Shown one piece after another: positions 1 through 64,000 of a stretch of DNA of 64,000 nt. Below the pieces are notes generated by a model. The model ran no database searches. It saw only the letters and a program-made list of their open reading frames with translations, and was not told the DNA's origin. How positions within the stretch are numbered: the first letter of the stretch is position 1; each line of letters starts with the position of its first letter. Position numbers and translations under genes: made by a program. Source of the DNA: Bacteroidales bacterium. GTDB lineage: Bacteria; Bacteroidota; Bacteroidia; Bacteroidales; Paludibacteraceae. The stretch is from NCBI GenBank assembly GCA_015061165.1, contig SUXC01000001.1, forward strand, positions 124,001 through 188,000. The letters run 5' to 3'.

Positions 1-334
1 TGCGATTACAGAATTTGCGAACTTCATTTGCAATATTAGGAGAAGTACCTTCAGGAATGAGGTATTCTAAGCCTGCAGCATAGCAGTTCTTGATATTGTG
101 CTGCTGGCAGGTGTTGATTGTTTCATCCGATTCGATTTTATCTAAAATCTCATACGGCATGTTGTTATCTGCACCCCATGGCATATATTTCAGTCCGTTT
201 TTAAGTTTATTCGGTTCGATTCGTTGGGATGCACTCTCTTCTTTCCAAATTTGCCCAGAAGCGGGAACAAACGCGGCAAGAATTTTGTCTTGCTCGGTGA
301 TGATGGAGTCTACGGAAAAAATTTCTGTTTTCAT
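1..334 (-). CDS. Phage portal-like protein, N-terminal part only
   Basis: This gene is absent from the ORF track because it runs off the left edge; only about 111 residues from its start codon at 334 are visible. The translation contains the segment YMPWGADNNMPYEILDKIE followed by a Cys-rich NTCQQHNIKNC stretch, which resembles the N-terminus of portal proteins encoded by Bacteroidales phages. A portal would form the dodecameric DNA gate at one capsid vertex and bind terminase. A Bacteroidetes promoter lies just upstream. Capsid and protease genes lie about 9 kb away in the same direction but behind a terminator, so this may be a separate late unit or a second element. The portal call rests on remembered resemblance, not on an alignment. 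Confidence 0.5.
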   Translation of the reverse strand, partial: MKTEIFSVDSIITEQDKILAAFVPASGQIWKEESASQRIEPNKLKNGLKYMPWGADNNMPYEILDKIESDETINTCQQHNIKNCYAAGLEYLIPEGTSPNIANEVRKFCNR

Positions 335-363
335 ACTATCAATGGTTGTAACTAATTACGCTG

Positions 364-395
364 CAAAGGTACACATACACGCGCGAGATAAAAAA
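364..395 (-). promoter_or_regulatory. Promoter for the portal-like gene
   Basis: On the minus strand TACCTTTG at 371-364 matches the Bacteroidetes -7 element. The -33 position is only T-rich. The predicted start is about 20 bases upstream of the portal-like ATG. Confidence 0.55.
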
Positions 396-416
396 GGACA
401 TACTAAAAGCGGGGGC

Positions 417-665
417 TTATCGCCACCCGCTTGCCAGTACTCGGCTCTCCTCAAGGCGCTGCGCCTCTTGCCGCTTGAGCGCACTATCAAGCTGCTTGTA
501 TAGCCACCCTGCACGACCGCTGAAGAAATCTTGCTCTATCTCTTGGCTCTCTCTGAACTCTCGCATACTGCAAGCATACACCTTGCGCTCTACTGGCTGC
601 ACTACAGGCTGAGCCACTGGGCGGCTCTCTGCCTCTGCGAACATTGCAAACAAATCTAATTGCAT
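417..665 (-). CDS. Small hypothetical protein (82 aa)
   Basis: The ORF track starts this at 731, but the better start is the internal ATG at 665 (MQLDLFAMF), placed 4 bases after the stop of the upstream gene. The product is short, without signal peptide or membrane segment, and has a PVAQPVVQPVE proline-valine linker followed by a charged, helix-prone C-terminus rich in Arg, Gln and Glu. It is the last gene of a three-gene minus-strand run with 670-861 and 858-1196. The function is unknown. The company of an ArdC-like protein suggests an accessory role in a mobile element. Confidence 0.55.
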   Translation of the reverse strand: MQLDLFAMFAEAESRPVAQPVVQPVERKVYACSMREFRESQEIEQDFFSGRAGWLYKQLDSALKRQEAQRLEESRVLASGWR

Positions 666-669
666 AACC

Positions 670-861
670 TTATTTATTCCATTCAAAAGTGACACCATCA
701 TATTGCTGTATACTATTCCAAAGATTATCAAGATTGTAATGTGTCATTATACTACAGTAGATACCACCTTGTTCTATTTCATCGATTGCCTTGCCTATTG
801 TATTGAGCAACTCATAGAGATATTTTTCACTTGCAATCTGCTTTTCTTTATCTGTCATCAT
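670..861 (-). CDS. Small hypothetical protein (63 aa)
   Basis: This short acidic protein starts MMTDKEK; either Met could be used. Its stop lies 4 bases before the preferred start of the next gene, and its own start overlaps the stop of 858-1196 by four bases (ATGA), so translation is probably coupled. There are no recognisable motifs, no signal peptide and no membrane segment. It is helix-rich with a few aromatic residues near the C-terminus. I do not recognise the family. Confidence 0.55.
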   Translation of the reverse strand: MMTDKEKQIASEKYLYELLNTIGKAIDEIEQGGIYCSIMTHYNLDNLWNSIQQYDGVTFEWNK

Positions 862-1196
862 TGTGCGCCTCCTTTCTTTGTAAAATGTACTTGATTAGCA
901 GCGAACAGAAAAACAACAGGATAGAACGGACTGCCCTCACGCTCTACAGGCTTGCCCCAAAATAGGAGCGCATGCTCGCCACGCTTGACCGCTGCGCCTC
1001 GCTTTTTCCAACCCTCGAATGTATGCAACTTTGCGCCACTCTTCAAACCATAGGCTTCACGGAGTAATTGATTGATTGTGTAATCTTCGCGACAATTCAT
1101 AGAAGCACGGACATCTAACTCTACTGATAGATTTCTTAAACTTTTTCTAATTGCTACCATCTTTTCGGCTGACTTCATTTGTTGTAACTCTTTCAT
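858..1196 (-). CDS. ArdC-like N-terminal domain protein
   Basis: The middle of this 112-residue protein reads AYGLKSGAKLHTFEGWKKRG and continues into a VKRGEHALLFW segment. That resembles the N-terminal single-strand DNA-binding domain of ArdC-type antirestriction proteins, which have W..RG..V.KGE.A in the same order. The ArdC metallopeptidase half is absent, so this is either a stand-alone binding domain or a shortened relative. Such proteins are carried by plasmids, conjugative elements and phages to protect incoming DNA. It starts a three-gene run. No clear promoter was found directly upstream. Confidence 0.5.
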   Translation of the reverse strand: MKELQQMKSAEKMVAIRKSLRNLSVELDVRASMNCREDYTINQLLREAYGLKSGAKLHTFEGWKKRGAAVKRGEHALLFWGKPVEREGSPFYPVVFLFAANQVHFTKKGGAQ

Positions 1197-1437
1197 AACT
1201 GTAGGATTTTAATTGTTTAACTTGTGAATAATTAATTTTTGAATTTATACTGCTTTACCAAGGTAGCGAGTGCCGCTTGCAAGATTTTTACGAAAAATAC
1301 TACCTATCGGGTTGGAGATTTTTCTTTTGTAAAACGCTGCTTGACCTTGCAAGGCGACAGCGCGAGCGTCTTACCTTTGCAGTACTAAAGGCGAAAATTA
1401 TACACAAGGTAACGAAATCCGCAGAGAAAGAGACAAA

Positions 1438-1608
1438 ATGAAGCGAGCGAAAGAGAGAAAGCAGAAAAAAGATGTAGCCCCCACATGCTTGTCATGTATT
1501 GAGCAGACTGGAGCAGACGGATCCGCCATCGGTTCCGCTCTGGGAAGGACAGCAGACACCTGCCTGCGAGACAAAGAAAATAGCATTTTGTTGGAGTCAA
1601 CAAAATGA
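1438..1608 (+). CDS. Possible small Cys-containing protein (56 aa)
   Basis: An ATG at 1438 opens a 56-codon frame absent from the track. The product starts with a very basic stretch (MKRAKERKQKKD) and has three cysteines, two of them in CLSC. A good -7 element lies about 60 bases upstream, although its -33 box is poor. No Shine-Dalgarno sequence is obvious, as is usual in Bacteroidetes. It could be a real small protein or a fortuitous frame. I do not recognise it. Confidence 0.2.
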   Translation: MKRAKERKQKKDVAPTCLSCIEQTGADGSAIGSALGRTADTCLRDKENSILLESTK

Positions 1609-1720
1609 TTGGGGAGATGATAGGGAAGTTGAGTTCCTAATCAAAAACACCCCCGTTTTGCAAAGTCCAGTTTACAAAATAAGAAAATAATAAGGAAAAG
1701 TATATTTTTTCGCAAAAATA

Positions 1721-1752
1721 TTTGCATATAAGTAGAAATTTTACTACCTTTG
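1721..1752 (+). promoter_or_regulatory. Promoter of hicAB
   Basis: TTTG at 1721-1724, exactly 20 bases, then TACCTTTG at 1745-1752 match the Bacteroidetes consensus. The hicA ATG lies 24 bases downstream. Confidence 0.8.
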
Positions 1753-1776
1753 CAGTGGATTTAAGAAATAATAATT

Positions 1777-1965
1777 ATGAACTACAACGAATTAAAGAAA
1801 AAACTAATGAAAGCTGGATGCTACTTAGAGAAGCAGAAAAGCAATCATGAATGGTGGTACAGCCCACACACTGAACAACATTTTCCAATTCAACGCCACG
1901 GAAAAATGGATATTGGAAAAAATCTTTTGAAACAAATTAGCAAGGAATCAGGGGTTAAACTTTAA
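1777..1965 (+). CDS. hicA: HicA-type mRNA interferase toxin
   Basis: The 62-residue length, the opening NYNELKKKLMKAGC and the central KSNHEWWYSP followed by FPIQRHG match the HicA (YcfA-like) fold, a double-stranded RNA-binding-like nuclease. The His in SNHEWW is the expected catalytic residue. HicA cleaves mRNA and stops growth unless bound by HicB. It is the first gene of a two-gene operon with its own promoter, 51 bases ahead of the antitoxin start, and is transcribed against the surrounding phage genes. That suits an independent addiction or anti-phage cassette. Confidence 0.85.
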   Translation: MNYNELKKKLMKAGCYLEKQKSNHEWWYSPHTEQHFPIQRHGKMDIGKNLLKQISKESGVKL

Positions 1966-2016
1966 CCCCTCACCTTGCAAAAAAATATAAACCAACTTAA
2001 CAAAAAAAATGGAACT

Positions 2017-2418
2017 ATGGCACAGATTAAAGTAATTATGAAACGCGAGGACAGTGGAATGTTCTTGGCAGATCCACAACACAACTACAAGGTTGGATTG
2101 CATGGATATGGTAAAACGGCAGATGAGGCATTAAATGATTTGCGTTGTGTCTGGGAAGAGGCACAAGAATTTTGCCCAGAACTGCCAGAGGTATCGGCAA
2201 TGGAATTTGTTGTAAAATATGAAGTCGCAAGTTTTCTTCAGGAGTATGCTGGATTATTTTCTTTAGCAGGACTTGAAAAGATTACTGGCATTCATCAAAA
2301 ACAACTGGGGCATTATCTCAATGGAAATAAGCGCCCTCGTCCAGAAACTACGCGCAAAATTGAGCACGCATTGATACAATTCCGCACACGATTTGATAAA
2401 GTGCAATTTGTAGATTAG
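2017..2418 (+). CDS. hicB: HicB-type antitoxin with HTH domain
   Basis: The track begins at a TTG (1975), but the ATG at 2017 (MAQIKVIMKRE) fits the family. Residues 1-60 form the HicB partial RNase H-like fold (YKVGLHGYGKTADEALNDL) that masks HicA. Residues about 70-125 form an XRE-like helix-turn-helix (LEKITGIHQKQLGHYLNG) that should bind the operon promoter for autoregulation. The order toxin then antitoxin is the usual one for hicAB. A strong terminator follows within 50 bases. The protein is cytoplasmic. Confidence 0.85.
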   Translation: MAQIKVIMKREDSGMFLADPQHNYKVGLHGYGKTADEALNDLRCVWEEAQEFCPELPEVSAMEFVVKYEVASFLQEYAGLFSLAGLEKITGIHQKQLGHYLNGNKRPRPETTRKIEHALIQFRTRFDKVQFVD

Positions 2419-2461
2419 AAAGGCTCGTCAGTTGTAGTTTACAACTATTCTTAAATCTCTG

Positions 2462-2493
2462 AGCCGCAGGTTGAGCCTCCTGCGGCTTTTTTT
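2462..2493 (+). terminator. Rho-independent terminator after hicB
   Basis: The stem AGCCGCAGG / CCTGCGGCT has an 8-base loop and is followed by seven Ts. It ends the hicAB transcript. Confidence 0.85.
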
Positions 2494-2506
2494 ATGCACA
2501 TATACA

Positions 2507-2537
2507 AACAAGGCACGCTCCATCAGCGTGCCTTGTT
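2507..2537 (-). terminator. Perfect 13-bp hairpin ending the minus-strand pair
   Basis: AACAAGGCACGCT and its exact complement are separated by 5 bases. The hairpin sits just past the stop of 2555-2776. The T-tract is weak in either direction, so termination is inferred from position. Confidence 0.5.
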
Positions 2538-2554
2538 GAATAGAATATGCGCTA

Positions 2555-2776
2555 TTATTGAACTGGTGAGAGGTCTATCGTAACATGCCATTTTCCATTA
2601 TCTTCAGTATCAAATGTACAATCAATTTTCGAATCTCCCAGAGGAGTAGAAACTACAGTACATGGCAGTTTATTATCATTAGAAGCGATATGCTTGAGTA
2701 ATTCTGATATATAATCTCTCAACCCGTTATTCGTCATGGGCGATGGTACCATAGGTGGAAATAATGGAGCTTTCAT
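2555..2776 (-). CDS. Hypothetical protein (73 aa)
   Basis: Its start overlaps the stop of 2773-2967 by four bases (ATGA), so the two are translated together. The N-terminus is proline and methionine rich (MKAPLFPPMVPSP). The rest alternates charged and hydrophobic residues and ends in a likely beta hairpin (GKWHVTIDLSPVQ). There is no signal peptide. The family is not recognised. Expression should depend on the attenuated leader described at 3107-3140. Confidence 0.6.
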   Translation of the reverse strand: MKAPLFPPMVPSPMTNNGLRDYISELLKHIASNDNKLPCTVVSTPLGDSKIDCTFDTEDNGKWHVTIDLSPVQ

Positions 2777-2967
2777 GCTTGACCTCCTTTCTGTACTGAA
2801 TAGGTGATGAGATTACTGCCAATACGGAAGGAATAGGTAATTCCTAACTCTGTAGTCTGAAGGAAAAAATCTCTGCCATTTGTACGGAGCGCGTTGGCGA
2901 TGGAGAAGAACATCTTCACGATGTCTGTGCGACGACAAGCGTGTCGCTGATTTTGAATGTTTGCCAT
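2773..2967 (-). CDS. Hypothetical protein (64 aa)
   Basis: This is the first gene behind a long leader of nearly 190 bases that contains an attenuator and a second large stem. The product is basic at the N-terminus (NQRHACRRTD) and beta-rich at the C-terminus, with no membrane segment and no known domain. It is coupled to the downstream gene by an ATGA overlap. Role unknown. The heavy leader control suggests that timing of expression matters. Confidence 0.6.
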   Translation of the reverse strand: MANIQNQRHACRRTDIVKMFFSIANALRTNGRDFFLQTTELGITYSFRIGSNLITYSVQKGGQA

Positions 2968-2996
2968 ACTTGATAATTTTGAACATTAAACAAAAA

Positions 2997-3072
2997 ACCG
3001 AATACTACCCGCTGTTCAAACCTTACCAAGAGGGTCGCTAAGCCATTACAGCTGTCGCACGGGGTATTCGGT
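2997..3072 (-). promoter_or_regulatory. Structured 5' leader element
   Basis: ACCGAATAC and GTATTCGGT close a 76-base element with further CCC/GGG pairing inside. On the minus strand it lies between the attenuator and the first gene start, so it would fold in the mRNA leader. It could affect translation of 2773-2967. No known riboswitch class is recognised. Confidence 0.45.
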
Positions 3073-3106
3073 ATATACCTATTATTACTCACCAGCCAAT
3101 AAAAAA

Positions 3107-3140
3107 GCCGCCGATTTAGGCAGCAAATTATTGACTGCCT
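3107..3140 (-). promoter_or_regulatory. Transcription attenuator (terminator and competing antiterminator)
   Basis: Read on the minus strand, GCTGCC/GGCGGC pair around a 6-base loop and run into six Ts: a terminator about 35-50 bases after the predicted start. The same CTGCCT arm can pair with AGGCAG transcribed just before it (3135-3140 with 3118-3123), which would break the terminator. The two folds exclude each other. Confidence 0.6.
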
Positions 3141-3164
3141 CTTAGTATTTGGGTTTGAACGATG

Positions 3165-3196
3165 CAAAGGTACTACATTTTTTTGGATTGACCAAA
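3165..3196 (-). promoter_or_regulatory. Promoter of the attenuated leader operon
   Basis: On the minus strand TTTG (3196-3193), 20 bases, TACCTTTG (3172-3165) is a full consensus match. The first gene starts about 190 bases downstream. Confidence 0.75.
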
Positions 3197-3242
3197 TAAA
3201 AAGCAAACTTTTTGCAGAAAAAAAGTTAGTTTTTATTTCAAA

Positions 3243-3306
3243 AGTGCAACTTTTACCATAGTGAAGTGCAACCTTACTATAGTGAAGTGCAACTTTACTA
3301 TGGTAA
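3243..3306. repeat. Three 21/22-bp direct repeats
   Basis: AGTGCAAC begins at 3243, 3265 and 3286, each followed by a TTACYATRGT core that is itself close to a palindrome. A degenerate AGAGCAACTTT follows at 3311. They lie about 50-110 bases upstream of the leader promoter and could be protein-binding iterons. Confidence 0.7.
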
Positions 3307-3740
3307 TAATAGAGCAACTTTCTGTGTTGCTAACTGATTGATACTACCGACTTTTAGGGCATAAAAATCGGCACAAAAAGTAGCAAAATACAGAAATTTC
3401 CATAGATTGAAATTTATTTTGCCTGAAAATAAGAGGGTTACAGGGAGAAAAAACGTTTTTTTCTCCTTGTTTAGGCACATTGACCCCCCGCCCTGCCTGC
3501 AATTGAGCGCGAACTTCGCCCTATATTTTGTGCGGAATATGCAGCGAATACACGGAGCGAAAGCAAGAGTCTCCTTTGGCATAGAGGGCAGACAAATGAG
3601 GCAAGGGTCTCCTATGAATTAGGCAACCATTAGACACCCCATTAGACCACCCGCAGGGCGGGCGGTAGTGAGCATAGATGGACTAAGGTAGGGAGTAAGC
3701 CTGCAAACAAACGCAAACAAATTACAAACAACTCTGCAAA

Positions 3741-3774
3741 CAAAAAGCGAGGGCGTCATCACGACGACCTCGCT
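3741..3774 (-). terminator. Terminator of the head/morphogenesis operon
   Basis: Read leftwards, AGCGAGG.CGTC pairs with GACG.CCTCGCT around a 5-base loop and is followed by TTTTTG. It ends the leftward operon whose last gene is 3839-4132. Confidence 0.75.
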
Positions 3775-3838
3775 CGGTACACAATGAAACTAAAGTTAGA
3801 AATGAAAGACAACAAGCACGGTAGTAAGCCACCGCAGG

Positions 3839-4132
3839 CTATGAGTGAGGCTCAGGCGGAGTGTCATTCTCTGTCTCGACAGTGAATTTGCCAATGCTGG
3901 TCTTCATGTGTTGGAGATTGCGGGCTTCTCTGAGGGTAGGAGGGATTTGTGACAATACCAAAGGGCAGCATAGTAGGCAGCCATATTGGAATACCGACTG
4001 ATGGATCTCTCCTACAGGAGGAACACAGAATCCAGCCACACCTAAGCCAATCATGGCCAGCGTGCTGATGACGAAGACAAGCAGGTGAACAGGGAAGTTC
4101 TTCCAGCTGATATGTTTGAGGCGTTGTAACAT
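3839..4132 (-). CDS. Small two-segment membrane protein, possible holin
   Basis: Residues about 15-35 and 45-65 are hydrophobic, with prolines and cysteines (GCLLCCPLVL), and the tail is charged and soluble (TENDTPPEPHS). At 97 residues with two membrane segments it has holin-like topology. It is the last gene of the morphogenesis operon, one base after 4134-4595, and just before the terminator. However, the endolysin lies 7 kb away in another unit, so a holin role is not certain and a structural membrane protein is possible. Confidence 0.5.
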   Translation of the reverse strand: MLQRLKHISWKNFPVHLLVFVISTLAMIGLGVAGFCVPPVGEIHQSVFQYGCLLCCPLVLSQIPPTLREARNLQHMKTSIGKFTVETENDTPPEPHS

Positions 4133-4133
4133 A

Positions 4134-4595
4134 TTACTTAGTGTTTGAGGGGGTGGATAATCCAGTTACTATAGCAATGAACTCATCACCGATAGCGCGT
4201 GCCATGAACTCTTTGAGGTTCATGCACGATGCATACCATTTGATGGAGAACCATTGGCGAGGCTTGCGTATTTTGCGGGTACGACCGCTCTGGGTGAACT
4301 CGCCAATATCTCCAGAGTTGCCGATGGCTTTCTCACGACCAACACCGAGATCCTGATAGATACCATACTCTGGGAAGGTGTAGTGCACAGTGAGCTCCAT
4401 ATACTTGTCATCGTGCTGAACAGGGAACAGGCGCAAGCTATCGAGCAAGTGCGGTGCACTGGCTCGAGACTTACGGCGCGGGGTTTCGAATACACCAAGA
4501 TTGATAATGCGCTCACGCCAAATCTTGACCATGGTATCATTCCATGCTTCGGTGTATTGCTTGCGGCTATCTATGTCGATGAGTTTATCAGCCAT
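4134..4595 (-). CDS. Phage tail-completion-like protein
   Basis: The 153-residue protein has the block HYTFPEYGIYQDLGVGREKA, then RKPRQWFSIKWYAS, and a helical C-terminus. This pattern is familiar from small Bacteroidales phage proteins encoded near head-tail joining genes, and the size suits gp10-like or tail-completion proteins. No signal peptide or membrane segment. It lies 2 bases after 4598-6007. The structural role is inferred from context and vague resemblance. Confidence 0.45.
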   Translation of the reverse strand: MADKLIDIDSRKQYTEAWNDTMVKIWRERIINLGVFETPRRKSRASAPHLLDSLRLFPVQHDDKYMELTVHYTFPEYGIYQDLGVGREKAIGNSGDIGEFTQSGRTRKIRKPRQWFSIKWYASCMNLKEFMARAIGDEFIAIVTGLSTPSNTK

Positions 4596-4597
4596 AA

Positions 4598-6007
4598 CTA
4601 ATAAATGGAAGCAACATTGGGCAGCGTGGTATCAGCATACTCAAATGTCATTTCACATACGATAGGGGTATTAGGGTTGGAGGATTGATCCAACTTATAA
4701 TCGGTGATGATGATTTCGTGAGATTTCTCCTTGATAGGCTTACCATAAAACTCTATCATAGCCACCAGGCGAGAGCGGCATACCCAATAGATTTGGTCAG
4801 CCAAAGCCTGAAGGATTGGAGCTGTCTTGAGCGAGAACTCTAACCTATGCTCGACATCGTAACGGATAGTCTTGTTATCCTGAACAGCTTTATCAAAGTC
4901 AGTAGATGGAGAGCGAGTTATGGAGGATGGCACGAACGCATAGCAAAGATTATTGAAGAAATCATAATACCTCATCACCACACCTTCCGTCTGGTCAATG
5001 CAATAGATATCGAACGAGCGACTACCTAGAGTAACATTTATCTTATAGCAATCAGGACGGTATGCCCAGCCTTGATAACCTAAGCGGTTAGCTGAGATGC
5101 TACTGGAAGATGTGCCAGTGCTGCCGTCCTTCAGATAGTAGGTAACTACCATACTTTCAGCTTCGGTGGTATAGAAGTACAGAAAGAAGAACGGCATGTC
5201 GGGAGTGACAACGCCATGCTTGAGCGGAGTAAGGAAATTCTTTTTGATGAAAGTGTCGCAAGTGGTGGACGATGATGCCAGGCGCATTGGGCCAGCATGG
5301 TAGAGGACTTGTTGCTCTTGCGAAGTGATTACTTTTTCACTTGAGCAAAATTCTGCACGAACGGTAGCAACCGATAATCGGTTGGATTCCATGAACGAAC
5401 GAACCATTTGCTCAATACCAAAGCAAGTGTGATAGCCGTCTATCACACGAGTAGTAAACTCATGCACCAACTCATTATCAATATACAATTTAAGGGTATA
5501 CATATCATTCTCTGGTAGAGGTAATGAAGGGACTGATTCCACTTCAATATATCCATCAGTTAACACAATCTCTACATCATCTCCAAGATTATAATCATAA
5601 GCATATACATTGAGAACATGGTCTACAGTGTAGAGATTGCCATCGGTACCTATAAACCAACCACAAAAGCGATAATCATTGGATGATATTTTACTTACCA
5701 ATAATTTGCCTTCCGTTGACCTAATGCCATCGTTAAGCGTTGGTCCTGATGAAGAGTATATCGCAAACTCAAGATTATCATATAGACCATTGATCGTGGT
5801 TCGACCTTTAGCATTGACTACAAATAAAAAAGTAGGGAAAATGTATGTTTCTTTGTCATTGTCCCAATCGAACATCTCAAAGTAAAAAAGATTGCGACCA
5901 TCATCATAACCTGCATCACAATACTTTAGTGATGGGTTGGTAATACCAGATGAGAGGTTGAATTGCTTCTGTCTGAACTTGCTTTCGATGTCTCTTAAAA
6001 AAATCAT
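4598..6007 (-). CDS. Large phage structural protein of unknown type (469 aa)
   Basis: This is the largest product of the left structural operon. It is beta-rich, acidic and full of Tyr, Asp and Thr, with no signal peptide or catalytic motif. The C-terminal 80 residues (from about 385) look like a separate domain ending in a beta sandwich (CEMTFEYADT). Size and position suggest a baseplate, tail-tip or receptor-binding component. I do not recognise the family. The 78 bases upstream separate it from 6086-6319. Confidence 0.5.
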   Translation of the reverse strand: MIFLRDIESKFRQKQFNLSSGITNPSLKYCDAGYDDGRNLFYFEMFDWDNDKETYIFPTFLFVVNAKGRTTINGLYDNLEFAIYSSSGPTLNDGIRSTEGKLLVSKISSNDYRFCGWFIGTDGNLYTVDHVLNVYAYDYNLGDDVEIVLTDGYIEVESVPSLPLPENDMYTLKLYIDNELVHEFTTRVIDGYHTCFGIEQMVRSFMESNRLSVATVRAEFCSSEKVITSQEQQVLYHAGPMRLASSSTTCDTFIKKNFLTPLKHGVVTPDMPFFFLYFYTTEAESMVVTYYLKDGSTGTSSSSISANRLGYQGWAYRPDCYKINVTLGSRSFDIYCIDQTEGVVMRYYDFFNNLCYAFVPSSITRSPSTDFDKAVQDNKTIRYDVEHRLEFSLKTAPILQALADQIYWVCRSRLVAMIEFYGKPIKEKSHEIIITDYKLDQSSNPNTPIVCEMTFEYADTTLPNVASIY

Positions 6008-6085
6008 AATGCATTAATTTTGGTACAAAATTAGTGTAGGAACTTCGGGAGGAAAAAGGACATACTTACAAAAAATGTCAGCATG

Positions 6086-6319
6086 CTATATCATCACCTC
6101 GCAGCCATTGATGGACATGACGAGGATATCTCGAATGGTGCGACATTCGCCTGAAGATAGCATCTTAATTCGACGTGTACCTTTGTACTTATCGAATTTA
6201 AGCCCTATACAATTGTTCATTTCCATAATGCGGCCATGTTTGGTAAGGACGACCAAATCCACAGGGTCGGGCTTCATTAGCATGTCGCACATTGTGCTTA
6301 TGTGTATTCGCTTGGACAT
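6086..6319 (-). CDS. Hypothetical phage protein (77 aa)
   Basis: A small basic protein (MSKRIHISTMCDML) with beta-strand character and a central RRIKMLSSGECRTI stretch. Its first 22 bases overlap the end of the PLD-like gene, so it is translated as part of the same message. No known domain. It may be a regulator or a small structural part. Confidence 0.5.
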   Translation of the reverse strand: MSKRIHISTMCDMLMKPDPVDLVVLTKHGRIMEMNNCIGLKFDKYKGTRRIKMLSSGECRTIRDILVMSINGCEVMI

Positions 6320-6831
6320 AACTTAGATTGGAATAATTCTTTGAGTGGAACGGAATGGCTACTCATCAAATCACGAAACTGTACCAGGAGTGAATGGTAC
6401 ACTTCGTTGTCAGTAGTAATGATAGCCGACTCATATCGATTGCCACGAGTAAGATTCTGCGATGTGATGATGGCGACACGCATGGGGTCGGTGTCGCTCT
6501 CGATGAGGATGAGCTTGGAATGATTATCGACAAGAAAGACTTGGTCAATTGTCTGAACGATAAACGGCCACAAGCGCAGCGTCTTGTTTGTAGCTTTATA
6601 ATCAAGCAGCAACTGAATATCCTTCACCTTACCAGAACGATGAATATGGTAGAGGCGACGGATAAACTCCTCACTAATAGAGAAGGATGTCTGTCGAATG
6701 GTGAAAGAGCCAGTCATTTGCTCCATACACCACTCTACCACATCAGCCACCTGCAGCGTATTGGTTAGATACGCCTGCAGGGGCTTGTCGGATAATGGGT
6801 AGAGAACGCGGTCAACTGCTCTGTTTGTCAT
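6298..6831 (-). CDS. PLD-superfamily-like protein
   Basis: The preferred start is the ATG at 6831, overlapping the upstream stop (TAATG), which gives 177 residues. The second half carries DYKATNKTLRLWPF, then NHSKLILIES (HxK-like) and SQNLTRGNRYESAII. This is the order seen in the phospholipase D/endonuclease superfamily: HxK, then Asn and the G..YE end. Only one HxK motif is present, as in dimeric PLD nucleases such as Nuc. A phosphodiester-cleaving or DNA-binding role fits. Its place in the head operon suggests action on DNA during packaging. The N-terminal 60 residues are unassigned. Confidence 0.6.
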   Translation of the reverse strand: MTNRAVDRVLYPLSDKPLQAYLTNTLQVADVVEWCMEQMTGSFTIRQTSFSISEEFIRRLYHIHRSGKVKDIQLLLDYKATNKTLRLWPFIVQTIDQVFLVDNHSKLILIESDTDPMRVAIITSQNLTRGNRYESAIITTDNEVYHSLLVQFRDLMSSHSVPLKELFQSKLCPSEYT

Positions 6832-7412
6832 TATTCGACAGGTGGATATTCGTCGTACTTCTGCCAATTGGCGTGGTATCGAGCATCAAGATCAATGATT
6901 TCCTTGACGAAAGGATAGCGGTCGCCATCAGGGCAGGAACTATGCTTTTCATTTAGCGTGAGAAGAATGAGCTGTGCATGGCACGCTCGCATATTCTGCA
7001 TAATGGAAAGATTCTCTTTGTAGAGAGACTGGATTTCTTCAGGAAGGCTATCGTGGTCAGGACGCTTGCCGACTTGAAAGGCTTCTGTTTTCTCAATGCG
7101 CTTTTTTTCTGATGTGGATTTTGCACCAGGCAATGGTTTGTCTAATTGGTGCTCTGCATTGATGGATGCTACTTTCTTTGTCATGCGCTGCACATCCTCG
7201 TGGGTGATTTCTGCAAGGCGCAGCGGTAAGAACTTGCTGAGTTGGTATTCAGCCATCTTCATATATTTGTTTGGCATGCGCTTGAAATTGTCAGCGAAGA
7301 TGGGGTTACGAACTAATTGGCGAATAAGCTTTGCACCAATCTCTCTATCGCGCTCAGCAGCTGGAGTGTTCAACCATTGCTGTAGCTGCTCTGTTAGTTT
7401 ACGGTCAATCAT
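6831..7412 (-). CDS. Hypothetical phage protein (193 aa)
   Basis: The protein is helical and highly charged. The N-terminus (MIDRKLTEQLQQWLNTPAAERD) suggests a helical binding domain, there is a basic linker near residue 95-110 (KSTSEKKRIEKTE), and the C-terminal half resembles coiled helices. It shares an operon with the PRTase (4-base gap) and the PLD-like gene (TAATG overlap). No family recognised. It could be a head-tail adaptor or an assembly factor. Confidence 0.5.
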   Translation of the reverse strand: MIDRKLTEQLQQWLNTPAAERDREIGAKLIRQLVRNPIFADNFKRMPNKYMKMAEYQLSKFLPLRLAEITHEDVQRMTKKVASINAEHQLDKPLPGAKSTSEKKRIEKTEAFQVGKRPDHDSLPEEIQSLYKENLSIMQNMRACHAQLILLTLNEKHSSCPDGDRYPFVKEIIDLDARYHANWQKYDEYPPVE

Positions 7413-7416
7413 AATT

Positions 7417-8079
7417 TTACTGGTTATTAACGCCTACAAAGTAAATACAATTTTTTCCAAAAGGCGCGAGTAGGCGATTCATCGCACCAAGAGTGGATCC
7501 TGTAGTAACAAAATCATCGAAAACGATGAGATTGTATTCCGGAGGGATATTGCCAGGAGCAAAGTCAACGCCGATGCGCTGCTTTGTTTTGGCAATGGCC
7601 ACATCTTCATGGTAGGGGATATTCAATCGGCGAGCGATATCTTGAGCAACCAGGCATGCAAAATTGCGCTGCTTGTGTCTTCGGCGAGGCGTAGTGACTA
7701 TGGCAAATCCTCCAGCATGGAGGTTTTGACCAAGCACGGAGCCGATAAGATGCGCAACACGCGATGCAAACAAAGGAATTTTCTCATCGTCCTCTTTGAT
7801 TTCTGCCAAGGTAGGACCTTTCACCGATCTACGCCATACTGCCATGACGCGTAAGCCGACCTTGGGAAACATGTGGCAATGTTCTTCAGATAAATCACAT
7901 CGAGCCAATTCTGCACTATTAGCATGCCATGCTTTTCGTGGACCTGCGTCCGCTAATAGATCCTTACGCAAAATTGGCTGATCGATTGAATGCAAAATGT
8001 CGGAGAGCGGAGATGTGTTTATATTCTCCAAACTCTCCGACATTGTTGATACATCCTGTATGGATGGCTCAAACAACAT
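7417..8079 (-). CDS. Phosphoribosyltransferase (ComF-like) encoded in a phage operon
   Basis: Near the C-terminus NLIVFDDFVTTGSTLGAM is the PRPP-binding loop of type I phosphoribosyltransferases (two acidic residues, then TTGST). Upstream, VTTPRRRHKQRNFACLVA resembles the ComF PP-loop region. The N-terminal 60 residues are extra and partly disordered. It starts at an ATG overlapping the stop of the tail-tube-like gene (TAATG). Enzymes of this fold use PRPP and a base or act in uptake. Its place among head genes suggests nucleotide salvage or DNA modification, but the substrate cannot be read from the sequence. Confidence 0.8.
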   Translation of the reverse strand: MLFEPSIQDVSTMSESLENINTSPLSDILHSIDQPILRKDLLADAGPRKAWHANSAELARCDLSEEHCHMFPKVGLRVMAVWRRSVKGPTLAEIKEDDEKIPLFASRVAHLIGSVLGQNLHAGGFAIVTTPRRRHKQRNFACLVAQDIARRLNIPYHEDVAIAKTKQRIGVDFAPGNIPPEYNLIVFDDFVTTGSTLGAMNRLLAPFGKNCIYFVGVNNQ

Positions 8080-8660
8080 TACTCTCCTTCAGTTACAGGT
8101 TCGTTGATGTTACCATCTTCAGTTGGGATAATACCCTCATAGAATGGGGCAGCGATGAGATCTGTGTGCTCCACATTGATAGTGGTATTTGCATTACCAG
8201 TGGATCCTTGACCAAGGTCTTGATTCACGGTGGCTTTACCTTGCCATTTCTCATTACCAATCATGCGGTATTTACCGTTCATGTCTTGAATAAGAACAAC
8301 GACATCACTGTTGTTGAGGTATGCAGAAGCCATCGTTGCTTTATCATCAACACCAGGGTGAACTGCAACCAACTTGTTGAGTTGGGTTTGGCTTGGTGCT
8401 TCTCCTTGAGGCTCAGAAGTAAGGCCTGACTTTTCAGCCAGCACATCAATACAATGGAATACTTTGTCAGCAGCCATCTCAAATGAGCCTTTCAAAACAG
8501 AACTGGTAGGACGACCAAATTCATCTACAGGCAAAGTAGGCCATTGGGTAATGTTTGACTTTGCCGTATAGTACAAACGGCGGCGAATACCAGGATACAC
8601 AGGTTTTCCCTCGCACCAAATAAGGCTACCCATAAGGGGTAAACATGATATTTGTGACAT
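8079..8660 (-). CDS. Probable phage tail-tube or head-decoration protein
   Basis: The C-terminal half reads VVVLIQDMNGKYRMIGNEKW, then a TVNQDLGQGSTG loop and a beta strand ending APFYEG. I associate this pattern with major tail-tube-like structural proteins of Bacteroidales phages. It has 193 residues, no signal peptide and no enzyme motif. It directly follows the major capsid gene with a 69-base gap containing a GC-rich hairpin, and overlaps the PRTase gene at TAATG. A structural protein is likely; the exact part is inferred. Confidence 0.55.
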   Translation of the reverse strand: MSQISCLPLMGSLIWCEGKPVYPGIRRRLYYTAKSNITQWPTLPVDEFGRPTSSVLKGSFEMAADKVFHCIDVLAEKSGLTSEPQGEAPSQTQLNKLVAVHPGVDDKATMASAYLNNSDVVVLIQDMNGKYRMIGNEKWQGKATVNQDLGQGSTGNANTTINVEHTDLIAAPFYEGIIPTEDGNINEPVTEGE

Positions 8661-8671
8661 ATTCAGTTTAA

Positions 8672-8720
8672 TTTAATAGGTTACTTAATAGCACCTCGCC
8701 ACCGCTATAGACAGCGAGGT
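8672..8720 (-). terminator. Hairpin between capsid and tail-tube-like genes
   Basis: GCACCTCGC and GCGAGGTGC flank a 19-base loop containing a further CCGCTATAGACAGCG fold. There is no long T-tract, so it could be a partial terminator or an RNA-processing site that lowers downstream expression relative to capsid. Confidence 0.5.
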
Positions 8721-8729
8721 GCGTTAATT

Positions 8730-9719
8730 TTACTCTTCGCCCTCTGCGGTTGCATCTGTGACTTTCAACTCTACCACGAGCAAGCGGCGAGGATCGATTG
8801 ACTCGAAATCAACACCAAAGAACATGGTAGCCACATAGTCCAAAACGAATGGGGAGTGTTTCTCAATGGTAACATCCTCGTTGTCGCCCAATTGGTCGCA
8901 ACCAATGAGCATATTCTCCTTGGTAGAGATATGGATGTACTTGGATTCAGCTTTGCTGGTCAGAGGAACGATTTGACATTTCTTGTTGGATCCTTCCAAG
9001 TAGATTTGTTCAAATCCTTGCACATACGGAGTAGCACTATGCAATACAGCATACGCATCATTGTATGCATCAAGAACATCTTGAGAAACATACATGAAAG
9101 TTTTTACACCACGCAACTCAGGACGAGCATTGCGGTATGCCTTTTTCAAGACATCCACTGCGTTCTCAGCGGTGATAGCCTCGGTGAGCTTCACATAGTT
9201 CTTCTTCTCAGCAGAGATTGCGCCTGCGGTGATCTCTTTTGCAGTGATGGTATCCCAGCCGTTGAACAATTCAGCAGATGTGGTACCATTGTCCACTCGA
9301 ACAGCAGACCAAAGAACACGGTTGAGGTTCTCGCTCAAGGATTTTGAAATAGAAGCAAGAACTTTTTTAGCGATGTCAGCATTCTTCATGCTCTCGCCTT
9401 TGGTCATGGCGTTTTGACCAATGATGAGAGTAGCAGCCGAGTTAGGCTCGAATGGCTGAACGACAGCACCGAAGAAAGTTTCCAATGTGCGGAAGTCAAG
9501 AACAGCATTCTTTTCGTGCTTCATGTCTGCCTTGTAAGGCGCGAATTGAGCATTGACAGACAATTGCCCAACAGCCTCTTTGTAGCGAATACCAAAGCGA
9601 ACGGTTGCAAAAGGAAGGATCTCTTCCAAGCCAATAATAGGCATCGCAAGAAACTCTTTGCGATATTTAACAGCAGCTGCTTGATAGTCAGCCAACTGTG
9701 GAGAAGTTAATTTTCCCAT
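8730..9719 (-). CDS. Phage major capsid protein
   Basis: The 329-residue protein has the usual size and layout of an HK97-fold capsid protein. It has a helical N-arm (MGKLTSPQLADYQAAAVKY), an E-loop-like segment, and a helical spine with AENAVDVLKKAYRNARPELR followed by the strand KTFMYVSQDVLDAYND. That strand-then-helix signature is typical of this fold in Bacteroidales phages. It is encoded straight after the protease-scaffold gene. The context is strong; the fold is inferred, not aligned. Confidence 0.8.
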   Translation of the reverse strand: MGKLTSPQLADYQAAAVKYRKEFLAMPIIGLEEILPFATVRFGIRYKEAVGQLSVNAQFAPYKADMKHEKNAVLDFRTLETFFGAVVQPFEPNSAATLIIGQNAMTKGESMKNADIAKKVLASISKSLSENLNRVLWSAVRVDNGTTSAELFNGWDTITAKEITAGAISAEKKNYVKLTEAITAENAVDVLKKAYRNARPELRGVKTFMYVSQDVLDAYNDAYAVLHSATPYVQGFEQIYLEGSNKKCQIVPLTSKAESKYIHISTKENMLIGCDQLGDNEDVTIEKHSPFVLDYVATMFFGVDFESIDPRRLLVVELKVTDATAEGEE

Positions 9720-9756
9720 TTTTAGTAATGATTAGATAGTTAATGAATAGTGTTGA

Positions 9757-10104
9757 TTACTTCATCATTTCGCGAGCATTAGCGAAAGCCGCGCAGAGAG
9801 CTTCTACAGGAGATTTCTCTTCATTGCCAGGAGCGTGATGATTGTCATCTACAACATGATCTTGCGTAGCAGCTGGTTTCTCCTTGAGATCTTTAATCTC
9901 TTGTTGAGCAGTAGCAAGCTGCGCTTTAATGGTGGCAATCTCTTGGTCTTTTGCCTCTTGTGCTGTTTGAGCGCTCTTGAGAGCATCTTCGATAGCACCG
10001 AGTTGTGCGTCGTCCAATGGATACTTGCCGTCCTCACTAGCCTCTGGCATAGCGGACTGGATAGCAGTCAGAATAGCTGCTACCATAAGGTAAGTTTTTT
10101 TCAT
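9757..10104 (-). CDS. Possible internal scaffold product of the protease gene
   Basis: An in-frame ATG at 10104 (MKKTYLMVAA) comes right after the linker NQNPTNL and would give a 115-residue protein made of the coiled coil alone. Nested protease/scaffold genes of this type are known in lambda (C/Nu3). The AT-rich, unstructured sequence before this ATG suits initiation in Bacteroidetes. Expression is not proven. Confidence 0.4.
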   Translation of the reverse strand: MKKTYLMVAAILTAIQSAMPEASEDGKYPLDDAQLGAIEDALKSAQTAQEAKDQEIATIKAQLATAQQEIKDLKEKPAATQDHVVDDNHHAPGNEEKSPVEALCAAFANAREMMK

Positions 10105-10854
10105 AAGATTAGTTGGATTTTGATTATTGTCGGGTTGTTCCGATTCTTTTTGTTCTACAGGTTTTGCTTGGGCTGTAAGAGACTCAATACCCTTGGCATT
10201 GAACATCTTTTGGAACAGAGCTGCGAACTTCTCAAAGAAGCTGTCCGCCTCAATGTTCATATCAGGAACGGGCATGCCTTCGCTTGCCATAGCAGTAGCC
10301 ACCGAAGCGGTCAGGCGAACTTGCTCGCCACCTTCTACCACCTCGTCCACGAAGCCCCACTCCAATGCCTCTTGTGCACTGAGCCACTTGTTTTCAGCCA
10401 TCAATGCCTTCAGGTCATCGATAGGCTTCTTGCAACGCTTTGCATACATAGTGGCGATAGTGATGTCAATCTTCTCTGCGTCGGCAGCGAGCTTCTTGTA
10501 CTCCTCTGCCTTGGCAATCAATTCGTCAGCGTTGAGAGCGTCCCACTCGAACACGGTGAACGAACACTTGTGCACCAGGTACAAAGCTGAAGCGTCGATG
10601 CTGATATGCTTTGCGCCCATAGATGAGATGGTAGCCGCACTGGCGTTCATGCCTCGGTAGTGCACATGTACATTGCCATGCGCAGAAAATGCTGAAGAGA
10701 TAGAGAGCGCTTCCTTGACCATACCGCCAAGCGAGTCGATGAGCACATGCACCTCTTGGTCGTGCATGTCGTCCAGTACTTCGTCAACGGTGTGCTGGTT
10801 GAAATTCCAGTAGCCGACCGTACCTTTGAGTTTTAGATCGTATTTCTTTGCCAT
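9757..10854 (-). CDS. Clp-type head maturation protease fused to scaffold
   Basis: The ATG at 10854 (MAKKYDLKL) is preferred over the track start because it lies 28 bases after the promoter element. Residues 1-180 are an S14 ClpP-like protease: DSLGG (oxyanion region), NASAATI with the catalytic Ser, and YLVHKC with the catalytic His. After a disordered linker (about 225-245) the C-terminus is a Gln/Lys/Ala-rich coiled coil typical of scaffolds. Such proteases digest the scaffold and trim capsid during prohead maturation. It is first in the head operon. Confidence 0.85.
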   Translation of the reverse strand: MAKKYDLKLKGTVGYWNFNQHTVDEVLDDMHDQEVHVLIDSLGGMVKEALSISSAFSAHGNVHVHYRGMNASAATISSMGAKHISIDASALYLVHKCSFTVFEWDALNADELIAKAEEYKKLAADAEKIDITIATMYAKRCKKPIDDLKALMAENKWLSAQEALEWGFVDEVVEGGEQVRLTASVATAMASEGMPVPDMNIEADSFFEKFAALFQKMFNAKGIESLTAQAKPVEQKESEQPDNNQNPTNLMKKTYLMVAAILTAIQSAMPEASEDGKYPLDDAQLGAIEDALKSAQTAQEAKDQEIATIKAQLATAQQEIKDLKEKPAATQDHVVDDNHHAPGNEEKSPVEALCAAFANAREMMK

Positions 10855-10881
10855 AGTCGTATGAGTTAAAAATTCCGACTG

Positions 10882-10914
10882 CAAAGGTACAGAGAAGTAC
10901 AGGAGGCTAACAAA
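10882..10914 (-). promoter_or_regulatory. Promoter of the head operon
   Basis: On the minus strand TTTG, 21 bases, TACCTTTG precedes the protease-scaffold start by about 28 bases. Confidence 0.75.
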
Positions 10915-11021
10915 GAGAAATAATGTATAGAGAGGATTGCGCTCGCGCGCGCGTAAGAGGATTGCTCGTGAAGAATTAGAACATGTGATACATTTTCATG
11001 ACATCACGAAAATGGTAGTGA

Positions 11022-11057
11022 CAAAAAAAAGAGAAATGCTATTTTGGGCATTTCTCT
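11022..11057 (-). terminator. Terminator 2 after the lysis genes
   Basis: Read leftwards, AGAGAAATGC pairs with GCATTTCTCT around an 8-base loop and is followed by eight Ts. It backs up the terminator at 11106-11148 and shields the head operon promoter. Confidence 0.85.
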
Positions 11058-11105
11058 AAGTTGAAAAAAAGGACAACCTATGGGTTGAACTTGATGTGAA
11101 TTACA

Positions 11106-11148
11106 AAAAAAATACCGACCATCTTGCAGAAAGTAGCAAAATGGTCGG
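11106..11148 (-). terminator. Terminator 1 after the endolysin gene
   Basis: Read leftwards, CCGACCAT pairs with ATGGTCGG and is followed by a long T-tract. It sits 6 bases past the amidase stop. Confidence 0.8.
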
Positions 11149-11153
11149 ATATT

Positions 11154-11621
11154 CTATGATTGTATAAAACGAAGCAACTCTTGAACATCAAAGCATGGAC
11201 ATGCTTTAGATGCGAACTCATTGTGTCCATGAACGGTAGCATTGGGGAATTTCTCTTTCAATTGTTGCAACAAATGCACCAGGGCATCATGTTGCGCATG
11301 AGTGAGCGTGTCCTTGGGCAAAAGCACAGTCTTGCCGTCTTTGCCTTTGATAGGCTTTCCTTTGGGATCAACGCCATCACGCCAGTAGGCACCCCCAATG
11401 TAGCAAATACCAATGCTATTGCGATTGTGTCCTTGGCAATGCGCGCCTGCCTTGGAAAGAGGGCGACCCTCTTCAATGGTACCGTCTAAGTCAATCACAT
11501 AATGATAGCCTATGTCATTGAAACCCCGTTCTATGTGCCACCTACGAATATCTTCAGCGGTGTCGTTTCGGCCTTCAGGACTAGAAGAACAATGAATAAT
11601 AATTTTGGATATAGAGCGCAT
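11154..11621 (-). CDS. T7-lysozyme-type N-acetylmuramoyl-L-alanine amidase (endolysin)
   Basis: The 155-residue protein has the amidase_2/PGRP fold. KIIIHCSSSPEG holds the first zinc His, GYHYVIDLDG the second region, and VHGHNEFASKACPCFDV the last His and Cys ligands. A Tyr in the expected place and the absence of a signal peptide match phage endolysins, which need a holin to reach peptidoglycan. It is last in a group with the Rz-like gene (2-base gap) and is followed by two terminators. Confidence 0.93.
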   Translation of the reverse strand: MRSISKIIIHCSSSPEGRNDTAEDIRRWHIERGFNDIGYHYVIDLDGTIEEGRPLSKAGAHCQGHNRNSIGICYIGGAYWRDGVDPKGKPIKGKDGKTVLLPKDTLTHAQHDALVHLLQQLKEKFPNATVHGHNEFASKACPCFDVQELLRFIQS

Positions 11622-11623
11622 AA

Positions 11624-12244
11624 TTAAAAATGGCGGAATTTAGATCTGATATTGATTCCCCAGGCTGCGACTTTGGACCAGTTGCGCCAAATAAGCAGCG
11701 CAATGATTAGAATGTTGGCTATGAGCAGCACCCAAAACGCTCTGGTACAGTTACGGTAGAAATCTGGAATGTAGCGGACAGGTTCTTGCAACTCACGTTC
11801 TTTTTCTTCATAGATAGCAATACGCTCGTGCAAACCGCGTATGATAACTTGGAAACTATCTTCCTTGCAGTCCACACTAAGTATTAGTGGCTCATTAGCT
11901 ATAGGTGGAATGGGAAGATTGGTTTTAGATTTTGCAGCTGCTTTCGCACTATCCAATGCTGATTGTAAAGATTGTACTTGTAGCTCAAGATTAATGCGTT
12001 TGCCTTGCTCGGTTGTAAGGGCAACTAAACGAGCATTACCGACACTATCACATTCAATCAGCAGATTAGCGGTAGCCTTATCTCCTGCTACGGTATGAGC
12101 GGAATCAAAACGCTCCCGCTCAACAGAGATGTTAGTGGTGTTGGTTTCAGAGGCAGACTTCAGAGGGCTACACGCCTGCAATAATCCTAAAATTAAAGCT
12201 ACTGCGAGGGCAGCGATGATAACTAAAATGATGTTCTGTTTCAT
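11624..12244 (-). CDS. Rz/spanin-like phage membrane protein
   Basis: An N-terminal membrane segment (residues 4-25) ends in LLQACS, which resembles a lipobox. Next come a long helical, Gln/Ala/Ser-rich periplasmic-type region (about 75-150) and a second membrane segment near 170-190, then a basic tail. Placement just upstream of the endolysin suggests a spanin or other lysis accessory that acts on the outer membrane. The second membrane segment is unusual for a classical spanin, so the assignment is tentative. Confidence 0.5.
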   Translation of the reverse strand: MKQNIILVIIAALAVALILGLLQACSPLKSASETNTTNISVERERFDSAHTVAGDKATANLLIECDSVGNARLVALTTEQGKRINLELQVQSLQSALDSAKAAAKSKTNLPIPPIANEPLILSVDCKEDSFQVIIRGLHERIAIYEEKERELQEPVRYIPDFYRNCTRAFWVLLIANILIIALLIWRNWSKVAAWGINIRSKFRHF

Positions 12245-12248
12245 AATA

Positions 12249-12692
12249 TTATTTTTTACGTTTATTATCTATTTCTCTAGCCTCCTGATATAATTTGAAG
12301 GCAGCATCGCGTTGCTCATCAGTTAAATTAAATGCATTGTTTGATATATATGCATTGAAGATAACTTTATAATAAGCATGTTTGTCATCTAGCAATAGCA
12401 CTAATTTTTCAAGTTGGCGAATATCATCAATAGTAGCACCAATCGCATTAGCAAACTCAGGTACTAAAAATTTACCCACTAGCAAAGGATCTCCGTTTGA
12501 GATTGTGCGCCTTATCATATCTATTGCTGGCTCTAACTTATAGAAGAAAGTACAAATACCGCGCAATGATTGTTCACGGCGCCATTTGTAACCGATTGGA
12601 TTACTTTCCAATATTATAAAATCTTTATCTTTGGAGCGAAATCCCTCCATACCGCTAAAAAATGCGCGACTTCCAACGACTATAGGTTTCAT
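12249..12692 (-). CDS. Nucleotidyltransferase-like phage protein
   Basis: The N-terminus IVVGSRAFFSGMEGFRSKDKDFIILE has the GS...DxD-like layout of the nucleotidyltransferase fold, with one acidic residue of the pair replaced by Lys (KDKDF). The C-terminal half is helical (LLVGKFLVPEFANAIG and then DKHAYYKVIFNAYI). Similar proteins are encoded by other Bacteroidales phages as far as I recall. It could modify a small molecule, RNA or protein, or be an inactive relative. It lies 4 bases after the recombinase and 4 before the Rz-like gene. Confidence 0.5.
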   Translation of the reverse strand: MKPIVVGSRAFFSGMEGFRSKDKDFIILESNPIGYKWRREQSLRGICTFFYKLEPAIDMIRRTISNGDPLLVGKFLVPEFANAIGATIDDIRQLEKLVLLLDDKHAYYKVIFNAYISNNAFNLTDEQRDAAFKLYQEAREIDNKRKK

Positions 12693-12696
12693 ATTT

Positions 12697-13833
12697 TTAT
12701 TTTTTTGTAAGTTTCTTCAAATCATTTGTTATTGCTCGACGGTCTACTTCACTATATATTTGCGTAGTGGTAACTTTTTGATGTCCAAGCAACTTTTGAA
12801 TAGTGGTAATTGGCACATGCTGTTGAACTAACAATGTGCCAAAGGTATGGCGGCTACTATGAAAGGTGATTTTATTATCAACGCCTATCCTATCAAGAAT
12901 AGAGCGTAGAGTGCGATTTACAGCACAATTACTGCCGAGTGATTTGGTTAGAGATGAAATAGTACCATACTTGTTAATAATTTGTAGCAACTTTCCTCCA
13001 AATAATTCATTTATCGGAATATCTACCATATAGCCAGTCTTGCCCATATTTCTTGTTAGCCAACCATTAACTAAATGCTCATCACGCAAAGTAGTAATGT
13101 CAGAAAATCGTAAACCAGTATAACAACCTATAAGAAAAGCATCTCGCACTTTATCTTCATTACCATAGAGAGTAAGGCGCTCCAGCTTGTGCAATTGTTC
13201 AAAAGTCAAATATCCTTTTTTTGATATCATTTGCTGAATTCGAAATCTGTCAAATGGATTTGTACTTATAATATCTCTCTTCTTTGCTTCATTGAGAAGA
13301 GCACGCAGTAAATGAAGGCGGCTTATCCTCGTATTATGGGCGATTCCACTATCGCGGAGCCATTTATCATAAGATACGATATATTGGTAATCAATATCGG
13401 TAATTAGACTACCTTTTCGAAACTTCTCCATATTATTAAGAAGAGTTTGGTAGTTTTGTTTAGTAAGGTGCTTCCTATCGGATTGCTCAACAACTTGTAC
13501 ACCAAACTCTGACATTTTGGCTGCTGGAGAGATGTGTGCACGCACAGCTTCTTTAAGCATCGGAAGATTTACTTCTACACCACGCTTAATGTATTCAAGT
13601 TCAACTTGTTCAATATCTTGAATCATTTTGTACAGGGCGTAGTTTAACCCTTTTGCATTAGGCGTGTTAATAACAGAACCACGATAGAACTGCCCTGGAA
13701 GAAGATAGGTGTGCGTGGTAAAATAAATACGACGCCCAAGTTGTGAGCATTCGATTTCTACTAGTCCCTCTCCTAATCGATTGAGACGGTGGCTTCGGTT
13801 GTAAACCAATTTGTAGCGTACTTTTGTTAGCAT
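12697..13833 (-). CDS. Tyrosine recombinase (integrase or invertase)
   Basis: The 378-residue protein has an N-terminal arm-binding region, a SAM-like core-binding domain (about 100-200) and a catalytic domain. The catalytic residues are visible: TGLRFSD (Arg), HSSRHTF (His-x-x-Arg), LLGHQ (His) and TTQIYSEV (Tyr). It belongs to the Bacteroidetes phage/conjugative transposon type. It is placed in the middle of the prophage between lysis and tail-fibre genes, rather than at an end. Integration is the default role; DNA inversion at the tail-fibre locus is an alternative. Confidence 0.88.
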   Translation of the reverse strand: MLTKVRYKLVYNRSHRLNRLGEGLVEIECSQLGRRIYFTTHTYLLPGQFYRGSVINTPNAKGLNYALYKMIQDIEQVELEYIKRGVEVNLPMLKEAVRAHISPAAKMSEFGVQVVEQSDRKHLTKQNYQTLLNNMEKFRKGSLITDIDYQYIVSYDKWLRDSGIAHNTRISRLHLLRALLNEAKKRDIISTNPFDRFRIQQMISKKGYLTFEQLHKLERLTLYGNEDKVRDAFLIGCYTGLRFSDITTLRDEHLVNGWLTRNMGKTGYMVDIPINELFGGKLLQIINKYGTISSLTKSLGSNCAVNRTLRSILDRIGVDNKITFHSSRHTFGTLLVQQHVPITTIQKLLGHQKVTTTQIYSEVDRRAITNDLKKLTKK

Positions 13834-14010
13834 AGCATAAAATGTTTTTAAGTTGTTTTTATATGAGAAATAATTCTCACAAAATTAACACAAAAAACAC
13901 ACAAATGCAATGTTAACCACCTATAAATTACAAAATTAGTCCATCAGTATGTCAAGGATCAAGAAATATTGTTTGCCTATTGTTGCCATATATGTGCAAT
14001 AATATGAAAA
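13834..14010. other. AT-rich spacer between recombinase and tail fibre
   Basis: A GAGAAATAATTCTC hairpin is seen near 13865-13880. No promoter matching the consensus and no gene is evident. This is a possible place for a recombination site, but none can be shown. Confidence 0.4.
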
Positions 14011-15507
14011 TTATGCAACATCAGCAGGGTTGTAAATTCGTATATTGCCATCTGATTGCATTGCAACAAATTGCGTATAATCAGCACCTGTTGCAACTCC
14101 AAGTGGTTGATACCTATCACCATGAACACCTGCAAAAATATGAATATTAGAAGCATTTTCAGGCAAGCATATATCATGTACACCAGCATCTACATTGATT
14201 CTACTACAACCTTGTGAGAATGACATACGACGACAATTTTGTGAGAATGACATATAATGGCAATTTTGTGAGAATGACATACCCCAACAATCTTGTGAGA
14301 ATGACATATTATTGCAGTATTGTGAGAATGACATATCGTAACAACCTTGTGAGAATGACATACCCCAACAATCTTGTGAGAATGACATCTCGTAACAACC
14401 TTGTGAGAATGACATATTATTGCAGTATTGTGAGAATGACATATTGCCACAGTATTGTGAGAATGACATACTGCCACAATTTTGTGAGAATGTAAGTGCA
14501 TCACATCCTTGGTCTATAGAAATATTATAACAACGGTCTGCCATAATGATATTTCTATTATCAGAACCTATTGAGGAGTGAATGCAGGAAAGAGTCATAT
14601 TTATGCATTCTCCATCAATATGTGTAGAACCTAAAGCACGATATCTTGCATTATTAACAAATAACACTATATTGTTAAGACAAAAACAAGAATTGATATC
14701 ATTGTCAATGGTTTGTATGCAGGTAGCTGGCTTTAAAGACATATTGCCGAAATATCCTTTTTCACCATATCCTTCTCCAATGTTTGAACTATTAAAACCA
14801 ATTAGTGATGCATCAGTAGGAGATGTAGTTCTATCACCCAATGATATGGTGTAACAAAAAATACTATCAGATTCGTCAATAGATAAATTCATCATAGGAG
14901 CATTTATTCCTGCATATGTTCCTTCTATATCGTTGTGCAACCCACATTCATCATAAGTATAATACCTCTTAAATTGTATATTCTTGAAGTCATATGGGAA
15001 ATCATTCCCCCATTCGTCAATAAGGCGATAAATAACGCCAGTACCAGTTGAACTAGCCCACATAAAGCGTGTACTATCATTATTAAGACAGTACCATACT
15101 CGCCAGGCACTAAGATTACTATTTTTGAAATAACTACCTGAATTGCGCGATGTTTTAATAGCTTGAGCTTCTTCAGAAATGGAATTAATAGAAGTAGCCA
15201 TAACCAATAAATCAAATGGATGACCTGCGCTTTGAGCTTCAGGATCATTGGCTACTTTAGTTATATAATCAATAATTCTATACCACGCGCCAGGCACAAG
15301 TTTAGAATTATTGCGTAATTGGACTAGTTGAGAGTATGTTACAGAATGATATAATTGGATATTCGGTATTTCAGAACGAAGATTATCAATATCATTCTGA
15401 ACTTTCTCTAAATTCGCTTTGGCTTGCTTTGCCATTTTATAAGCAACCACTTCCATCCACTCGGATATCTTCTTGGACAGATATGTTTTTGTAACAAGAA
15501 ATATCAT
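14011..15507 (-). CDS. Tail-fibre or adhesin with 9-residue repeats
   Basis: After a helical N-terminus (about residues 20-45) and a 250-residue beta-rich region, the C-terminal part holds eleven tandem 9-residue repeats of the form MSFSQxCxx (about residues 342-440) followed by looser turns. Such short periodic repeats usually build a right-handed beta-helix or beta-solenoid, which suits a trimeric tail fibre. The conserved Cys in every turn is odd for a fibre. The protein ends IRIYNPADVA. It is downstream of two other probable fibre genes, and a small plus-strand RNA gene lies immediately upstream. Confidence 0.6.
   Translation of the reverse strand: MIFLVTKTYLSKKISEWMEVVAYKMAKQAKANLEKVQNDIDNLRSEIPNIQLYHSVTYSQLVQLRNNSKLVPGAWYRIIDYITKVANDPEAQSAGHPFDLLVMATSINSISEEAQAIKTSRNSGSYFKNSNLSAWRVWYCLNNDSTRFMWASSTGTGVIYRLIDEWGNDFPYDFKNIQFKRYYTYDECGLHNDIEGTYAGINAPMMNLSIDESDSIFCYTISLGDRTTSPTDASLIGFNSSNIGEGYGEKGYFGNMSLKPATCIQTIDNDINSCFCLNNIVLFVNNARYRALGSTHIDGECINMTLSCIHSSIGSDNRNIIMADRCYNISIDQGCDALTFSQNCGSMSFSQYCGNMSFSQYCNNMSFSQGCYEMSFSQDCWGMSFSQGCYDMSFSQYCNNMSFSQDCWGMSFSQNCHYMSFSQNCRRMSFSQGCSRINVDAGVHDICLPENASNIHIFAGVHGDRYQPLGVATGADYTQFVAMQSDGNIRIYNPADVA
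14203..14508. repeat. 27-bp tandem coding repeat (11 copies)
   Basis: TTGTGAGAATGACAT (plus strand) recurs every 27 bases from 14212 to 14455, ten times without a change, with an altered eleventh copy at 14482. The 12 bases between cores vary and encode x-Cys-x-x. Confidence 0.95.
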
Positions 15508-15519
15508 TTTAGTAAAAAA

Positions 15520-15551
15520 TTTGGTAATTTCAAAAAAAAGCAGTACCTTTG
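15520..15551 (+). promoter_or_regulatory. Plus-strand promoter in the tail-fibre region
   Basis: TTTG (15520), exactly 20 bases, TACCTTTG (15544-15551) is a full consensus match pointing against the surrounding leftward genes. Confidence 0.8.
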
Positions 15552-15555
15552 CACC

Positions 15556-15637
15556 GTTTCCTGATGCTATCGGAAGTATCCAATTCGATGCTATCGGAAT
15601 TGCGCCATTACGATGCTATCGTAGTGGCATTTTTTTA
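15556..15637 (+). ncRNA. Candidate three-hairpin small RNA
   Basis: About 80 bases between a consensus promoter and a terminator, in the gap between two minus-strand genes. Three successive hairpins share the sequence GATGCTATCG with a GCT loop: 15558-15575, 15582-15601 and 15605-15627. Stem arms outside the shared core differ but still pair. The third is followed by seven Ts and acts as terminator. No start codon in a useful frame is seen. Target and role are unknown. Confidence 0.6.
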
Positions 15638-16258
15638 TTTACCCATATTCCAAACATCATTTGTATCGTCATACTGAGCTCGGAACATGGCGAAGTTGGA
15701 TATCTGCTTACCGTCTTTGATAAGACAGACACCACCATTTTTTCGTAGAATAGCGGAGATAGGAACAGGTGAACCTTCTTGATCACAATAACCAGTACCG
15801 AAAGAATCGTCTGTTACGAAGTCAATAAATTGTTCGTAGCCATCTACGGTGATTTCATAGTACGCATTTCCGCCTAAAATAAAATCAGGAGTTGTAGACT
15901 TCAATATAGGGCGGATAAGAGGTTCGCGATTGCTGATTGGCAAACGCAACACTTCATGCCAACCAGTGGTATGTGCTCGATGATTCTCATCGTTATCATA
16001 GTATGGACTATTATTGTTTCTGCGTACTTTTACGCGCTTTTTGCGTTGATATTGTAAGGATACATTAGACAAATCAAAATCCTTGTCAATAACTAGATAA
16101 ACATGAGAAATATCGTCATTGGTAGTTACATTCTTGGAAATGTAGCTATCAATGAAAACTAAATTGCTGTTTCCACCTGCAGCTTCTTGTGCAAGACGCT
16201 CACCAAGCTCTTTAGCAAATTTATTCAGATTGTCGGGGGTTGCTACTGTTTCTGCCAT
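15635..16258 (-). CDS. Hypothetical phage protein (207 aa), fibre-associated
   Basis: After a helical start (NLNKFAKELGERLAQEAAGG) the protein is beta-rich with a basic strand (RKKRVKVRRNNN). Its stop overlaps the T-tract of the candidate small RNA on the other strand. It lies 19 bases after the repeat-containing fibre gene 16278-17675. No known domain. It may be a fibre chaperone, a fibre tip or a neck protein. Confidence 0.5.
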   Translation of the reverse strand: MAETVATPDNLNKFAKELGERLAQEAAGGNSNLVFIDSYISKNVTTNDDISHVYLVIDKDFDLSNVSLQYQRKKRVKVRRNNNSPYYDNDENHRAHTTGWHEVLRLPISNREPLIRPILKSTTPDFILGGNAYYEITVDGYEQFIDFVTDDSFGTGYCDQEGSPVPISAILRKNGGVCLIKDGKQISNFAMFRAQYDDTNDVWNMGK

Positions 16259-16277
16259 AAGGTTAATATTTTTTTGG

Positions 16278-17675
16278 TTAGTTATTCAAATTGATTGCTT
16301 GTCGATATGTTTCTATCGTTAGATCTACGAGACGAGTAACCTCCTGATCAGAAAGAGGAGGGTACTCAGAGTGCCCAGAGAACATAGCTGTGTCTTCAGG
16401 AGAGTATGTTTGATTAACAATGCTCGTAAGGATATCATCATCAATAGGTATGATAATCTGAGCATCGTTATCAGGGAGAATACTCACATCTGTAATATCA
16501 GCAAAGACATGGGTATGTTGTGCCTGGGCATAGTCGCCAAGAGGCTGCTTGGAGTTAACAGCCGATTGCAATTCTTTAATATCTCCGATTGCATGCTCAA
16601 TATCTTGACTTGCATTACCTTTCCAATAATTAATTTCAGCAATCGCACCTTTAATAGATTGAGCGTGTTCTGCTGACATGTCCTCATTACCTATGGTTTG
16701 CTCAATATTATTGGCTTTGGTATTGACTTCATTAATAGCTTCAACCACAGCTTTTGCTGTAGTCTGTAGCGAAGCATCTGATTTGTCCTGCTTGGAGTTA
16801 ACAGCCGATTGCAATTCTTTAATATCTCCGATTGCATGCTCAATATCTTGACTTGCATTACCTTTCCAATAATTAATTTCAGCAATCGCACCTTTAATAG
16901 ATTGAGCGTGTTCTGCTGACATGTCCTCATTACCTATGGTTTGCTCAATATTATTGGCTTTGGTATTGACTTCATTGATAGCACTAACCACAGTTTTTGC
17001 TGTAGTCTGTAGTGAAGAATCTGACTTATCTTGCTTAGAGGTGAGATTTTCTGGATATACATAGCAATGTTCCTCCCACTCACTCCAACTACCATCTCCT
17101 ACCTTTGTACGTCGTTTCCAACCATCGTTATTGATAAGCGTTTGAATATATGTGTTTGTGGATGGTCTTCCTAGCATATGACGACCACGATTGAAAGATA
17201 CAGTAAAGGTATACCACTCAGTATTTCTTAATGGAATACTTAAACATACACTATACATTCCTTTATCTGTATAACTCTCGAGGTCGGTAGTGGTATTAGT
17301 AATATAGAGGGTATTATCTACAGGCTGTCCAGTAACATCTTCCCATAATGGAGCATTATATATGTATATGCGGGATTTGTCTGGACTATTAACAATATAG
17401 ATGATACCTTTTTCAGGAGTAACTTCATCAAACACTCCATTTTGATAGAGGAACAGGAAACCATCTACTCCATCTGATGAAGTTGGTTCTATCATATAAA
17501 GTGCTCCCTCTTGTGGTGCTTCTACATCGTCAATAGAAGCGATAGAGATAGCATTAACTATTTCTTTTTCGCTTGGATGCACAATCTCTTGAACGCCTAA
17601 AATAGCATCTTTGACATTCTTCCACAGCTGCTGTAGAGCTCTATCGAGGCGTCGCATTGTAACAATAACTAACAT
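16278..17675 (-). CDS. Tail-fibre protein with duplicated coiled-coil segment
   Basis: Residues 1-25 form a helix, residues about 40-200 a beta-rich region ending with the GDGSWSEWEE motif common in fibre and pyocin knob-type domains, then two nearly identical 81-residue helical units (from SKQDKSDSSLQTTAK on), and a C-terminal region with QHTHVFADITD, a HxH motif that can hold iron in phage needle tips. This is the layout of a long side-tail fibre. It starts 3 bases after the 17679-18182 stop. Confidence 0.7.
   Translation of the reverse strand: MLVIVTMRRLDRALQQLWKNVKDAILGVQEIVHPSEKEIVNAISIASIDDVEAPQEGALYMIEPTSSDGVDGFLFLYQNGVFDEVTPEKGIIYIVNSPDKSRIYIYNAPLWEDVTGQPVDNTLYITNTTTDLESYTDKGMYSVCLSIPLRNTEWYTFTVSFNRGRHMLGRPSTNTYIQTLINNDGWKRRTKVGDGSWSEWEEHCYVYPENLTSKQDKSDSSLQTTAKTVVSAINEVNTKANNIEQTIGNEDMSAEHAQSIKGAIAEINYWKGNASQDIEHAIGDIKELQSAVNSKQDKSDASLQTTAKAVVEAINEVNTKANNIEQTIGNEDMSAEHAQSIKGAIAEINYWKGNASQDIEHAIGDIKELQSAVNSKQPLGDYAQAQHTHVFADITDVSILPDNDAQIIIPIDDDILTSIVNQTYSPEDTAMFSGHSEYPPLSDQEVTRLVDLTIETYRQAINLNN
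16545..17030. repeat. 243-bp tandem duplication in the fibre gene
   Basis: CTGCTTGGAGTTAACAGCC begins at 16545 and again at 16788, and the following 243 bases are nearly identical. The unit encodes 81 residues, so length change by recombination would stay in frame. Confidence 0.9.
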
Positions 17676-17678
17676 AAA

Positions 17679-18182
17679 CTAAGACGGTAAATTGTTAATG
17701 ATATCATCTATTTCCTCTTCGGTGATTTCACGGAAGACATCCCAACCTACAGGTGGGTATTCTTCTCCTAATGCTATTACTCCAGAAACTTCAATCCAAG
17801 CCATAGGAGAAGATAACTCAACAGTTACTTCTACATGGTTGGTAGTAGATGGCCCTGCAGTAATGTCTTTAGTCGAAATAGCAGGAACATTGTCGGCAGA
17901 GCCAATCAAATATATAGCACCAGATGATGCCGTAACTATAAATGCGCACTTGCGCTCCCGAAATGAAAACGGAACAATAAAGGATAGCAATACTTTACGG
18001 TTGCTTCCGTTGTTTTCATTGCTATCGCTTATCTCCAGCTTTGGATCACCGACAAATGAAAATGGGGTGAACTGCAGATGAGTAATGTCCGGTGATATAC
18101 CAGACATCGCCTGTAGTTCAATACTTGAGTCGATATCCAAAGCAGATATAAATGCTATCGATTTTATTCCAGGTACTCTCAT
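17679..18182 (-). CDS. Hypothetical phage structural protein (167 aa)
   Basis: Beta-rich, with the stretch HVEVTVELSSPMAWIEVSG and an acidic helical C-terminus (REITEEEIDDIINNLPS). Starts inside the stop of 18179-18751 (four-base overlap). No signal peptide. It lies between a conserved phage gene and the fibre, so a tail or baseplate role is likely; I do not recognise the family. Confidence 0.5.
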   Translation of the reverse strand: MRVPGIKSIAFISALDIDSSIELQAMSGISPDITHLQFTPFSFVGDPKLEISDSNENNGSNRKVLLSFIVPFSFRERKCAFIVTASSGAIYLIGSADNVPAISTKDITAGPSTTNHVEVTVELSSPMAWIEVSGVIALGEEYPPVGWDVFREITEEEIDDIINNLPS

Positions 18183-18751
18183 TCGGTTTTATTTTTAGAT
18201 TTGGATTTATAGCAAAGGTCATACAAGCGGCTCCAGATTTTTTTAATGGCCTCAATATTAGTTTCTGTACATTCGATGCCATTGTTCTCCATGAACGCTT
18301 GAACGGTCAGTTCTCGCGAAGGCTTGTAAGATCCTTTTTGTTCAGAAGCGAAGTAAATCTTATTGATGTATTTCGTGAGCTCCATCTTAAAATGATTGCG
18401 AGCAGTTTGCTCCAATAAGGATTTGCTCTTTGGAGAAAGGTAGTTATATGTAGCTGCAGGCTTATGAACAAAATTGGGGATAACCAGGCAGATAGTAGCT
18501 TCCTTGCTTGGAAGGACGCATATATTATCTGGCTGCTTGGATAGGCACATCTCCAATATATTACGCTCTGCAGACCCTCGACGCGTATCCACAGGATCTA
18601 GTTCGGTGACAGGAGCGCTGCAGTCGTATATGTATGGAGAAATATGCTCATCTTCTGAGTGTTTAAGGCGGTACATTTCGTGAGCATACCACTGTGCCAA
18701 ATACACAGGCCAGTTCAGATATAAGTAATATGAATTGCGATGATTTTTCAC
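18179..18751 (-). CDS. Hypothetical phage protein (190 aa), leaderless GTG start
   Basis: The frame opens with GTG at 18751, only four bases after the -7 promoter element, so the message is probably leaderless. The N-terminus is aromatic (YYLYLNWPVYLAQWYAHEMY), the middle has LSKQPDNICVLPSKEATICL, and the C-terminus is basic and Lys/Ser-rich. I associate this general pattern with conserved Bacteroidales phage proteins of unknown function. It begins the tail-fibre operon. Confidence 0.6.
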   Translation of the reverse strand: MKNHRNSYYLYLNWPVYLAQWYAHEMYRLKHSEDEHISPYIYDCSAPVTELDPVDTRRGSAERNILEMCLSKQPDNICVLPSKEATICLVIPNFVHKPAATYNYLSPKSKSLLEQTARNHFKMELTKYINKIYFASEQKGSYKPSRELTVQAFMENNGIECTETNIEAIKKIWSRLYDLCYKSKSKNKTE

Positions 18752-18755
18752 GGTG

Positions 18756-18787
18756 CAAAGGTACGGTTTTTTGTAGGAATAGCCAAA
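18756..18787 (-). promoter_or_regulatory. Promoter of the tail-fibre operon (leaderless)
   Basis: On the minus strand TTTG (18787-18784), 20 bases, TACCTTTG (18763-18756), then CACC and the GTG start. Confidence 0.8.
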
Positions 18788-18790
18788 TAA

Positions 18791-19057
18791 TTACAGGCAC
18801 AAGATGAACCCATCTTTTTCATTCCAATCGAAAGCTATCTCTAATTGTTTTCCTTCTTGCACGGGAGCGGTAGCACGCTGCATTACGCCCTCAATTAAGG
18901 TGCGTTCGATTGGCGAAAGATTTGGACATTGCAATTTACGATAGACCGAAGTTTTAGTCCATCCACCCCAATACTTTAGGGTACTCATAATGCGTTTCCT
19001 CGTTTTAGAAGGAAGGGCATTGTATTCATTTAAGTAATCTTTGGAAATGCTACTCAT
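18791..19057 (-). CDS. Hypothetical phage protein (88 aa), possible DNA-binding
   Basis: The start is set at the ATG 19057 (MSSISKDYLNEY), preceded by AGGAG at good spacing, rather than at the track start. Residues 15-50 (PSKTRKRIMSTLKYWGGWTKTSVYRKL) look like a helix-turn-helix with a basic second helix. The C-terminus is beta-rich (LEIAFDWNEKDGFILCL). It has its own promoter and stands alone between fibre operon and replication region, which suits a small regulator. Confidence 0.5.
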   Translation of the reverse strand: MSSISKDYLNEYNALPSKTRKRIMSTLKYWGGWTKTSVYRKLQCPNLSPIERTLIEGVMQRATAPVQEGKQLEIAFDWNEKDGFILCL

Positions 19058-19116
19058 AGCTGCCTCTCCTAAAATGTGCAATTATTAAGATAGGGCAGCG
19101 GTCATGGTTGCGACTG

Positions 19117-19148
19117 CAAAGGTACGATTTTTTTGCCACATGACCAAA
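19117..19148 (-). promoter_or_regulatory. Promoter of 18791-19057
   Basis: On the minus strand TTTG (19148-19145), 20 bases, TACCTTTG (19124-19117). Confidence 0.75.
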
Positions 19149-19276
19149 CTTAGCTCACAAATTGCCGAAAATTATATGCAAAATCTAAGAAGTGGAAAAA
19201 CATATTGATTTTGTTTCTTTTGTGTTATTTTCTTGATTTATAGTTATTTGTATAGAAACAAAGCGAGAAACATTTG

Positions 19277-19323
19277 GAAACAAAAAGAAACAAAAAGAAA
19301 CAAAAAGAAACAAAAAGAAACAA
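19277..19323. repeat. Five 10-bp GAAACAAAAA repeats
   Basis: GAAAC occurs at 19277, 19287, 19297, 19307 and 19317 with A-runs between. Further copies lie at about 19254, 19265 and 19386. The 10-bp period places each copy on the same face of the helix, which favours cooperative protein binding or bending. Confidence 0.9.
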
Positions 19324-19461
19324 TTTTCCTGCCTATTGTTTCGCGATAATTCGCTGAATAGTAACAAAATAACCCCATTCGCAGCAAAAAGAAACAAAAT
19401 TTTTGCATCGCGACAATTTTTACTCCGCTTCTACTCCTTCCCCATATTTATCGGCGGACAC

Positions 19462-19489
19462 AAAAAAAACGGCAAAAGTGCCGTTTTTT
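19462..19489 (-). terminator. Terminator of the early/replication operon
   Basis: AAAAAACGGCA and TGCCGTTTTTT pair around a 4-base loop. Read leftwards the T-tract is long, and the site lies 60 bases past the primase-helicase stop. It could also work rightwards. Confidence 0.8.
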
Positions 19490-19550
19490 AAGATTTTGAT
19501 GTTTCCAAGTGGTCAGCAGAGCGGTCGCTGTGATGCCACTGGCCGATGGA

Positions 19551-22226
19551 TTAAAAGTAATCGGGAGAATCATCCACTTTCATGTCCGGTGACATGTCAG
19601 AAGCGGGGCTAATGGTAGAGCCTGGAGCGATGCTTGAGGTGCCTGGAGCGGTGGATGGTGATGTGAAGAGGGTTGGGGCTGGTGTATTGACCTTGGAGGC
19701 GGTAGATTTTTCGTTGCCGACGGTGTCTTTCTTCTTCTCCTTCAGCTTTTCATACTCTGCCGAAGTGAGGAACGCCATGGCATCAAACTCATATGGTCGG
19801 CACTGCTTGCCTCGTGTTGGCCATATAACTTCGCCCTCGTCCTGAGTGAGGTTTGGATCCATGCGTTTCATCTCTTTAGTGATACGGAATGGCATCTTGT
19901 GCTTGCCACTCTCTGCCACTTGAGTAACGCCCTTCATCTCCTTTAATATATTGTGTATATAGTTCTGGTCTTTGCGTTTGGCATCGGGCACATTCTCCCA
20001 GATATACGCCACATCGAAATGCAACTTGAGCTTGCCCGTGTCCATAAACATCTCATGGAGAAAGTCACACAACGAGCTCTCGAAGTTAGAACTGGTGCCC
20101 TCCATCATCTTGTAGAGGTCTTCGTTGGTTAGACGGCTACTGTTGAACCACATACGGTCCTCCTTTTCCTTAACAAACATCTTGCCACGCTCCCAGCGTT
20201 GCTTGAGATAGAATAGGAATGCCTGCACCTCGCTCTCGATATTGTCTTCAAAGCTTTGGTCGAACTCCGAGTCAGCTGCCCATGGAGTGAGGCGCATGAC
20301 CCAAAAGCGCACCTCGTCCTTGGCGATGAAGACTCCTTTCTTCACCTCGTTGGAGCAAAGCACGAACTTGCAGAACGCAGGCACCTCCTTCTTATCCTTA
20401 CCTTTCTTCTCAATGTGCATGGTGCGAGCAGTGGACTTGTGCTTGAGCAATTCGCCTACTTCTTTGTTATCACCAAGGCACGACTCATCCACTCCGACGA
20501 TAAGCTTGCCAGCGAGTAAAGAATTGAACTTAGACATGATGAGATCATTATCACCAATAACCGCGTTATTACCGTATATATATTTGAGCAAATTGAGGAA
20601 ACTAGTTTTTCCAGTTTTGCGCTCCTTGCTGACAAGCATGATGATAGGCAAGAATTGGAGTGGACGGAAGTAGGTGAGCGTAATCCAATCGAGCAGCATC
20701 TCATAGTAGTGGAACTGCTCCTCTGGATACTCCTTGGTGATTTGGCGGAGTAGTTTTTCAATGGTTGGCCACTTGCCCTCGATGGGCTTATAGTTGAGTG
20801 GGCTATACATATTGAAGAAGCGATATCCAGCGGGATTGATTATCTCCTGCGAGAAGTTCTCATGGTCGGGCTGGATGGTATAATCGATGTAATGCTTGTA
20901 TTGGTACAGGCGTTTGCTTGTACCATCGCCGTATCGAGCATTGATGACCTTATCGGCTTGCGGATAGAACTCAATGCGGCTACCCTTGGCGTTGGGGATA
21001 GGTTCCTCTGTCACCAGCACAATCTCTGAGCCAATCGCCACATAATCCTTCAGGGTATTATCGAGGGCTTGCACGAGCTTCTTTTCGGCAGCATTGTAGA
21101 AGTACACGCCACCGTTGTACTTGAAACGGCTTGAGCCAATCACATGCTGCCAAGCGGTATAGAACTGCTCGGGGTTGGAGCAATTGAATACGCCACGGAT
21201 CTTCGTGTCGTTGCAAGTGCGGAGATTGGTTTTCTTGAAATATATACCAGGGCGACCAGGGTTGTTGAGATCTTCGGCAATCTTGGCGGTATGGTCGCGG
21301 AACTCTGGATCCACGAGCAGGTCGTCCAAGCCCTTAGGGCTATCATTGACGGTGCGAGCTTTGCCCGTCTTCTCGTCGATGATATCTCTGTCCTCACGCA
21401 TTTTATTAACATAGGCGAAGAACAACTCACATGGCTCGCCCTTTTGGTTCTTAAACTCCAGCAGCATATCCTTGAGCTTGAGCAGCGAGTTCATGAACGA
21501 ATATGGCCGCTTGCTCAAATTCGGCTCACGCCCTTCTTGCAAATCAATGACGGCATCTTTACCAAGGTCGGTGCAATCGCCATCGTAGAGGATGACGATA
21601 TTATTGGGCTTGACGGTATTGAGCAGTCGCACAATATCTGGATAGAGCTGCTTGGATTTGCTGTCGGCGAACAGGGTGATAGAGCCGAGCCCTACCACTG
21701 CCATGCTGTGCACACTGGCAACCATGGCTTTCATATAGCCCTCGGTGAGGACGACCGTCTCAATATGTTCACCCTTGCGGAAAGACTCGTAAAGGGTAGG
21801 AGGGAAGAATGGGTATGTACCTTTCTTTGTCTCACCTCCAGGGAACTTGTATTTGGGCTGCCCAGGATTTTCAGCGAGCCACTGGGGGTTGCGCCTGGTG
21901 ATGAAGTATGTCTCCTCTGCAACATAATCGGAGTATTTAGGCTGCTTGTCGCTTTCGTAGCGAATCAAGCGGCCATCCAGGGTGTAGGGGAACATTCGTA
22001 TATTGTCATTCTCATCGGATTGAAACAGTGGGAATGGATCTGCAATGAGATTACCATTCTCGTCCTTGAGCCATTGTTCGCGCTTCTCGCCATTCACCTC
22101 ATAAGAGTGTTTGCGCTTCTTGGCTGGCGTGAGGCGGTCAATCCACAATGGCACGCTGCATTGTTCTTCAGTTAGTCCCAGCAGGTCATAAACGCGCTGC
22201 TGTAGATACGATTTCTTCTCCTCCAT
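19551..22226 (-). CDS. Phage primase-helicase (Toprim plus SF3-type ATPase)
   Basis: The 891-residue replication protein shows a Toprim domain near residues 155-220 (VVLTEGYMKAMVAS, GLGS, VILYDGDCTD) and an ATPase domain near 530-640 with Walker A SKERKTGKTSFLN, Walker B-like LIVGVDESC and sensor FVLCSNE, as in SF3/DUF5906 phage helicases. The last 70 residues are a disordered Pro/Ser/Thr tail. It would unwind the phage origin and make primers. The start MEEKKSYLQQ is kept. It ends the early operon and abuts the candidate origin. Confidence 0.85.
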   Translation of the reverse strand: MEEKKSYLQQRVYDLLGLTEEQCSVPLWIDRLTPAKKRKHSYEVNGEKREQWLKDENGNLIADPFPLFQSDENDNIRMFPYTLDGRLIRYESDKQPKYSDYVAEETYFITRRNPQWLAENPGQPKYKFPGGETKKGTYPFFPPTLYESFRKGEHIETVVLTEGYMKAMVASVHSMAVVGLGSITLFADSKSKQLYPDIVRLLNTVKPNNIVILYDGDCTDLGKDAVIDLQEGREPNLSKRPYSFMNSLLKLKDMLLEFKNQKGEPCELFFAYVNKMREDRDIIDEKTGKARTVNDSPKGLDDLLVDPEFRDHTAKIAEDLNNPGRPGIYFKKTNLRTCNDTKIRGVFNCSNPEQFYTAWQHVIGSSRFKYNGGVYFYNAAEKKLVQALDNTLKDYVAIGSEIVLVTEEPIPNAKGSRIEFYPQADKVINARYGDGTSKRLYQYKHYIDYTIQPDHENFSQEIINPAGYRFFNMYSPLNYKPIEGKWPTIEKLLRQITKEYPEEQFHYYEMLLDWITLTYFRPLQFLPIIMLVSKERKTGKTSFLNLLKYIYGNNAVIGDNDLIMSKFNSLLAGKLIVGVDESCLGDNKEVGELLKHKSTARTMHIEKKGKDKKEVPAFCKFVLCSNEVKKGVFIAKDEVRFWVMRLTPWAADSEFDQSFEDNIESEVQAFLFYLKQRWERGKMFVKEKEDRMWFNSSRLTNEDLYKMMEGTSSNFESSLCDFLHEMFMDTGKLKLHFDVAYIWENVPDAKRKDQNYIHNILKEMKGVTQVAESGKHKMPFRITKEMKRMDPNLTQDEGEVIWPTRGKQCRPYEFDAMAFLTSAEYEKLKEKKKDTVGNEKSTASKVNTPAPTLFTSPSTAPGTSSIAPGSTISPASDMSPDMKVDDSPDYF

Positions 22227-22236
22227 AATATTATGA

Positions 22237-22545
22237 TTAACTGATTATCTGTAAGAAATAGCAAGCGATACTTGTCATATCCATATCTGCAGGCACCTCA
22301 ACCTTAATAATGACTACAGGCGTGATGACAAAATCGCGTGAGGCATCTTTATCGGGACGGTGGAGTAGGATATTATGCTTGCTCCATGCACGGAACTGGA
22401 CTAGAGAAGTCTTCTCCTGGTCTTCAATTTGTGCTACAATCGATCTTCGGTCGCGCTCATCAGGACAGCGTAAAGTAACATCGTATCTTTTCTGCCCGTG
22501 TTCAGAGCACGAACGAATATCTATCAAATCTACATTAGAAACCAT
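22237..22545 (-). CDS. Hypothetical phage early protein (102 aa)
   Basis: The ATG at 22545 (MVSNVDLIDIRSC) is favoured, three codons inside the track start. The protein alternates basic and beta-prone segments (DERDRRSIVAQIEDQEKTSL). No membrane segment. It is 10 bases upstream of the primase-helicase, so it may assist replication. Family not recognised. Confidence 0.5.
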   Translation of the reverse strand: MVSNVDLIDIRSCSEHGQKRYDVTLRCPDERDRRSIVAQIEDQEKTSLVQFRAWSKHNILLHRPDKDASRDFVITPVVIIKVEVPADMDMTSIACYFLQIIS

Positions 22546-22615
22546 AATTCTCAATATTTTACAAAAAAAACGGGGGAGGAGGGCACTCCCCCTGCAACCA
22601 TAACCGCTCCCTGTC

Positions 22616-22972
22616 TTATTGATTCGACTGACCCTCAGGTTGTTTTTCTAATAGTTCAATCAGGCTCGCGATGTGTTTGGGGTGATGGGAGCCTGCGATG
22701 TACCAATAAAAGGCAATCTGACGAATGTTCTCGCGAATGTTCTCATAGGATTGCACTTGTGCCTGGTAGTCCTCATCATTCATATCCCCACGCGATGGCG
22801 CTGGCAGGTATTGCGCAAAGTACTCATCAAACAACATCGTGCAGCATGCGTGCGCTGCAACTACGCTGTCAGGCGACTCTTTGATTTGTTGCAATAGCTC
22901 TTCAGGCGTAACCTGCGATACTTTGAGCAATAGTTCTTTTAGTTGTTGCTCATCAGTTTTTTTCTTTTTCAT
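22616..22972 (-). CDS. Hypothetical phage early protein (118 aa)
   Basis: Starts with a lysine run (MKKKKTDEQQLKELL) and is helical through most of its length (VTPEELLQQIKESPDSVVAA, then NIRENIRQIAFYWYIAG). There are two cysteines and a His-rich turn (GSHHPKH). Helical, charged, no membrane segment. It follows the structured 22973-23240 region, which would lie in its leader. Function unknown. Confidence 0.55.
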   Translation of the reverse strand: MKKKKTDEQQLKELLLKVSQVTPEELLQQIKESPDSVVAAHACCTMLFDEYFAQYLPAPSRGDMNDEDYQAQVQSYENIRENIRQIAFYWYIAGSHHPKHIASLIELLEKQPEGQSNQ

Positions 22973-23240
22973 ATATATTCAAATTTAATAATTGTCAAAC
23001 TTACCATCGGGCGTGTGCGAAATTCCCTAAAGCGACAAGGCGGCTCCAAATGTTATAGGGCATCTTAATAGCCCACTACCTTGCAAAGCGAGGATCAGCA
23101 GCCACATTCACTGTCTTATCCGATGGTGTTTTAAGATGCGGTTACGCTGGATGATCATGTCCCCCGACCCAGTAAAAACGAAGAACATGACTCACTTGCC
23201 CCATCTTAATAGGGCACTACCTGCTATTGTATGTCAAAGA
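22973..23240. other. Structured non-coding region with paired-stem hairpins
   Basis: No convincing ORF. Two hairpins share the loop ATCTTAATA: GGGC-loop-GCCC at 23058-23074 and GCCC-C-loop-GGGC at 23198-23215, each followed by CACTACCT. A third related TTAAGATG lies between, in the opposite sense. The gap sits inside the leftward early operon, so it would be transcribed as a leader or spacer RNA. Confidence 0.6.
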
Positions 23241-23729
23241 TCAATTGCTTTTGAGAATGCGCTGCATCTCATCGGCTATCATTTGAGGGAACTCGTATGA
23301 ATCCCAACCTTCCATCTTGCAGATCATCATGTCCGTTGCAATATCTGAAAGCATATGGGCAATGAACTGATGACGGGCGAGGGCTTGAAGATTACGCCTA
23401 TTCTCTTGAGTGGCCATGTAAGAGGATAGTGGAACACCTTCCTTCTTACTGGGCTTTGGCTTGGGTATCAATACGGCGCTACTCGCTTTACATTCCAAGC
23501 CATCTATCTTTGCAGGAGTAACACATTGCAGAACGATTGGCTTTCGCTCGTCAGGTGGAGTACTGAAGCGTGATATTCCTCTTTGTGCCATCACATGAGC
23601 AGCCATTTGCCAGTAATACTGTGCATTTACTCGCTTGCGACTATTCCTGGTGTATTTACCACCGATAGAGTTAGCGAGGTTTACAATGCGCTGCACCTGC
23701 TTTCGTATGTCATTTAATGATTTGTCCAT
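23241..23729 (-). CDS. Hypothetical phage early protein (162 aa)
   Basis: The start is the ATG at 23729 (MDKSLNDIRKQV), preceded by GAGGAG that overlaps the upstream stop; the track's GTG is two codons earlier. The N-terminal half is basic and helical (GGKYTRNSRKRVNAQYYW), the centre is a Lys/Pro-rich linker (IPKPKPSKKEG) and the C-terminus helical. A nucleic-acid-binding role is possible from charge, but no domain is recognised. Confidence 0.55.
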   Translation of the reverse strand: MDKSLNDIRKQVQRIVNLANSIGGKYTRNSRKRVNAQYYWQMAAHVMAQRGISRFSTPPDERKPIVLQCVTPAKIDGLECKASSAVLIPKPKPSKKEGVPLSSYMATQENRRNLQALARHQFIAHMLSDIATDMMICKMEGWDSYEFPQMIADEMQRILKSN

Positions 23730-23731
23730 TG

Positions 23732-24157
23732 TCACTCCTCCTCAACTTTTGGCAGTACTGGAACATGCATCCAATAGTCGGGTTTGTTGGTACTATAACT
23801 ATTGAACACGCCGTTCTCAAATGTAGCTACATTAACACCAAAGCCAGTCTTATCACGGAATGCGATATATACGACTTCACCTTCTTTAGGAAGATCTTTG
23901 TCCACACTTATCCATGGAAGTAGTCTAGAGTGAAATTCAAAAGTCTTATAGGTTATTATCGCCTCTTTACTGAGTCTTTCAAACTCTTTTATTTGCTTCT
24001 TGCTTAGGATACAAAAAAATAATACAAATAACAATAGAGCCACAATGTGCAATAAATCCATATAAAACCACCAAAATTCATCTAACCATATAGGAGCAAG
24101 AATACTGCCTATCATAACGGCATTAGACATGTGTAAAAATATATACCACTTTTTCAT
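23732..24157 (-). CDS. Membrane-anchored DUF551-like protein
   Basis: The ATG at 24157 (MKKWYIFLHM) is chosen over a TTG two codons earlier. Residues about 5-25 and 35-55 are membrane segments. The C-terminal 60 residues (WISVDKDLPKEGEVVYIAF to DYWMHVPVLPK) match the DUF551 pattern of W.sV...lP and a WM.lP end, common in phage genomes without known role. The membrane-anchored form is less usual. It is in the early operon, 6 bases after 24164-24523. Confidence 0.6.
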   Translation of the reverse strand: MKKWYIFLHMSNAVMIGSILAPIWLDEFWWFYMDLLHIVALLLFVLFFCILSKKQIKEFERLSKEAIITYKTFEFHSRLLPWISVDKDLPKEGEVVYIAFRDKTGFGVNVATFENGVFNSYSTNKPDYWMHVPVLPKVEEE

Positions 24158-24163
24158 AATCAA

Positions 24164-24523
24164 TTAACTTTTGTGAATATCTCCCATAGTAGTACTTGCG
24201 TCGCCTTCTATTGACTGGCAATGAATATTACCGCAATTAACATTAGCGTCTCCCTTTATATTTCCATCTACATCAACGCTGCCGCAGTTTACTTTAACAC
24301 GATTAGCGTTGCCGTGTATATGGATCTTCTCGCATTGCTCCACCTCCAAGCGTTCTACATCTCCTTGGATGTTAATAGTTATCTCTGGATAGTCAGACGG
24401 GATAACTTGCTCTGAACCGTTGATGAGAATTTTTCCGCCCTTGATAACCATAGATTTAACAGAGCCAAATGTAGAACCATAGATTTTACCTACTGGACCG
24501 TTGAATACAATTTTGTCAGACAT
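24164..24523 (-). CDS. Small beta-solenoid-like phage protein
   Basis: The ATG at 24523 (MSDKIVFNGPVGKIYGS) is favoured. From residue 50 the protein is a run of short Val/Ile/Gly/Asn strands with repeats such as VKVNCGSVDVDGNIKGD and VNCGNIHCQSIEGD, suggesting a small beta-helix similar in style to bactofilin or polymer-forming proteins. There is no signal peptide. Encoded in the early operon, so probably not a virion part. Function unknown. Confidence 0.5.
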   Translation of the reverse strand: MSDKIVFNGPVGKIYGSTFGSVKSMVIKGGKILINGSEQVIPSDYPEITINIQGDVERLEVEQCEKIHIHGNANRVKVNCGSVDVDGNIKGDANVNCGNIHCQSIEGDASTTMGDIHKS

Positions 24524-24534
24524 AATCACTTAAA

Positions 24535-24900
24535 TTAGATGTTCGTTTTACGGTTATCTTCAGCATGCACATTTATCCATGCTTTCACTTTCACAAGCCA
24601 CTCGTCTTTGTCTGCTACATACAGCCAGCAAAATCCTTCTACCAGCGGTATCTCTCGTTTGCCAAGCTTGTAGTCATGGATAGCAGATTGAATACGACCT
24701 GCGTTGATGAGCGTGGTGCGCTCTACTTCTGCGCAACTTTGGAAGTTATACTCCTCGCCGTCTGCGTCGATAGCAATGACAGGCTTTCCTCTGTAAACAG
24801 GCAGCATGCCTCTACGGTCAATAATCTTGCGAGCTTTAGAAAGGATTGTCCCCTCAAATACGGGTTGAACCTTTACTCGTTTTGCTACATCTTTTTTCAT
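24535..24900 (-). CDS. NUMOD-like DNA-binding protein without nuclease
   Basis: The ATG at 24900 (MKKDVAKRVKVQ) follows AGGAG. Residues about 40-100 read PVIAIDADGEEYNFQSCAEV, then an INAGRIQSAI helix and EGFCWLYV. This resembles the NUMOD1 helix-turn-helix module found next to homing endonuclease domains. No HNH or GIY-YIG nuclease is present in these 121 residues, so it may be a stand-alone DNA-binding regulator. Confidence 0.5.
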   Translation of the reverse strand: MKKDVAKRVKVQPVFEGTILSKARKIIDRRGMLPVYRGKPVIAIDADGEEYNFQSCAEVERTTLINAGRIQSAIHDYKLGKREIPLVEGFCWLYVADKDEWLVKVKAWINVHAEDNRKTNI

Positions 24901-24902
24901 AC

Positions 24903-25109
24903 TCACTCCTTATATATATAATTCATATCAGCAGCATCTTCATCTATCTCTTGAGCGGAGATTTCTGCGCCTTCAGTAAGTTGTTCTATCAAGTCAGAAT
25001 CTGACATAGCTATGGCATTGAAGATTTTAGCCTCTGCATCTGACTGATTATCTGCCTCAACGGAAATGGTAGCCGTTGCTGTTATTTCTACTTCAAACCA
25101 CATACTCAT
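24903..25109 (-). CDS. Hypothetical phage early protein (68 aa)
   Basis: A very acidic small protein with an alternating Thr/Ala strand (EVEITATATISVEADN) and acidic helices (EISAQEIDEDAADM). It starts at an ATGA overlapping the upstream stop (25106-25381). The charge resembles DNA-mimic or inhibitor proteins, but that is speculation. Unrecognised family. Confidence 0.5.
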   Translation of the reverse strand: MSMWFEVEITATATISVEADNQSDAEAKIFNAIAMSDSDLIEQLTEGAEISAQEIDEDAADMNYIYKE

Positions 25110-25381
25110 TCCTCCTTCTTTTCGAGTAAGTGAACACCAATGTTAAATGATCTCTTTAACAGAGTAATCTTGGCAAGTTCTTGCATTGTCGCATCTTTTA
25201 ATAATGAATCCATTATTATTGCTGCTTCATTAAATTTTGCTGCAATACGACCAGAACAAGAACATCCTTGTTCATCTTCATCAGGCTCTACACATATAAT
25301 TAAATATGCACGACCTTTTTTTTGCGCCCTCCATTCGGCGGCTTCAATTCCATCAATAGTGATGTTTACATCTTTGTCCAT
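25106..25381 (-). CDS. Hypothetical phage early protein (91 aa)
   Basis: Second gene of the early operon, four-base overlap with the next. Contains CVEPDEDEQGCSCSGR, a short Cys cluster in an acidic loop, then helices (FNEAAIIMDSLLKDATMQELAK). No membrane segment. Possible small regulator or host-takeover factor. Family not recognised. Confidence 0.5.
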   Translation of the reverse strand: MDKDVNITIDGIEAAEWRAQKKGRAYLIICVEPDEDEQGCSCSGRIAAKFNEAAIIMDSLLKDATMQELAKITLLKRSFNIGVHLLEKKEE

Positions 25382-25406
25382 GATTTGCCCTCCATGATTT
25401 TAATAA

Positions 25407-25604
25407 TTAAACTTTGTATGGTTTTTCATAACCAAACTTTTCTGCGATGTGATTAATCTCTCCCCAGAACTGCGCTGCTGGTTCGAATGTGCCCCTGCGC
25501 CAATTCAAGAAAGTGACTTGAGAAACCAACTTCTCAACCTCGGTACGAATCGGCTGTGCATCGCCAACTCGCACATTCTCGTAAAAATTTTGAAATGTTG
25601 TCAT
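25407..25604 (-). CDS. First gene of the early operon (65 aa, hypothetical)
   Basis: The track begins at 25697, but the part before the ATG at 25604 (MTTFQNFYENVRVGD) contains the promoter and operators and cannot be coding. The real product has 65 residues: a helix, a short basic RRGTFEP turn and a second helix ending FGYEKPYKV. The position next to the repressor is that of Cro-like or other early control proteins, but no helix-turn-helix is evident. Confidence 0.55.
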   Translation of the reverse strand: MTTFQNFYENVRVGDAQPIRTEVEKLVSQVTFLNWRRGTFEPAAQFWGEINHIAEKFGYEKPYKV

Positions 25605-25609
25605 TTTAA

Positions 25610-25641
25610 TTTGTTGTTTTGTGTATTTATAACTACCTTTG
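25610..25641 (+). promoter_or_regulatory. Rightward switch promoter
   Basis: TTTG (25610-25613), 20 bases, TACCTTTG (25634-25641) points toward the repressor gene, start about 180 bases downstream. Confidence 0.65.
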
Positions 25642-25670
25642 CGCCTGCAAAGTTTATTTTGCGCTGCAAA
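25638..25670. promoter_or_regulatory. Paired palindromic operators
   Basis: TTTGCGCCTGCAAA (25638-25651) and TTTGCGCTGCAAA (25658-25670) are two near-identical palindromes. They overlap both the rightward -7 box and the start region of the leftward early promoter. The XRE repressor is the natural ligand. Confidence 0.65.
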
Positions 25671-25698
25671 AGTACAACAAATATTTGATACTACCAAA
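25667..25698 (-). promoter_or_regulatory. Leftward early promoter
   Basis: On the minus strand TTTG (25698-25695), 20 bases, TACTTTTG (25674-25667). It drives the early operon, first start at 25604. Confidence 0.7.
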
Positions 25699-25815
25699 TT
25701 TTTTACACAAAAAAGTTAAATAAACTGCATTTTATTTCACAAATTCGTGAAAATAAAGTGTGATTTGCTAAAATTTATCTAATCTAAATAAACATAATAT
25801 TAACAAAAAAACAAC

Positions 25816-25827
25816 TAACTTTGCATT
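25816..25827 (+). promoter_or_regulatory. Leaderless promoter of the repressor
   Basis: TAACTTTG at 25816-25823, then CATT and the ATG. No clear TTTG lies at -33, so activity may need help or be weak. Confidence 0.55.
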
Positions 25828-26148
25828 ATGATTGACTTACAAGCAAATCTTAAGGCAATCCTCAAAGAAAGAGGGATTTTGCAGAAAAATGTCGCACTGG
25901 CGATGGGAGTTACTGACTCGGCAGTCAGCAATTGGTTCAAGCGTAATGACGAAATGAAGTTTAGTACAATTACACAGATTTGTGAAAAACTAAACATTTC
26001 TATCGTGGATGTAGTAACTTACCCGAAAAAGTACATTCCTGAAGAAGAAATCAACCCTACTTGTGAAGAGTGTAAACACAAGGATGAGATGATAGAGAAT
26101 CTCTCGGAACTTCTTCGTATCTACAAGAAAGAATCAAAGAAAAAGTAG
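25828..26148 (+). CDS. XRE-family phage repressor
   Basis: Residues 1-65 are a helix-turn-helix of the Cro/CI type (LKERGILQKNVALAMGVTDS then AVSNWFKRND). Residues about 75-106 include CEECKHKDEMIENLSELLRI, a CxxC followed by a coiled coil, suitable for dimerisation. There is no LexA-like peptidase domain, so induction cannot be through RecA self-cleavage. It is divergent from the early operon, with palindromic operators between. The start is leaderless. It should maintain lysogeny. Confidence 0.8.
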   Translation: MIDLQANLKAILKERGILQKNVALAMGVTDSAVSNWFKRNDEMKFSTITQICEKLNISIVDVVTYPKKYIPEEEINPTCEECKHKDEMIENLSELLRIYKKESKKK

Positions 26149-26149
26149 T

Positions 26150-26374
26150 ATGGAACAATTTGAATTACTAAAAATTTTGCAAATCTCTACTTTGGCGAGA
26201 TTAGCAGCGAAAGGTGATGTAGAAAAAGAGAAAGTTATAATTTTCGAAATTACCGAATGTGTTCTCAATAAAATTGCACTTAAAAGTGAAATAGCAATTG
26301 GTATATACCACTCAATTGAATGTAAATGCAGTGAGGATGTTGCTAATGAATTAATTAATATGTACGGATTATAA
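26150..26374 (+). CDS. Hypothetical protein co-transcribed with the repressor (74 aa)
   Basis: It starts 1 base after the repressor stop, so it is translated from the same message. It is helical and Ile/Leu-rich (FELLKILQISTLARLAAKGD) with a short Cys pair (SIECKC). No membrane segment, no known domain. Genes in this place often modulate the repressor or exclude other phages. That is an inference from position. Confidence 0.55.
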   Translation: MEQFELLKILQISTLARLAAKGDVEKEKVIIFEITECVLNKIALKSEIAIGIYHSIECKCSEDVANELINMYGL

Positions 26375-26476
26375 AAAAGCAACCAAGAATATCCTACAGT
26401 ATTTCCCTTAATATACGCGCATTAGTCCCCTGCGCATTATGCGCGCGGGACGGTGCGAGTACAATATATAATATAA

Positions 26477-26520
26477 GACATATTTGGGACATATTTGGGA
26501 CATATTTGGGACATATCTGC
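26477..26520. repeat. Four 11-bp repeats (GACATATTTGG)
   Basis: Copies start at 26477, 26488, 26499 and 26510, the last one altered. The 11-bp spacing keeps them nearly in helical phase. Confidence 0.9.
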
Positions 26521-26813
26521 CCTTTTATAAGACATAACTTTATTTTTTTTGAGTGGTCGAAAAAAGAAAGGATTTATTTTGCAAAAGAAAAAGAATGTTG
26601 TAATCAGCAGAAAATCAACAGTTTTTATTTTGCAATAAATAAACAAAGCACAAAGAAATAAAATAAAAAAAAACAGTAAATGCGCCTAATAAAAGTACTT
26701 TATAAGCCCTTTTATTCGCCCTTTAGACAGATGTATCAATTAAAAATGTGAGCGCAGCACTCACCGCTCACATACTCACAGGATACAGAGAAATAACTTG
26801 CTGGTAACTTGCC

Positions 26814-26838
26814 GAGTAGTCTTTCCACCAAGACTCTC
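26814..26838 (+). other. Hairpin upstream of the junction terminator
   Basis: GAG-t-AGTCTT / AAGACT-CTC with a TCCACC loop. Its AGTCTT arm could instead pair with AAGACT-type sequence in the next hairpin. Confidence 0.5.
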
Positions 26839-26854
26839 GCCATCCCGACTAACC

Positions 26855-26891
26855 AAAGAAAGACTTACGGATTCGTAAGTCTTTCTTTTTT
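26855..26891 (+). terminator. Strong 15-bp stem terminator
   Basis: AAAGAAAGACTTACG and CGTAAGTCTTTCTTT pair perfectly around GATT and run into more Ts. It isolates the prophage side from the lipoprotein gene. Confidence 0.8.
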
Positions 26892-27031
26892 GTGTCGATT
26901 ACGGGGAGGAAACCTTGATAGTCCTATTGGTAATCGAGTGGTATGCGAAGATCTGGCTGGGGAAAATGGTGCGTTTTGTAAAATACTATTTAGCAAAATA
27001 CAATTTTTTTCTAAAAAAATACACCTGACTT

Positions 27032-27062
27032 TTTGGTAATTCAAAAAAATATACTATCTTTG
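27032..27062 (+). promoter_or_regulatory. Promoter of the surface lipoprotein gene
   Basis: TTTG (27032), 19 bases, TATCTTTG (27055-27062). The leader before the ATG is about 110 bases. Confidence 0.75.
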
Positions 27063-27176
27063 CAGCGTAATTTGCGGGAAAGTTTCCAATATGCAACTTT
27101 TGGACGCAAGCAAATTAGTTATAACTAACTAAAAACTAATACATTAAATTAAAAAACAATCTAATAAAAACAAACG

Positions 27177-29552
27177 ATGAAAAAGAGTTTCTCTATTATC
27201 TGTACATTGACAATTTTGTTATTTGCCAGTGCATCATGCGACAACGGTAAAAACCCTGCTGTATCGACCACTGAAAATGTAACGATTATCGATGATCCCT
27301 CACAATTATCATCGCGATTAGTTTTTGGCAGCAGTCACAAACTACTACCAGCACGCAAACGCGTGGCAACTACACCCGCACCCGCTATTCCTGCGGATGC
27401 ACTCCCACTCAAAGATGCACCTACCAACTGGAACAATGGTGTGACCCTTACTAAAGGTAAGGCCTACTACATTACCGAGCCATGGACTGGTACCGTCAGC
27501 CAAGATTGGTCAGGCGAAGGCAGCATTGACATTTACATCGCAGCTAACGCTACTTTCTCTGGCGCATGGTGGAACGACGACACTCCTGTAAACATCTACA
27601 TCCTTGAGGGTGCAGTACTCACCTACTGCGAAGCAGGTTGGGATGACAAAGTGAAAATCAAAAAAGCTACCAAAGTATATTGCTGGGGTAACATCACCAC
27701 ACCAGACAATATGGGATTGCGCTTGTACGAAGCTGGTTTGCTGCATATCTACGACACTGAAGGCGAGCCATTCTATGTGAAAGCCAACAACAATACCGTT
27801 AATAACAACAATGCCTACTCTTCCTTCCAAGTAGATCCTGCCTCAGACTTCTATTGCGAGCGCGAGATGTATGTGGAAGGTACAGCTTTGCTCAATGGCG
27901 GTAAGACACATACCACTAACAAGGTGACCATCGGCAAGGATCTATATGTAGAGGGCGCGGCAGATGTGACCTTTGACGATTGCGTATATGTACTACGCGA
28001 GTTGGACTTCAAGTCCAGTCGTTCGGCTGTGGTGAACGTGAACAAATACCTGCAAACCAACACCCTGCTCACCAACCAAGGCGTAGGTACGATGAACCTC
28101 AAGGATGCGTTGTTTGAAATCATGAGCGACGGTATGTTCGTGGACAAAGGCAGCCAACGCATTGTGGTGAATGGCGTAGAAGCTACCTACAAATCCGTAG
28201 TAAAGGTAGGCGGTAAACTCTATTTCGATCACGGTAACGAATACACCAATGTACCTGGCGATGTAGCAGCGGCTGCGTTCCCATGTGGCAACTTGACGGG
28301 CAACTTGGACGTGCAAGGTGACCTGCGCATCAAGTTCTACTACGATGTGGCAGACGAGAAAGCAGTGCTCAACGAAGAGAATATGGTCGTTCCTTCGACC
28401 GTCACTATCGGCACCAACTCATGGCTTCCTGCTTCGGAAGACGGTTGCCGTCCAGAGGTGGGTAATGTGCCTGTCATTGAGGTGTTGCCTCCAGAGAGCA
28501 GTTCTCCTACACACAAGTACTCTGCTACCAGCATTGCTTTCAACGGTGATGTGGTATATTTGAGTTGGCATGCTAATCCAGAGACTAACCTCAAATACGG
28601 AGAGCACAACTACAGCCCATCTGTGGACAGTGCAGACGATTTTGGTGGTATTATTGATGTAATTCATATTGATAGTTATGACATTACCAGTAGCCTCTTT
28701 GAGCAGTCAATGGAGAACAGTGAGTTCAAATACAACCATATCTTCTTCTCCGACAATGTGGTTTACACTGCTGCTACAAGCAGCAAAGTGGGTGCAGCAA
28801 TGACGAAAGTAGCACTCAATAGCAATGGTCGCTTCCCAGCCGTTGAAGAATACAAAGAAGAGCGCGTAAACTTAACGGGTTACTCGGCTAACTGCGTGGA
28901 TCGTATCGGCGATGAATTGGTGACCATCTCTGGCTACTCCAATGGTGGTATCAATAAGTTTGGCTTGAACGACAATACCAACCAAGAGAAGAAGAGTCTC
29001 AACGAGTACACCGAGAACTTCCAAGGTAAATACATCTATTATAATAGGGAGAATGGCAAGGTTGTTACACTCAATAATACCGATCGTGGTATCGTGACTA
29101 TCTACAACACTCAAATGGTGGAAGAAGCATCCTTTGAGGTAGGCTCTATTTATCCTGTTGACGGTAAGAATGTATGTATCTGCGACAACGAGCATATCTA
29201 TGTCTGCAAGGGCCAAAACGGCTTTGGCGTTTACGATTACGCTGGCAATCGTGTAGGTGGTAGCAATCGCAGTGCCAATGGCGTAGATGTGGATGAGCAT
29301 CATATCTACCTCGCTGCAGGCGATGGATTGGTCATATTGGATAAGAATAGCACATACACCGACATAAATGGCAATATCTGCAACCGCTTGATTAAGCGCC
29401 TCTGCTACACTGGTTGTGCCGCTACCAAGGTGAACAACAATACCGATGTAAAACAATCGGCTAACTTCGTGAAGAAAGGTCCTGATGGTCGTATCTATGT
29501 GGCATACGGCATGTACGGCCTCCAAATTTACGAATTGGGCATGACCGAATAA
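27177..29552 (+). CDS. Large surface lipoprotein (beta-helix plus propeller-like)
   Basis: The N-terminus MKKSFSIICTLTILLFASASC has a lipobox with Cys at about residue 21; the mature end DNGKN is acidic, as in surface-exposed Bacteroidetes lipoproteins. Residues about 90-430 are a run of short strands with Asn/Gly turns suggesting a beta-helix. The last 300 residues contain blade-like repeats (VCICDNEHIYVCKGQNGFGV, then HIYLAAGDGLVIL and RIYVAYGMYGLQIYELG), similar to LVIVD-type propellers. No catalytic site is seen. It precedes the exopolysaccharide operon with its own promoter and terminator, so an association such as polymer or cell-surface binding is possible but unproven. Confidence 0.7.
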   Translation: MKKSFSIICTLTILLFASASCDNGKNPAVSTTENVTIIDDPSQLSSRLVFGSSHKLLPARKRVATTPAPAIPADALPLKDAPTNWNNGVTLTKGKAYYITEPWTGTVSQDWSGEGSIDIYIAANATFSGAWWNDDTPVNIYILEGAVLTYCEAGWDDKVKIKKATKVYCWGNITTPDNMGLRLYEAGLLHIYDTEGEPFYVKANNNTVNNNNAYSSFQVDPASDFYCEREMYVEGTALLNGGKTHTTNKVTIGKDLYVEGAADVTFDDCVYVLRELDFKSSRSAVVNVNKYLQTNTLLTNQGVGTMNLKDALFEIMSDGMFVDKGSQRIVVNGVEATYKSVVKVGGKLYFDHGNEYTNVPGDVAAAAFPCGNLTGNLDVQGDLRIKFYYDVADEKAVLNEENMVVPSTVTIGTNSWLPASEDGCRPEVGNVPVIEVLPPESSSPTHKYSATSIAFNGDVVYLSWHANPETNLKYGEHNYSPSVDSADDFGGIIDVIHIDSYDITSSLFEQSMENSEFKYNHIFFSDNVVYTAATSSKVGAAMTKVALNSNGRFPAVEEYKEERVNLTGYSANCVDRIGDELVTISGYSNGGINKFGLNDNTNQEKKSLNEYTENFQGKYIYYNRENGKVVTLNNTDRGIVTIYNTQMVEEASFEVGSIYPVDGKNVCICDNEHIYVCKGQNGFGVYDYAGNRVGGSNRSANGVDVDEHHIYLAAGDGLVILDKNSTYTDINGNICNRLIKRLCYTGCAATKVNNNTDVKQSANFVKKGPDGRIYVAYGMYGLQIYELGMTE

Positions 29553-29576
29553 TATCTCCAACATATTTCACTCCAA

Positions 29577-29610
29577 GGAAAAAGCGGAAACTCTCCGCTT
29601 TTTCCGTTTT
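29577..29610 (+). terminator. Terminator after the lipoprotein gene
   Basis: GGAAAAAGCGGA / TCCGCTTTTTCC around a 5-base loop, followed by GTTTT. Confidence 0.85.
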
Positions 29611-29664
29611 ATATTGCTTAAATACGCATGTTTTGTCCTATTTTTTGAGAATTACTGCGTAATA

Positions 29665-29696
29665 TTTGGAAAATTCAAAAATAAAGTGTAACTTTG
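29665..29696 (+). promoter_or_regulatory. Promoter of the exopolysaccharide operon
   Basis: TTTG (29665), exactly 20 bases, TAACTTTG (29689-29696), with the first ATG 26 bases downstream. Confidence 0.85.
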
Positions 29697-29722
29697 CAGG
29701 TTGAATTGCTTTATGTAAACAG

Positions 29723-31066
29723 ATGAAGAAGTTATTGGTTATATTTTTTGTATTCTGTGCCACTACCTTGACTTACGCCCAGCAAGACGGGAGCCTGAGG
29801 CTGTTTGACACCTTTGAGCAACGGTTTGTAGCATTGGATTCACTGATTTTTGCGCCTACAGAAGTAGATAGTGCAGTGGTGGATAGTCCAGCCGTTTATT
29901 TTCAACACTATTGGATAGCGCAAGATACTACCAGCAAAGCAGACTCCTTGATTACAGATCATGTAAAAGCCGAAGTGCGTGCCATGAAGCACGAGACAGG
30001 ACTGGCTCTGACAGGACAGACCTACTATCGTCTGGACGAAGGATTGGCGCTCGACGAAGACGATGCTGTATCGCGCTACAAAGCCAAAGTGCAAGTGGAA
30101 CTGCGTTGGAACTTCCTTAACTCCTCTCTCATTCATCGTCAAGGTCGCAAGCAAGCTATTGAGTTGCAAGGCGACATGGAGCGCATAGAGATGGACAAAG
30201 CCAACCTTGCGCGCCTATTGGCTGAGAATCAAGAGTTTTACCAGCAGAAATACGATAGCCTCTTGTCGGGCATTCTGCAACATCGCTTGGTAAACCTCAC
30301 ACTTATGAATGATGCGCAAATGTACTTGTTGGAGCATGGTAATATATCCAGCGATGAGATGTTGGATATCATCAACGACAAAGCTGAAGCCGAGCGAGCC
30401 CTGATGGCAATGTCTAAAACTTATCCGTTAGCAGAGAATTTGTCTCACCCTTCGGGATTGGTGGTAGAGATAGATTCCGCAGGACTGATGGATTATATTC
30501 GCGAACACCATGCGGACCTACATCTGCTGCAATTACAATCCGACCTATTGAAACAACAAATGGAAAATCATTCCTACTGGACCAAACTAAATATCTCACC
30601 ATTTATCCGTTATTCCTATTATTTCCGTACCGAGTTGGCCAACTCTACCAACGTGGACTTTGGTGTAAATTTCAATATTCCACTCACAGGCGAAGCCAGT
30701 AAAAAACGCGCGGCGATGGATGCAAAGCGGATGATTATTGATAAGGAGAAAGAACACACAACTCAAAAAATAATAGAGAATATTGGAGCCATCTTGCTGG
30801 ATATAGAACGACTGAACCGCATCTCTGCTGCCGAATTGAATCGTATGCAGGATTTGAAACACTATTTGCAGGTGCGCAGCAATGCTTACAACAATCGCAA
30901 AGGTGGGTACAATATCATCTTGCGTACAAAAGAATACAATACCTATTTGATATGTTGGGAGAAATTCCTATCGTATCAATATCAACGCGATTGTTTGCTC
31001 ATGACATTGCAGACATATTTGTCGGATATTTCTATATTTGAATTTTGTGTAGGCACAGTTATATAA
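29723..31066 (+). CDS. TolC-like outer membrane protein
   Basis: A signal peptide (MKKLLVIFFVFCATTLTYAQ) is followed by long helical stretches separated by short strands. An example is LARLLAENQEFYQQKYDSLL, and a second helical half comes later in the protein. The strand block SPFIRYSYYFRTELAN then NVDFGVNFNIPLTGEAS matches the beta-barrel signature of outer membrane efflux proteins. At 447 residues it is of normal TolC size. It would form the exit channel for the product of this operon, working with the adaptor encoded 23 bases downstream. Confidence 0.75.
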   Translation: MKKLLVIFFVFCATTLTYAQQDGSLRLFDTFEQRFVALDSLIFAPTEVDSAVVDSPAVYFQHYWIAQDTTSKADSLITDHVKAEVRAMKHETGLALTGQTYYRLDEGLALDEDDAVSRYKAKVQVELRWNFLNSSLIHRQGRKQAIELQGDMERIEMDKANLARLLAENQEFYQQKYDSLLSGILQHRLVNLTLMNDAQMYLLEHGNISSDEMLDIINDKAEAERALMAMSKTYPLAENLSHPSGLVVEIDSAGLMDYIREHHADLHLLQLQSDLLKQQMENHSYWTKLNISPFIRYSYYFRTELANSTNVDFGVNFNIPLTGEASKKRAAMDAKRMIIDKEKEHTTQKIIENIGAILLDIERLNRISAAELNRMQDLKHYLQVRSNAYNNRKGGYNIILRTKEYNTYLICWEKFLSYQYQRDCLLMTLQTYLSDISIFEFCVGTVI

Positions 31067-31089
31067 CATATTAAAATAGCAATTGAGAT

Positions 31090-32316
31090 ATGAGAGACTT
31101 TTCATTTTCTACAGAAGATAGGCAAAACGACATTGAGAACATCCTCAAAGAACGAAAAAAGAAAATAGCGACACAGCAGATTGTGTTCACAATCCTTCTA
31201 TTGTTTATCCTTATTATTATAGGACTGTGGATAGGTAAAAATATCCTATACACAGAGTTTGATGGGTATATTAATTCGGATTTGAATACGCTGCGCCATG
31301 CGGATGATATATATGTTTTGGAAGTAAATAAGAAGGTCGGTGATTTCGTGGTTCCTGGTGATACACTATTTTCGTATGTATATAGCCATATCTTCTATAG
31401 TCATGAGTCCACGGATAGCGAACCTACTGTAGTCGTACAAAACCGAAATATGCGCGTGGATTATGGTCTGGCTCGACAAGATTTGGAAGTTCTGAAAGTG
31501 CGCGTGAAGGAGCTGAAAAAACAATTGGAAACGGAAGATCACAATATCCGCTTTGGTTTGAGCGATAACCTCAAAAAGATGAAGTTGGAGCAGGAACTGG
31601 CTGAAGCCGAAGAACAATATAACGCGCAACGTCGCAAATTGGGTGTCCTATGGAATGCACTCAGTCAAACCAAACAAGCGGTGAAGAAAGCGTATAATCA
31701 CGAATCTGGATTTTTGCAGGTACAAGATATGCGTAATGTGGAAATGATGAAAGAGTTGAACTTGGTGCGCTATTCTATCGCTGTGGATTCTGGTATTGTT
31801 ACTAAAATTTATGTTCCAGAGTTAATCCTTGTACTACGGGGCGAACCTATTATCTCTATGCAGAGTTTTGATTTACATAGGAATAACCTATCTGTGGTTA
31901 CATACGTTATGCCTCGCGAAATGAAACATATCAATCGTAACACGCAAGCAGAAGTGATTGTGAATGATGAAGTGTCGTTCACGGCAAGCGTATTGATGTT
32001 AGGAACCCGTACGGAGGAGATTCCTGGTGAATTGCGTAGTACGCTGTCGCGCGATCATACGGCGGTGATTGTGGTAATGGGAGTAGATACAGGGCAAGTG
32101 ATTCCATTCTGGACACTGGTGAAGAATATCCCTGTGCGCATACGAATCAACAACTTCAAATCGCAAGTGGAAAATGATGATGTGGACTATATGATGTTCC
32201 ACACAACACACGGACTTATCCGCCCACAAAAAAACAAGCAGACAATAGAGCAAGATAGCATTATAGAACCAATAGATACAGTAGTAAACGATACGCTACT
32301 GATACTGAAAGAATAA
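31090..32316 (+). CDS. HlyD/Alg44-like membrane fusion protein
   Basis: A short cytoplasmic N-terminus, one membrane segment at residues about 31-49, then a lipoyl-like strand block (VLEVNKKVGDFVVPGDTLFSY), a coiled-coil hairpin at about 125-200 and a returning lipoyl and barrel half (AVDSGIVTKIYVPELILVLRG). This is the adaptor layout that links an inner membrane machine to TolC. Alg44 of alginate synthesis has the same fold with an N-terminal c-di-GMP-binding PilZ domain; here no PilZ is present. Inner membrane, periplasmic body. Confidence 0.8.
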   Translation: MRDFSFSTEDRQNDIENILKERKKKIATQQIVFTILLLFILIIIGLWIGKNILYTEFDGYINSDLNTLRHADDIYVLEVNKKVGDFVVPGDTLFSYVYSHIFYSHESTDSEPTVVVQNRNMRVDYGLARQDLEVLKVRVKELKKQLETEDHNIRFGLSDNLKKMKLEQELAEAEEQYNAQRRKLGVLWNALSQTKQAVKKAYNHESGFLQVQDMRNVEMMKELNLVRYSIAVDSGIVTKIYVPELILVLRGEPIISMQSFDLHRNNLSVVTYVMPREMKHINRNTQAEVIVNDEVSFTASVLMLGTRTEEIPGELRSTLSRDHTAVIVVMGVDTGQVIPFWTLVKNIPVRIRINNFKSQVENDDVDYMMFHTTHGLIRPQKNKQTIEQDSIIEPIDTVVNDTLLILKE

Positions 32317-32334
32317 TCGTAATGACGGAAGAAT

Positions 32335-33744
32335 ATGGAACAATCGATTTATAAGATAGTAGCTAATTCCATGGGGCGCAATATATTGGTCATCAACCAA
32401 TATGTTGATGTAGAGAATAACCCAGAGATTCAAGAAGATATGTTTGATATTGTGTATCTCAATATCGGCAATATGTCGAATAATGAGATAGGATTGTTGT
32501 TGGAAAAGACCTCTCCAATCTTTTCCACGAAATGCTGGATGAAGCCACGATTTATTCAAGCCAATGACCTTGCCCGCATGGGTATGATGGCTGCGCTGAT
32601 AGATGGCAGAGCTAATAGTCCGTTTGATGATTTTGTGACAGAGCATTCCGAAAGCATATTTCAACAGATGGAACAGTTGAATATCAAGCATATTGCCAAT
32701 GTATCTACCTATGTGGCATTTTTTGTGCGCTTGTGCAAATATGCTATCAGCCGTGGAAAATATACTTACACCTCTACTGTTGTTCCTGGTCTATCCGAAG
32801 GACATTCTGCCCTTTTTGCCGCATTGCTATCTAATCATGAAGTGGTAACGCGCAAAGAGTTTTTGGAATTTAACCAAAAACTATTGGATATGGGATATGC
32901 AGAACCACAAGAGTTTGTGGAGCGCGTACACATATGTCCGCATTGCAAAAGTAGTCATCTCATTTACGCAGAATGTTGCCCAAAATGCAATAGCTCCAAT
33001 GTAAATGAGGAACCGATGTTGCACCACTTTAGATGTGCAAATATTTCCCCCGAGAGTACATACGTGTATGATGAAAAACTGCGCTGCCCTAAATGTCGCC
33101 AATACTTGCGCCATATCGGTGTAGATTATGACCGCCCTACGGATATTCATACTTGTGTAGAATGTGGACACACTTTCCTGCATACCAATATGAAAGTGCG
33201 TTGTGCCAACTGTGGGTCTATGCAGCGACCTGCTAACTTGCAATCAATAGATGTGGTTCGATATAAATATACACCCGAAGGCATACAGTCTATTATTAAC
33301 AACGATGCGATGATTAAGATCGGTAAAGACTTGTGGTTTGGCTATTCCAACTTTGATTCCTATCTGCAGCAGTTGCGTCTGTTCTCGCATACCAGCGCGC
33401 TCAACGAAACGCTGTACACCGTGCGACTGCACATGATTATACCTGAACATATAGGCGAGTCAGATCGAATACAACTTCTACGCCGAATGCACGAGGTGTT
33501 CTATAATTATAATTTCTCGTTCAAAGGTAATTATTATTTCCTCTCTTCTAAAAATACAACGGAAGAATCCAAAGAAACTCAACAAGCCATAGAATGGAGT
33601 TTGGAAAATAAATTGGCGAACGTAAAATCAGAATGTCCATTTATACAAGTGAATGAACAGGCTATTTTGGTAAGAGAGTCATCCGAAAATATCGAAAAAT
33701 ATATCCACCGTCTATGTGAACCGATATTTCTAAATAATGAATGA
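32335..33744 (+). CDS. Cytoplasmic zinc-ribbon protein, TackOD1-like
   Basis: The 469-residue protein has no signal peptide or membrane segment. Its middle (about residues 200-310) is packed with CxxC knuckles: CPHCKSS, CCPKCNSS, RCPKC, CVECGH and CANCGS. Between them, MLHHFRCANI and CRQYLRHIGVDYDR match the pattern I recall for the Thaumarchaeal output domain TackOD1. The N-terminal 190 residues look like an alpha/beta sensor or degenerate receiver domain. The C-terminal 150 residues (HMIIPEHIGESDRIQLLRRM) resemble a signalling domain, perhaps GGDEF-like. I infer a regulator of the glycosyltransferase encoded 12 bases downstream. Confidence 0.65.
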   Translation: MEQSIYKIVANSMGRNILVINQYVDVENNPEIQEDMFDIVYLNIGNMSNNEIGLLLEKTSPIFSTKCWMKPRFIQANDLARMGMMAALIDGRANSPFDDFVTEHSESIFQQMEQLNIKHIANVSTYVAFFVRLCKYAISRGKYTYTSTVVPGLSEGHSALFAALLSNHEVVTRKEFLEFNQKLLDMGYAEPQEFVERVHICPHCKSSHLIYAECCPKCNSSNVNEEPMLHHFRCANISPESTYVYDEKLRCPKCRQYLRHIGVDYDRPTDIHTCVECGHTFLHTNMKVRCANCGSMQRPANLQSIDVVRYKYTPEGIQSIINNDAMIKIGKDLWFGYSNFDSYLQQLRLFSHTSALNETLYTVRLHMIIPEHIGESDRIQLLRRMHEVFYNYNFSFKGNYYFLSSKNTTEESKETQQAIEWSLENKLANVKSECPFIQVNEQAILVRESSENIEKYIHRLCEPIFLNNE

Positions 33745-33756
33745 TAGACAGTAGCC

Positions 33757-35079
33757 ATGTTGGACTTTTTCTTCCACATAATAGATGAAATTATAGGCGG
33801 TTTTACACGTAATGTTTCATGGCATGTATTGCTGAATACCTATTGGTTTCTGTTTTTTGTGGAATTTCCGCGTTACTATCTATTGGAGATACTTGTTACC
33901 TGTTGGCATAAACTACACTATCGTGAGCGCAAAGAAGAGAAAACTATTGCACGCATGAAATTGTACATTGAGAACCCATTAGTTACAATTTTGGCACCAG
34001 GTAAAAATGAAGGAAAAAATATCTACAAGTTGGTACAATCCCTTCGTGAGCAAACCTATAAGAATTACGAGATTATTATCGTGGATGATGGTTCGGATGA
34101 TGCAACACCATTGATTTGCAAAGATTTGGAAAAAGCAGGATATATAGACCTATTTATTCGCGCTAATTCCAGAGGCGGTAAAGCGAGTGCTGCTAATTTA
34201 GGAACTTTCTATGCCAAAGGTAAATATGTTGTCCACCTGGATGCAGACTCATCGTTGGATAGAGATGCGTTGGAAAATATCCTAATCCCCTTTTATATGG
34301 ATAGCCAAATCAAAGCTGTAGGTGGGGTAGTCAAAGTGAGAAATGCACACGATTCTATTTGCACTGCTATGCAGGCGTTGGAATACCTCAAAACGATACA
34401 AGTTGGTCGTATGGTAACCAGTGAGTTAGGAATTTATCATATCATTTCAGGTGCTTTTGGTGCTTTTGATGCCAAAGTGCTCAAGCAGGTTGGATATTGG
34501 GATATTGGTCCAGGATTGGATGGCGATATTACACAAAAAATCCGCAAGGCGGGCTACAAAGTATATTTTGCAGAAGAGGCTATTTGCATGACTAATGTAC
34601 CTGTGAAATGGAGTGTGTTATTCAAACAACGCAGAAGATGGAGCAAGTCGTTGGTGCGATTCCGATTGCGTAAACACAAGGATATTTTTATGCCCAACAA
34701 GAATTTCTCTTTCTCGAATATGTTGTCTAACTTAGAGAATATTGTCTATGATTTTGGATTCAACTATGTATGGTTCGCTTATGTTCTCTCGCTCATTTTT
34801 ATGCACCCCGACCGATTGGTAGAGATATTTGCTGTGGGATATATTATTCGTATGATTTTTGGTTATATAGGATTCTTGATTATCCAATGGGTCAGCGAAC
34901 GTCCAAGAGAAGAACGCTGGTTGGCAGGATACGTACCGCTATCGACTTTCTATACGGGCTATTTCCTGCGCTTTGCGCGATTGGTGGCACACACGCAAGA
35001 GTTGTTTAATTTCTCTTCCTACAAAGACCCATGGAACCCACGTAAAACATCCGAGGTCGCACAATCGGAGGGAATATAA
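33757..35079 (+). CDS. Processive family 2 glycosyltransferase
   Basis: A membrane segment near residues 22-48 leads into a GT2 domain with all landmarks: DDG at 110-112, DAD at 162-164, GLDGD at about 253-257 (acceptor base) and QRRRW at 291-295, the signature of processive synthases such as BcsA, Alg8 and PgaC. Two or three membrane segments follow at about 325-420. It should polymerise a nucleotide sugar and push the chain across the inner membrane. No PilZ domain is attached. The sugar cannot be read from the sequence; the deacetylase suggests an acetylated or N-acetylated polymer. Confidence 0.9.
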   Translation: MLDFFFHIIDEIIGGFTRNVSWHVLLNTYWFLFFVEFPRYYLLEILVTCWHKLHYRERKEEKTIARMKLYIENPLVTILAPGKNEGKNIYKLVQSLREQTYKNYEIIIVDDGSDDATPLICKDLEKAGYIDLFIRANSRGGKASAANLGTFYAKGKYVVHLDADSSLDRDALENILIPFYMDSQIKAVGGVVKVRNAHDSICTAMQALEYLKTIQVGRMVTSELGIYHIISGAFGAFDAKVLKQVGYWDIGPGLDGDITQKIRKAGYKVYFAEEAICMTNVPVKWSVLFKQRRRWSKSLVRFRLRKHKDIFMPNKNFSFSNMLSNLENIVYDFGFNYVWFAYVLSLIFMHPDRLVEIFAVGYIIRMIFGYIGFLIIQWVSERPREERWLAGYVPLSTFYTGYFLRFARLVAHTQELFNFSSYKDPWNPRKTSEVAQSEGI

Positions 35080-35082
35080 GGT

Positions 35083-35610
35083 ATGCAGAATATGAAACAG
35101 TGGATACTAACATATATGTGCCTAATAATGGCTGTGCTGTGTGCAAAGGCAGAGCCTATGCCACATAACTTGGTGGTGCAATTCTGTGATGCAGAAACAC
35201 TGGTGTTTGCACTGACAGAAAAACCTATTGCCACCCTGCGGGCGGATAGTCTGCTGATAGCAACTGGTAAATTTCAGGCTACATACTTGCGAGATGAGAT
35301 ATGTGATTTCTATTTTCTACAGGCACCGAGGGATACTTCTAACCTCTCCAATCAAACCATTTATATTTCCTATATGAATGACCATATCATTCGGATTCAT
35401 GGCGTGCAGAAAGGTGATCAGATAGTGATGTATAGCGTGGGGGGCAATTTACTACGTACGCATGCTATGAAAAACGATAATGCGTATGTGTTGCATTTGA
35501 GTTCGTATCCCAGGGGGATGTATCTGATTCAAGTGCAGTATTATGCGACCGATAAAAAACATAAAGATTATAAAAGACAACATACTATATCTTTCAAGAT
35601 TATTCGATGA
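35083..35610 (+). CDS. Small secreted protein with type IX-like C-terminal domain
   Basis: The signal peptide is MKQWILTYMCLIMAVLCAKA (second Met, residue 4). Residues about 95-175 resemble the type A sorting domain of type IX secretion: a strand ending IRIHGVQKGDQIVMYSVGG, NLLRTHAM, then LSSYPRGMYLIQV and a basic end (ISFKIIR). The part between is only about 70 residues, so the protein may be a small surface-anchored accessory. It starts 3 bases after the glycosyltransferase and overlaps the deacetylase gene by four bases. Confidence 0.6.
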   Translation: MQNMKQWILTYMCLIMAVLCAKAEPMPHNLVVQFCDAETLVFALTEKPIATLRADSLLIATGKFQATYLRDEICDFYFLQAPRDTSNLSNQTIYISYMNDHIIRIHGVQKGDQIVMYSVGGNLLRTHAMKNDNAYVLHLSSYPRGMYLIQVQYYATDKKHKDYKRQHTISFKIIR

Positions 35611-37589
35611 TGCGAAAAATAAGTGTTATATTGTGCTTTTTGATAGTTTGTGTTTATTGGCTTTCTGCTCAGCAATGGACCGAGATTATGCGCATTGAAA
35701 TGGTGGATTCTACTATCATTCTGCCTGTGGCAAATATTCAGCGTTTTGCATTTGACTATGTGAATGAGGATGAAAGGGATATGACTGAATATATTTCCAT
35801 GGATGATGTAGTAGCGCAAAAAAGGTGTGTGTTATTAGACTTAACGCAGCAAAATGCGCATAATGAGGAATCGGGTGAGCATAGTCGCAATGTATATTCT
35901 GCCCAATACTTACTCAATTTGGCGGGCATACCTTATACGATTGCCACCAATGTGCAGGATGCTATTGCTCAGGCGGATATGATTGTTTGTGCTTCGCCAT
36001 TCAAACAGAGTACACTGACACCCTCCGAGATACTGCTTCTCCAACAATGGATTGAGTCTGGCGGAGTATTCGTGGCTCCTGCTATAACGAATACCAACCA
36101 TCATTTGTGTTCGCTCTTTGGTGTAGAGTCTGTGGTGTATTCTAAGGATAGAAGAACCTTCACATGGCGCGATGAATATTTGGCAGAGAAGGAGTTGGAG
36201 TATTTTAATGAAGTGGAAGAGCGTACTGTGTCGTTGGGCAAAGCACGCAATATAACTGCTGAATCCATCAAAACCTATGGTTATCAGCCCACTACTGCTG
36301 AAGCGATGGCGTATTTTGATGATACAAATATGGCTGCAGTGCTGCGGAATCGTATAGGAAAAGGTATGATATACACCTTTGGTATTTTATGGCGCGATGT
36401 GGTGCAACGTTCGCAGTTAGGAAAAAATACGGCTGCTGCTCGTATTACCAGCAATGGTTTTGAACCTTCAGCGGATGTCTATGCCTTCTTTTTTAGGTCG
36501 TTATATGCCAAGATTAATCCTGTGTCTGTGTGGAAATATACCATTCCTCAGGGCTATGAGTCTGTATTGATTCCTACACACGATTGTGATTCGCGAACGG
36601 CATACGATGAAATGTATTGGGTGTCTGAATATGAAAAAAGTTTGGGACTAAGTGCACACTATTTTCTAACGGTTCATTATTTCCGCGATGCTGGCTATTT
36701 ATCGGATTTCTACAACGCAGAAACTAAGCCCAAAGCGCAGCGTTTGCTCGTGGATGGACATACTGTGGGCAGCCACTCCATTTGCCATTTCCCCGATTTC
36801 AGCAAGACCGAATTGTTTCCCGCTACAGTAGTGACCAAAGAGGCATACGCAGCCTCTGCTCATCACGATAAATCTACGGGTGTGACACAAGGAGGCTCTA
36901 CATGGGCAGAAGTTGGGTTGTCAAAACTAATTATTGAGGAGGATTTAGGTAATCGTGTTCGATCATTCCGCAGTGGACATTTATGTATGAACAAGAATAT
37001 ACCACTCGTGCAACAAGCGGTGGGATATAACTTTTCTTCCTGCTATGCTTCGTGCAATGTGTTGAGCCAATTCCCCTTCCACGAACGAATGGAGAATGAT
37101 TGGGCGGGTGCGCAAGGTGTATTGCAGATTCCACTGCATATATCCGATGTGATTAATGCTAATCCTATGACAGATTCTGCGTGGAATCATGCGCCTGATA
37201 TATGGTTGAAGGTGTTGGAAAAATTGCAGCGTAACTATGCTCCAACCGTATTGCTGATTCACCCAAACCGTGATTGGAAAATGTTTGCCTTGCAACAATT
37301 GGTGGAAGCTATGGATAGAGAAAAGGTTGGGCTATACAATTTTGAAGCATACGGTGATTTCTGGTTGGCGCGCGAAAAGATGGTCTTTGACTATACCTAT
37401 CTTCCCGATAGTAAGTCCATTGTTGTATGGGTGAATGAGCAGATAGAGGAAGAAACCGCGTGTGTATTTGCTGTGGATGTGCAGTCGGGCGTGGTGGTAG
37501 AAAATGCTGTTTTCGTTGATGAAAAGGGGCTGCAATCGAAGTTGCAAATCAAGAAAATGCAAGAGGGAAGGTATTTGCTATCTAAATAA
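35607..37589 (+). CDS. Secreted polysaccharide deacetylase with GATase-like domain
   Basis: A signal peptide (residues 1-21) is followed at about 70-270 by a Rossmann-like domain similar to glutamine amidotransferase-type ThuA/DUF4350 folds (ADMIVCASPF, WIESGGVFVAPA). From about 315 a NodB-type deacetylase domain starts: HDCDS at 325-329 (metal Asp and base) and GHTVGSHSICH at 384-394 (both metal His). Later RSGHLC and LLIHPN complete the site. The last 80 residues are a beta domain. It probably removes acetyl groups from the exported polymer in the periplasm or outside. Last gene of the operon. Confidence 0.75.
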   Translation: MMRKISVILCFLIVCVYWLSAQQWTEIMRIEMVDSTIILPVANIQRFAFDYVNEDERDMTEYISMDDVVAQKRCVLLDLTQQNAHNEESGEHSRNVYSAQYLLNLAGIPYTIATNVQDAIAQADMIVCASPFKQSTLTPSEILLLQQWIESGGVFVAPAITNTNHHLCSLFGVESVVYSKDRRTFTWRDEYLAEKELEYFNEVEERTVSLGKARNITAESIKTYGYQPTTAEAMAYFDDTNMAAVLRNRIGKGMIYTFGILWRDVVQRSQLGKNTAAARITSNGFEPSADVYAFFFRSLYAKINPVSVWKYTIPQGYESVLIPTHDCDSRTAYDEMYWVSEYEKSLGLSAHYFLTVHYFRDAGYLSDFYNAETKPKAQRLLVDGHTVGSHSICHFPDFSKTELFPATVVTKEAYAASAHHDKSTGVTQGGSTWAEVGLSKLIIEEDLGNRVRSFRSGHLCMNKNIPLVQQAVGYNFSSCYASCNVLSQFPFHERMENDWAGAQGVLQIPLHISDVINANPMTDSAWNHAPDIWLKVLEKLQRNYAPTVLLIHPNRDWKMFALQQLVEAMDREKVGLYNFEAYGDFWLAREKMVFDYTYLPDSKSIVVWVNEQIEEETACVFAVDVQSGVVVENAVFVDEKGLQSKLQIKKMQEGRYLLSK

Positions 37590-37615
37590 AAAAAACGGGG
37601 TTACCCGTTTTTTTT
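37588..37615. terminator. Bidirectional terminator
   Basis: AAAAAACGGG / CCCGTTTTTT around GTTA sits between the convergent deacetylase and mnmA genes, with T-tracts in both directions. Confidence 0.85.
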
Positions 37616-38774
37616 ATTGTATAATACCGCCACCTACTACGAGGTTGTCTTTGTACATCACCAATGACTGACCCGGCGTTACGCCCCAGACGGGGGAAAC
37701 AAAGTGGACAGAAGCCCCCTCTGGGAGAGTAGGGGTGTTGGCTATTGGCAATTGGCGATTGGCTATTGGTAATAGGCGGGCAGGAACGGCGGGGGATTTG
37801 TAGCGGATACGGGCTTGCACTTGGGGCGACTCCTTGAGCCAATCCCAATCACGGATACGCACATCGGCAATAGTGGCTTGGGTAGTAAGCAAGTCCTCGC
37901 GGTCGCCCAAGGTCACACGGTTATGCGCTGCATCAATCTTCGTGACGAACTTAGGTGCTCCTAAAGCAATACCCAACCCCTTGCGCTGACCAATCGTATA
38001 ATGGCAATAACCTTGGTGCATGCCCAAAATCTTGCCTTGTGCATCTACGTACTCGCCCTGCGGAACGGATACACCATGCTGCGCGAGGAACGAACGATAG
38101 TCATTGTTGGGGATAAAACAAATATCTTGGCTCTCTGCTTTCTTGCTCAATGCCTCAAAACCGTGGTTAAGAGCAATCTGCCTAACCTCCGTCTTGGTCA
38201 GTCCTCCCAACGGAAATATCGTGTGGCGGAGGTTCTCCTCGGTGAGCATCCAGAGGAAATAGGTTTGGTCCTTATGGGTATCTACTGCGTTCTTGAGATA
38301 CATGTGTCCGCGGTGTTCGGCAATCTGCGCATAGTGCCCGGTGGCAATATAATCGCAGCCATACTGCTCGGCAGCCTGCATGAGTTTGCCCCACTTGATA
38401 TGCGAATTGCATAATACACAAGGATTAGGCGTGCGCCCGCGTGCGTACTCGCTCACGAAATTACCAATCACATGCTCGCGGAAGGTATCACGGAAATCCA
38501 ATATATGCTGCTCGAAGCCCAACGTAGCAGCCATGCGCTGCGCATCCATGATACTTTGCTCGGAAGCGCAGTGGGGGGAGGGAAGCCTACCCCCAGCCCC
38601 TCCCTCGAGGGAGGGGTGGGTATTGGATATGGGCGATTGGGTATTGGCAATTGGGGTAGGGTCGAAGGTGCGGAAAGTAGCACCGACCAACTCATAGCCC
38701 TGCTCCAACAGCAGAATGGCCGCTACGGTGGAGTCTATTCCACCTGACATACCTATGAGAACACGTTTGGACAT
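37614..38774 (-). CDS. mnmA: tRNA-specific 2-thiouridylase MnmA with two insertions
   Basis: The PP-loop GMSGGIDSTVAA, the catalytic pair in PNPCVLCNSHIK and SQDICFIP, and the C-terminal barrel are all present. MnmA adds sulfur to U34 of Lys, Glu and Gln tRNAs. At 386 residues it is longer than usual because of two low-complexity insertions: IANTQSPISNTHPSLEGGAG near residue 43 and LPIANRQLPIANTPTL near residue 345. Both come from dispersed repeats and lie outside the catalytic motifs. The reading frame is intact. Confidence 0.93.
   Translation of the reverse strand: MSKRVLIGMSGGIDSTVAAILLLEQGYELVGATFRTFDPTPIANTQSPISNTHPSLEGGAGGRLPSPHCASEQSIMDAQRMAATLGFEQHILDFRDTFREHVIGNFVSEYARGRTPNPCVLCNSHIKWGKLMQAAEQYGCDYIATGHYAQIAEHRGHMYLKNAVDTHKDQTYFLWMLTEENLRHTIFPLGGLTKTEVRQIALNHGFEALSKKAESQDICFIPNNDYRSFLAQHGVSVPQGEYVDAQGKILGMHQGYCHYTIGQRKGLGIALGAPKFVTKIDAAHNRVTLGDREDLLTTQATIADVRIRDWDWLKESPQVQARIRYKSPAVPARLLPIANRQLPIANTPTLPEGASVHFVSPVWGVTPGQSLVMYKDNLVVGGGIIQ
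37735..37790. repeat. Dispersed repeat inside mnmA (copy near C-terminus)
   Basis: A run of GGCTATTGGCAATTGGCGAT-type phrases encoding IAN and similar tripeptides in frame. Confidence 0.8.
38575..38660. repeat. Dispersed palindromic repeat inside mnmA (N-terminal copy)
   Basis: The perfect palindrome CCCCTCCCTCGAGGGAGGGG is followed by GTATTGG/GCGATTGG phrases. It adds about 28 residues in frame. Confidence 0.85.
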
Positions 38775-38928
38775 ATATTTCGTTTTGAGGTTAAAGGCTA
38801 AAGGTTAGAGGTTAAAGGCTGGTGTTATGCGGCTTCGCCGCTATTTCTCGCCTCTCGCCTCAGCGGGGTCCCCGACGACACTTGTGTCGTGGGGTGCTCT
38901 CTCGCCTTTAGCCTCATCGCCTTAAATA
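38775..38928. repeat. Intergenic repeat phrases between pfkA and mnmA
   Basis: GAGGTTAAAGGCTAAAGGTTAGAGG-like phrases, a GCGGCTTCGCCGC hairpin, CCCCGACGACACTTGTGTCGTGGGG and TCGCCTCTCGCCTCAG phrases. No gene. Confidence 0.6.
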
Positions 38929-39912
38929 CTATATACTCAGTATCTGCATCGCTGCCCATTTGTCGGCATTGATATCTTTTTTCTGTTTGATGGCTTTGCT
39001 CAGCGGTACATATACGATCTCATCATCTTGTAGGCCCACCATAATATTGCGTTGGTCTTCGAGCAATGCTTGCACTGCTGCGATACCCATACGCGAAGCC
39101 AATATGCGGTCGTTGGCAGTAGGAGAACCACCACGTTGCAAGTGTCCAAGGATAGTTACACGCGAACTGAACTCGGGGTGTGCCTCTTCCATCATCTTGG
39201 CTACAGCCTGCGCTCCGCCTTCTATGGCATGCTCTTGCACGAGGACGATACTGGAGTTCTTGCTCTTGCGCTTGCCTTGACCAATGGCCTCCTCGATCTG
39301 CTCAATGATAGTTGCACGCTCAGGGATAATAGCAGCCTCAGCACCTGCTGCGATAGCGGCATTAAGTGTGAGGAAACCTGCATCGCGCCCCATGACCTCC
39401 ACAAGGAAAACACGCTCGTGGCTGGTAGCCGTATCGCGGAGGATATCCACACAGTTCATAATCGTATTGAGAGCCGTATCGTAGCCGATAGTGGCATCAG
39501 TACCCCATAGGTCGTTGTCAATAGTACCAGGAATACCTATCACAGGGATATTGTATTCTTGTGCGAACAATCGACCACCCGTAAATGAACCATCGCCACC
39601 AATCACAATTAGGGCTTCAATGCCTTCGCGCAGGATAGTCTCGTATGCCAGTTGGCGACCTTCCTTGGAGGTAAACTCAGGACAGCGAGCCGACTTGATG
39701 ATTGTACCACCACGAGGAATGATACCACTCACATCCTGTGTGGTAAACTCCTTCACTTCTCCATCTATCAGTCCTTTGTAGCCACGGTAGATGGCTTTGA
39801 CTTGAATGTCATTAGAGATAGCAGCGCGTGTTACAGCACGCAATGCTGCGTTCATACCTGGTGCATCGCCTCCTGAGGTGAGGACACCGATTGTTTTAGG
39901 TTTGTATTCCAT
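38929..39912 (-). CDS. pfkA: ATP-dependent 6-phosphofructokinase
   Basis: At 327 residues it has the bacterial PfkA layout: [14 protein letters not shown] (ATP loop), [36 protein letters not shown] with the catalytic Asp, and [10 protein letters not shown] (fructose 6-phosphate site). It phosphorylates fructose 6-phosphate in glycolysis, in the cytoplasm. It is separated by only 37 bases from ispH upstream and probably belongs to the minus-strand group porQ-cmk-ispH-pfkA-mnmA. Confidence 0.97.
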
Positions 39913-39949
39913 ATATTCTTTTTGTTGTTGTGCAGTGTTGGGTGGTGCC

Positions 39950-40828
39950 TCATCGCCTTATCGCCTCGCTTATGCTTTCCATGAGCCATTTGGGGGTGGA
40001 GGTGGCACCGCAGATGCCTACACGTTCGGCGTTGTGGCACTGCTGCAATATCTCGGGGGTGAGGTCTGAAACACTACTTACAAAAATCGTGCAAGGATTG
40101 ACCTCAAGACAATTATTGTATAGCACTTTGGCGTTGGAGGACTTTTGTCCACCTACGAAAATCACCACATCGTTGCTGCGTGCAAAGTCTTGCAGACGCT
40201 TCACGCGGTTGGCGACATTGCGGCAAATGGTGTTGTGGTATTCAAAGACTGTATCCGGATACCCGATTCCCGATACCTTATTTTTAATCTCCGCCACAAT
40301 CTGCTCAAACTCCTCGACAGATTTGGTTGTTTGCGAGAAGAGGTAAATGGGGCGGGTGAAGTCCAATAGATGGAGATCGCTGATGGATTCAATCACGATA
40401 GCCGTGTTGTTGGTCTGTCCCTCCAAACCAATGACTTCGGCATGTCCTTTTTTGCCGAAAATCACTATTTGTGCCCCCGTGTTCTTGCCATGATTGGCTT
40501 GGTAGGTCTCTCGGATACGCTTTTGCAGGTGCAGTACCACTGGGCAAGAAGCATCTATGATCTCAATATTATTGCGTTGTGCGATATGATAGGTGGAAGG
40601 TGGCTCGCCGTGTGCACGAAGAAGCACACGCACATTGTGCAGGGTGCGGAGGTCATCGTAATCTATGGTCTCCAATCCTAAAGAGGCCAGGCGTTCTACT
40701 TCTTGACCATTATGCACTATGTCTCCGAGGCAGAATAGTGGTCCTTTCTGCAACTCGTTTTCGGCTGTTTGAATGGCAGTAGTTACACCAAAACAAAAGC
40801 CCGAATTATCATCTATCGTTACAATCAT
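39950..40828 (-). CDS. ispH: 4-hydroxy-3-methylbut-2-enyl diphosphate reductase
   Basis: The three iron-sulfur cysteines are visible in [15 protein letters not shown] and TICRNVANR, and the substrate residues in HAEV and SSNAKVL also fit. IspH makes IPP and DMAPP, the last step of the MEP pathway; dxr lies 5 kb away. The first four bases overlap the stop of cmk. The stop is reached through the repeat-like CGCCTTATCGCCTCGC phrase, giving the end SEAIRR. Confidence 0.97.
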
Positions 40829-41493
40829 AGCGCGCGTTGAAATATCTCAATGATATGCTCCATTTGCTCCTCACGAGTCATCAGACTATTATCCACCACC
40901 AGTGCATCTTCGGCTTGTCGGAGAGGACTTTCCGCACGGTGGGTATCGCGGTAGTCGCGATCGTTGGTATCGCGTAGCACTTCCTCGAAGACAGGGTTCT
41001 CGCCTTTGGCTTGCAACTCTTTGAAGCGGCGTTCGGCTCTCACTTCGGGCGAAGCCGTGAGGAAGAGTTTGAGTTCGGCATTAGGAAAAACCACCGTGCC
41101 TATATCACGTCCGTCCATGACAATGCCTTTGTGATCGCCCATGGCTTGCTGCTGCGCTACGAGGAAAGCACGCACCTCCTTAATAGTAGAGATTTGTGAG
41201 GCAAGATTGCCAATCTCAAGGGTGCGGATTTGCGATTCTACATCCTCGCCATTGAGGGTAACATGCTGACCGTCGGGCGTTTGGATAAAGGATATGTGTA
41301 TATCGCTGAGCAAATCTACCACTTGTTCTAAGTGGTTGGCTAATCCTGCTCGTTGGGCATATAGCGCCGTGGCACGATACATGGCACCTGTGTCCACGTA
41401 AATATAACCTGCATACTTGGCAAGGGCTTTCGCAATTGTGGATTTACCACAGGAAGAATAGCCATCAACGGCGACAATGATGTTATTTACCAT
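40825..41493 (-). CDS. cmk: Cytidylate kinase
   Basis: The P-loop VDGYSSCGKSTIAKALAK, the CMP-binding DTGAMYRATA and MDGRDIGTVVFPNA, and the LID region RRFKELQAKG mark this as Cmk (222 residues, normal length). It phosphorylates CMP and dCMP in pyrimidine salvage. It overlaps ispH by four bases and lies 23 bases after porQ, an arrangement I recall from other Bacteroidetes. Confidence 0.96.
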   Translation of the reverse strand: MVNNIIVAVDGYSSCGKSTIAKALAKYAGYIYVDTGAMYRATALYAQRAGLANHLEQVVDLLSDIHISFIQTPDGQHVTLNGEDVESQIRTLEIGNLASQISTIKEVRAFLVAQQQAMGDHKGIVMDGRDIGTVVFPNAELKLFLTASPEVRAERRFKELQAKGENPVFEEVLRDTNDRDYRDTHRAESPLRQAEDALVVDNSLMTREEQMEHIIEIFQRAL

Positions 41494-41516
41494 TTGACAA
41501 TTTACTATTTGACAAT

Positions 41517-42533
41517 TTATTTGAGAAAACTATTGATGTCGGTGGAGAGAGAGACTTGATAGGTGAAGTTGCTCTTGGTGTATTGGCTCATGGCAAAACC
41601 AAGGCGGAACTTGTATATCTTGACACCCGCACCAAAGCCAAGACCCGCCAAACTGCGCACGTTGGTTAGGTTCATCTCTGCTTGACGGCGGTGGTTGTAA
41701 CTCACAGTTAGGTAGAACTTTTCGCTCTTTGGCACAATATCCACCGCCCAAATGGTGTGGCGCAACAGCATATCATACCATTTGACATCTGCTTCCATAG
41801 GGGCTATATCCCAACGCTGCATGTTGTGCAGTGTGAGGGAGAGGCGCAGCGGAGCATGTGCAAGGCGATAACTGAGACCAACTTCGAGATTGAGGGGCAG
41901 CATTTCGGTGTGCTGACCTAAGTCTTCCTCGTAGAAACTCTTGAGTTGCCAACCTATATTGCGCAGCGCAATACCCATGTGGAACGTACTGTCTGCCGTT
42001 TGGAAGTGTCCTCCCACATCGGCTCCGAGGGCAAAACTATTGTATTGCTCATATACGCTGAAGATAGGTTTGAGCGTAACACCTACGCGGAATAAAGGCC
42101 CTAATTGTCTGGCGTACATGAGGTTGAGGCAAATGTCTTTGGCTGTAAAATCGGTGCCGAGCAGGTTGCCGTTCTCATCAGCGTAAGCCATCTGACCATA
42201 GTCGAGGTAGTGTACGCCTGCGGCGAAATAGTTGTTGTTGTAGTTGTGACCGTACATCACGCTACCGAACATGGTGCCAGCGAGGTAATAGGCGTAGTTG
42301 AGTTGCAACACTTTGTCGGTATGGGCAGTGAGTAGGGCAGGGTTGATGAATGCCATGCTAATGTCATCATCTGCTATGGCTACGTTCTCGCCACCCAAGG
42401 CATTGAGTCGTGAGGAAACGGGTAGGTCCAAGAAGTGGAAAACACTGCTGCCAGCACCTTTGATTTGCGCATGCATGGGCATAGAGACACTCCAAAGAAT
42501 GAGTAATAGGTATATAATTTTTCGTAGTTTCAT
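41517..42533 (-). CDS. porQ: Type IX secretion system component PorQ
   Basis: The signal peptide (MKLRKIIYLLLILWSVSMPMHAQ) is followed by SVFHFLDLPVSSRLNALGGE and IADDDISMAFINPALL, the typical opening of PorQ/PorV-like barrels, and 338 residues of amphipathic strands. PorQ takes part in the attachment complex that places cargo with C-terminal domains on the cell surface. Its presence shows the cell has a type IX system, which supports the sorting-domain calls at 35083 and 61643. A promoter lies 34 bases upstream. Confidence 0.9.
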   Translation of the reverse strand: MKLRKIIYLLLILWSVSMPMHAQIKGAGSSVFHFLDLPVSSRLNALGGENVAIADDDISMAFINPALLTAHTDKVLQLNYAYYLAGTMFGSVMYGHNYNNNYFAAGVHYLDYGQMAYADENGNLLGTDFTAKDICLNLMYARQLGPLFRVGVTLKPIFSVYEQYNSFALGADVGGHFQTADSTFHMGIALRNIGWQLKSFYEEDLGQHTEMLPLNLEVGLSYRLAHAPLRLSLTLHNMQRWDIAPMEADVKWYDMLLRHTIWAVDIVPKSEKFYLTVSYNHRRQAEMNLTNVRSLAGLGFGAGVKIYKFRLGFAMSQYTKSNFTYQVSLSTDINSFLK

Positions 42534-42566
42534 TTTCGTGCAAACTTATCCAAAATATTCAGCGTG

Positions 42567-42598
42567 CAAAGTTACTACATTTTTTTGAATTGTGCAAG
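42567..42598 (-). promoter_or_regulatory. Promoter of porQ
   Basis: On the minus strand CTTG, 20 bases, TAACTTTG (42574-42567). Confidence 0.65.
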
Positions 42599-42644
42599 AA
42601 TAACACAACTAAAAATGCCATTTTCAAAAATATTGGCTGCTTTA

Positions 42645-42676
42645 TTTGTGTATGTCGAAATTTTTTAGTAATTTTG
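42645..42676 (+). promoter_or_regulatory. Promoter of the fumarase gene
   Basis: TTTG (42645), 20 bases, TAATTTTG (42669-42676). Divergent from porQ. Confidence 0.75.
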
Positions 42677-42713
42677 CAGCGTAAAATGGATTAACTTTGT
42701 AAAACATAATATT

Positions 42714-44354
42714 ATGGAATTTAAGTATGCACCTATGTTTCAACTCGGAAAGGATGAAACAGAGTATTATCTGCTGACCAAAGACCATGTGTCGGTTGGC
42801 GAGTTTGAAGGTAAACCTATCCTCAAAATCGAGGCTGAAGGATTGACAAAAATGGCGAACGCAGCCTTCTCTGACGTGAGTTTTATGCTACGCCGTAGTC
42901 ACAACGAGCAAGTAGCAAAAATATTGCGTGACCCAGAGGCAAGCGACAACGATAAGTATGTAGCATTGACCTTCCTGCGCAATGCAGAAGTATCATGCAA
43001 AGGACAATTGCCTCTATGCCAAGATACGGGTACAGCCATTATCCACGGCGAGAAAGGACAACAAGTATGGACTGGCTACTGCGATGAAGAAGCCCTCTCA
43101 AAAGGTGTGTATCTCACCTACACCGAACGCAACCTTCGCTACTCGCAAAACGCTCCACTCAATATGTACGATGAGGTAAATACCAAATGCAACCTCCCTG
43201 CACAAATCGACCTTGAGGCTACCGAGGGTATGGAATATCACTTCCTCTGCGTAACCAAAGGTGGTGGCTCTGCCAACAAGACCTATCTCTATCAAGAGAC
43301 CAAAGCGCGTATCCAAAACCCAGGCACATTAATCCCATTCCTCGTGGAGAAAATGAAGAGCCTTGGCACAGCAGCATGTCCACCATACCATATCGCCTTT
43401 GTAATCGGCGGTACGAGTGCGGAGAAAAACCTGCTGACCGTGAAATTGGCCTCTACTCACTACTACGACACCTTGCCAACTACAGGTGATGAGACGGGTC
43501 GTGCGTTCCGCGACATTGAACTGGAGGAGCAACTGCTGAAAGAAGCATACAAGATTGGACTGGGTGCGCAGTTCGGTGGCAAATACATGGCACACGATAT
43601 TCGCGTGATTCGTTTGCCTCGTCATGGTGCAAGTTGCCCAATCGGCTTGGGCGTAAGTTGCTCGGCTGACCGCAATATCAAGTGTAAGATTAATAAAGAC
43701 GGTATTTGGATTGAGAAGATGGATAACAATCCTGCAAGCCTCATCCCCGAAGAACTGCGCAATGCAGGCGAAGGCGATGCTGTACGCATTGACCTCAACC
43801 AACCTATGGCGGAGGTATGCAAGATATTGACTCAATATCCTATCGGTACACGTCTTTCGCTCAATGGTACGATAATTGTAGGTCGTGATATAGCACATGC
43901 TAAGATTAAAGCCCGTCTGGATGCAGGCGAGGGTATGCCAGAGTACCTGAAGAACCACCCAATCTACTACGCAGGTCCTGCTAAAACACCAGCAGGTATG
44001 CCTTGTGGTTCGATGGGCCCAACCACAGCAGGTCGTATGGACCCATACGTGGATGAGTTCCAAGACAATGGCGGAAGTCTGATCATGTTGGCAAAAGGCA
44101 ATCGCTCTATCGATGTGACCAACGCTTGCCAAAAGCATGGTGGCTTCTACCTTGGCTCAATAGGTGGTCCTGCGGCTATCTTGGCACAAGAGAATATCAA
44201 GTCGATTGAGTGCGTGGAATATCCAGAATTGGGTATGGAAGCCATTTGGAAAATCGAAGTGGAGAACTTCCCAGCATTCATCCTCGTGGATGATAAGGGC
44301 AATGACTTCTTCAAGCAATTGAAGCCTTGCGAGGGATGTACGATACTTAAATAA
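42714..44354 (+). CDS. fumB: Class I fumarate hydratase
   Basis: The 546-residue length and motifs [58 protein letters not shown] and [20 protein letters not shown] identify a two-domain iron-sulfur fumarase. It interconverts fumarate and malate in the reductive branch used by these anaerobes. The class is oxygen-sensitive. The symbol could equally be fumA, since FumA and FumB are close paralogues. Confidence 0.95.
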
Positions 44355-44375
44355 GAATTTAGAAGTAGGGATATT

Positions 44376-45212
44376 TTGACTGAAGAAAAGAAAAATAAAT
44401 CGTTTTGGCGTAAACTGCGCGATAAATACCGCATCAGCGTACTGGATGAGCGTACACTGACCGAGCATCTGCACATACACCTGAATGGATGGATTGCCAT
44501 TGTGGTAGCAGCTGTGCTCTTCCTGCTCACGATGGGATTGTTCTCGCTGGTGATTCTCTATACACCCGTCAAGAATTACCTGCCTGGTTATTCCGAAGAT
44601 ATACGACAACAGTTGTTGTTGGAGTCGGCTCGTGTGGATTCGTTGGGGACATCCATGGAACTACAACGACAATATTTGGATATCATCAAGCAAATTATGG
44701 TGGGCGAGGTGCATACAGATACAGTGCAGAGTTTGGACTCGCTATATATTGTTACGAAGGAACAACTGTTGGAAGCCAAAAGCGAAGCGACACAGGAGTT
44801 CATTGCGCAGTACGAAGCCAAAGAGAAAGATAATCTGCAACTCTTCTATGTGGCAAATACGACACCTGTGTTGTCTTTCTTCCGTCCAGCGCACGGCGTG
44901 ATTATTCAACCCTTCTCGGAGAAGGAGAAACGCTACAATGTACTGATTCAAACACCTGAGAATGAGAATGTAACGTCGGTTTTGACAGGTACAGTGGTGT
45001 ATGTCAATTATGAGATAGGTAACACCTATACCGTGATGGTGCAGCACACGAACTACCTATCCGTATATCGCAATATGGCTCAAGTACTCAAGCAGGTGGG
45101 CGATATTGTGCAAGCAGGAGAGAGTATGGCTATCATGGGAACGAAGCCACTGCTGTTTGAGTTGTGGCAGGCAGGTGTTGCCATTAATCCCGAAGAAGTG
45201 ATTGCATTTTAA
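44376..45212 (+). CDS. Degenerate LytM/M23-like membrane protein
   Basis: No ATG fits; a TTG at 44376 (MTEEKKNKSF) follows AGAAGTAGGG. Residues about 37-60 form a membrane segment, about 70-140 a helical region. About 165-275 form a LytM-like fold (SFFRPAHGVIIQPFSEKEKR, LTGTVVYVNY, then VGDIVQAGESMAIMGTKPLL). The zinc ligands are missing: the HxGxD site reads RYNVLI and the HxH site reads LLFEL. It is therefore probably a non-catalytic regulator of peptidoglycan enzymes, like EnvC or NlpD. Confidence 0.75.
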   Translation: MTEEKKNKSFWRKLRDKYRISVLDERTLTEHLHIHLNGWIAIVVAAVLFLLTMGLFSLVILYTPVKNYLPGYSEDIRQQLLLESARVDSLGTSMELQRQYLDIIKQIMVGEVHTDTVQSLDSLYIVTKEQLLEAKSEATQEFIAQYEAKEKDNLQLFYVANTTPVLSFFRPAHGVIIQPFSEKEKRYNVLIQTPENENVTSVLTGTVVYVNYEIGNTYTVMVQHTNYLSVYRNMAQVLKQVGDIVQAGESMAIMGTKPLLFELWQAGVAINPEEVIAF

Positions 45213-45254
45213 CCCCAGCCTTTACACTTTACACCCTACACTTTACACCATACA
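45213..45254. repeat. Repeat phrase before dxr
   Basis: TTTACACTTTACACCCTACACTTTACACC: a short phrase repeated three times in the gap. Confidence 0.7.
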
Positions 45255-46418
45255 ATGAAACAAATAGCAATATTAGGCAGTACAGGTAGTATAGGTACGC
45301 AGACCTTAGACGTGGTGCGACAGCACCCCACCGAGTTTTCGGTGTATGCGTTGTCTGCCCATCGCAGTGTAGATTTGCTGATTCAGCAGGCGTTGGAGTT
45401 CAATCCTGCTGTGGTGTGTATTGCAGACGAGCGTTGCTATCCTCGTTTGCGCGATGCGCTTAGCGATTTGCCTATTCGCGTGATGGCGGGTATGGAGGCT
45501 ATAGCGGAGATGGTTACTATGCCTGCGATAGATGTGGTGGTGGCTGCCATGGTGGGGTATGCAGGTTTGCGACCTACAATGGAGGCTATTCGAGCAAAGA
45601 AAATGATTGCTCTTGCCAACAAAGAGACACTGGTTGTGGCAGGCGAAATCATCTGCCGTTTGGCACAGCGATACAATGTGTCTATTCTGCCTGTGGATAG
45701 CGAACACTCGGCTATATTTCAAAGTTTAGTGGGCGAAAATCCCCAGAGCATAGAGAAACTGCTACTCACAGCCAGTGGTGGACCTTTCCGCACGTTCTCA
45801 TACGAACAGATGCAGCATGTAACAGCCGAACAGGCACTTCAGCACCCCAATTGGGAGATGGGCGCGAAGATTACGATTGACTCGGCGAGTATGATGAACA
45901 AAGGCTTTGAGGTGATTGAGGCGCGTTGGTTGTTTGATATACCTGTGGATAAGATTCAGGTGCTGGTGCACCCAAAGTCGGTGGTACATTCGGCGGTGCA
46001 GTTTGTGGACGGCAGTGTGAAAGCGCAATTGGGTACACCCGATATGCGTATTCCTATACAATATGCACTCACGTATCCTGAACGCTGGCAGAGCGATGTG
46101 CCACGATTGGACTTGTTCGCTACGAATACTTTGACCTTTGAGGAACCTGATTTGCAGCGATTCCCTAACCTGAGATTGGCATACGATGCTATGAACAAAG
46201 GAGGAAACATGCCGTGCATACTGAATGCTGCGAATGAGGTGGTGAATTTGGCATTCCGCGAAGGTAGGTGTGGCTTTTTGCAGATGTCGGATGTGATAGC
46301 CGAGACAATGGCAAAGACTACTTTTATCACCGAACCAACCTACGAGGACTATGTGCAAACCGACACCGAAGCCCGCAAAATAGCAACTACAATTCTAAAC
46401 AACACTAAACAAGTCTAA
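45255..46418 (+). CDS. dxr: 1-deoxy-D-xylulose 5-phosphate reductoisomerase
   Basis: NADPH-binding ILGSTGSIGTQTLDVV, LANKETLVVAGE, the metal site PVDSEHSAIFQ, and ITIDSASMMNKGFEVIEA are all typical. At 387 residues it is full length. It converts DXP to MEP, the committed step of the isoprenoid pathway that ends at IspH, also in this window. It is followed 8 bases later by rseP, a common arrangement. Confidence 0.97.
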   Translation: MKQIAILGSTGSIGTQTLDVVRQHPTEFSVYALSAHRSVDLLIQQALEFNPAVVCIADERCYPRLRDALSDLPIRVMAGMEAIAEMVTMPAIDVVVAAMVGYAGLRPTMEAIRAKKMIALANKETLVVAGEIICRLAQRYNVSILPVDSEHSAIFQSLVGENPQSIEKLLLTASGGPFRTFSYEQMQHVTAEQALQHPNWEMGAKITIDSASMMNKGFEVIEARWLFDIPVDKIQVLVHPKSVVHSAVQFVDGSVKAQLGTPDMRIPIQYALTYPERWQSDVPRLDLFATNTLTFEEPDLQRFPNLRLAYDAMNKGGNMPCILNAANEVVNLAFREGRCGFLQMSDVIAETMAKTTFITEPTYEDYVQTDTEARKIATTILNNTKQV

Positions 46419-46426
46419 ACAGAATT

Positions 46427-47965
46427 ATGCAGTGGTTACAACTCATACTCGCCCTTAGTATCCTCGTGGTGATTCACGAGTTGGGGCATTTTTGTTTCGC
46501 GCGTATATTTAAGGTACGCGTGGAGAAATTTTATATGTTCTTCAATCCTCAGTTCTCGCTGATACGTGCCAAGAAGATTAATGGCAAGTGGCAAGTGCGT
46601 TTCTTTGCGCCTAATGTGGAACCTGCTATGGTAGCAGAGCAGGATGCTATGGGCAACGATAAGAAGGATGAGAAAGGCAATACGATTTATCGCCCCATGA
46701 CTGATGAGGAATTGCAGGCTCTGCCTGAAGACGATTGGCGCCGTTATCCCGACTCCACAGAGTGGGGTATAGGTTGGGTGCCTTTTGGTGGCTATTGTGC
46801 CATTGCAGGTATGGTGGATGAAACAAAGTCCGCCACTGACCTCGCTTCTGAACCACAACCTTGGGAGTTCCGTGCGAAGAACGTTTGGCAACGCCTTTGC
46901 ATCATTATTGGCGGTATATTGGTGAACTTTGTGGCTGCTCTGTTAATTTTTGGTATGGTGCTTTTCCATTGGGGAAAAGACACGTTGCCTATCAGTCAGA
47001 TTACAACGGGTTTGTACTACTCCGATATTATGCTTGGCGAGGGCTTTGAGCAGCAAGATAAGATCCTCACTATCAATGGCGCAGAGCCTGAAGACTTGGG
47101 TGATATAACCCAATGGATTATCCTGGAGGGTAAACAAGACGTGGTTGTCTTGCGCGGAACTGATACGGTGCGATTGACAATGTCCGATGATTTAGGTACA
47201 CGTTTCTTGGCTTTGCAAAACGACTTCGACCGTGTGGAGCGCGAGAAAGCACGTGCCGACAAGACGTACATGAAGCGCAACTACCTGTTGGTGTCTTATT
47301 TCATGCCATTCGTGGTGGATTCGGTGATACCGGGTGGTGCAGCGTCGTTTGCTGATATGCAGCACGGCGACAGTGTCGTAGGTGTGAATGGTATGATGGG
47401 CTTGTGCCGTGCGCAGATTGACAACGAACTAATCAAGTATCCATGCGATAGTGTAACATTGGATTTCTACCGTGCAGGCGAACTTATGCACGCACGTCTT
47501 TTTATTGGTGATCATGCGCATGTGGGTGTGTATATCAAGGGATTAGGTGCATTCTATACTCCTCAGCATACCGATTATACCTTCTTTGAGGCAATCCCTG
47601 CGGGTATAAAGTATGGTTGGGATATGTTGGTGATGTATGTCAAGCAGTTCCGATTAGTGTTTACCAAAGAAGGAGCACAATCAGTAGGCGGTTTTGGTGC
47701 TATCAGCAACATGTTTGAATCTGTATGGGATTGGCATTCGTTCTGGCACATGACTGCTTTCCTCAGTTTGATATTGGCATTTATGAACTTCTTGCCTATT
47801 CCTGCCTTGGACGGAGGATATATATTGTTCCTGTTGTGGGAGATTATCACAGGCAAGAAACCCAGCGACAAGTTCCTGGAAGTAGCCAATACGATTGGTT
47901 TCTGGCTCTTGTTGGCACTACTCATATTTGCTAACGGTAACGATATATTCAAAGCATTTTTCTAA
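46427..47965 (+). CDS. rseP: Site-2 zinc metalloprotease RseP
   Basis: The membrane zinc site VVIHELGHFCFARIF lies at the N-terminus. A PDZ region (about 195-320) is in the middle, and MNFLPIPALDGGYIL supplies the third ligand near the C-terminus. With 512 residues it is longer than E. coli RseP (about 450); an Asp/Lys-rich stretch (AMGNDKKDEKGNTI) is inserted near residue 75, as I recall for Bacteroidetes. It performs intramembrane cleavage of anti-sigma factors and signal peptides. Confidence 0.93.
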   Translation: MQWLQLILALSILVVIHELGHFCFARIFKVRVEKFYMFFNPQFSLIRAKKINGKWQVRFFAPNVEPAMVAEQDAMGNDKKDEKGNTIYRPMTDEELQALPEDDWRRYPDSTEWGIGWVPFGGYCAIAGMVDETKSATDLASEPQPWEFRAKNVWQRLCIIIGGILVNFVAALLIFGMVLFHWGKDTLPISQITTGLYYSDIMLGEGFEQQDKILTINGAEPEDLGDITQWIILEGKQDVVVLRGTDTVRLTMSDDLGTRFLALQNDFDRVEREKARADKTYMKRNYLLVSYFMPFVVDSVIPGGAASFADMQHGDSVVGVNGMMGLCRAQIDNELIKYPCDSVTLDFYRAGELMHARLFIGDHAHVGVYIKGLGAFYTPQHTDYTFFEAIPAGIKYGWDMLVMYVKQFRLVFTKEGAQSVGGFGAISNMFESVWDWHSFWHMTAFLSLILAFMNFLPIPALDGGYILFLLWEIITGKKPSDKFLEVANTIGFWLLLALLIFANGNDIFKAFF

Positions 47966-47991
47966 CCCCTCAACTCCTGAACTTCTAAACA

Positions 47992-48585
47992 ATGCAAAAC
48001 GATTATTTTGTACACGAATCCTCTTATGTTGATGAGGGTTGTATCATAGGTAAGGGCACTAAGATTTGGCATTTCTCGCACATCATGTCGGGCTGTCAGA
48101 TTGGTCAAGATTGTAATATTGGTCAGAATGTAGTAGTTTCGCCAGGTGTGGTACTGGGGCGCAACTGCAAGGTGCAGAACAACGTGTCTATCTACACGGG
48201 TGTTCGCTGCGGTGATGATGTCTTTTTGGGTCCCAGTATGGTGTTTACCAATGTCATTAACCCTCGTTCGGCAGTCTCGCGTAAGGATGAGTATAAGGAC
48301 ACTTTTATCCGTCGCGGTGCTTCTGTGGGCGCGAATGCTACGATTGTGTGTGGCAACTCGTTGGGCGAATACTGCTTGATTGGTGCAGGTTCGGTAGTCA
48401 CGAAAGATGTCCCTGCTTTTGCGCTGATGGTGGGCAATCCAGCACGCCGAGTAGGGTGGGTCAGTCGCCACGGCGAGAAACTCCACTTCGACAAGGAGGG
48501 CTTTGCTACCTGTCCCGCTACGGGCGAGAAGTATCAATTGGTCAATGATTTGTGCCAATTGGTGGACGATTCTACACAACTCTAA
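47992..48585 (+). CDS. Left-handed beta-helix sugar N-acetyltransferase
   Basis: Hexapeptide repeats run through residues 10-165 (GCIIGKGTKIWHFSHIM, NIGQNVVVSPGVVLG, LGEYCLIGAGSVV). The FVFTNVINPRSAV-like loop and IRRGASVGANATIVCG match WbpD/WlbB-type UDP-2-acetamido-3-amino-glucuronate N-acetyltransferases. These acylate amino sugars for surface polysaccharides. No neighbouring sugar genes, so it may be part of a dispersed pathway. The C-terminal 30 residues (CPATGEKYQLVNDLCQL) are typical of this group. Confidence 0.8.
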   Translation: MQNDYFVHESSYVDEGCIIGKGTKIWHFSHIMSGCQIGQDCNIGQNVVVSPGVVLGRNCKVQNNVSIYTGVRCGDDVFLGPSMVFTNVINPRSAVSRKDEYKDTFIRRGASVGANATIVCGNSLGEYCLIGAGSVVTKDVPAFALMVGNPARRVGWVSRHGEKLHFDKEGFATCPATGEKYQLVNDLCQLVDDSTQL

Positions 48586-48617
48586 ACAATTCTACACTAC
48601 TCTAAACAATACGCAAA
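48586..48617. repeat. Repeat phrase before the DUF4293 gene
   Basis: ACAATTCTACACTACTCTAAACAAT, also running into the upstream gene end (TCTACACAACTCTAAAC). Confidence 0.6.
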
Positions 48618-49070
48618 ATGATTCAACGTATCCAAACCCTCTACCTTTTATTGGTAGTCATATTAGGCACCTTATTGTGCTTCTTTTCGCCTGTTCAGTT
48701 TCTCTTGCCTGATGGCATAGACTATATCCGTTTGCAGGCTTTCGACAAATGGCCATTGGCGGTGATGACATTGGCTATTCCGCTGCTGGCATTGGTGAAT
48801 ATCTTTTTGTTCAAACGTCGTTTGTTGCAAGCACGTTTGAATATTATGAATGTGATTTTCTGTATCGGTTATTATGCTTTGGTGGCGCTGTATGTGGCGT
48901 TTGTGGTGAAGGGTTACGAAGCTATTCATGGCATGACGCTTGCCGATGCGGACTGGTATATCACGCTTTGGGCTGCTATTCCTGCCATTAATATTGTGCT
49001 AACGATGATGGCTACTCGCCGCATACTGAAGGACGAAGCCCTTGTCCGTGCTGCCGACCGCCTACGCTAA
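48618..49070 (+). CDS. DUF4293 family membrane protein
   Basis: The start MIQRIQTLYLLLVVILGTLL is the family hallmark. Four membrane segments are visible (about 7-25, 45-65, 75-100 and 118-135), and the end is basic (ATRRILKDEALVRAADRLR). The family is found in Bacteroidetes and has no known function. Length (150) is normal. It lies 32 bases after the acetyltransferase gene and may be co-transcribed. Confidence 0.88.
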   Translation: MIQRIQTLYLLLVVILGTLLCFFSPVQFLLPDGIDYIRLQAFDKWPLAVMTLAIPLLALVNIFLFKRRLLQARLNIMNVIFCIGYYALVALYVAFVVKGYEAIHGMTLADADWYITLWAAIPAINIVLTMMATRRILKDEALVRAADRLR

Positions 49071-49149
49071 CTTCTTCCTAACTTCTTCCAACTCCTTCCT
49101 AACTCCTTCCTTTACACTTTACACTTAACACTTAACACTCTACCCCCAT
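49071..49149. repeat. Repeat phrases before mscS
   Basis: CTTCTTCCTAACTTCTTCCAACTCCTTCC, then TTTACACTTTACACTTAACACTTAACACT: two consecutive phrase families with slippage-like variation. Confidence 0.8.
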
Positions 49150-50130
49150 ATGTTTCTCCTTAATATAGAACCCCCTGCTCCTCATATTCCGCCTGCGGAC
49201 TCTATCAAGCAAATCACACAGGCGTTTATCCATCAGGTGCAAACAGAGCCCGAAGTAGTACTTCGTGGTTGGTTGGATGGTGCCATTGATTTTGCTATTA
49301 AGGTGGTGCTTGCGCTTGTTTTGTATTTCATTGGCGCTTGGCTTATTCGCCGTGTGAAGCGTATGTTAGAGCGTATTTTCGAGCGTCGCCAGACGGAGCG
49401 CACATTGGCCTCGTTTGTGTCTTCGTTCACCAGTATTTCGCTAACTGTCATACTCATCTTGGTGTTGATTGGCACCTTAGGTTTAGATACTACATCTGTG
49501 GCAGCATTGCTCACTGCGGGTGGTATGGCTATTGGTATGGCGCTTTCGGGTACGGTGCAGAATTTTGCAGGTGGTATCATGTTGCTGATTTTCCGTCCGT
49601 TCAAGGCGGGTGATTTTATCAACGCGCAGGGTGTGAGTGGTACGGTCATGGAGGTTACGATTGTTACTACTCGTATTCTGACGGTGGACAATCGTGTGAT
49701 TATCTTGCCCAATGGTGCGCTGTTCAACGGTACGATTGAGAACGTATCGGCACAAGTATTGCGCCGTGTAGATTGGACTGTGAGTGTGGATTATGGGGTA
49801 GATGCAGACGGCTGTATTGAGTTGTTGCGCGAAATGGTTTATGCAGACGAACGTATCCTCACTTCGCAGCACGAACGCCCTAAAAATGCTTCGCCAGTGG
49901 CGGTAGATACGAAGAATATCACTATTCCTGATCCATTTGTGGCATTATCTTCGCTGAATGACAATAATATCTCTTTCGTGGTGCGTGCATGGGTGAAGAC
50001 GGAGGACTATTGGAGTGTATATTTTGATTTCAATAAGCGTTTTTATACCGAACTGCCCAAACATGGCTACACGTTTGCCTATCCGCACATGGATGTAACG
50101 GTTACTTCGATGAATGAAAGCGTTTCTTAA
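49150..50130 (+). CDS. mscS: Small-conductance mechanosensitive channel (MscS family)
   Basis: Three membrane segments (about 45-65, 85-105, 112-140). The pore helix has the Gly/Ala pattern AALLTAGGMAIGMALSGTVQ followed by NFAGGIMLLIFRPFKAGDFI, the family signature. The cytoplasmic beta domain follows (GVSGTVMEVTIVTTRILTVD, then NRVIILPNGALFNGTIEN). At 326 residues it is close to E. coli MscS (286) with a short N-terminal extension. It opens under hypo-osmotic tension to release solutes. Confidence 0.93.
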   Translation: MFLLNIEPPAPHIPPADSIKQITQAFIHQVQTEPEVVLRGWLDGAIDFAIKVVLALVLYFIGAWLIRRVKRMLERIFERRQTERTLASFVSSFTSISLTVILILVLIGTLGLDTTSVAALLTAGGMAIGMALSGTVQNFAGGIMLLIFRPFKAGDFINAQGVSGTVMEVTIVTTRILTVDNRVIILPNGALFNGTIENVSAQVLRRVDWTVSVDYGVDADGCIELLREMVYADERILTSQHERPKNASPVAVDTKNITIPDPFVALSSLNDNNISFVVRAWVKTEDYWSVYFDFNKRFYTELPKHGYTFAYPHMDVTVTSMNESVS

Positions 50131-50136
50131 TTGTAT

Positions 50137-51192
50137 TTACTGATTATTGCTTAGTGCGTTTACCAACATTCCGCAGGCAGCCAATATGTCTTCGCCTCGG
50201 CTACGGCGAATGGTGGTGGTAATACCATGTGCGGTGAGATAGTCGCGCAGCCATTCCATCTGTTGCTCGTTGCTGCTGGTGAAGATTTGGTCCACTCCTG
50301 CATGGAAGCGGATGAGGTTGATTCGGCAATCCAGTCCTTTCAATAGGCGCAATAGTTCGTTGGCATGCTTGGGTGTATCATTCACACCGCCCCAACAGAT
50401 ATATTCGAAACTCACACGGCGTTGGTGTGTCCAGTCGTATTGCTTCAAGAGGGCAATCACATCATTGAGGTGATTGACTTTCTCTATGGGCATAATCTCC
50501 TGACGTTCAACGCTAAAGGGATTGTGCAATGAGATGGCCAAATGGCAATCGCTCTCTTCGATAAATCGTTTCAGCCCTTTGGTAATACCCACCGAAGACA
50601 CAGTGATGCGTTTGGGCGACCATGCGCAGCCCCATGCATTGGTCATCACATTCAACGAACGGAGCACATTGTCCAGATTATCCATGGGTTCGCCTTCGCC
50701 CATATATACGATATTTGTCAGTTTGTCGGCATCGGGGATAGAGAATATCTGATTCAGTATATCGGCTGCGGTGAGATGTCCATGAAAGCCCAAGGTGCCT
50801 GTCATGCAGAACTTACAGCCCATCTTGCAGCCTGCCTGCGTGCTCACGCATAGCGTAGCGCGGTCATCATCAGGGATATAGACCGACTCAATATACCTTG
50901 CCTCTCGCCTCATAGCCTCATCGCCTCTCGCCTCATCGCCATATAGGGCGAATAGGTATTTCTTCGTGCCGTCTTTGGAGATTGCTTCGGCTACATGAGC
51001 ATGGCGACCAATAGTGTAGCGGGCTTTCAGTGCCTCGCGCCCTTTCAGCGAGATATTGGTCATCTCATCGAACGATGTAGCACGGCGCACATATAGCCAT
51101 TCTGCCAACTGTTTACCTGCAAAACGCGGTAGCCCAACTTCTTGGGCTACCGCTTGCAGTTCTTCTAATGTCTTACCAAGTAAAACCTCCAT
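50137..51192 (-). CDS. rlmN: 23S rRNA/tRNA adenine C2-methyltransferase RlmN with repeat insertion
   Basis: The start is set at the ATG 51192 (MEVLLGKTLEELQ), after AGAGGT. The radical SAM motif CKMGCKFCMTG, MGEGEPMDNLDNV, SVGITKGLKRF and the C-terminal AACGML Cys identify RlmN, which methylates A2503 of 23S rRNA and A37 of tRNAs. The segment GDEARGDEAMRREAR near residue 85 is an in-frame copy of the GCCTCATCGCCTC repeat and is not part of the family. Confidence 0.95.
   Translation of the reverse strand: MEVLLGKTLEELQAVAQEVGLPRFAGKQLAEWLYVRRATSFDEMTNISLKGREALKARYTIGRHAHVAEAISKDGTKKYLFALYGDEARGDEAMRREARYIESVYIPDDDRATLCVSTQAGCKMGCKFCMTGTLGFHGHLTAADILNQIFSIPDADKLTNIVYMGEGEPMDNLDNVLRSLNVMTNAWGCAWSPKRITVSSVGITKGLKRFIEESDCHLAISLHNPFSVERQEIMPIEKVNHLNDVIALLKQYDWTHQRRVSFEYICWGGVNDTPKHANELLRLLKGLDCRINLIRFHAGVDQIFTSSNEQQMEWLRDYLTAHGITTTIRRSRGEDILAACGMLVNALSNNQ
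50893..50945. repeat. Dispersed repeat inside rlmN
   Basis: TCGCCTCATAGCCTCATCGC-like phrases repeated about four times. The same phrases occur at 38855-38930 and 39945-39970. Confidence 0.8.
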
Positions 51193-51235
51193 ACCTCTAA
51201 CCAGTAGCGAAGCGTCCACTAAACACTAAACGCTA

Positions 51236-52516
51236 TTACCAAGCGAAGAGTGGGTATTTCACCATTTCGGCGTTCACTTCTGCGCGAACGGCTGCGATGT
51301 TCTCCTCTGACTCTGGGTTTTGGAGCACGCGGTCAATGAGTTCTACTATCCACGCCATCTTGTCCTCTTTCAGTCCGCGTGTGGTGATAGCAGGTGTACC
51401 GAAGCGTAGTCCGCTGGTTTGGAACGCACTGCGCGAGTCGAATGGCACCATGTTCTTGTTGGTGGTGATGTCGGCTGCCACGAGGGCTTTCTCTGCCACT
51501 TTACCTGTCAAATCTGGGTATTTGGTACGCAAATCTACCAACATAGAGTGGTTGTCCGTACCGTTGGAGATAATCTTATATCCCTTGTCCATCAATGCCT
51601 GAGCCATAGCAGCAGCGTTCTTCTTCACTTGCAATTGATACTCCTTGAACTCAGGGCGCAATGCTTCGCCAAAAGCTACTGCTTTGGCAGCAATCACGTG
51701 CTCCAATGGTCCTCCTTGTGTGCCTGGGAACACGGCAGAGTCGAGCAATGCGGACATCATCTTCACTTCGCCTTTGGGTGTAGTCTTGCCCCATGGGTTA
51801 GGGAAGTCCTTGCCCATCAGTATCACGCCACCGCGAGGACCGCGCAGGGTCTTGTGGGTGGTGGAGGTAACGATATGTGCATGCTTCACAGGGTTCTCCA
51901 ATAGTCCTGCTGCAATCAGACCTGCTGGGTGCGCCATATCTACCATAAAGATTGCGCCTATCTCATCTGCTACCTTACGGATACGTGCGTAATCCCAATC
52001 ACGGCTATAGGCACTCGCGCCTGCGATGATGAGTTTAGGTTTGTGCTCACGTGCCACTTGCTCCAGTTGGTCATAGTCCACGGTGCCTGTATCTTCTTTC
52101 ACATTGTATTCCAATGCGTTGAACATGATGCCTGAGAAGTTCACAGGCGAACCGTGGCTGAGGTGTCCACCATGACTGAGGTTCAGTCCGAGGAAGGTAT
52201 CGCCTGCCTTCAGGCATGCCATGAATACTGCCATATTGGCTTGTGCGCCCGAGTGGGGTTGTACGTTAGCGTACTCTGCGCCAAAGAGTTGGCATAGGCG
52301 TTGGCGTGCGATATTCTCGCTCTCGTCCACCACTTCGCAACCGCCGTAGTAGCGTTTGCCTGGGTAGCCTTCGGCGTACTTGTTGGTCAGTACGCTGCCC
52401 ATTGCTTCCATGACTTGGTCGCTGACAAAATTCTCACTGGCAATCAATTCGATGCCTTTGGTCTGACGTTCACGCTCACGGCGGATGATGTCAAAAATCT
52501 CTAAATCTCGAGTCAT
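51236..52516 (-). CDS. glyA: Serine hydroxymethyltransferase
   Basis: The ATG at 52516 ([14 protein letters not shown]) is correct; the track start lies upstream of a natural N-terminus. [34 protein letters not shown] and the PLP lysine motif [13 protein letters not shown] are all present. It interconverts serine and glycine with tetrahydrofolate. 426 residues, normal length. Its own promoter is about 50 bases upstream; rlmN follows after 43 bases. Confidence 0.97.
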
Positions 52517-52564
52517 AATTGTATTGTGTAGTTTTGTATAGTCTTGTATTATTAGTATGCGCTG

Positions 52565-52596
52565 CAAAGGTACAAAAAAAATCGCATATACGCAAG
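52565..52596 (-). promoter_or_regulatory. Promoter of glyA
   Basis: On the minus strand CTTG, 20 bases, TACCTTTG (52572-52565). Confidence 0.75.
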
Positions 52597-52609
52597 GTTA
52601 TGCCGATTT

Positions 52610-53539
52610 TTATTGTTTATCTTTCTTTTCGCTGACAAATAATCCGATGATAATCACCGCGATGCCTACTAATTTCCATACGGGCAGTACTTCGCCGAAT
52701 ATCACCCACATCAGTATGGCGGTAAAGACGGGGCGTATGTTGTTGAATATATTGGCGCGTGTTACGCCTATCTGTCGTACTGTGTAGCAGAATAGCACAA
52801 ACGCTGCTACGGACGAGAATACGGCTAAATATATTACTGCCCAAGGTGCCTTACCCATTGCCCACTGCCCATCGCCTATTGCGGATAATGTGCTTGCTTC
52901 GCCCGATATACCCCAAACGATATAGAAGAGAATCAGCGAGATAGATTGCACATAGAACACGATGCTCAGGGGCGAGTAGCGTGCAGGTATGCGGCGCAGT
53001 ATGACCGAGTAACTGACGGACATACTGACTGTTAGTAGTGCCAATGCTACGCCCTTCCCATTGCCAATAGCCAATACCCCATTGCCCATATCTCCATTGC
53101 CCATCATTAGTAGCATCAGCATGCCTGCTGTGGAGAGCAGGATACCGATGATATTGTTGCGTGTTACTTTCTCGCGCAGCAGTACAAAGGCAAATATTGG
53201 TGCTATGACGGGTTGTGTGCTGAGTAGTGCTTCAGCGATGGTGGGTGAATCGAATGTTTGGTAGGTATAGGTCTCGAAGATGAAGTATAGGAACGGTTGA
53301 AACAGACCGCCTAATAGGAATAGTGGAATATCTTTTCGTTGGATGGGTTGTAGTCCTACTATCTCATTTTGTCGGAAGATGAGTCCGATTGACAGCATGA
53401 GTATGACGGCTATGGTGAATCGTAATACGATGAGTGTCAGTGGGGTGAATACTACTAATGCTTCTTTGACCGCGATGCCTGACCCTGCCCAGATGAGCAT
53501 GGCAGTGATGACTGAGATATAGGGTATAATCTTTTTCAC
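52610..53539 (-). CDS. EamA/DMT-family transporter, leaderless GTG start
   Basis: The track start (a TTG) lies inside the promoter; GTG at 53539 (reading MKKIIPYISVITAMLIWAGS) is four bases after the -7 element. Ten membrane segments fall in two EamA halves, each with the usual pattern (IWAGSGIAVKEAL, FSSVAAFVLFCYTVR). Members export amino acids or metabolites. Two repeat-derived insertions (GNGDMGNGVLAIGNG between the halves, and AIGDGQWAMGKAPW near residue 230) lie in loops. Substrate unknown. Confidence 0.88.
   Translation of the reverse strand: MKKIIPYISVITAMLIWAGSGIAVKEALVVFTPLTLIVLRFTIAVILMLSIGLIFRQNEIVGLQPIQRKDIPLFLLGGLFQPFLYFIFETYTYQTFDSPTIAEALLSTQPVIAPIFAFVLLREKVTRNNIIGILLSTAGMLMLLMMGNGDMGNGVLAIGNGKGVALALLTVSMSVSYSVILRRIPARYSPLSIVFYVQSISLILFYIVWGISGEASTLSAIGDGQWAMGKAPWAVIYLAVFSSVAAFVLFCYTVRQIGVTRANIFNNIRPVFTAILMWVIFGEVLPVWKLVGIAVIIIGLFVSEKKDKQ
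52845..52880. repeat. Dispersed repeat inside the EamA gene (copy 1)
   Basis: CCCATTGCCCACTGCCCATCGCCTATTGC: CCCATTGC-type phrases in frame. Confidence 0.75.
53055..53108. repeat. Dispersed repeat inside the EamA gene (copy 2)
   Basis: CCCATTGCCAATAGCCAATA-type phrases repeated about five times, encoding Gly/Asn/Met-rich loop sequence. Confidence 0.8.
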
Positions 53540-53543
53540 TCTG

Positions 53544-53575
53544 CAAAGGTACAACTTTTTTTTTGTCTGTGCAAA
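53544..53575 (-). promoter_or_regulatory. Leaderless promoter of the EamA gene
   Basis: On the minus strand TTTG (53575-53572), 20 bases, TACCTTTG (53551-53544), then CAGA and the GTG start. Confidence 0.8.
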
Positions 53576-53640
53576 TTTCTGTGCTTTTTATGCAGTGAGT
53601 GCAGAACAAAGAAGAAAAAATACGGAAATCCAGTCTAATA

Positions 53641-53672
53641 CTTGCGTATGTGAGAAAAAATTACTAACTTTG
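53641..53672 (+). promoter_or_regulatory. Promoter of the nitroreductase gene
   Basis: CTTG, 20 bases, TAACTTTG (53665-53672); ATG 27 bases downstream. Confidence 0.7.
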
Positions 53673-53699
53673 CGCGCTATTTTGTAAATTAGAAGAATT

Positions 53700-54209
53700 A
53701 TGCAAGATTTTCAAAGTTTATGCCAACAAAGGCGCTCGTATAGAAAATACACCAACCAGCCAGTAGAGCAGGAGAAGTTGGATTACATTATCCGTTGTGC
53801 GCTCATGTCGCCTGCAGGCAAGAGAATGAACCCATGGCACTTCGTGGTGATAAAAAATGAGGAGATTCTGCGCCAATTAGCAGGTTGCCGCACATACGGC
53901 AGTGGTATGTTTGACACCGCTATGGCGGGTATCGTGGTGGCTGCGGATACGAGCGTGATTGACACTTGGCAATGCGATGCAGCTATTGCGGCGCAGAATA
54001 TCTGGTTGGCAGCTGCAGACCAAGGCTTGGGTGCATGTTGGTGTCATGTGTATCAACGTGAAGGCGCAGAGAATCTCGTGCGCAAGTTGACCAACCTGCC
54101 AGAGAACTATACCGTGCTCTGCGTGATGTCGCTCGGCTACAAGAACGAAGACCGCAAGTCCTTCGACTTCGAGAAATTACAATATGACAAAGTAACACAG
54201 ATAGATTAA
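53700..54209 (+). CDS. Nitroreductase-family flavoprotein
   Basis: RRSYRKYTNQPVEQEKLDYI followed by ALMSPAGKRMNPWHFVVI is the FMN-binding N-terminus of the family. AAIAAQNIWLAAADQGLGACW is the core helix, and a strand near VMSLGY completes the fold. At 169 residues it is one of the short members. It reduces nitro compounds, quinones or similar using NAD(P)H; the natural substrate is unknown. The gene is first of a plus-strand series through a lipoprotein, pdxA and alaS. Confidence 0.9.
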   Translation: MQDFQSLCQQRRSYRKYTNQPVEQEKLDYIIRCALMSPAGKRMNPWHFVVIKNEEILRQLAGCRTYGSGMFDTAMAGIVVAADTSVIDTWQCDAAIAAQNIWLAAADQGLGACWCHVYQREGAENLVRKLTNLPENYTVLCVMSLGYKNEDRKSFDFEKLQYDKVTQID

Positions 54210-54230
54210 CCAAATAAATTAAGTGAAGGT

Positions 54231-54758
54231 ATGAAGAATTATTTGATGAGTATGTTGCTCTTGGTAGCATGCGTATGTGCAAGTTGTGAGCCGATCAAAA
54301 TTAAAGGCGAGATAGATAAAGTAAATTTATCGAAAGAGGATACAGAAAAATTGGATGCCATTTTCCAATATGTAAAAGAAACTCAAGTATATGATATATT
54401 AAGTCAAGACTACGAAAAACATTACGATGATGAAGATTATTCTTATTATGGAGGTCTTGCATTTATGGTAAAATCCGAGCAAGAATTGCGCGAACTGGCA
54501 CCGGCAGATATGGAACTCCCAAAGATTGATTTTATGAATCATTCATTAGTGTGGTGCGTCTTTCGATCTTCAACATCTCAAACCAATGTAGAATCTTTCC
54601 GTTTGATTGTAGATGAAAACGGAGAAGCAACAGCGATTGTTAGGCATAAAACAACTTCTTTTGATTGCATGATCGGCGAGCATTGTACTTATGCTGTTTT
54701 TGATATACCAAGCAATACAATAAAGAAAATATCATCTGATGTAGAGCATTTAAGATAA
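54231..54758 (+). CDS. Hypothetical lipoprotein (175 aa)
   Basis: MKNYLMSMLLLVACVCASC is a lipoprotein signal with Cys at residue 19. The mature part has an acidic DYEKHYDDEDYSYYGG loop, a helix (SEQELRELAPADMEL) and a C-terminal strand pair. It is AT-richer than its neighbours. No known domain. It could be outer membrane anchored facing the periplasm. Confidence 0.7.
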   Translation: MKNYLMSMLLLVACVCASCEPIKIKGEIDKVNLSKEDTEKLDAIFQYVKETQVYDILSQDYEKHYDDEDYSYYGGLAFMVKSEQELRELAPADMELPKIDFMNHSLVWCVFRSSTSQTNVESFRLIVDENGEATAIVRHKTTSFDCMIGEHCTYAVFDIPSNTIKKISSDVEHLR

Positions 54759-54792
54759 TGTTTAAATACTAGAAGAACTAAACAAAGAATAT

Positions 54793-55878
54793 ATGAAACC
54801 AACAATAGCAATTACAGCAGGCGATATCAATGGAGTAGGGTATGAGATTATCCTCAAATCGTTGGTGAATCCACACATCTGTGAGATTTGTCGCCCTATC
54901 GTGTATGGCAATGCCAAAGTGGCACGCCAACATATGCAAACCCTCGATGAGGAGTATCGTAATATCCAATGGAATATCATCCAAGACCCCAAACAGGCGA
55001 AAGATGGGCGACTGAATCTCATCACTTGTTACCCCGATGACACGCCTGTGCAGTTAGGTGTATCTACACTCGAAGCAGGAAAAGCTTCGCTCAAGAGCTT
55101 GCAACGCGCATGTCAAGACCTCAAGAACGGACTGGTACACGCTATCGTGACCGCGCCTATCAACAAGGATAACATCCAATCGGATGAGTTCCGCTATTCA
55201 GGACACACCGAGTACCTGACACAGCTATTCGGCGAAGGAAAAGATAGTCTGATGATGATGATTAGCGACCGCATGCGCGTAGCGTTGGTGTGCAACCATA
55301 CACCTATCGCCAAAGTGGCAGAAACCATCAACGAGGAGCGTATCCTCAGCAAACTGGCTGTGCTCAACGACACCCTGAAGATGGACTTCACTTGTCGCAA
55401 GCCACGCATCGCTGTGTTGGCACTCAACCCACACGCAGGCGATAACGGACTCATTGGCGAGGAAGAGACCAATATCATCCGCCCTGCTATCGCCAAGGCG
55501 CAGGAGCAAGGTATCTGGGCTTTTGGCCCTTATTCGGCTGACGGATTCTTTGGTGCAGGACAATACAATCACTTCGATGCCGTGTTGGCTATGTACCACG
55601 ATCAGGGGTTGGCGCCATTCAAAGCATTGGATATGAGTGGTGTGAACTTCACCGCGGGACTGCCAGTGGTACGCACTTCGCCTGACCACGGTACGGCATA
55701 CAACTTGGCGGGTAAAAACGAGGCTGATGCGACCAGCATTTTGCACGCTATCTATGCCGCCATAGACATTCTGCGCCAACGTGCGGAGAACGAGAAACTG
55801 CTCGCCAACCAACTCGTAGTGGAAGTCAAAGAAGTGAAGAAAGAGTACAAAGTAGAGAAATTTATACCACAAGATTAA
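54793..55878 (+). CDS. pdxA: 4-hydroxythreonine-4-phosphate dehydrogenase
   Basis: [49 protein letters not shown] and [13 protein letters not shown] match PdxA motifs, including the metal-binding His residues. It oxidises 4-phosphohydroxy-threonine for pyridoxal phosphate synthesis; GlyA and other PLP enzymes depend on it. The C-terminus carries a Lys/Glu/Val-rich tail ([15 protein letters not shown]). It lies 1 base before alaS. Confidence 0.96.
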
Positions 55879-55879
55879 T

Positions 55880-58474
55880 ATGACAAGCAAAGAAATTCGA
55901 CAATCCTTTTTGGATTATTTTGAGAAGAAGGGACACAAGATTGTACCTTCAGCACCCATGGTCATCAAAGATGACCCAACACTGATGTTTACCAATGCAG
56001 GTATGAACCCATGGAAGGGTATCATCCTCGGTAATGACCCTATACAATATCCTCGCGTAGCGGACTCGCAGAAGTGCCTGCGCGTGAGCGGTAAGCACAA
56101 CGACCTGGAGGAAGTAGGTCATGACACCTACCACCACACCATGTTCGAGATGCTCGGCAACTGGTCGTTTGGCGATTACTTCAAAGCGGGCGCCATTGAC
56201 TTCGCATGGGAGTACCTCGTTGATGTGCTGAAACTTGACCCAAAGAACCTCTACGTAACAGTATTCGAAGGTTCACCAGAAGAGGGCATCGAGCGCGACA
56301 ACGAGGCAGCAGAGATTTGGGCTAAGCACTTGCCTGCCGACCATATTCTCAATGGCAACAAGCACGACAACTTCTGGGAGATGGGCGATACAGGTCCTTG
56401 TGGTCCTTGCTCCGAGATCCATGTGGATAGCCGTAGTGAGGAGGAGAAAGCGGCTCTCTCTGGTCGTGAACTGGTGAACAAAGACCACCCACAAGTGATT
56501 GAGATTTGGAACCTCGTGTTCATGCAATACAACCGCAAAGCCGATGGCTCGCTTGACACCTTGCCAAATAAAGTGATTGACACAGGTATGGGCTTCGAGC
56601 GTTTGGTGCGCACCATGCAAGGCAAACAGTCGAACTACGACACCGATGTCTTCCAACCGATGCTGAAGAAGATTGGCGAGATTTGTGGTTCGGAATACGG
56701 CAAAGAGGAGAAAGTGGATGTGGCGATGCGCGTGATTGCCGACCATATCCGTACTATCGCCTTCGCTATTGCTGATGGACAATTGCCAAGCAACGAGAAG
56801 GCAGGTTATGTGATTCGCCGAATCTTGCGCCGTGCAGTACGCTATGGCTACACCTTCCTCGGACAACGCGAGGCGTTTATGTACAAACTGGTGCCACAAC
56901 TCATTGCCGACATGGGCGAGGCATATCCCGAATTGGTGAAGCAAGAGGCACAAATTACCCCTGTAATCAAGAGCGAGGAGGACGGTTTCCTCCGCACATT
57001 GGACAAGGGTATCACGCTACTCGACAAACTGATGAAAGAGGCGAAAGGCAAAGAGATTTCGGGTGTGGATGTGTTCACATTGAAAGATACATACGGTTTC
57101 CCTCTTGACCTTACTCAATTGATTTTGAGCGAGAACGGCTTTACCACCAATGAGGAAGAGTACAACAAGGCATTGGAGCACCAAAAAGAGATGGGTCGCC
57201 AAGCCAACAAACAAGAACTGGGTGACTGGGTAGTGATTAGCGAAGGTGAGACAGAGTTTGATGGATACGACGTGCTGCAATGCGAGACACAAGTGTTGCG
57301 CTATCGCAAAGTGAACCAAAAAGGCAAAGAACTCTATCAAGTAGTGCTCAGCCAAACACCATTCTACGCTGAGATGGGTGGTGAGGTAGGCGATTCGGGT
57401 ACATTGGGCAATGTGCGCGTGTTGGATACCAAACGTGAGAACAATCTGGCAGTACACCTCTGTGCGGAATTGCCTGAGAATATCAAGAGCAAGATGATGG
57501 CTGAGGTAGATGTCGCTCGTCGTCAAGCTATTGCTTGCAACCACACTGCTACGCATATCATACACTACGCATTGCGTCAAGTATTGGGCGAGCATGTGGA
57601 GCAAAAAGGTAGCTACGTATCGGCAGACAGCTTGCGTTTCGACTTCTCACACTTCCAGAAAGTGAGTGCGGAGGAACTTCGCCAAGTGGAGATGCTTGCC
57701 AACGAGATGATTCGCCAAGACTTGCCTCTTGAGGAATGTCGTAATACCCCAATAGAGAAAGCGAAAGAAATGGGTGCTATGGCACTCTTCGGCGAGAAAT
57801 ATGGTGATGAGGTACGTGTCATCAAGTACGGCCCATCCGCAGAGTTGTGCGGTGGTTGCCACGTGGCAAGTACGGGTAAGATTGGTGCGGTGCGCATTGT
57901 GATGGAGACCAGTGTGGCTGCGGGTATTCGCCGTATTGAGGCAGTGACAGCAGCCAAAGCCGATGAACTCTACTACAAGCAAGTGGATATGATTGGTGGT
58001 CTGCGTGCGTTGTTCAACAACGCTCCAGACTTGGCAGGCGCTATTCGCAAAGCTATTGATGAGAATGCGGGCTTGAAGAAACAGATTGAGGCCTTCATGG
58101 CTGAGAAAGTAGAGCGTTTCCGCGATGAACTGATTGCAAAGGCAGAGGACTACAATGGCATCAAACTGGTTCGTGTAGAAGGCATTGTAGATGCTAACTT
58201 GCTGCGTAACGTGCCCATGTTGCTGAAAGGCAAGTTTACGGATGTGAAGTTCGCAGTAGTAGGTGCTACCGAATGGGAAGGCAAGCCCATGATTACTGTG
58301 GTACTGTCGCAACCATTGGTAGATGCAGGCAAAAACGCAGGTCAGATTATCAAGTCGGCTGCTAAGCATATCCAAGGCGGTGGCGGCGGTCAAGCATGGA
58401 TGGCTACCGCAGGTGGCCGCAATGTAGCAGGATTAGGTGCTGCTATGGAGGAAATGTTAGGGGCGTTGGTGTAA
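55880..58474 (+). CDS. alaS: Alanyl-tRNA synthetase
   Basis: The start [19 protein letters not shown], motif 1-3 region ([36 protein letters not shown]), the editing site ([17 protein letters not shown] and [13 protein letters not shown]), and the C-Ala end ([14 protein letters not shown]) are complete. It charges tRNA-Ala and edits mischarged Ser and Gly. 864 residues, normal length. Co-transcribed with pdxA (1-base gap). Confidence 0.98.
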
Positions 58475-58533
58475 TCTTCAGAAACCAATGTCCCACCTGA
58501 TTCCCGACACGCGAATCTCGAATTGAATAAAAG

Positions 58534-58965
58534 ATGAAAACCCTCACGGGGCGATTGCCCTTGAAATATCGTTCTGCTGCCCGTTTCGTGCTTGTAGGAG
58601 CATTGGGAACGGGATTGCAGTATGGTATATACTATCTGCTGTTGATGGTATTCCAACGTCGTTGGCCCGATGTTGGCATTTTGACATCGGTAGCATTCAC
58701 GGCGGGGTTTATCATAGAGATGGTGTGTAACTATTTCTTGACCAGTTTCTACACGTTCCGTGTACGTCCTACATGGAAGAACGCAGGCGGATTCCTATTC
58801 GGGCGCGCTATTAACTATGTGATACAACTGCTGTTCCTCAATCTCCTGATATGGTTGCACCTATCCGAAGAATTATCGGGAATAGCTGCGATAGCGTTGG
58901 CAGGAGTGATTAATTATTTTATCCTATTGCCTTTTTATAAAGATAAAAAGCGCGATATGCAATGA
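58534..58965 (+). CDS. GtrA-like membrane protein
   Basis: RFVLVGALGTGLQYGIYYLL is the family opening, and FIIEMVCNYFLTSFYTFR the characteristic middle segment. Four membrane segments and the basic end KDKKRDMQ agree with GtrA, which is thought to flip or assist lipid-linked sugars in O-antigen or teichoic acid glycosylation. 143 residues, normal. No glycosyltransferase neighbour here. 59 bases after alaS. Confidence 0.88.
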   Translation: MKTLTGRLPLKYRSAARFVLVGALGTGLQYGIYYLLLMVFQRRWPDVGILTSVAFTAGFIIEMVCNYFLTSFYTFRVRPTWKNAGGFLFGRAINYVIQLLFLNLLIWLHLSEELSGIAAIALAGVINYFILLPFYKDKKRDMQ

Positions 58966-58998
58966 TAAATTTCTGTCGCTCAAAAGACAAGAATCAAT

Positions 58999-59709
58999 AT
59001 GCTATATATCATCGCTCCTACTCATCGCCGTCTGGTATGGTACCTCGCTATGGAAGAGTATCTTGCTAAACATGTAGAGGAGGATACTTTTGTGACATGG
59101 GTGGTGTCGCCAACAGTGATATTTGGTCGCCATCAGGTGATGGAAGCGGAGGTGAATGTGGATTATTGTCGAGCAAATGGTATAGCCATGTATCGTCGCA
59201 AGAGTGGGGGAGGATGTGTGTATGCTGATGGGGGCAATCTGATGATGAGCATGATTTCGCCTAATAGGCATAGTGAAGTGGTCTTTCAGTCGTTCTTGGA
59301 TAGGGTGTCGGGCGTATTGCGCAAATGTGGTTTTGCTGCCGTCAAATCGGAACACAACGACATCATGGTGGACGGCATGAAAGTGTCGGGTAATGCCTGC
59401 TATGCGCTGCCTACGGGTACGATTGTGCATGGTACATTGCTGGTGAATGTGGATTTTGATGTGTTGCAGCAGGCAATTACGCCATCGGTGGAGAAACTCT
59501 CGAAGCATGGCGTACAGTCGGTGCGCCAGCGTGTGGCAAACTTGAGTCAGTATGCTGCGTTTGATACTATCAAATCGCTGGAGGCATTCAGGGCACACCT
59601 TATTGGCGCGTTATGCGTGCATGCGCGCGAGTTGAGCAAAGAAGAGATAGGAGTCGTTGATGAGATGGAACAATCCTATCTGGAACCGCAGTTTATTGCG
59701 GGCAAGTAA
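58999..59709 (+). CDS. Lipoate--protein ligase-like protein
   Basis: YLAMEEYLAKHV, TVIFGRHQ, RRKSGGGCVYADGGNLMMSM and NDIMVDGMKVSGNACY match the biotin/lipoate ligase (BPL/LplA) fold; the Lys in MKVSGNA is the catalytic residue. It attaches lipoate to dehydrogenase or glycine-cleavage proteins. At 236 residues the C-terminal accessory domain of LplA is missing, so the adenylation step might use a separate factor. Cytoplasmic. Confidence 0.88.
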   Translation: MLYIIAPTHRRLVWYLAMEEYLAKHVEEDTFVTWVVSPTVIFGRHQVMEAEVNVDYCRANGIAMYRRKSGGGCVYADGGNLMMSMISPNRHSEVVFQSFLDRVSGVLRKCGFAAVKSEHNDIMVDGMKVSGNACYALPTGTIVHGTLLVNVDFDVLQQAITPSVEKLSKHGVQSVRQRVANLSQYAAFDTIKSLEAFRAHLIGALCVHARELSKEEIGVVDEMEQSYLEPQFIAGK

Positions 59710-59764
59710 CTACGAATTGGGCTAATAGGTCTTATAGGGCTATAGGCTCATAATAAATAAGATA

Positions 59765-61426
59765 ATGAATTGGTTAAATAGTCTGTTTTTTGGTACGGGA
59801 GTACCTCACTCCATTTTTATTCTTACCATAGCGATTGCTGTGGGTATCTATCTTAGTCATAGGTTGAAGTTCAAGGGAATAACATTGGGTATCACATGGA
59901 TTCTGTTTTGTGCGATAGCCATGTCGCATTTCGGTATGCATTTGGATCCAGTAGTGGAAACGTTTGCCAAGGACTTTGGATTGATACTATTTGTGTATTC
60001 TATCGGTTTGCAGGTAGGTCCGAGTTTCTTCTCATCATTTGGAAAGGGTGGCATCAAACTCAATATGTTGGCCATCAGTATTGTGCTGCTGAGTTGTGTT
60101 ACGGCATATCTGATTCACCTGTTCTCGGGCGAGGATATAGCCACAATGACGGGTGTGCTGTTTGGTGCGGTGACCAATACGCCTGGTCTGGGTGCTGCGC
60201 AACAGGCATTTACTGACATTACGGGTGAAGTGAATCCGAATATCGCCAGTGGTTATGCTATGGCGTATCCGTTGGGTGTGGTGGGTATTATCCTGTCGCT
60301 CTTGGCTATGCGATGGTTCTTCAAGATTCGTTTGGATAAGGAGGAGGAGCGTTTGGCAGCCGAGAACGAGGTACAGAAGGAGATTGAGTATATCGACCTT
60401 TTGCTGACCAATCCGCAAGTAGAGGGTGCTAATATCCGCGATTTGAGTCAGTTGTGCCATTTCCACCTGATTGTTTCGCGTTTGGTGCGTCCTAATGGCG
60501 ATGATGAGTTGCCCGATGTGGATACGGTCTTGCATGTGGGAGATCGTATTCGTGTGGTAGTAGATAAGGAGAATGAGAAGAGTGTTCTCTTGTTGGGTAT
60601 GGAGACTTCATTGCCTACCGATCATAAGGCGCAAGCGCACCTGGTGTCGCGTCATGTGATAGTAACTAAGCCAGAGCTCAATGGCAAGCGCATTGGCGAT
60701 CTGAATGTGCGTGCCACCTATCATGTGTCTATCACACGTATCCGCCGTGCAGGTATTGAGCTGTTGGCTACGCGCGACTTGTACTTGCAATTAGGAGACC
60801 GTATGACCGTAGTAGGCGAGGAACGTGCGGTGGACAAGGTAGAAAAGTTGTTCGGAAACTCAACTAAGAAGTTGGATATTCCTAATTTGGCATCCATATT
60901 CTTGGGTCTGGCATTGGGTGTAGCAGCAGGTATGTTGCCTATTGCGTTGCCCGGTTTGGCACAGCCCTTTAAGTTGGGTATAGCAGGTGGCTCGCTGATA
61001 GTAGCCATATTGTTGAGTTGTTTCGGTCCGAAGATGCATATTGTGACCTATACAACCAGTAGCGCCAATCTGATGATTCGTGAGATAGGTATCGCCATGT
61101 TCTTGGCAGCGGTGGGCTTTGGCGCAGGTAAGACGTTTATACCCACATTGTTGGATGGAGGATATGCGTGGATTGGCTATGGCGTAATCATTACTCTTGT
61201 TCCGCTATTGCTGATGGGTGTGGTAGGACGTTTGTGGTTGAAACTGGACTATTTCACGCTGATGGGTGTGTTGGCAGGCAGTACGACCAATCCTCCTGCT
61301 CTGGCATACGCTACCACGGTGTCGAGTACCAACGACCGTGCTGCGGTGGCATACTCCACGGTCTATCCGCTAACCATGTTCCTGCGCGTGCTGACAGGAC
61401 AATTGATGATATTGCTGTTTGTGTAA
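59765..61426 (+). CDS. AspT/YidE-type transporter with RCK_C domains
   Basis: Two membrane blocks (about 10-185 and 375-553), each containing the aspartate-alanine exchanger signature (GVLFGAVTNTPGLGAAQ and GVLAGSTTNPPALAYA), flank two RCK_C domains (about 205-370; DLSQLCHFHLIVSRLVR, IGDLNVRATYHVSITRIRRA). The gene is like E. coli yidE/ybjL. It is a secondary transporter whose substrate is unknown; the RCK_C domains probably bind a ligand that gates it. Confidence 0.92.
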   Translation: MNWLNSLFFGTGVPHSIFILTIAIAVGIYLSHRLKFKGITLGITWILFCAIAMSHFGMHLDPVVETFAKDFGLILFVYSIGLQVGPSFFSSFGKGGIKLNMLAISIVLLSCVTAYLIHLFSGEDIATMTGVLFGAVTNTPGLGAAQQAFTDITGEVNPNIASGYAMAYPLGVVGIILSLLAMRWFFKIRLDKEEERLAAENEVQKEIEYIDLLLTNPQVEGANIRDLSQLCHFHLIVSRLVRPNGDDELPDVDTVLHVGDRIRVVVDKENEKSVLLLGMETSLPTDHKAQAHLVSRHVIVTKPELNGKRIGDLNVRATYHVSITRIRRAGIELLATRDLYLQLGDRMTVVGEERAVDKVEKLFGNSTKKLDIPNLASIFLGLALGVAAGMLPIALPGLAQPFKLGIAGGSLIVAILLSCFGPKMHIVTYTTSSANLMIREIGIAMFLAAVGFGAGKTFIPTLLDGGYAWIGYGVIITLVPLLLMGVVGRLWLKLDYFTLMGVLAGSTTNPPALAYATTVSSTNDRAAVAYSTVYPLTMFLRVLTGQLMILLFV

Positions 61427-61557
61427 CCTGAGTAAACAAATTTGATTACAGAATTGCTTATAAGAAGACAACAAAAACAACAATACCGCTTCGCCAACAT
61501 TGCTCAGCGGCACGGGAAAATACATTTATCAACAATTAAAACAATTAAAAATCAACA

Positions 61558-61626
61558 ATGAAGACAATTACTCTCAGGCAAGCGCCAATGTTGGGCGCGC
61601 GCAGGAGTTGTCTATGTTGTCTTTAA
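61558..61626 (+). CDS. Possible 22-residue peptide
   Basis: ATG AAG ACA ... TTT TAA opens in the AT-rich leader of the DUF4465 gene and encodes MKTITLRQAPMLGARRSCLCCL. The Cys-rich end and the short length resemble leader peptides. There is no other support. Confidence 0.15.
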   Translation: MKTITLRQAPMLGARRSCLCCL

Positions 61627-61642
61627 TAAGCATAACCCATTT

Positions 61643-62554
61643 ATGAGACGGTTTGTATTTTTACTGATTATTGGCTTGCCGCTGATGGTTTTGGCGGAGG
61701 TGATAACGATGGATTTGGCTACGGCTACGGATATAGCAGGTAATCCTATTACCTATTGTGCGGATTATGGTTTGGGCTATTATGATGGCACGGACGTATG
61801 GGATAGCACCTACAACGATAGTGGAGTGTGCCAATTCATATACACCAACGAGGCACGTTTTATGCTCTCGCACTTGCCCAGTCAGAACTCGTATGGAGGA
61901 CAGAGTTGGGAGGGCTTTACGCTGTCCCGCGTGTCGCAGGACACGGCTAACGTCTTTGGTTGTGTGGCGAATGGCGGTATTGCAGGCGAAGGTACGCCAT
62001 ACGTGATAGGCTATTTCTCGGATTGGGTGACAATGACCCAAGGATATTCGTCGAATATTATTCTCTTTGACCAAGAATACTATCCTGATTATGTATATAT
62101 TTGCCAAAACAGCAATACAATGAAGGCCATTACTGAGGGTGGGGTGTTCAATGCACGTGCGTTTACTGAGGAGGATACGTTGGCATTGATTATCAGTGCG
62201 ATAGATGGCTCTTTTCAAGAGATAGCTACCACCGTTTATTACTTAGCTGTGGATGGAGAGAAGAACAATGGTTGGGTGAAAGTGCCTTTGAACGCTTTGG
62301 GTAAAACGGCGGGGTTGAGTTTCCGCATGACTACTACCGATATGGGGCAGTTTGGTATGAATACGCCGATGTATTTTGCGTTGGATGCGCTGACGGTGAA
62401 TACAGAGTCTATCGCCAATAGCCTATATCCAATACCCAATAGCCCATTGCCAGAATCCAATTGCCAAAAGGTTATCCGCAATGGACAATTATTGCTCCTG
62501 CGCGATGGAGTGTGCTATACAATGATGGGAGGTATTGTTAATTTTGAATTATGA
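61643..62554 (+). CDS. Secreted DUF4465-like protein with type IX-like tail
   Basis: The signal peptide MRRFVFLLIIGLPLMVLAE is followed by a 230-residue beta-rich domain with SYGGQSWEGFTLSRVSQDT and a late YFALDALTVN, the pattern of DUF4465, a surface protein family of Bacteroidetes. Next is a repeat-derived linker (IANSLYPIPNSPLPESN). The end QKVIRNGQLLLLRDGVCYTM plus MMGG is a motif I recall from C-termini of surface proteins in type IX-bearing Bacteroidales. Likely cell-surface or secreted. Confidence 0.75.
   Translation: MRRFVFLLIIGLPLMVLAEVITMDLATATDIAGNPITYCADYGLGYYDGTDVWDSTYNDSGVCQFIYTNEARFMLSHLPSQNSYGGQSWEGFTLSRVSQDTANVFGCVANGGIAGEGTPYVIGYFSDWVTMTQGYSSNIILFDQEYYPDYVYICQNSNTMKAITEGGVFNARAFTEEDTLALIISAIDGSFQEIATTVYYLAVDGEKNNGWVKVPLNALGKTAGLSFRMTTTDMGQFGMNTPMYFALDALTVNTESIANSLYPIPNSPLPESNCQKVIRNGQLLLLRDGVCYTMMGGIVNFEL
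62408..62470. repeat. Dispersed repeat forming the linker of the DUF4465 protein
   Basis: GCCAATAGCCTATATCCAAT-type phrases in frame, of the same family as those in mnmA and the EamA gene. Confidence 0.8.
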
Positions 62555-62597
62555 ATTATGAATTTTGAATTCGGAATTTTGAATTCGGAATTTGATT
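62538..62597. repeat. GAATTATGAATTTTGAATTC-type tandem phrases
   Basis: Six or seven copies of (T)TTGAATTATG/AATTCGGAAT, overlapping the end of the DUF4465 gene. Confidence 0.85.
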
Positions 62598-62608
62598 AGC
62601 TATGTAAT

Positions 62609-62647
62609 GCCATTTGTGTTTTGGACATAAGTGGCGATTTTCTTTTC
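62609..62647 (+). terminator. Terminator after the DUF4465 gene
   Basis: GCCATTTGTGT / ACATAAGTGGC (two G-T pairs), followed by GATTTTCTTTTC. Confidence 0.75.
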
Positions 62648-62912
62648 TCTAAACATTAAACAGTAGTGCACTTACGGGGTTCCCGAAAACGCTCTCGTAG
62701 CGTTTTGGGGTGTTAGTAGCGCGTTCACTAAACAAAATTCCATTCAGAAGAGCAGTGGGGATTTTTTGTAAAAAGTAGCAATTATTAAGATTCGTTTCCT
62801 TTTCGTTTCTTGATCCGTTGCCCAATTTCACCGAGAGACAACCCTGAGAACTCCGAGAGAACTCCCCGAGACCGCCCAAACGAAAAAAGTGCGTTTTGTT
62901 AAGATTGCGACA

Positions 62913-62954
62913 AAATCGCCAGTTGTGTTTTCGGACACAAATGGCGATTTTTTT
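62913..62954 (+). terminator. Second, stronger terminator of similar sequence
   Basis: AAATCGCCAGTTGTGT / ACACAAATGGCGATTT with one mismatch, then a run of seven Ts. Confidence 0.85.
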
Positions 62955-62964
62955 GTGCAATATC

Positions 62965-62995
62965 TTGCGTATATCATAAAAATATAGTACCTTTG
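62965..62995 (+). promoter_or_regulatory. Promoter of the PEGA-like gene
   Basis: TTGC, 19 bases, TACCTTTG (62988-62995); ATG 25 bases downstream. Confidence 0.75.
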
Positions 62996-63020
62996 CAAAT
63001 TAAAATTCATAAATAGGAAT

Positions 63021-64000
63021 ATGAGAAAGATAAGATTATTACTAACACTCTTGTGCCTTTGGGTGGGACTGCTGCCCGCATTAGCGCAGTCGGTAACGAT
63101 AGTTAAGGAGATGCAAAAAAATCCTTATGCCAACGTCTTGGTCATGTACAAGAATGACTTTGGTAGTTTCGAGAAGCCTGATATGAGTATTACGTTTCCA
63201 TACGCGCTTATTCGTATGCAGTTGGAGGGTAATGCTCACGAGGTAAAGGCTGCCAAAGAGCGATTGACTTTGGACATGGGGCAGCTGACGGGTGTAGAGG
63301 CACGGGTTACTACCTACTCGAACCAGATACTATTCTTGCTGCGTGCTCCCCGCCATCCGATGATTTACATAGACGGTGGCGATGGCTGCGATCAGGTGCT
63401 ACTGAGCAATATGCAGCAGTTACAGCCTAATTGCTTGTATGATTGTACGGTAAGGTTTAGAGCAGAGAGGTCTATTGATGCAACAATTGATACTGTATTT
63501 GTAAATGCAGAATCACAAATCCATGAACTCCGTTTGCAAGTTGAGCCTGCGGATGCAAAGGTGGAAATAGTTATGCTCAATGGCATAAAACAAGAATGTA
63601 GTGTGGTAGATGGTGTAGCAGAACTGAAATTAGAAGAGGGAGAGTATCGCTATACAATCTCTGCGGAACACTACTATCCACAAGAGGGTGTGCTGTCTGT
63701 TCCTACTACTTCTACTGATATTGTCCTTTCACTTACTCCTAAAGTAGGTTGGTTGAGCATAACAAGTGATAGCACCGATTTAACAGATTTATCGGTTGAA
63801 GTGTTGCGTATGGTAGAGCCTGCGAATGGCAAGAAAATGACCAAAAAGGAAGTTAAACAAAACACTTCTATCCATTCTTTGCCTTTGCAACCTCTTTTAT
63901 GCGATACGGGTATCTATCAGTTACATATTGAAAAAAAGAAATACTTTGATTATAACCGCACAATCTCAATTAATGAGGGAGATAACATAGTCCTTTCTCC
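63021..64000 (+). CDS. Secreted PEGA-domain-like protein, C-terminus outside the window
   Basis: Not in the ORF track because it runs off the right edge; about 326 residues are visible. The signal peptide MRKIRLLLTLLCLWVGLLPALAQ is clear. Residues about 25-160 hold VLVMYKNDFGSFEKPDMSIT and FLLRAPRHPMIYIDGGDGC. From about 175, two PEGA-type strand units follow (LQVEPADAKVEIVMLNG, then LKLEEGEYRYTISAEHYYP). PEGA domains are small extracellular beta modules, often in outer membrane or surface proteins. A sorting domain may lie beyond the edge. Confidence 0.75.
   Translation, partial: MRKIRLLLTLLCLWVGLLPALAQSVTIVKEMQKNPYANVLVMYKNDFGSFEKPDMSITFPYALIRMQLEGNAHEVKAAKERLTLDMGQLTGVEARVTTYSNQILFLLRAPRHPMIYIDGGDGCDQVLLSNMQQLQPNCLYDCTVRFRAERSIDATIDTVFVNAESQIHELRLQVEPADAKVEIVMLNGIKQECSVVDGVAELKLEEGEYRYTISAEHYYPQEGVLSVPTTSTDIVLSLTPKVGWLSITSDSTDLTDLSVEVLRMVEPANGKKMTKKEVKQNTSIHSLPLQPLLCDTGIYQLHIEKKKYFDYNRTISINEGDNIVLS

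Follow-up and report, generated by a model that had tools for sequence, protein, structure and literature searches.

A 498-aa open reading frame containing a run of short repeats is located on the minus strand of the 64,000-nt stretch of DNA analyzed here (hereafter the window; Bacteroidales bacterium, family Paludibacteraceae; assembly GCA_015061165.1, contig SUXC01000001.1, positions 124,001 to 188,000). The gene lies among the structural genes of a prophage of approximately 39.5 kb and is followed by a tyrosine recombinase gene. The features are as follows (window coordinates).

12697-13833, minus strand: tyrosine recombinase, 378 aa, 177 bp downstream of the array gene; proposed shuffling enzyme.
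13870-13888, minus strand: putative anchor site, TTAATT-TTGTGAG-AATTAT in the fibre sense, with inverted arms around a 7-bp spacer; it carries the array core in inverted orientation (ATTCTCACAA on the plus strand at 13873-13882).
13971-14010, no strand assigned: imperfect hairpin immediately after the stop codon of the array gene; in relatives of the recombinase-linked lineage, an alignment of the intergenic regions shows a conserved inverted repeat with the consensus TTGCATATTGTTGC...GCAACAATATGCAA.
14011-15507, minus strand: array-bearing gene (protein P0001, 498 aa), a probable tail fibre with a conserved N-terminal domain (YRI-DY ... SAGH-FD ... YDFKNIQFKR), degenerate solenoid units, 11 homogenised units and a C-terminal cap.
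14014-14199, minus strand: C-terminal cap, which together with the last variable tetrapeptide (GCSR) is expected to stay fixed to the last core.
14200-14496, minus strand: array of eleven 27-bp units (nonapeptide MSFSQxCxx).
14212-14490, minus strand: eleven copies of the putative recombination core TTCTCACAA, the first at 14482-14490 and then every 27 bp down to 14212-14220.
15635-17675, minus strand: two upstream genes of the same operon (15635-16258 and 16278-17675, the latter with the phage tail repeat PF12789), which are not conserved with the module in most relatives.
26835-26855, plus strand: right prophage end, an exact 21-bp copy of the tRNA-Pro 3' end.

The array and its genomic context

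An earlier note had placed eleven 27-bp repeats at 14203-14508, and this observation was confirmed, the array lying a few bases away at 14200-14496. Ten units start with the identical 15-mer ATGTCATTCTCACAA (MSFSQ), whereas the eleventh, nearest the N-terminus, reads CTTACATTCTCACAA (LTFSQ), so that a 10-bp block, ATTCTCACAA, is common to all 11. Tandem Repeats Finder detected the array independently (period 27, 10.8 copies, score 267). The remaining 12 bases encode x-Cys-x-x and read, in protein order, NCGS YCGN YCNN GCYE DCWG GCYD YCNN DCWG NCHY NCRR GCSR; two 12-mers recur exactly (YCNN twice and DCWG twice). Based on codon usage in neighbouring phage genes, one unit uses this synonymous combination with a p of about 0.01, and ten identical units are far beyond chance (about 1e-18 under independence). 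To look for silent donor arrays, we searched the 2.47-Mb genome with the 15-mer core and found no other exact copy, the only site with one mismatch being on another contig. Moreover, the TTCGGGAAC pattern of related arrays occurred in 9 of 358 genomes of the family, and the places listed were array clusters.

The ends of the prophage are an exact 21-bp repeat of the tRNA-Pro 3' end, found at the left end at G000:C23:111388-111408 of the same genome, beside a dedicated integrase, and at 26835-26855 of the window. Tape measure, terminase, ClpP-type head protease and amidase genes are recognisable. The prophage also encodes a small protein (24164-24529) with a weak match to the FapA beta-solenoid domain and contains perfect short tandem repeats at 19277-19323 (10 bp, 4.7 copies) and 26477-26516 (11 bp, 3.6 copies). 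In the gap upstream of the array gene (15563-15621) there are about 2.4 direct copies of a 25-bp unit beginning GATGCTATCGGAA. The upstream tail gene 16278-17675 contains a 243-bp tandem duplication (16545-17040, 95% identical) encoding a repeated coiled-coil-like stretch, and its alignment to the related locus L045 suggests that copy number may differ there.

Relatives of the array gene

Profile searches placed P0001 in no Pfam or NCBIfam family and no useful PHROG family, and tblastn returned no match for P0001 in the phage collection searched; the relative at locus L050 gave only a weak hit in Pseudomonas phage TC7. However, 44 viral and 20 genomic relatives were identified in viral contigs and in genomes of Bacteroidales (some binned as Clostridia); related loci and genomes are hereafter designated L and G, respectively, followed by a number. 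The nearest named relative, 98.4% identical over 2.3 kb, is a Paludibacteraceae MAG from roe deer. The relatives share a conserved N-terminal domain and C-terminal nonapeptide arrays, mostly NTFGNxCxx. The motif (MSFSQxCxx or NTFGNxCxx) is not the calcium-binding GGxGxDxUx of RTX nonapeptide repeats, and no Pfam match was obtained. A profile hit to the FNIP/FGxxFN leucine-rich repeat protein CroV588 (6nyr; E 2.9e-19) was rejected as driven by composition, as it covered several low-accuracy stretches (0.40-0.66) and the 22-residue repeat has a different period.

The structure of the protein was predicted with AlphaFold2. The full-length model had a mean pLDDT of 56 and weak Foldseek matches; the repeat region was predicted with one strand per nonapeptide at moderate confidence (pLDDT about 50-80), and the nearest solved folds were parallel beta-helices, including tailspikes (VIA-align Z up to 12). 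In this model the core codes for the constant strand and turn and the cassette for x-C-x-x; that these residues form a receptor-facing surface is inferred.

Arrays vary by whole cassettes

To determine whether the arrays vary, we compared relatives with near-identical flanks. L061 and L062 are 99.7% identical over 7.2 kb and 99.4% identical over 3.5 kb on the other side, yet they have 7 and 5 units with different content; L063 and L064 (99.7%) likewise differ. Identical 12-mers recur between them, so variation moves whole cassettes. Although variable codons are often NNY and lie in a probable fibre, a diversity-generating retroelement is a remote possibility, since no reverse transcriptase was found within the window (three occur in the genome, all outside it) and variation is by whole cassettes, not by adenine-directed substitutions. 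In arrays of the TTCGGGAAC type, the AAYACR codons are linked to the preceding 12-mer (61 of 84 concordant; shuffles mean 46%, maximum 61%) but not to the following one (41%). This indicates that the mobile piece is 18 bp and that the joints fall in the 9-bp block.

A tyrosine recombinase and an inverted core copy accompany the array

The gene downstream of the array encodes a tyrosine recombinase (PF00589, 64.7 bits, E 1.2e-17; PF13102, E 5.4e-16) in which the catalytic residues R242, K265, H325, R328, H351 and Y360 are invariant in 13 relatives. A recombinase 46-85% identical to it (37% in L176) sits next to the array gene in many otherwise different phages. Between L004 and L006 (about 7034-9130), the fibre 3' end, site, recombinase and next gene are 88% identical between flanks of about 98%, suggesting that the module was exchanged as a block.

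We next examined the region between the two genes. Among 44 related loci with about 14 core types, 41 carry their own core inverted there and none carries a direct copy, whereas foreign cores match in 5 of 559 tests. Of the three others, L163 and L164 match their site in only 8 of 9 bases, and L021 was scored with a wrong core string, its true core (CTCTTGGGG) being matched. The arms around the spacer stay similar in most lineages (TTAGTT/AACTAA, TTAATT/AATTAT) while the spacer follows the array, the pattern expected if site and array cores are strand-exchange partners. Two related pairs show single-base synonymous changes made in every unit and in the site: the window has TTCTCACAA with site TTGTGAGAA and L145 has TTCTCGCAA with TTGCGAGAA (TCA to TCG in 11 units), and L158 (TTCTCCGGA) and L160 (TTCTCTGGA) each have matching sites. 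The site remains inverted relative to the array even where the recombinase gene is flipped (L016, L035, L047, L053, L138, L150 and L152), so the constraint is between site and array.

Furthermore, codons 3-5 are DNA-identical in 344 of 345 units of recombinase-linked arrays, while codons 1-2 agree in only 212 of 330; in arrays without a nearby recombinase the block agrees in 93 of 109. These figures are descriptive, as units of related phages are not independent. Similar nonapeptide arrays in L005, L007, L008, L027, L031, L049, L050 and L059 had no recombinase or inverted core within about 3-6 kb; the solenoid does not need the proposed shuffling module.

The PHROG annotation of the recombinase is "integrase", and the architecture of the intergenic site is like that of an attachment core, which raised the possibility that the site is an attP and that the array cores are chance or secondary att sites. 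We consider this very unlikely: the prophage is bounded by the tRNA-Pro repeat with its own integrase at that end, the present gene is mid-genome, and an attP would not need 3-19 copies of its core inside a fibre gene that co-vary with it.

Cassettes are permuted without loss in a relative

IMG/VR contig 3300037454_000805 carries the same array at both ends (L028 and L152). The 86-nt 5' and 127-nt 3' flanks are identical, and the 14 movable cassettes are the same set, each present once, in the order 6,11,7,10,14,2,1,12,4,9,8,3,5,13 with no old adjacency left, whereas the last cassette stays with the C-terminus. The 127-nt overlap suggests an assembler k-mer, and we infer that the two orders are probably two variants in one sample; the constant context between cassettes is only about 15 bp, so mis-ordering by assembly is unlikely. 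Conservative permutation is documented in this contig only, and the window's own array has one order in both available assemblies, which may come from the same sample. In the window's own lineage, contigs of G061 and G180 end at the last base of a core, and the G180 3' contig starts at the first base of a core and runs unbroken through the site into the recombinase, as would be expected from a population with many, mostly uninverted, orders. A run of N inside the array of the recombinase-linked locus L052 (about 6911-6946) is another sign that assemblies fail in these arrays.

Ordinary RecA-dependent unequal crossing over, replication slippage or gene conversion, with the recombinase as a bystander, could account for the different copy numbers between relatives with 99.7% identical flanks and for the duplicated cassettes that are common in these arrays, and a shared core provides some homology. 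However, it does not explain the co-varying inverted core, the purity of the core but not of neighbouring codons, the link to the recombinase, or a reordering with intact content, and unequal crossover never gave a permuted but intact array in 20,000 simulated trials. We therefore regard it as improbable as the main process, although the duplicated cassettes in several arrays show that non-conservative events also occur.

A model for shuffling of the fibre repeats

Taken together, these results lead us to propose, with fair confidence, that the array is the variable part of a self-shuffling phage fibre. In this model, each 27-bp unit carries a 9-10 bp recombination core in frame, which also encodes the structurally constant F-S-Q (F-G-N in most relatives), and an 18-bp cassette holding the variable residues. 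The neighbouring recombinase would exchange strands at the core, probably by inversions anchored on its complete, arm-bearing site between the two genes. Inversion would lead to a stop within a few codons in most loci (FSQN-stop in the window) and within at most about 40 codons in the others with a resolved frame, and reversion through the arm-bearing junctions would restore the gene. Occasional reversion at another core would move blocks of cassettes, permuting their order without loss while the first core stays with the N-terminus and the last cassette with the C-terminal cap. Slower unequal exchange and exchange with other phages would change copy number and vocabulary. The analysis itself establishes the two-gene module and its association with the arrays, the co-varying cores, the DNA-level purity of the core, the conservative permutation in one relative and the contig breaks at core edges; that this enzyme catalyses the exchange, that inversion is the route and that the product changes host recognition are inferences.

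To evaluate this model, we simulated a process in which the anchored end always takes part. Fully random order with no loss of cassettes was obtained, with 94% leftover-free arrays at a 100-fold preference for the arm-bearing junction and 13% with none. The preference is an assumption, made because no inverted or partly inverted locus was seen among about 40 loci, all in the same orientation; a strong arm preference, or another topology, is thus required. A search for the inverted-state junction in 178 genomes of the genus gave one match (G118), inside an array-gene region. In addition, the array core has one constant and one variable flank, unlike a standard site with two arms. Alternatively, the same recombinase may excise blocks between directly repeated cores and reinsert them elsewhere, as in integrons. 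The direct orientation of the cores, the conservative permutation and the lack of inverted intermediates are consistent with this possibility, which remains open but appears unlikely: blocks of a few units would be circles of 27 to a few hundred bp, and lost circles should shrink the set, yet all 14 cassettes were kept through a complete reordering, and no role is given to the conserved inverted anchor.

The interpretation in the earlier note, that a perfect core with variable partners suggests ongoing expansion, gene conversion or directed variation in a receptor-binding fibre, is partly supported. The pattern does reflect active variation, and directed variation is close to our conclusion; simple expansion or mutation is not the main process, because the cassettes are conserved and reordered. 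The note missed the recombinase and the inverted core beside it, which in our model explain why the core is fixed at the DNA level. That the protein is a receptor-binding fibre is inferred from its place in the late operon, the beta-solenoid prediction and the variability.

Comparison with known systems

Outside subscription papers and preprints, literature searches on nonapeptide repeats, shufflons, invertons and phage tyrosine recombinases found the Rin shufflon of Bifidobacterium prophages (PMC6109161) as the nearest report. Rin likewise has a phage-encoded tyrosine recombinase next to the receptor-binding-protein gene, a short (11-bp) asymmetric crossover sequence, one site inside the coding sequence, a constant N-terminus and a variable C-terminal part. 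However, Rin exchanges alternative 95-100-residue C-termini lying as gene-sized segments between inverted sites, whereas here the sites are inside every 27-bp repeat of one ORF, all direct, with a single inverted site outside; no silent alternative C-terminus exists, and the product is a new order of short structural units. The present locus resembles a shufflon in its adjacent dedicated recombinase, in its several short sites (inferred to be crossover sites), one of them inverted, and in the rearranged variants found in a relative, though not in the window phage itself. It lacks the exchange of alternative C-terminal segments onto a constant N-terminus and is therefore not a standard shufflon.

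The Min, Cin and Gin systems of coliphages (described in PMC6109161) also change tail fibres by site-specific recombination, but they use serine invertases, a different site type and gene-scale segments without a tandem repeat array. Integrons have a tyrosine recombinase, a primary site near its gene and an array of cassettes whose order changes. Integron cassettes are separate genes with folded attC sites, whereas here the cassettes are 18-bp pieces of one reading frame, the 27-bp units hold only 9-10 bp cores, and the primary site is inverted relative to the array. Tsr-type tyrosine recombinases of Bacteroides (cited in PMC6109161) act on surface-protein loci in the same bacterial order. These enzymes invert promoters or genes between two inverted repeats and are not known to act on a repeat array.

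It is about as likely as not that the locus represents a categorically new kind of variation system, in which every structural repeat of a phage protein carries its own recombination site in frame, so that one recombinase with one anchor site permutes the repeats of a single gene without losing any (for the window, 10 movable cassettes and about 900,000 distinct orders), generating combinatorial fibre surfaces. If the proposed shuffling is true, phages of gut and rumen Bacteroidales have a compact combinatorial generator of fibre variants, in which the core that the protein fold needs is also the DNA signal the recombinase needs. This would explain why assemblies of these phages break in their fibre genes and would link repeat-protein evolution, site-specific recombination and host range in one locus.

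Follow-up and report, generated by a model that had tools for sequence, protein, structure and literature searches.

How are polysaccharide synthases switched in bacteria without the usual second messenger? The question is raised by a gene cassette of gut Bacteroidales, found in Paraprevotella clara, Segatella copri, Barnesiella and Muribaculaceae, whose genomes have no GGDEF enzyme scoring over the cut-off where this was tested. The cassette analyzed here lies in the window, by which we mean the whole stretch of 64,000 nucleotides from a Bacteroidales bacterium of the family Paludibacteraceae. One of its genes encodes a protein with the domain TackOD1, which has been named, without a function, as the output domain of archaeal receiver (REC) proteins (PMC5847659); in the literature that we searched, TackOD1 is mentioned in that paper only. 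The features on which the argument draws are as follows.

29723..31066, + strand: TolC-like outer-membrane protein, 447 aa (Pfam OEP, E 8.9e-5, 22.8 bits, cut-off 22)
31090..32316, + strand: HlyD-like periplasmic adaptor, 408 aa (weak NCBIfam HlyD match, E 0.0015)
32335-33744, + strand: TackOD1 regulator gene, 469 aa (N-terminal domain, TackOD1, degenerate GGDEF)
32335..32688, + strand: N-terminal domain, residues about 1-118; a stand-alone gene of about 110 aa in REC-bearing relatives
32845..33267, + strand: TackOD1 zinc-ribbon core, residues 171-311 (PF18551, E 1.5e-44)
33340..33741, + strand: predicted GGDEF-fold domain without GGDEF or RxxD motif, residues 336-468 (VIA-align)
33757..35079, + strand: processive family-2 glycosyltransferase (GT2), 440 aa (Pfam Glycos_transf_2, 2e-25)
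35083..35610, + strand: small secreted protein (Por_Secre_tail 0.00098, a weak T9SS sorting-tail match under the cut-off)
35607..37589, + strand: secreted polysaccharide-deacetylase-like protein, 660 aa (Polysacc_deac_1 0.0021, under the cut-off)

The genes for the TolC-like protein, the HlyD-like adaptor, the TackOD1 protein, the GT2, the small secreted protein and the deacetylase-like protein form a tight run on one strand, with successive gaps of 23, 18, 12 and 3 bp and then a 4-bp overlap. The initial annotation had placed the TackOD1 gene between an adaptor and a glycosyltransferase, which is where it lies (HlyD-like gene at 31090-32316, GT2 at 33757-35079). The adaptor has a single N-terminal transmembrane (TM) helix at 31-49, and its homologues give Pfam HlyD matches. 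The GT2 carries the catalytic motifs DDGS110, DAD162, GLDGD253 and QRRRW291, the last of which agrees with the Q(Q/R)xRW signature of processive polymerases. The deacetylase-like protein combines the motif DGHTVGSHSICH with an N-terminal hydrophobic stretch, and its relatives occur near the cassette in 5 of 92 loci. A gene of the UDP-glucose/GDP-mannose (UDP-sugar) dehydrogenase family is found in 49/92 cassettes, where it precedes TackOD1 or follows the GT2; these include L024-L026 and many Bacteroidales loci. In the window cassette the deacetylase-like gene stands in place of the dehydrogenase, and the dehydrogenases are sited elsewhere in the genome. The polymer probably differs between lineages.

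Upstream, at 27177-29552, the window encodes a secreted protein of 791 aa that has a lipoprotein-like signal and matches nothing in Pfam. Its relatives adjoin 39/92 cassettes, on either side, and it likely belongs to the system. A strong terminator-like hairpin at 29577-29605, between the gene for this protein and that for the outer-membrane protein (OMP), parts the run from what lies upstream; the frequency of terminator-like sites in the region is not above that in shuffles, and Rfam gave no match in 26000-38500. In another cassette, an outer-membrane-protein-like gene (L027:12039-14165) shows a mid-protein, sub-threshold match to glycoside hydrolase family 30 (E 5.4e-5).

The identity of the cysteine-rich region was settled by profile search. 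Pfam TackOD1 (PF18551) matches residues 171-311 of the window protein with an E-value of 1.5e-44 and 152.3 bits, where the curated cut-off is 32, so the region is not a chance cluster of cysteines. The match spans profile positions 47-187 of 188, the first 46 being unaligned in the window protein. Five CxxC motifs stand at residues 201, 215, 251, 274 and 290, together with GVDYDR and with HHFRC, whose HxxC occupies 231-234; the protein thus has the 11 conserved Cys, arranged as five CxxC and one HxxC, that are described for the domain (PMC5847659). Over 84 relatives the invariant columns are C201, C204, C215, C218, HHF(230-232), C234 and CPKC(251-254), and further L258, G262, DYD(264-266), P268, C274 and C277. 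The initial annotation had assigned TackOD1 from the letters alone, and the profile score upholds it, down to the reading-frame coordinates, the CxxC, HHFRC and GVDYDR motifs and the Pfam number it gave. The alternative that it named, an ordinary ribbon of the rubredoxin or rubrerythrin kind, failed: against the TackOD1 value of 1.5e-44, the best generic family (NF033497) reaches E 0.049 and the Pfam ribbons E 0.06 or above. Its term "archaeal-type" is apt insofar as TackOD1 was first named in archaea (PMC5847659), but the domain is widespread in bacteria with this GT2; no archaeal origin of the window's TackOD1 is shown, and the term says only where the domain was first named.

A ribbon so rich in cysteines could act as a metal or redox sensor that answers zinc or thiol stress and so gates the synthase. 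The 11 conserved Cys and the His, which for the most part do not vary among 84 proteins, would suit this role, but structural zinc ribbons are commonly conserved to this degree, and no genes of metal homeostasis were conspicuous in the cassette, where a minority of neighbours was annotated individually. We consider a sensor of this kind very unlikely.

TackOD1 is very strongly linked to the glycosyltransferase. Among 92 Bacteroidota loci, which include two fetched twice (L099=L026 and L104=L024), 87 have the GT2, three are ended by contig edges and so are untestable, and two (L086 and L093) lack it, so that 87/89 testable loci have the GT2 immediately downstream and in the same orientation. 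Relatives of HlyD are present in 88/92 loci and those of the TolC-like OMP in 80/92. When 395 Bacteroidota genomes were searched, the 12 with TackOD1 over the cut-off were the same 12 that hold the GT2 subfamily, each with one cassette except G203 with two. GT2 profile A2, which was built from the same loci it was tested on, scores more than 680 bits in those 12 genomes and 212 bits in the next best genome. It is important to note that nine of the 12 belong to one family, so that independent pairing events are fewer than 12. A separate replicate in Pseudomonadota is provided by a collection of 72,556 plasmids, in which 15 records, from alpha- and gammaproteobacteria, hold the GT2 at E<=1e-30; every one of them also holds TackOD1. 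In eight bacterial plasmid neighbourhoods TackOD1 is followed by the GT2 and then by an annotated HlyD (five) or an unnamed protein in that place (three). The loci, the genomes and the plasmids agree, and the consistent link to GT2 genes on which the initial annotation had staked its reading is thereby borne out. In one of the eight plasmid neighbourhoods (L119), the TackOD1 gene is annotated in two pieces, or else a small gene comes after it.

The two loci without a GT2 nearby, L086 (9983-15684) and L093 (9983-11933), have TackOD1 beside a single-domain receiver protein, which means that TackOD1 is not linked to the GT2 in every case. In L086 a TPR histidine kinase also adjoins TackOD1 and the receiver, a signalling setting for the TackOD1 family. 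No GT2 was present in the one archaeal TackOD1 neighbourhood that was read. The genome of locus L023 has two oppositely oriented cassettes that are separated by about 11 kb (1660-4339 and 15141-17915), one of the REC type and one of the N-terminal-domain type.

TackOD1 itself is sparsely distributed. Besides the 12/395 Bacteroidota genomes, it is over the cut-off in 1/101 genomes of the window's own family and absent from four other genomes of its genus, a patchiness that would fit either horizontal transfer or repeated loss. Scanning genome contigs gave 460 relatives, and the best 80 of the 460 bear Bacteroidota names with two exceptions, labelled Lachnospiraceae and Ruminococcus, which are probably misbinned or mislabelled.

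What flanks the ribbon bears on how it might be used. An AlphaFold model of the window protein built from 84 relatives reaches a pLDDT of 89, superseding a poor earlier model from 13 sequences (pLDDT 58), and its N-terminal domain is mostly at 84-98. No Response_reg (REC) match was found in the window protein with Pfam. In six relatives, the TackOD1 protein instead starts with a true REC, and a separate gene of about 110 aa lies just upstream; a REC is also fused in two alphaproteobacterial relatives. The stand-alone proteins of about 110 aa and the N-terminal domains align profile to profile with an hhalign E-value of 8.2e-21. One branch thus has the domain fused and the other has it as a separate gene, a pattern that argues for its working together with TackOD1. 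A first alignment had been read as making the N-terminal domain a degenerate REC; we dropped this reading, for which there is no profile match and which sits ill with the domain's occurrence as a separate gene beside REC-bearing proteins. A PDB profile search with the domain returned only designed helical-repeat proteins and noise.

At the other end, nine Bacteroides/Segatella-type homologues (L083, L084, L085, L088, L091 and L094-L097) have a C-terminal TM helix, which would place them at the inner membrane. In L083-L085 and L088 a periplasmic tail of about 140-150 aa without Pfam match follows; a SPOR domain suspected by eye in the tail of L083-L088 was set aside, as Pfam did not support it.

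These arrangements also bear on whether the protein might regulate its operon at the level of transcription or RNA, with the zinc ribbon binding nucleic acid like the output domain of a response regulator. Gene pairing alone would also fit a transcriptional or a precursor-supply role. In favour stand the naming of TackOD1 as an output domain of REC proteins in archaea (PMC5847659), the REC found in several relatives, and weak zinc-ribbon matches of the window protein to TFIIB-type domains. We nevertheless hold such a regulator to be improbable, for TackOD1 is paired almost obligately, and across phyla, with a membrane synthase, the nine homologues above are anchored by a C-terminal TM helix, no HTH is among the families listed in the scans, and 3/84 members without the C-terminal domain retain the GT2 pairing.

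The C-terminal domain bears on the question of c-di-GMP. Pfam finds no GGDEF match in the window protein, and Foldseek by itself gave only weak matches to the model, none under E 0.001. VIA-align of residues 336-468, in turn, returned many GGDEF domains at Z 11.2 to 9.8, the best match covering 126 residues (Z 11.2, rmsd 2.9) and ranks 1-34 all being GGDEF-domain proteins; BcsE (Z 8.8) and PelD (Z 8.3) were also recovered. Foldseek being weak, the assignment rests on VIA-align, on the sequences of relatives and on two gammaproteobacterial members. Profile A5 of the relatives reaches GGDEF structures in the PDB at 1.5e-7, weak GGDEF matches occur in 10/84 members, and GGDEF passes the Pfam cut-off in the proteins of Plesiomonas and Aeromonas. 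The C-terminal profile of the window's branch gave no significant alignment with that of the relatives, and the predicted fold is what joins the window domain to GGDEF, by structure only.

The GG(D/E)EF catalytic motif is missing from the window protein, where the aligned stretch reads EVFYNYNFSFKGNYYFLS, and from every family member looked at. At the position of RxxD, the I-site of c-di-GMP receptors of the BcsE/PelD type, the window protein reads NYNF. RxxD is kept in 10/84 Bacteroidota members by alignment column, and, on inspection by eye, in those of Plesiomonas and Aeromonas. Flavobacterial-type members with RxxD are L098, L100, L103, L105, L106, L109, L111 and L113, whose genomes yielded no GGDEF enzyme. 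The whole C-terminal domain is missing in 3/84 members.

The host itself appears to lack the signalling system. In its genome, which is 98% complete, no GGDEF, EAL or PilZ was detected, while control genomes were positive as expected, and none of 34 cassette-bearing genomes (0/34) has a GGDEF over the cut-off. Two weak GGDEF matches in these 34 genomes have coordinates that place them in the C-terminal ends of TackOD1 proteins: G203:C116:68508-68912 comes after the second TackOD1 match of G203, and G502:C201:4593-4892 would coincide with L098, provided that C201 is the contig on which L098 lies. The suggestion of the initial annotation that the protein replaces c-di-GMP-PilZ control fits the genome without GGDEF, EAL and PilZ, but proves too simple, as the C-terminal domain is GGDEF-derived and gammaproteobacterial relatives keep RxxD. 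For the same reason, with the RxxD of the gammaproteobacterial relatives in view, the regulator looks like one of c-di-GMP-receptor type whose c-di-GMP site is missing here, not like an archaeal module swapped in. That it should still be a c-di-GMP receptor, meeting imported or undetected c-di-GMP at a non-canonical site, seems highly improbable: flavobacterial relatives do retain RxxD in genomes where no GGDEF enzyme is seen, but RxxD is missing in the window protein, and its genome has no detectable GGDEF, EAL or PilZ.

Taken together, we propose, with a probability of about 0.72, that the TackOD1 protein is a cytosolic regulatory or scaffold subunit of a synthase-dependent GT2-HlyD-TolC polysaccharide machine with lineage-dependent inputs. 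The pairing recurs almost without exception in other bacteria, which makes the protein probably the machine's internal control subunit. The machine would comprise the GT2 polymerase in the inner membrane, the HlyD-like adaptor and the TolC-like outer-membrane channel. The TackOD1 zinc ribbon would dock where the GT2 faces the cytosol, at the base of the adaptor, or at both, and the N-terminal and GGDEF-derived C-terminal domains would take in the signal and switch or assemble the synthase. Elsewhere the signal would probably be a phosphorylated receiver, as a fused REC or CheY-like in trans, together with c-di-GMP at RxxD. As neither a receiver nor a c-di-GMP input is visible in the window organism, the signal here may be another ligand or a protein partner, or the protein may serve mainly for assembly; its polymer machine is apparently independent of c-di-GMP. 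We infer the contact with GT2 or HlyD, the direction of control, the nature of the signal and the polymer.

A narrower form of this proposal is that the protein is an assembly factor only, which recruits or stabilizes GT2-HlyD and senses nothing, the loss of motifs reflecting a structural role. The window's branch has neither catalytic motif nor RxxD, its genome has no GGDEF or EAL, no GGDEF is over the cut-off in the 34 cassette-bearing genomes, and BcsE offers a precedent, acting so for BcsRQ (PMC7439463). However, the N-terminal part varies, with REC in some members and the usual domain as a separate gene, and this variation suggests changing inputs. We regard assembly alone as a real possibility, at odds of roughly one in three.

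Returning to a regulatory or scaffold subunit with changing inputs, a more specific history can be offered tentatively, at somewhat less than even odds: a regulator descended from a c-di-GMP receptor lost the c-di-GMP site along with the whole signalling system, and the synthase came under a different ligand or partner through the TackOD1 ribbon, within an Mxd-like machine of a Bacteroidota lineage. If true, this would be the first defined role of TackOD1 and a replacement of the second messenger in a polysaccharide synthase. New in any case are the GGDEF-fold C-terminal domain without catalytic motif or RxxD, the N-terminal domain as a separate gene in REC-bearing relatives and a host without detectable GGDEF, EAL or PilZ. 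The near-obligate pairing with one GT2 subfamily in two bacterial phyla gives TackOD1 a concrete, testable role.

Several known systems share parts of this design. PelD is a membrane protein with a GAF domain. It controls a synthase and has a degenerate GGDEF domain, to which the window domain compares at Z 8.3; unlike the window protein, PelD binds c-di-GMP by RxxD (PMC7439463) and has no TackOD1. BcsE of the E. coli Bcs cellulose system is a cytosolic multidomain regulator of a GT2 synthase that ends in a degenerate GGDEF (Z 8.8; PMC7439463), but it has a REC* and a further N-terminal domain, binds c-di-GMP via RxxD, lacks the zinc ribbon and has BcsQ and BcsF as partners. The archaeal REC-TackOD1 response regulators (arCOG06883) share TackOD1 with its 11 Cys and, in some members, the fused REC (PMC5847659); they differ in lying in type IV pilus loci of Thaumarchaeota, for which no GT2 link is reported and no GGDEF domain mentioned (PMC5847659). 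Among synthases, the PNAG synthase PgaC/IcaA (TIGR03937) is the nearest NCBIfam model to the window GT2, yet the 155.6 bits are far under its equivalog cut-off of 422.3. The XcsAB-TolC model of cyanobacterial cellulose also joins a GT2, a HlyD-like adaptor and a TolC-like channel (PMC12430437); XcsA can carry its own PilZ domain, whereas the window GT2 has none.

The Mxd system of Shewanella oneidensis offers a further comparison. Its mxdABCD genes encode a regulator, a membrane GT2 (MxdB) and an efflux-pump-like protein (MxdC), and aggregation is lost in mxdA and in mxdB mutants alike (PMC3691769). The description of MxdA is that of a c-di-GMP effector to which the receiver CheY3 binds (PMC7666153). 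The window protein, in contrast, has no RxxD, and no GGDEF was detected in its genome; the gene order also differs, the window having its OMP and HlyD genes upstream. Compared by parts list, from the descriptions of MxdA and MxdB, the regulator, GT2 and adaptor genes stand together in the window as well. A receiver acting on the regulator would be common to both systems, CheY3 on MxdA and, in relatives of the cassette, a REC fused in cis. The Plesiomonas cassette, in the order TackOD1/GGDEF, GT2, HlyD, has the same parts as Mxd, and membership of the cassette in the Mxd family may be taken as a lead.
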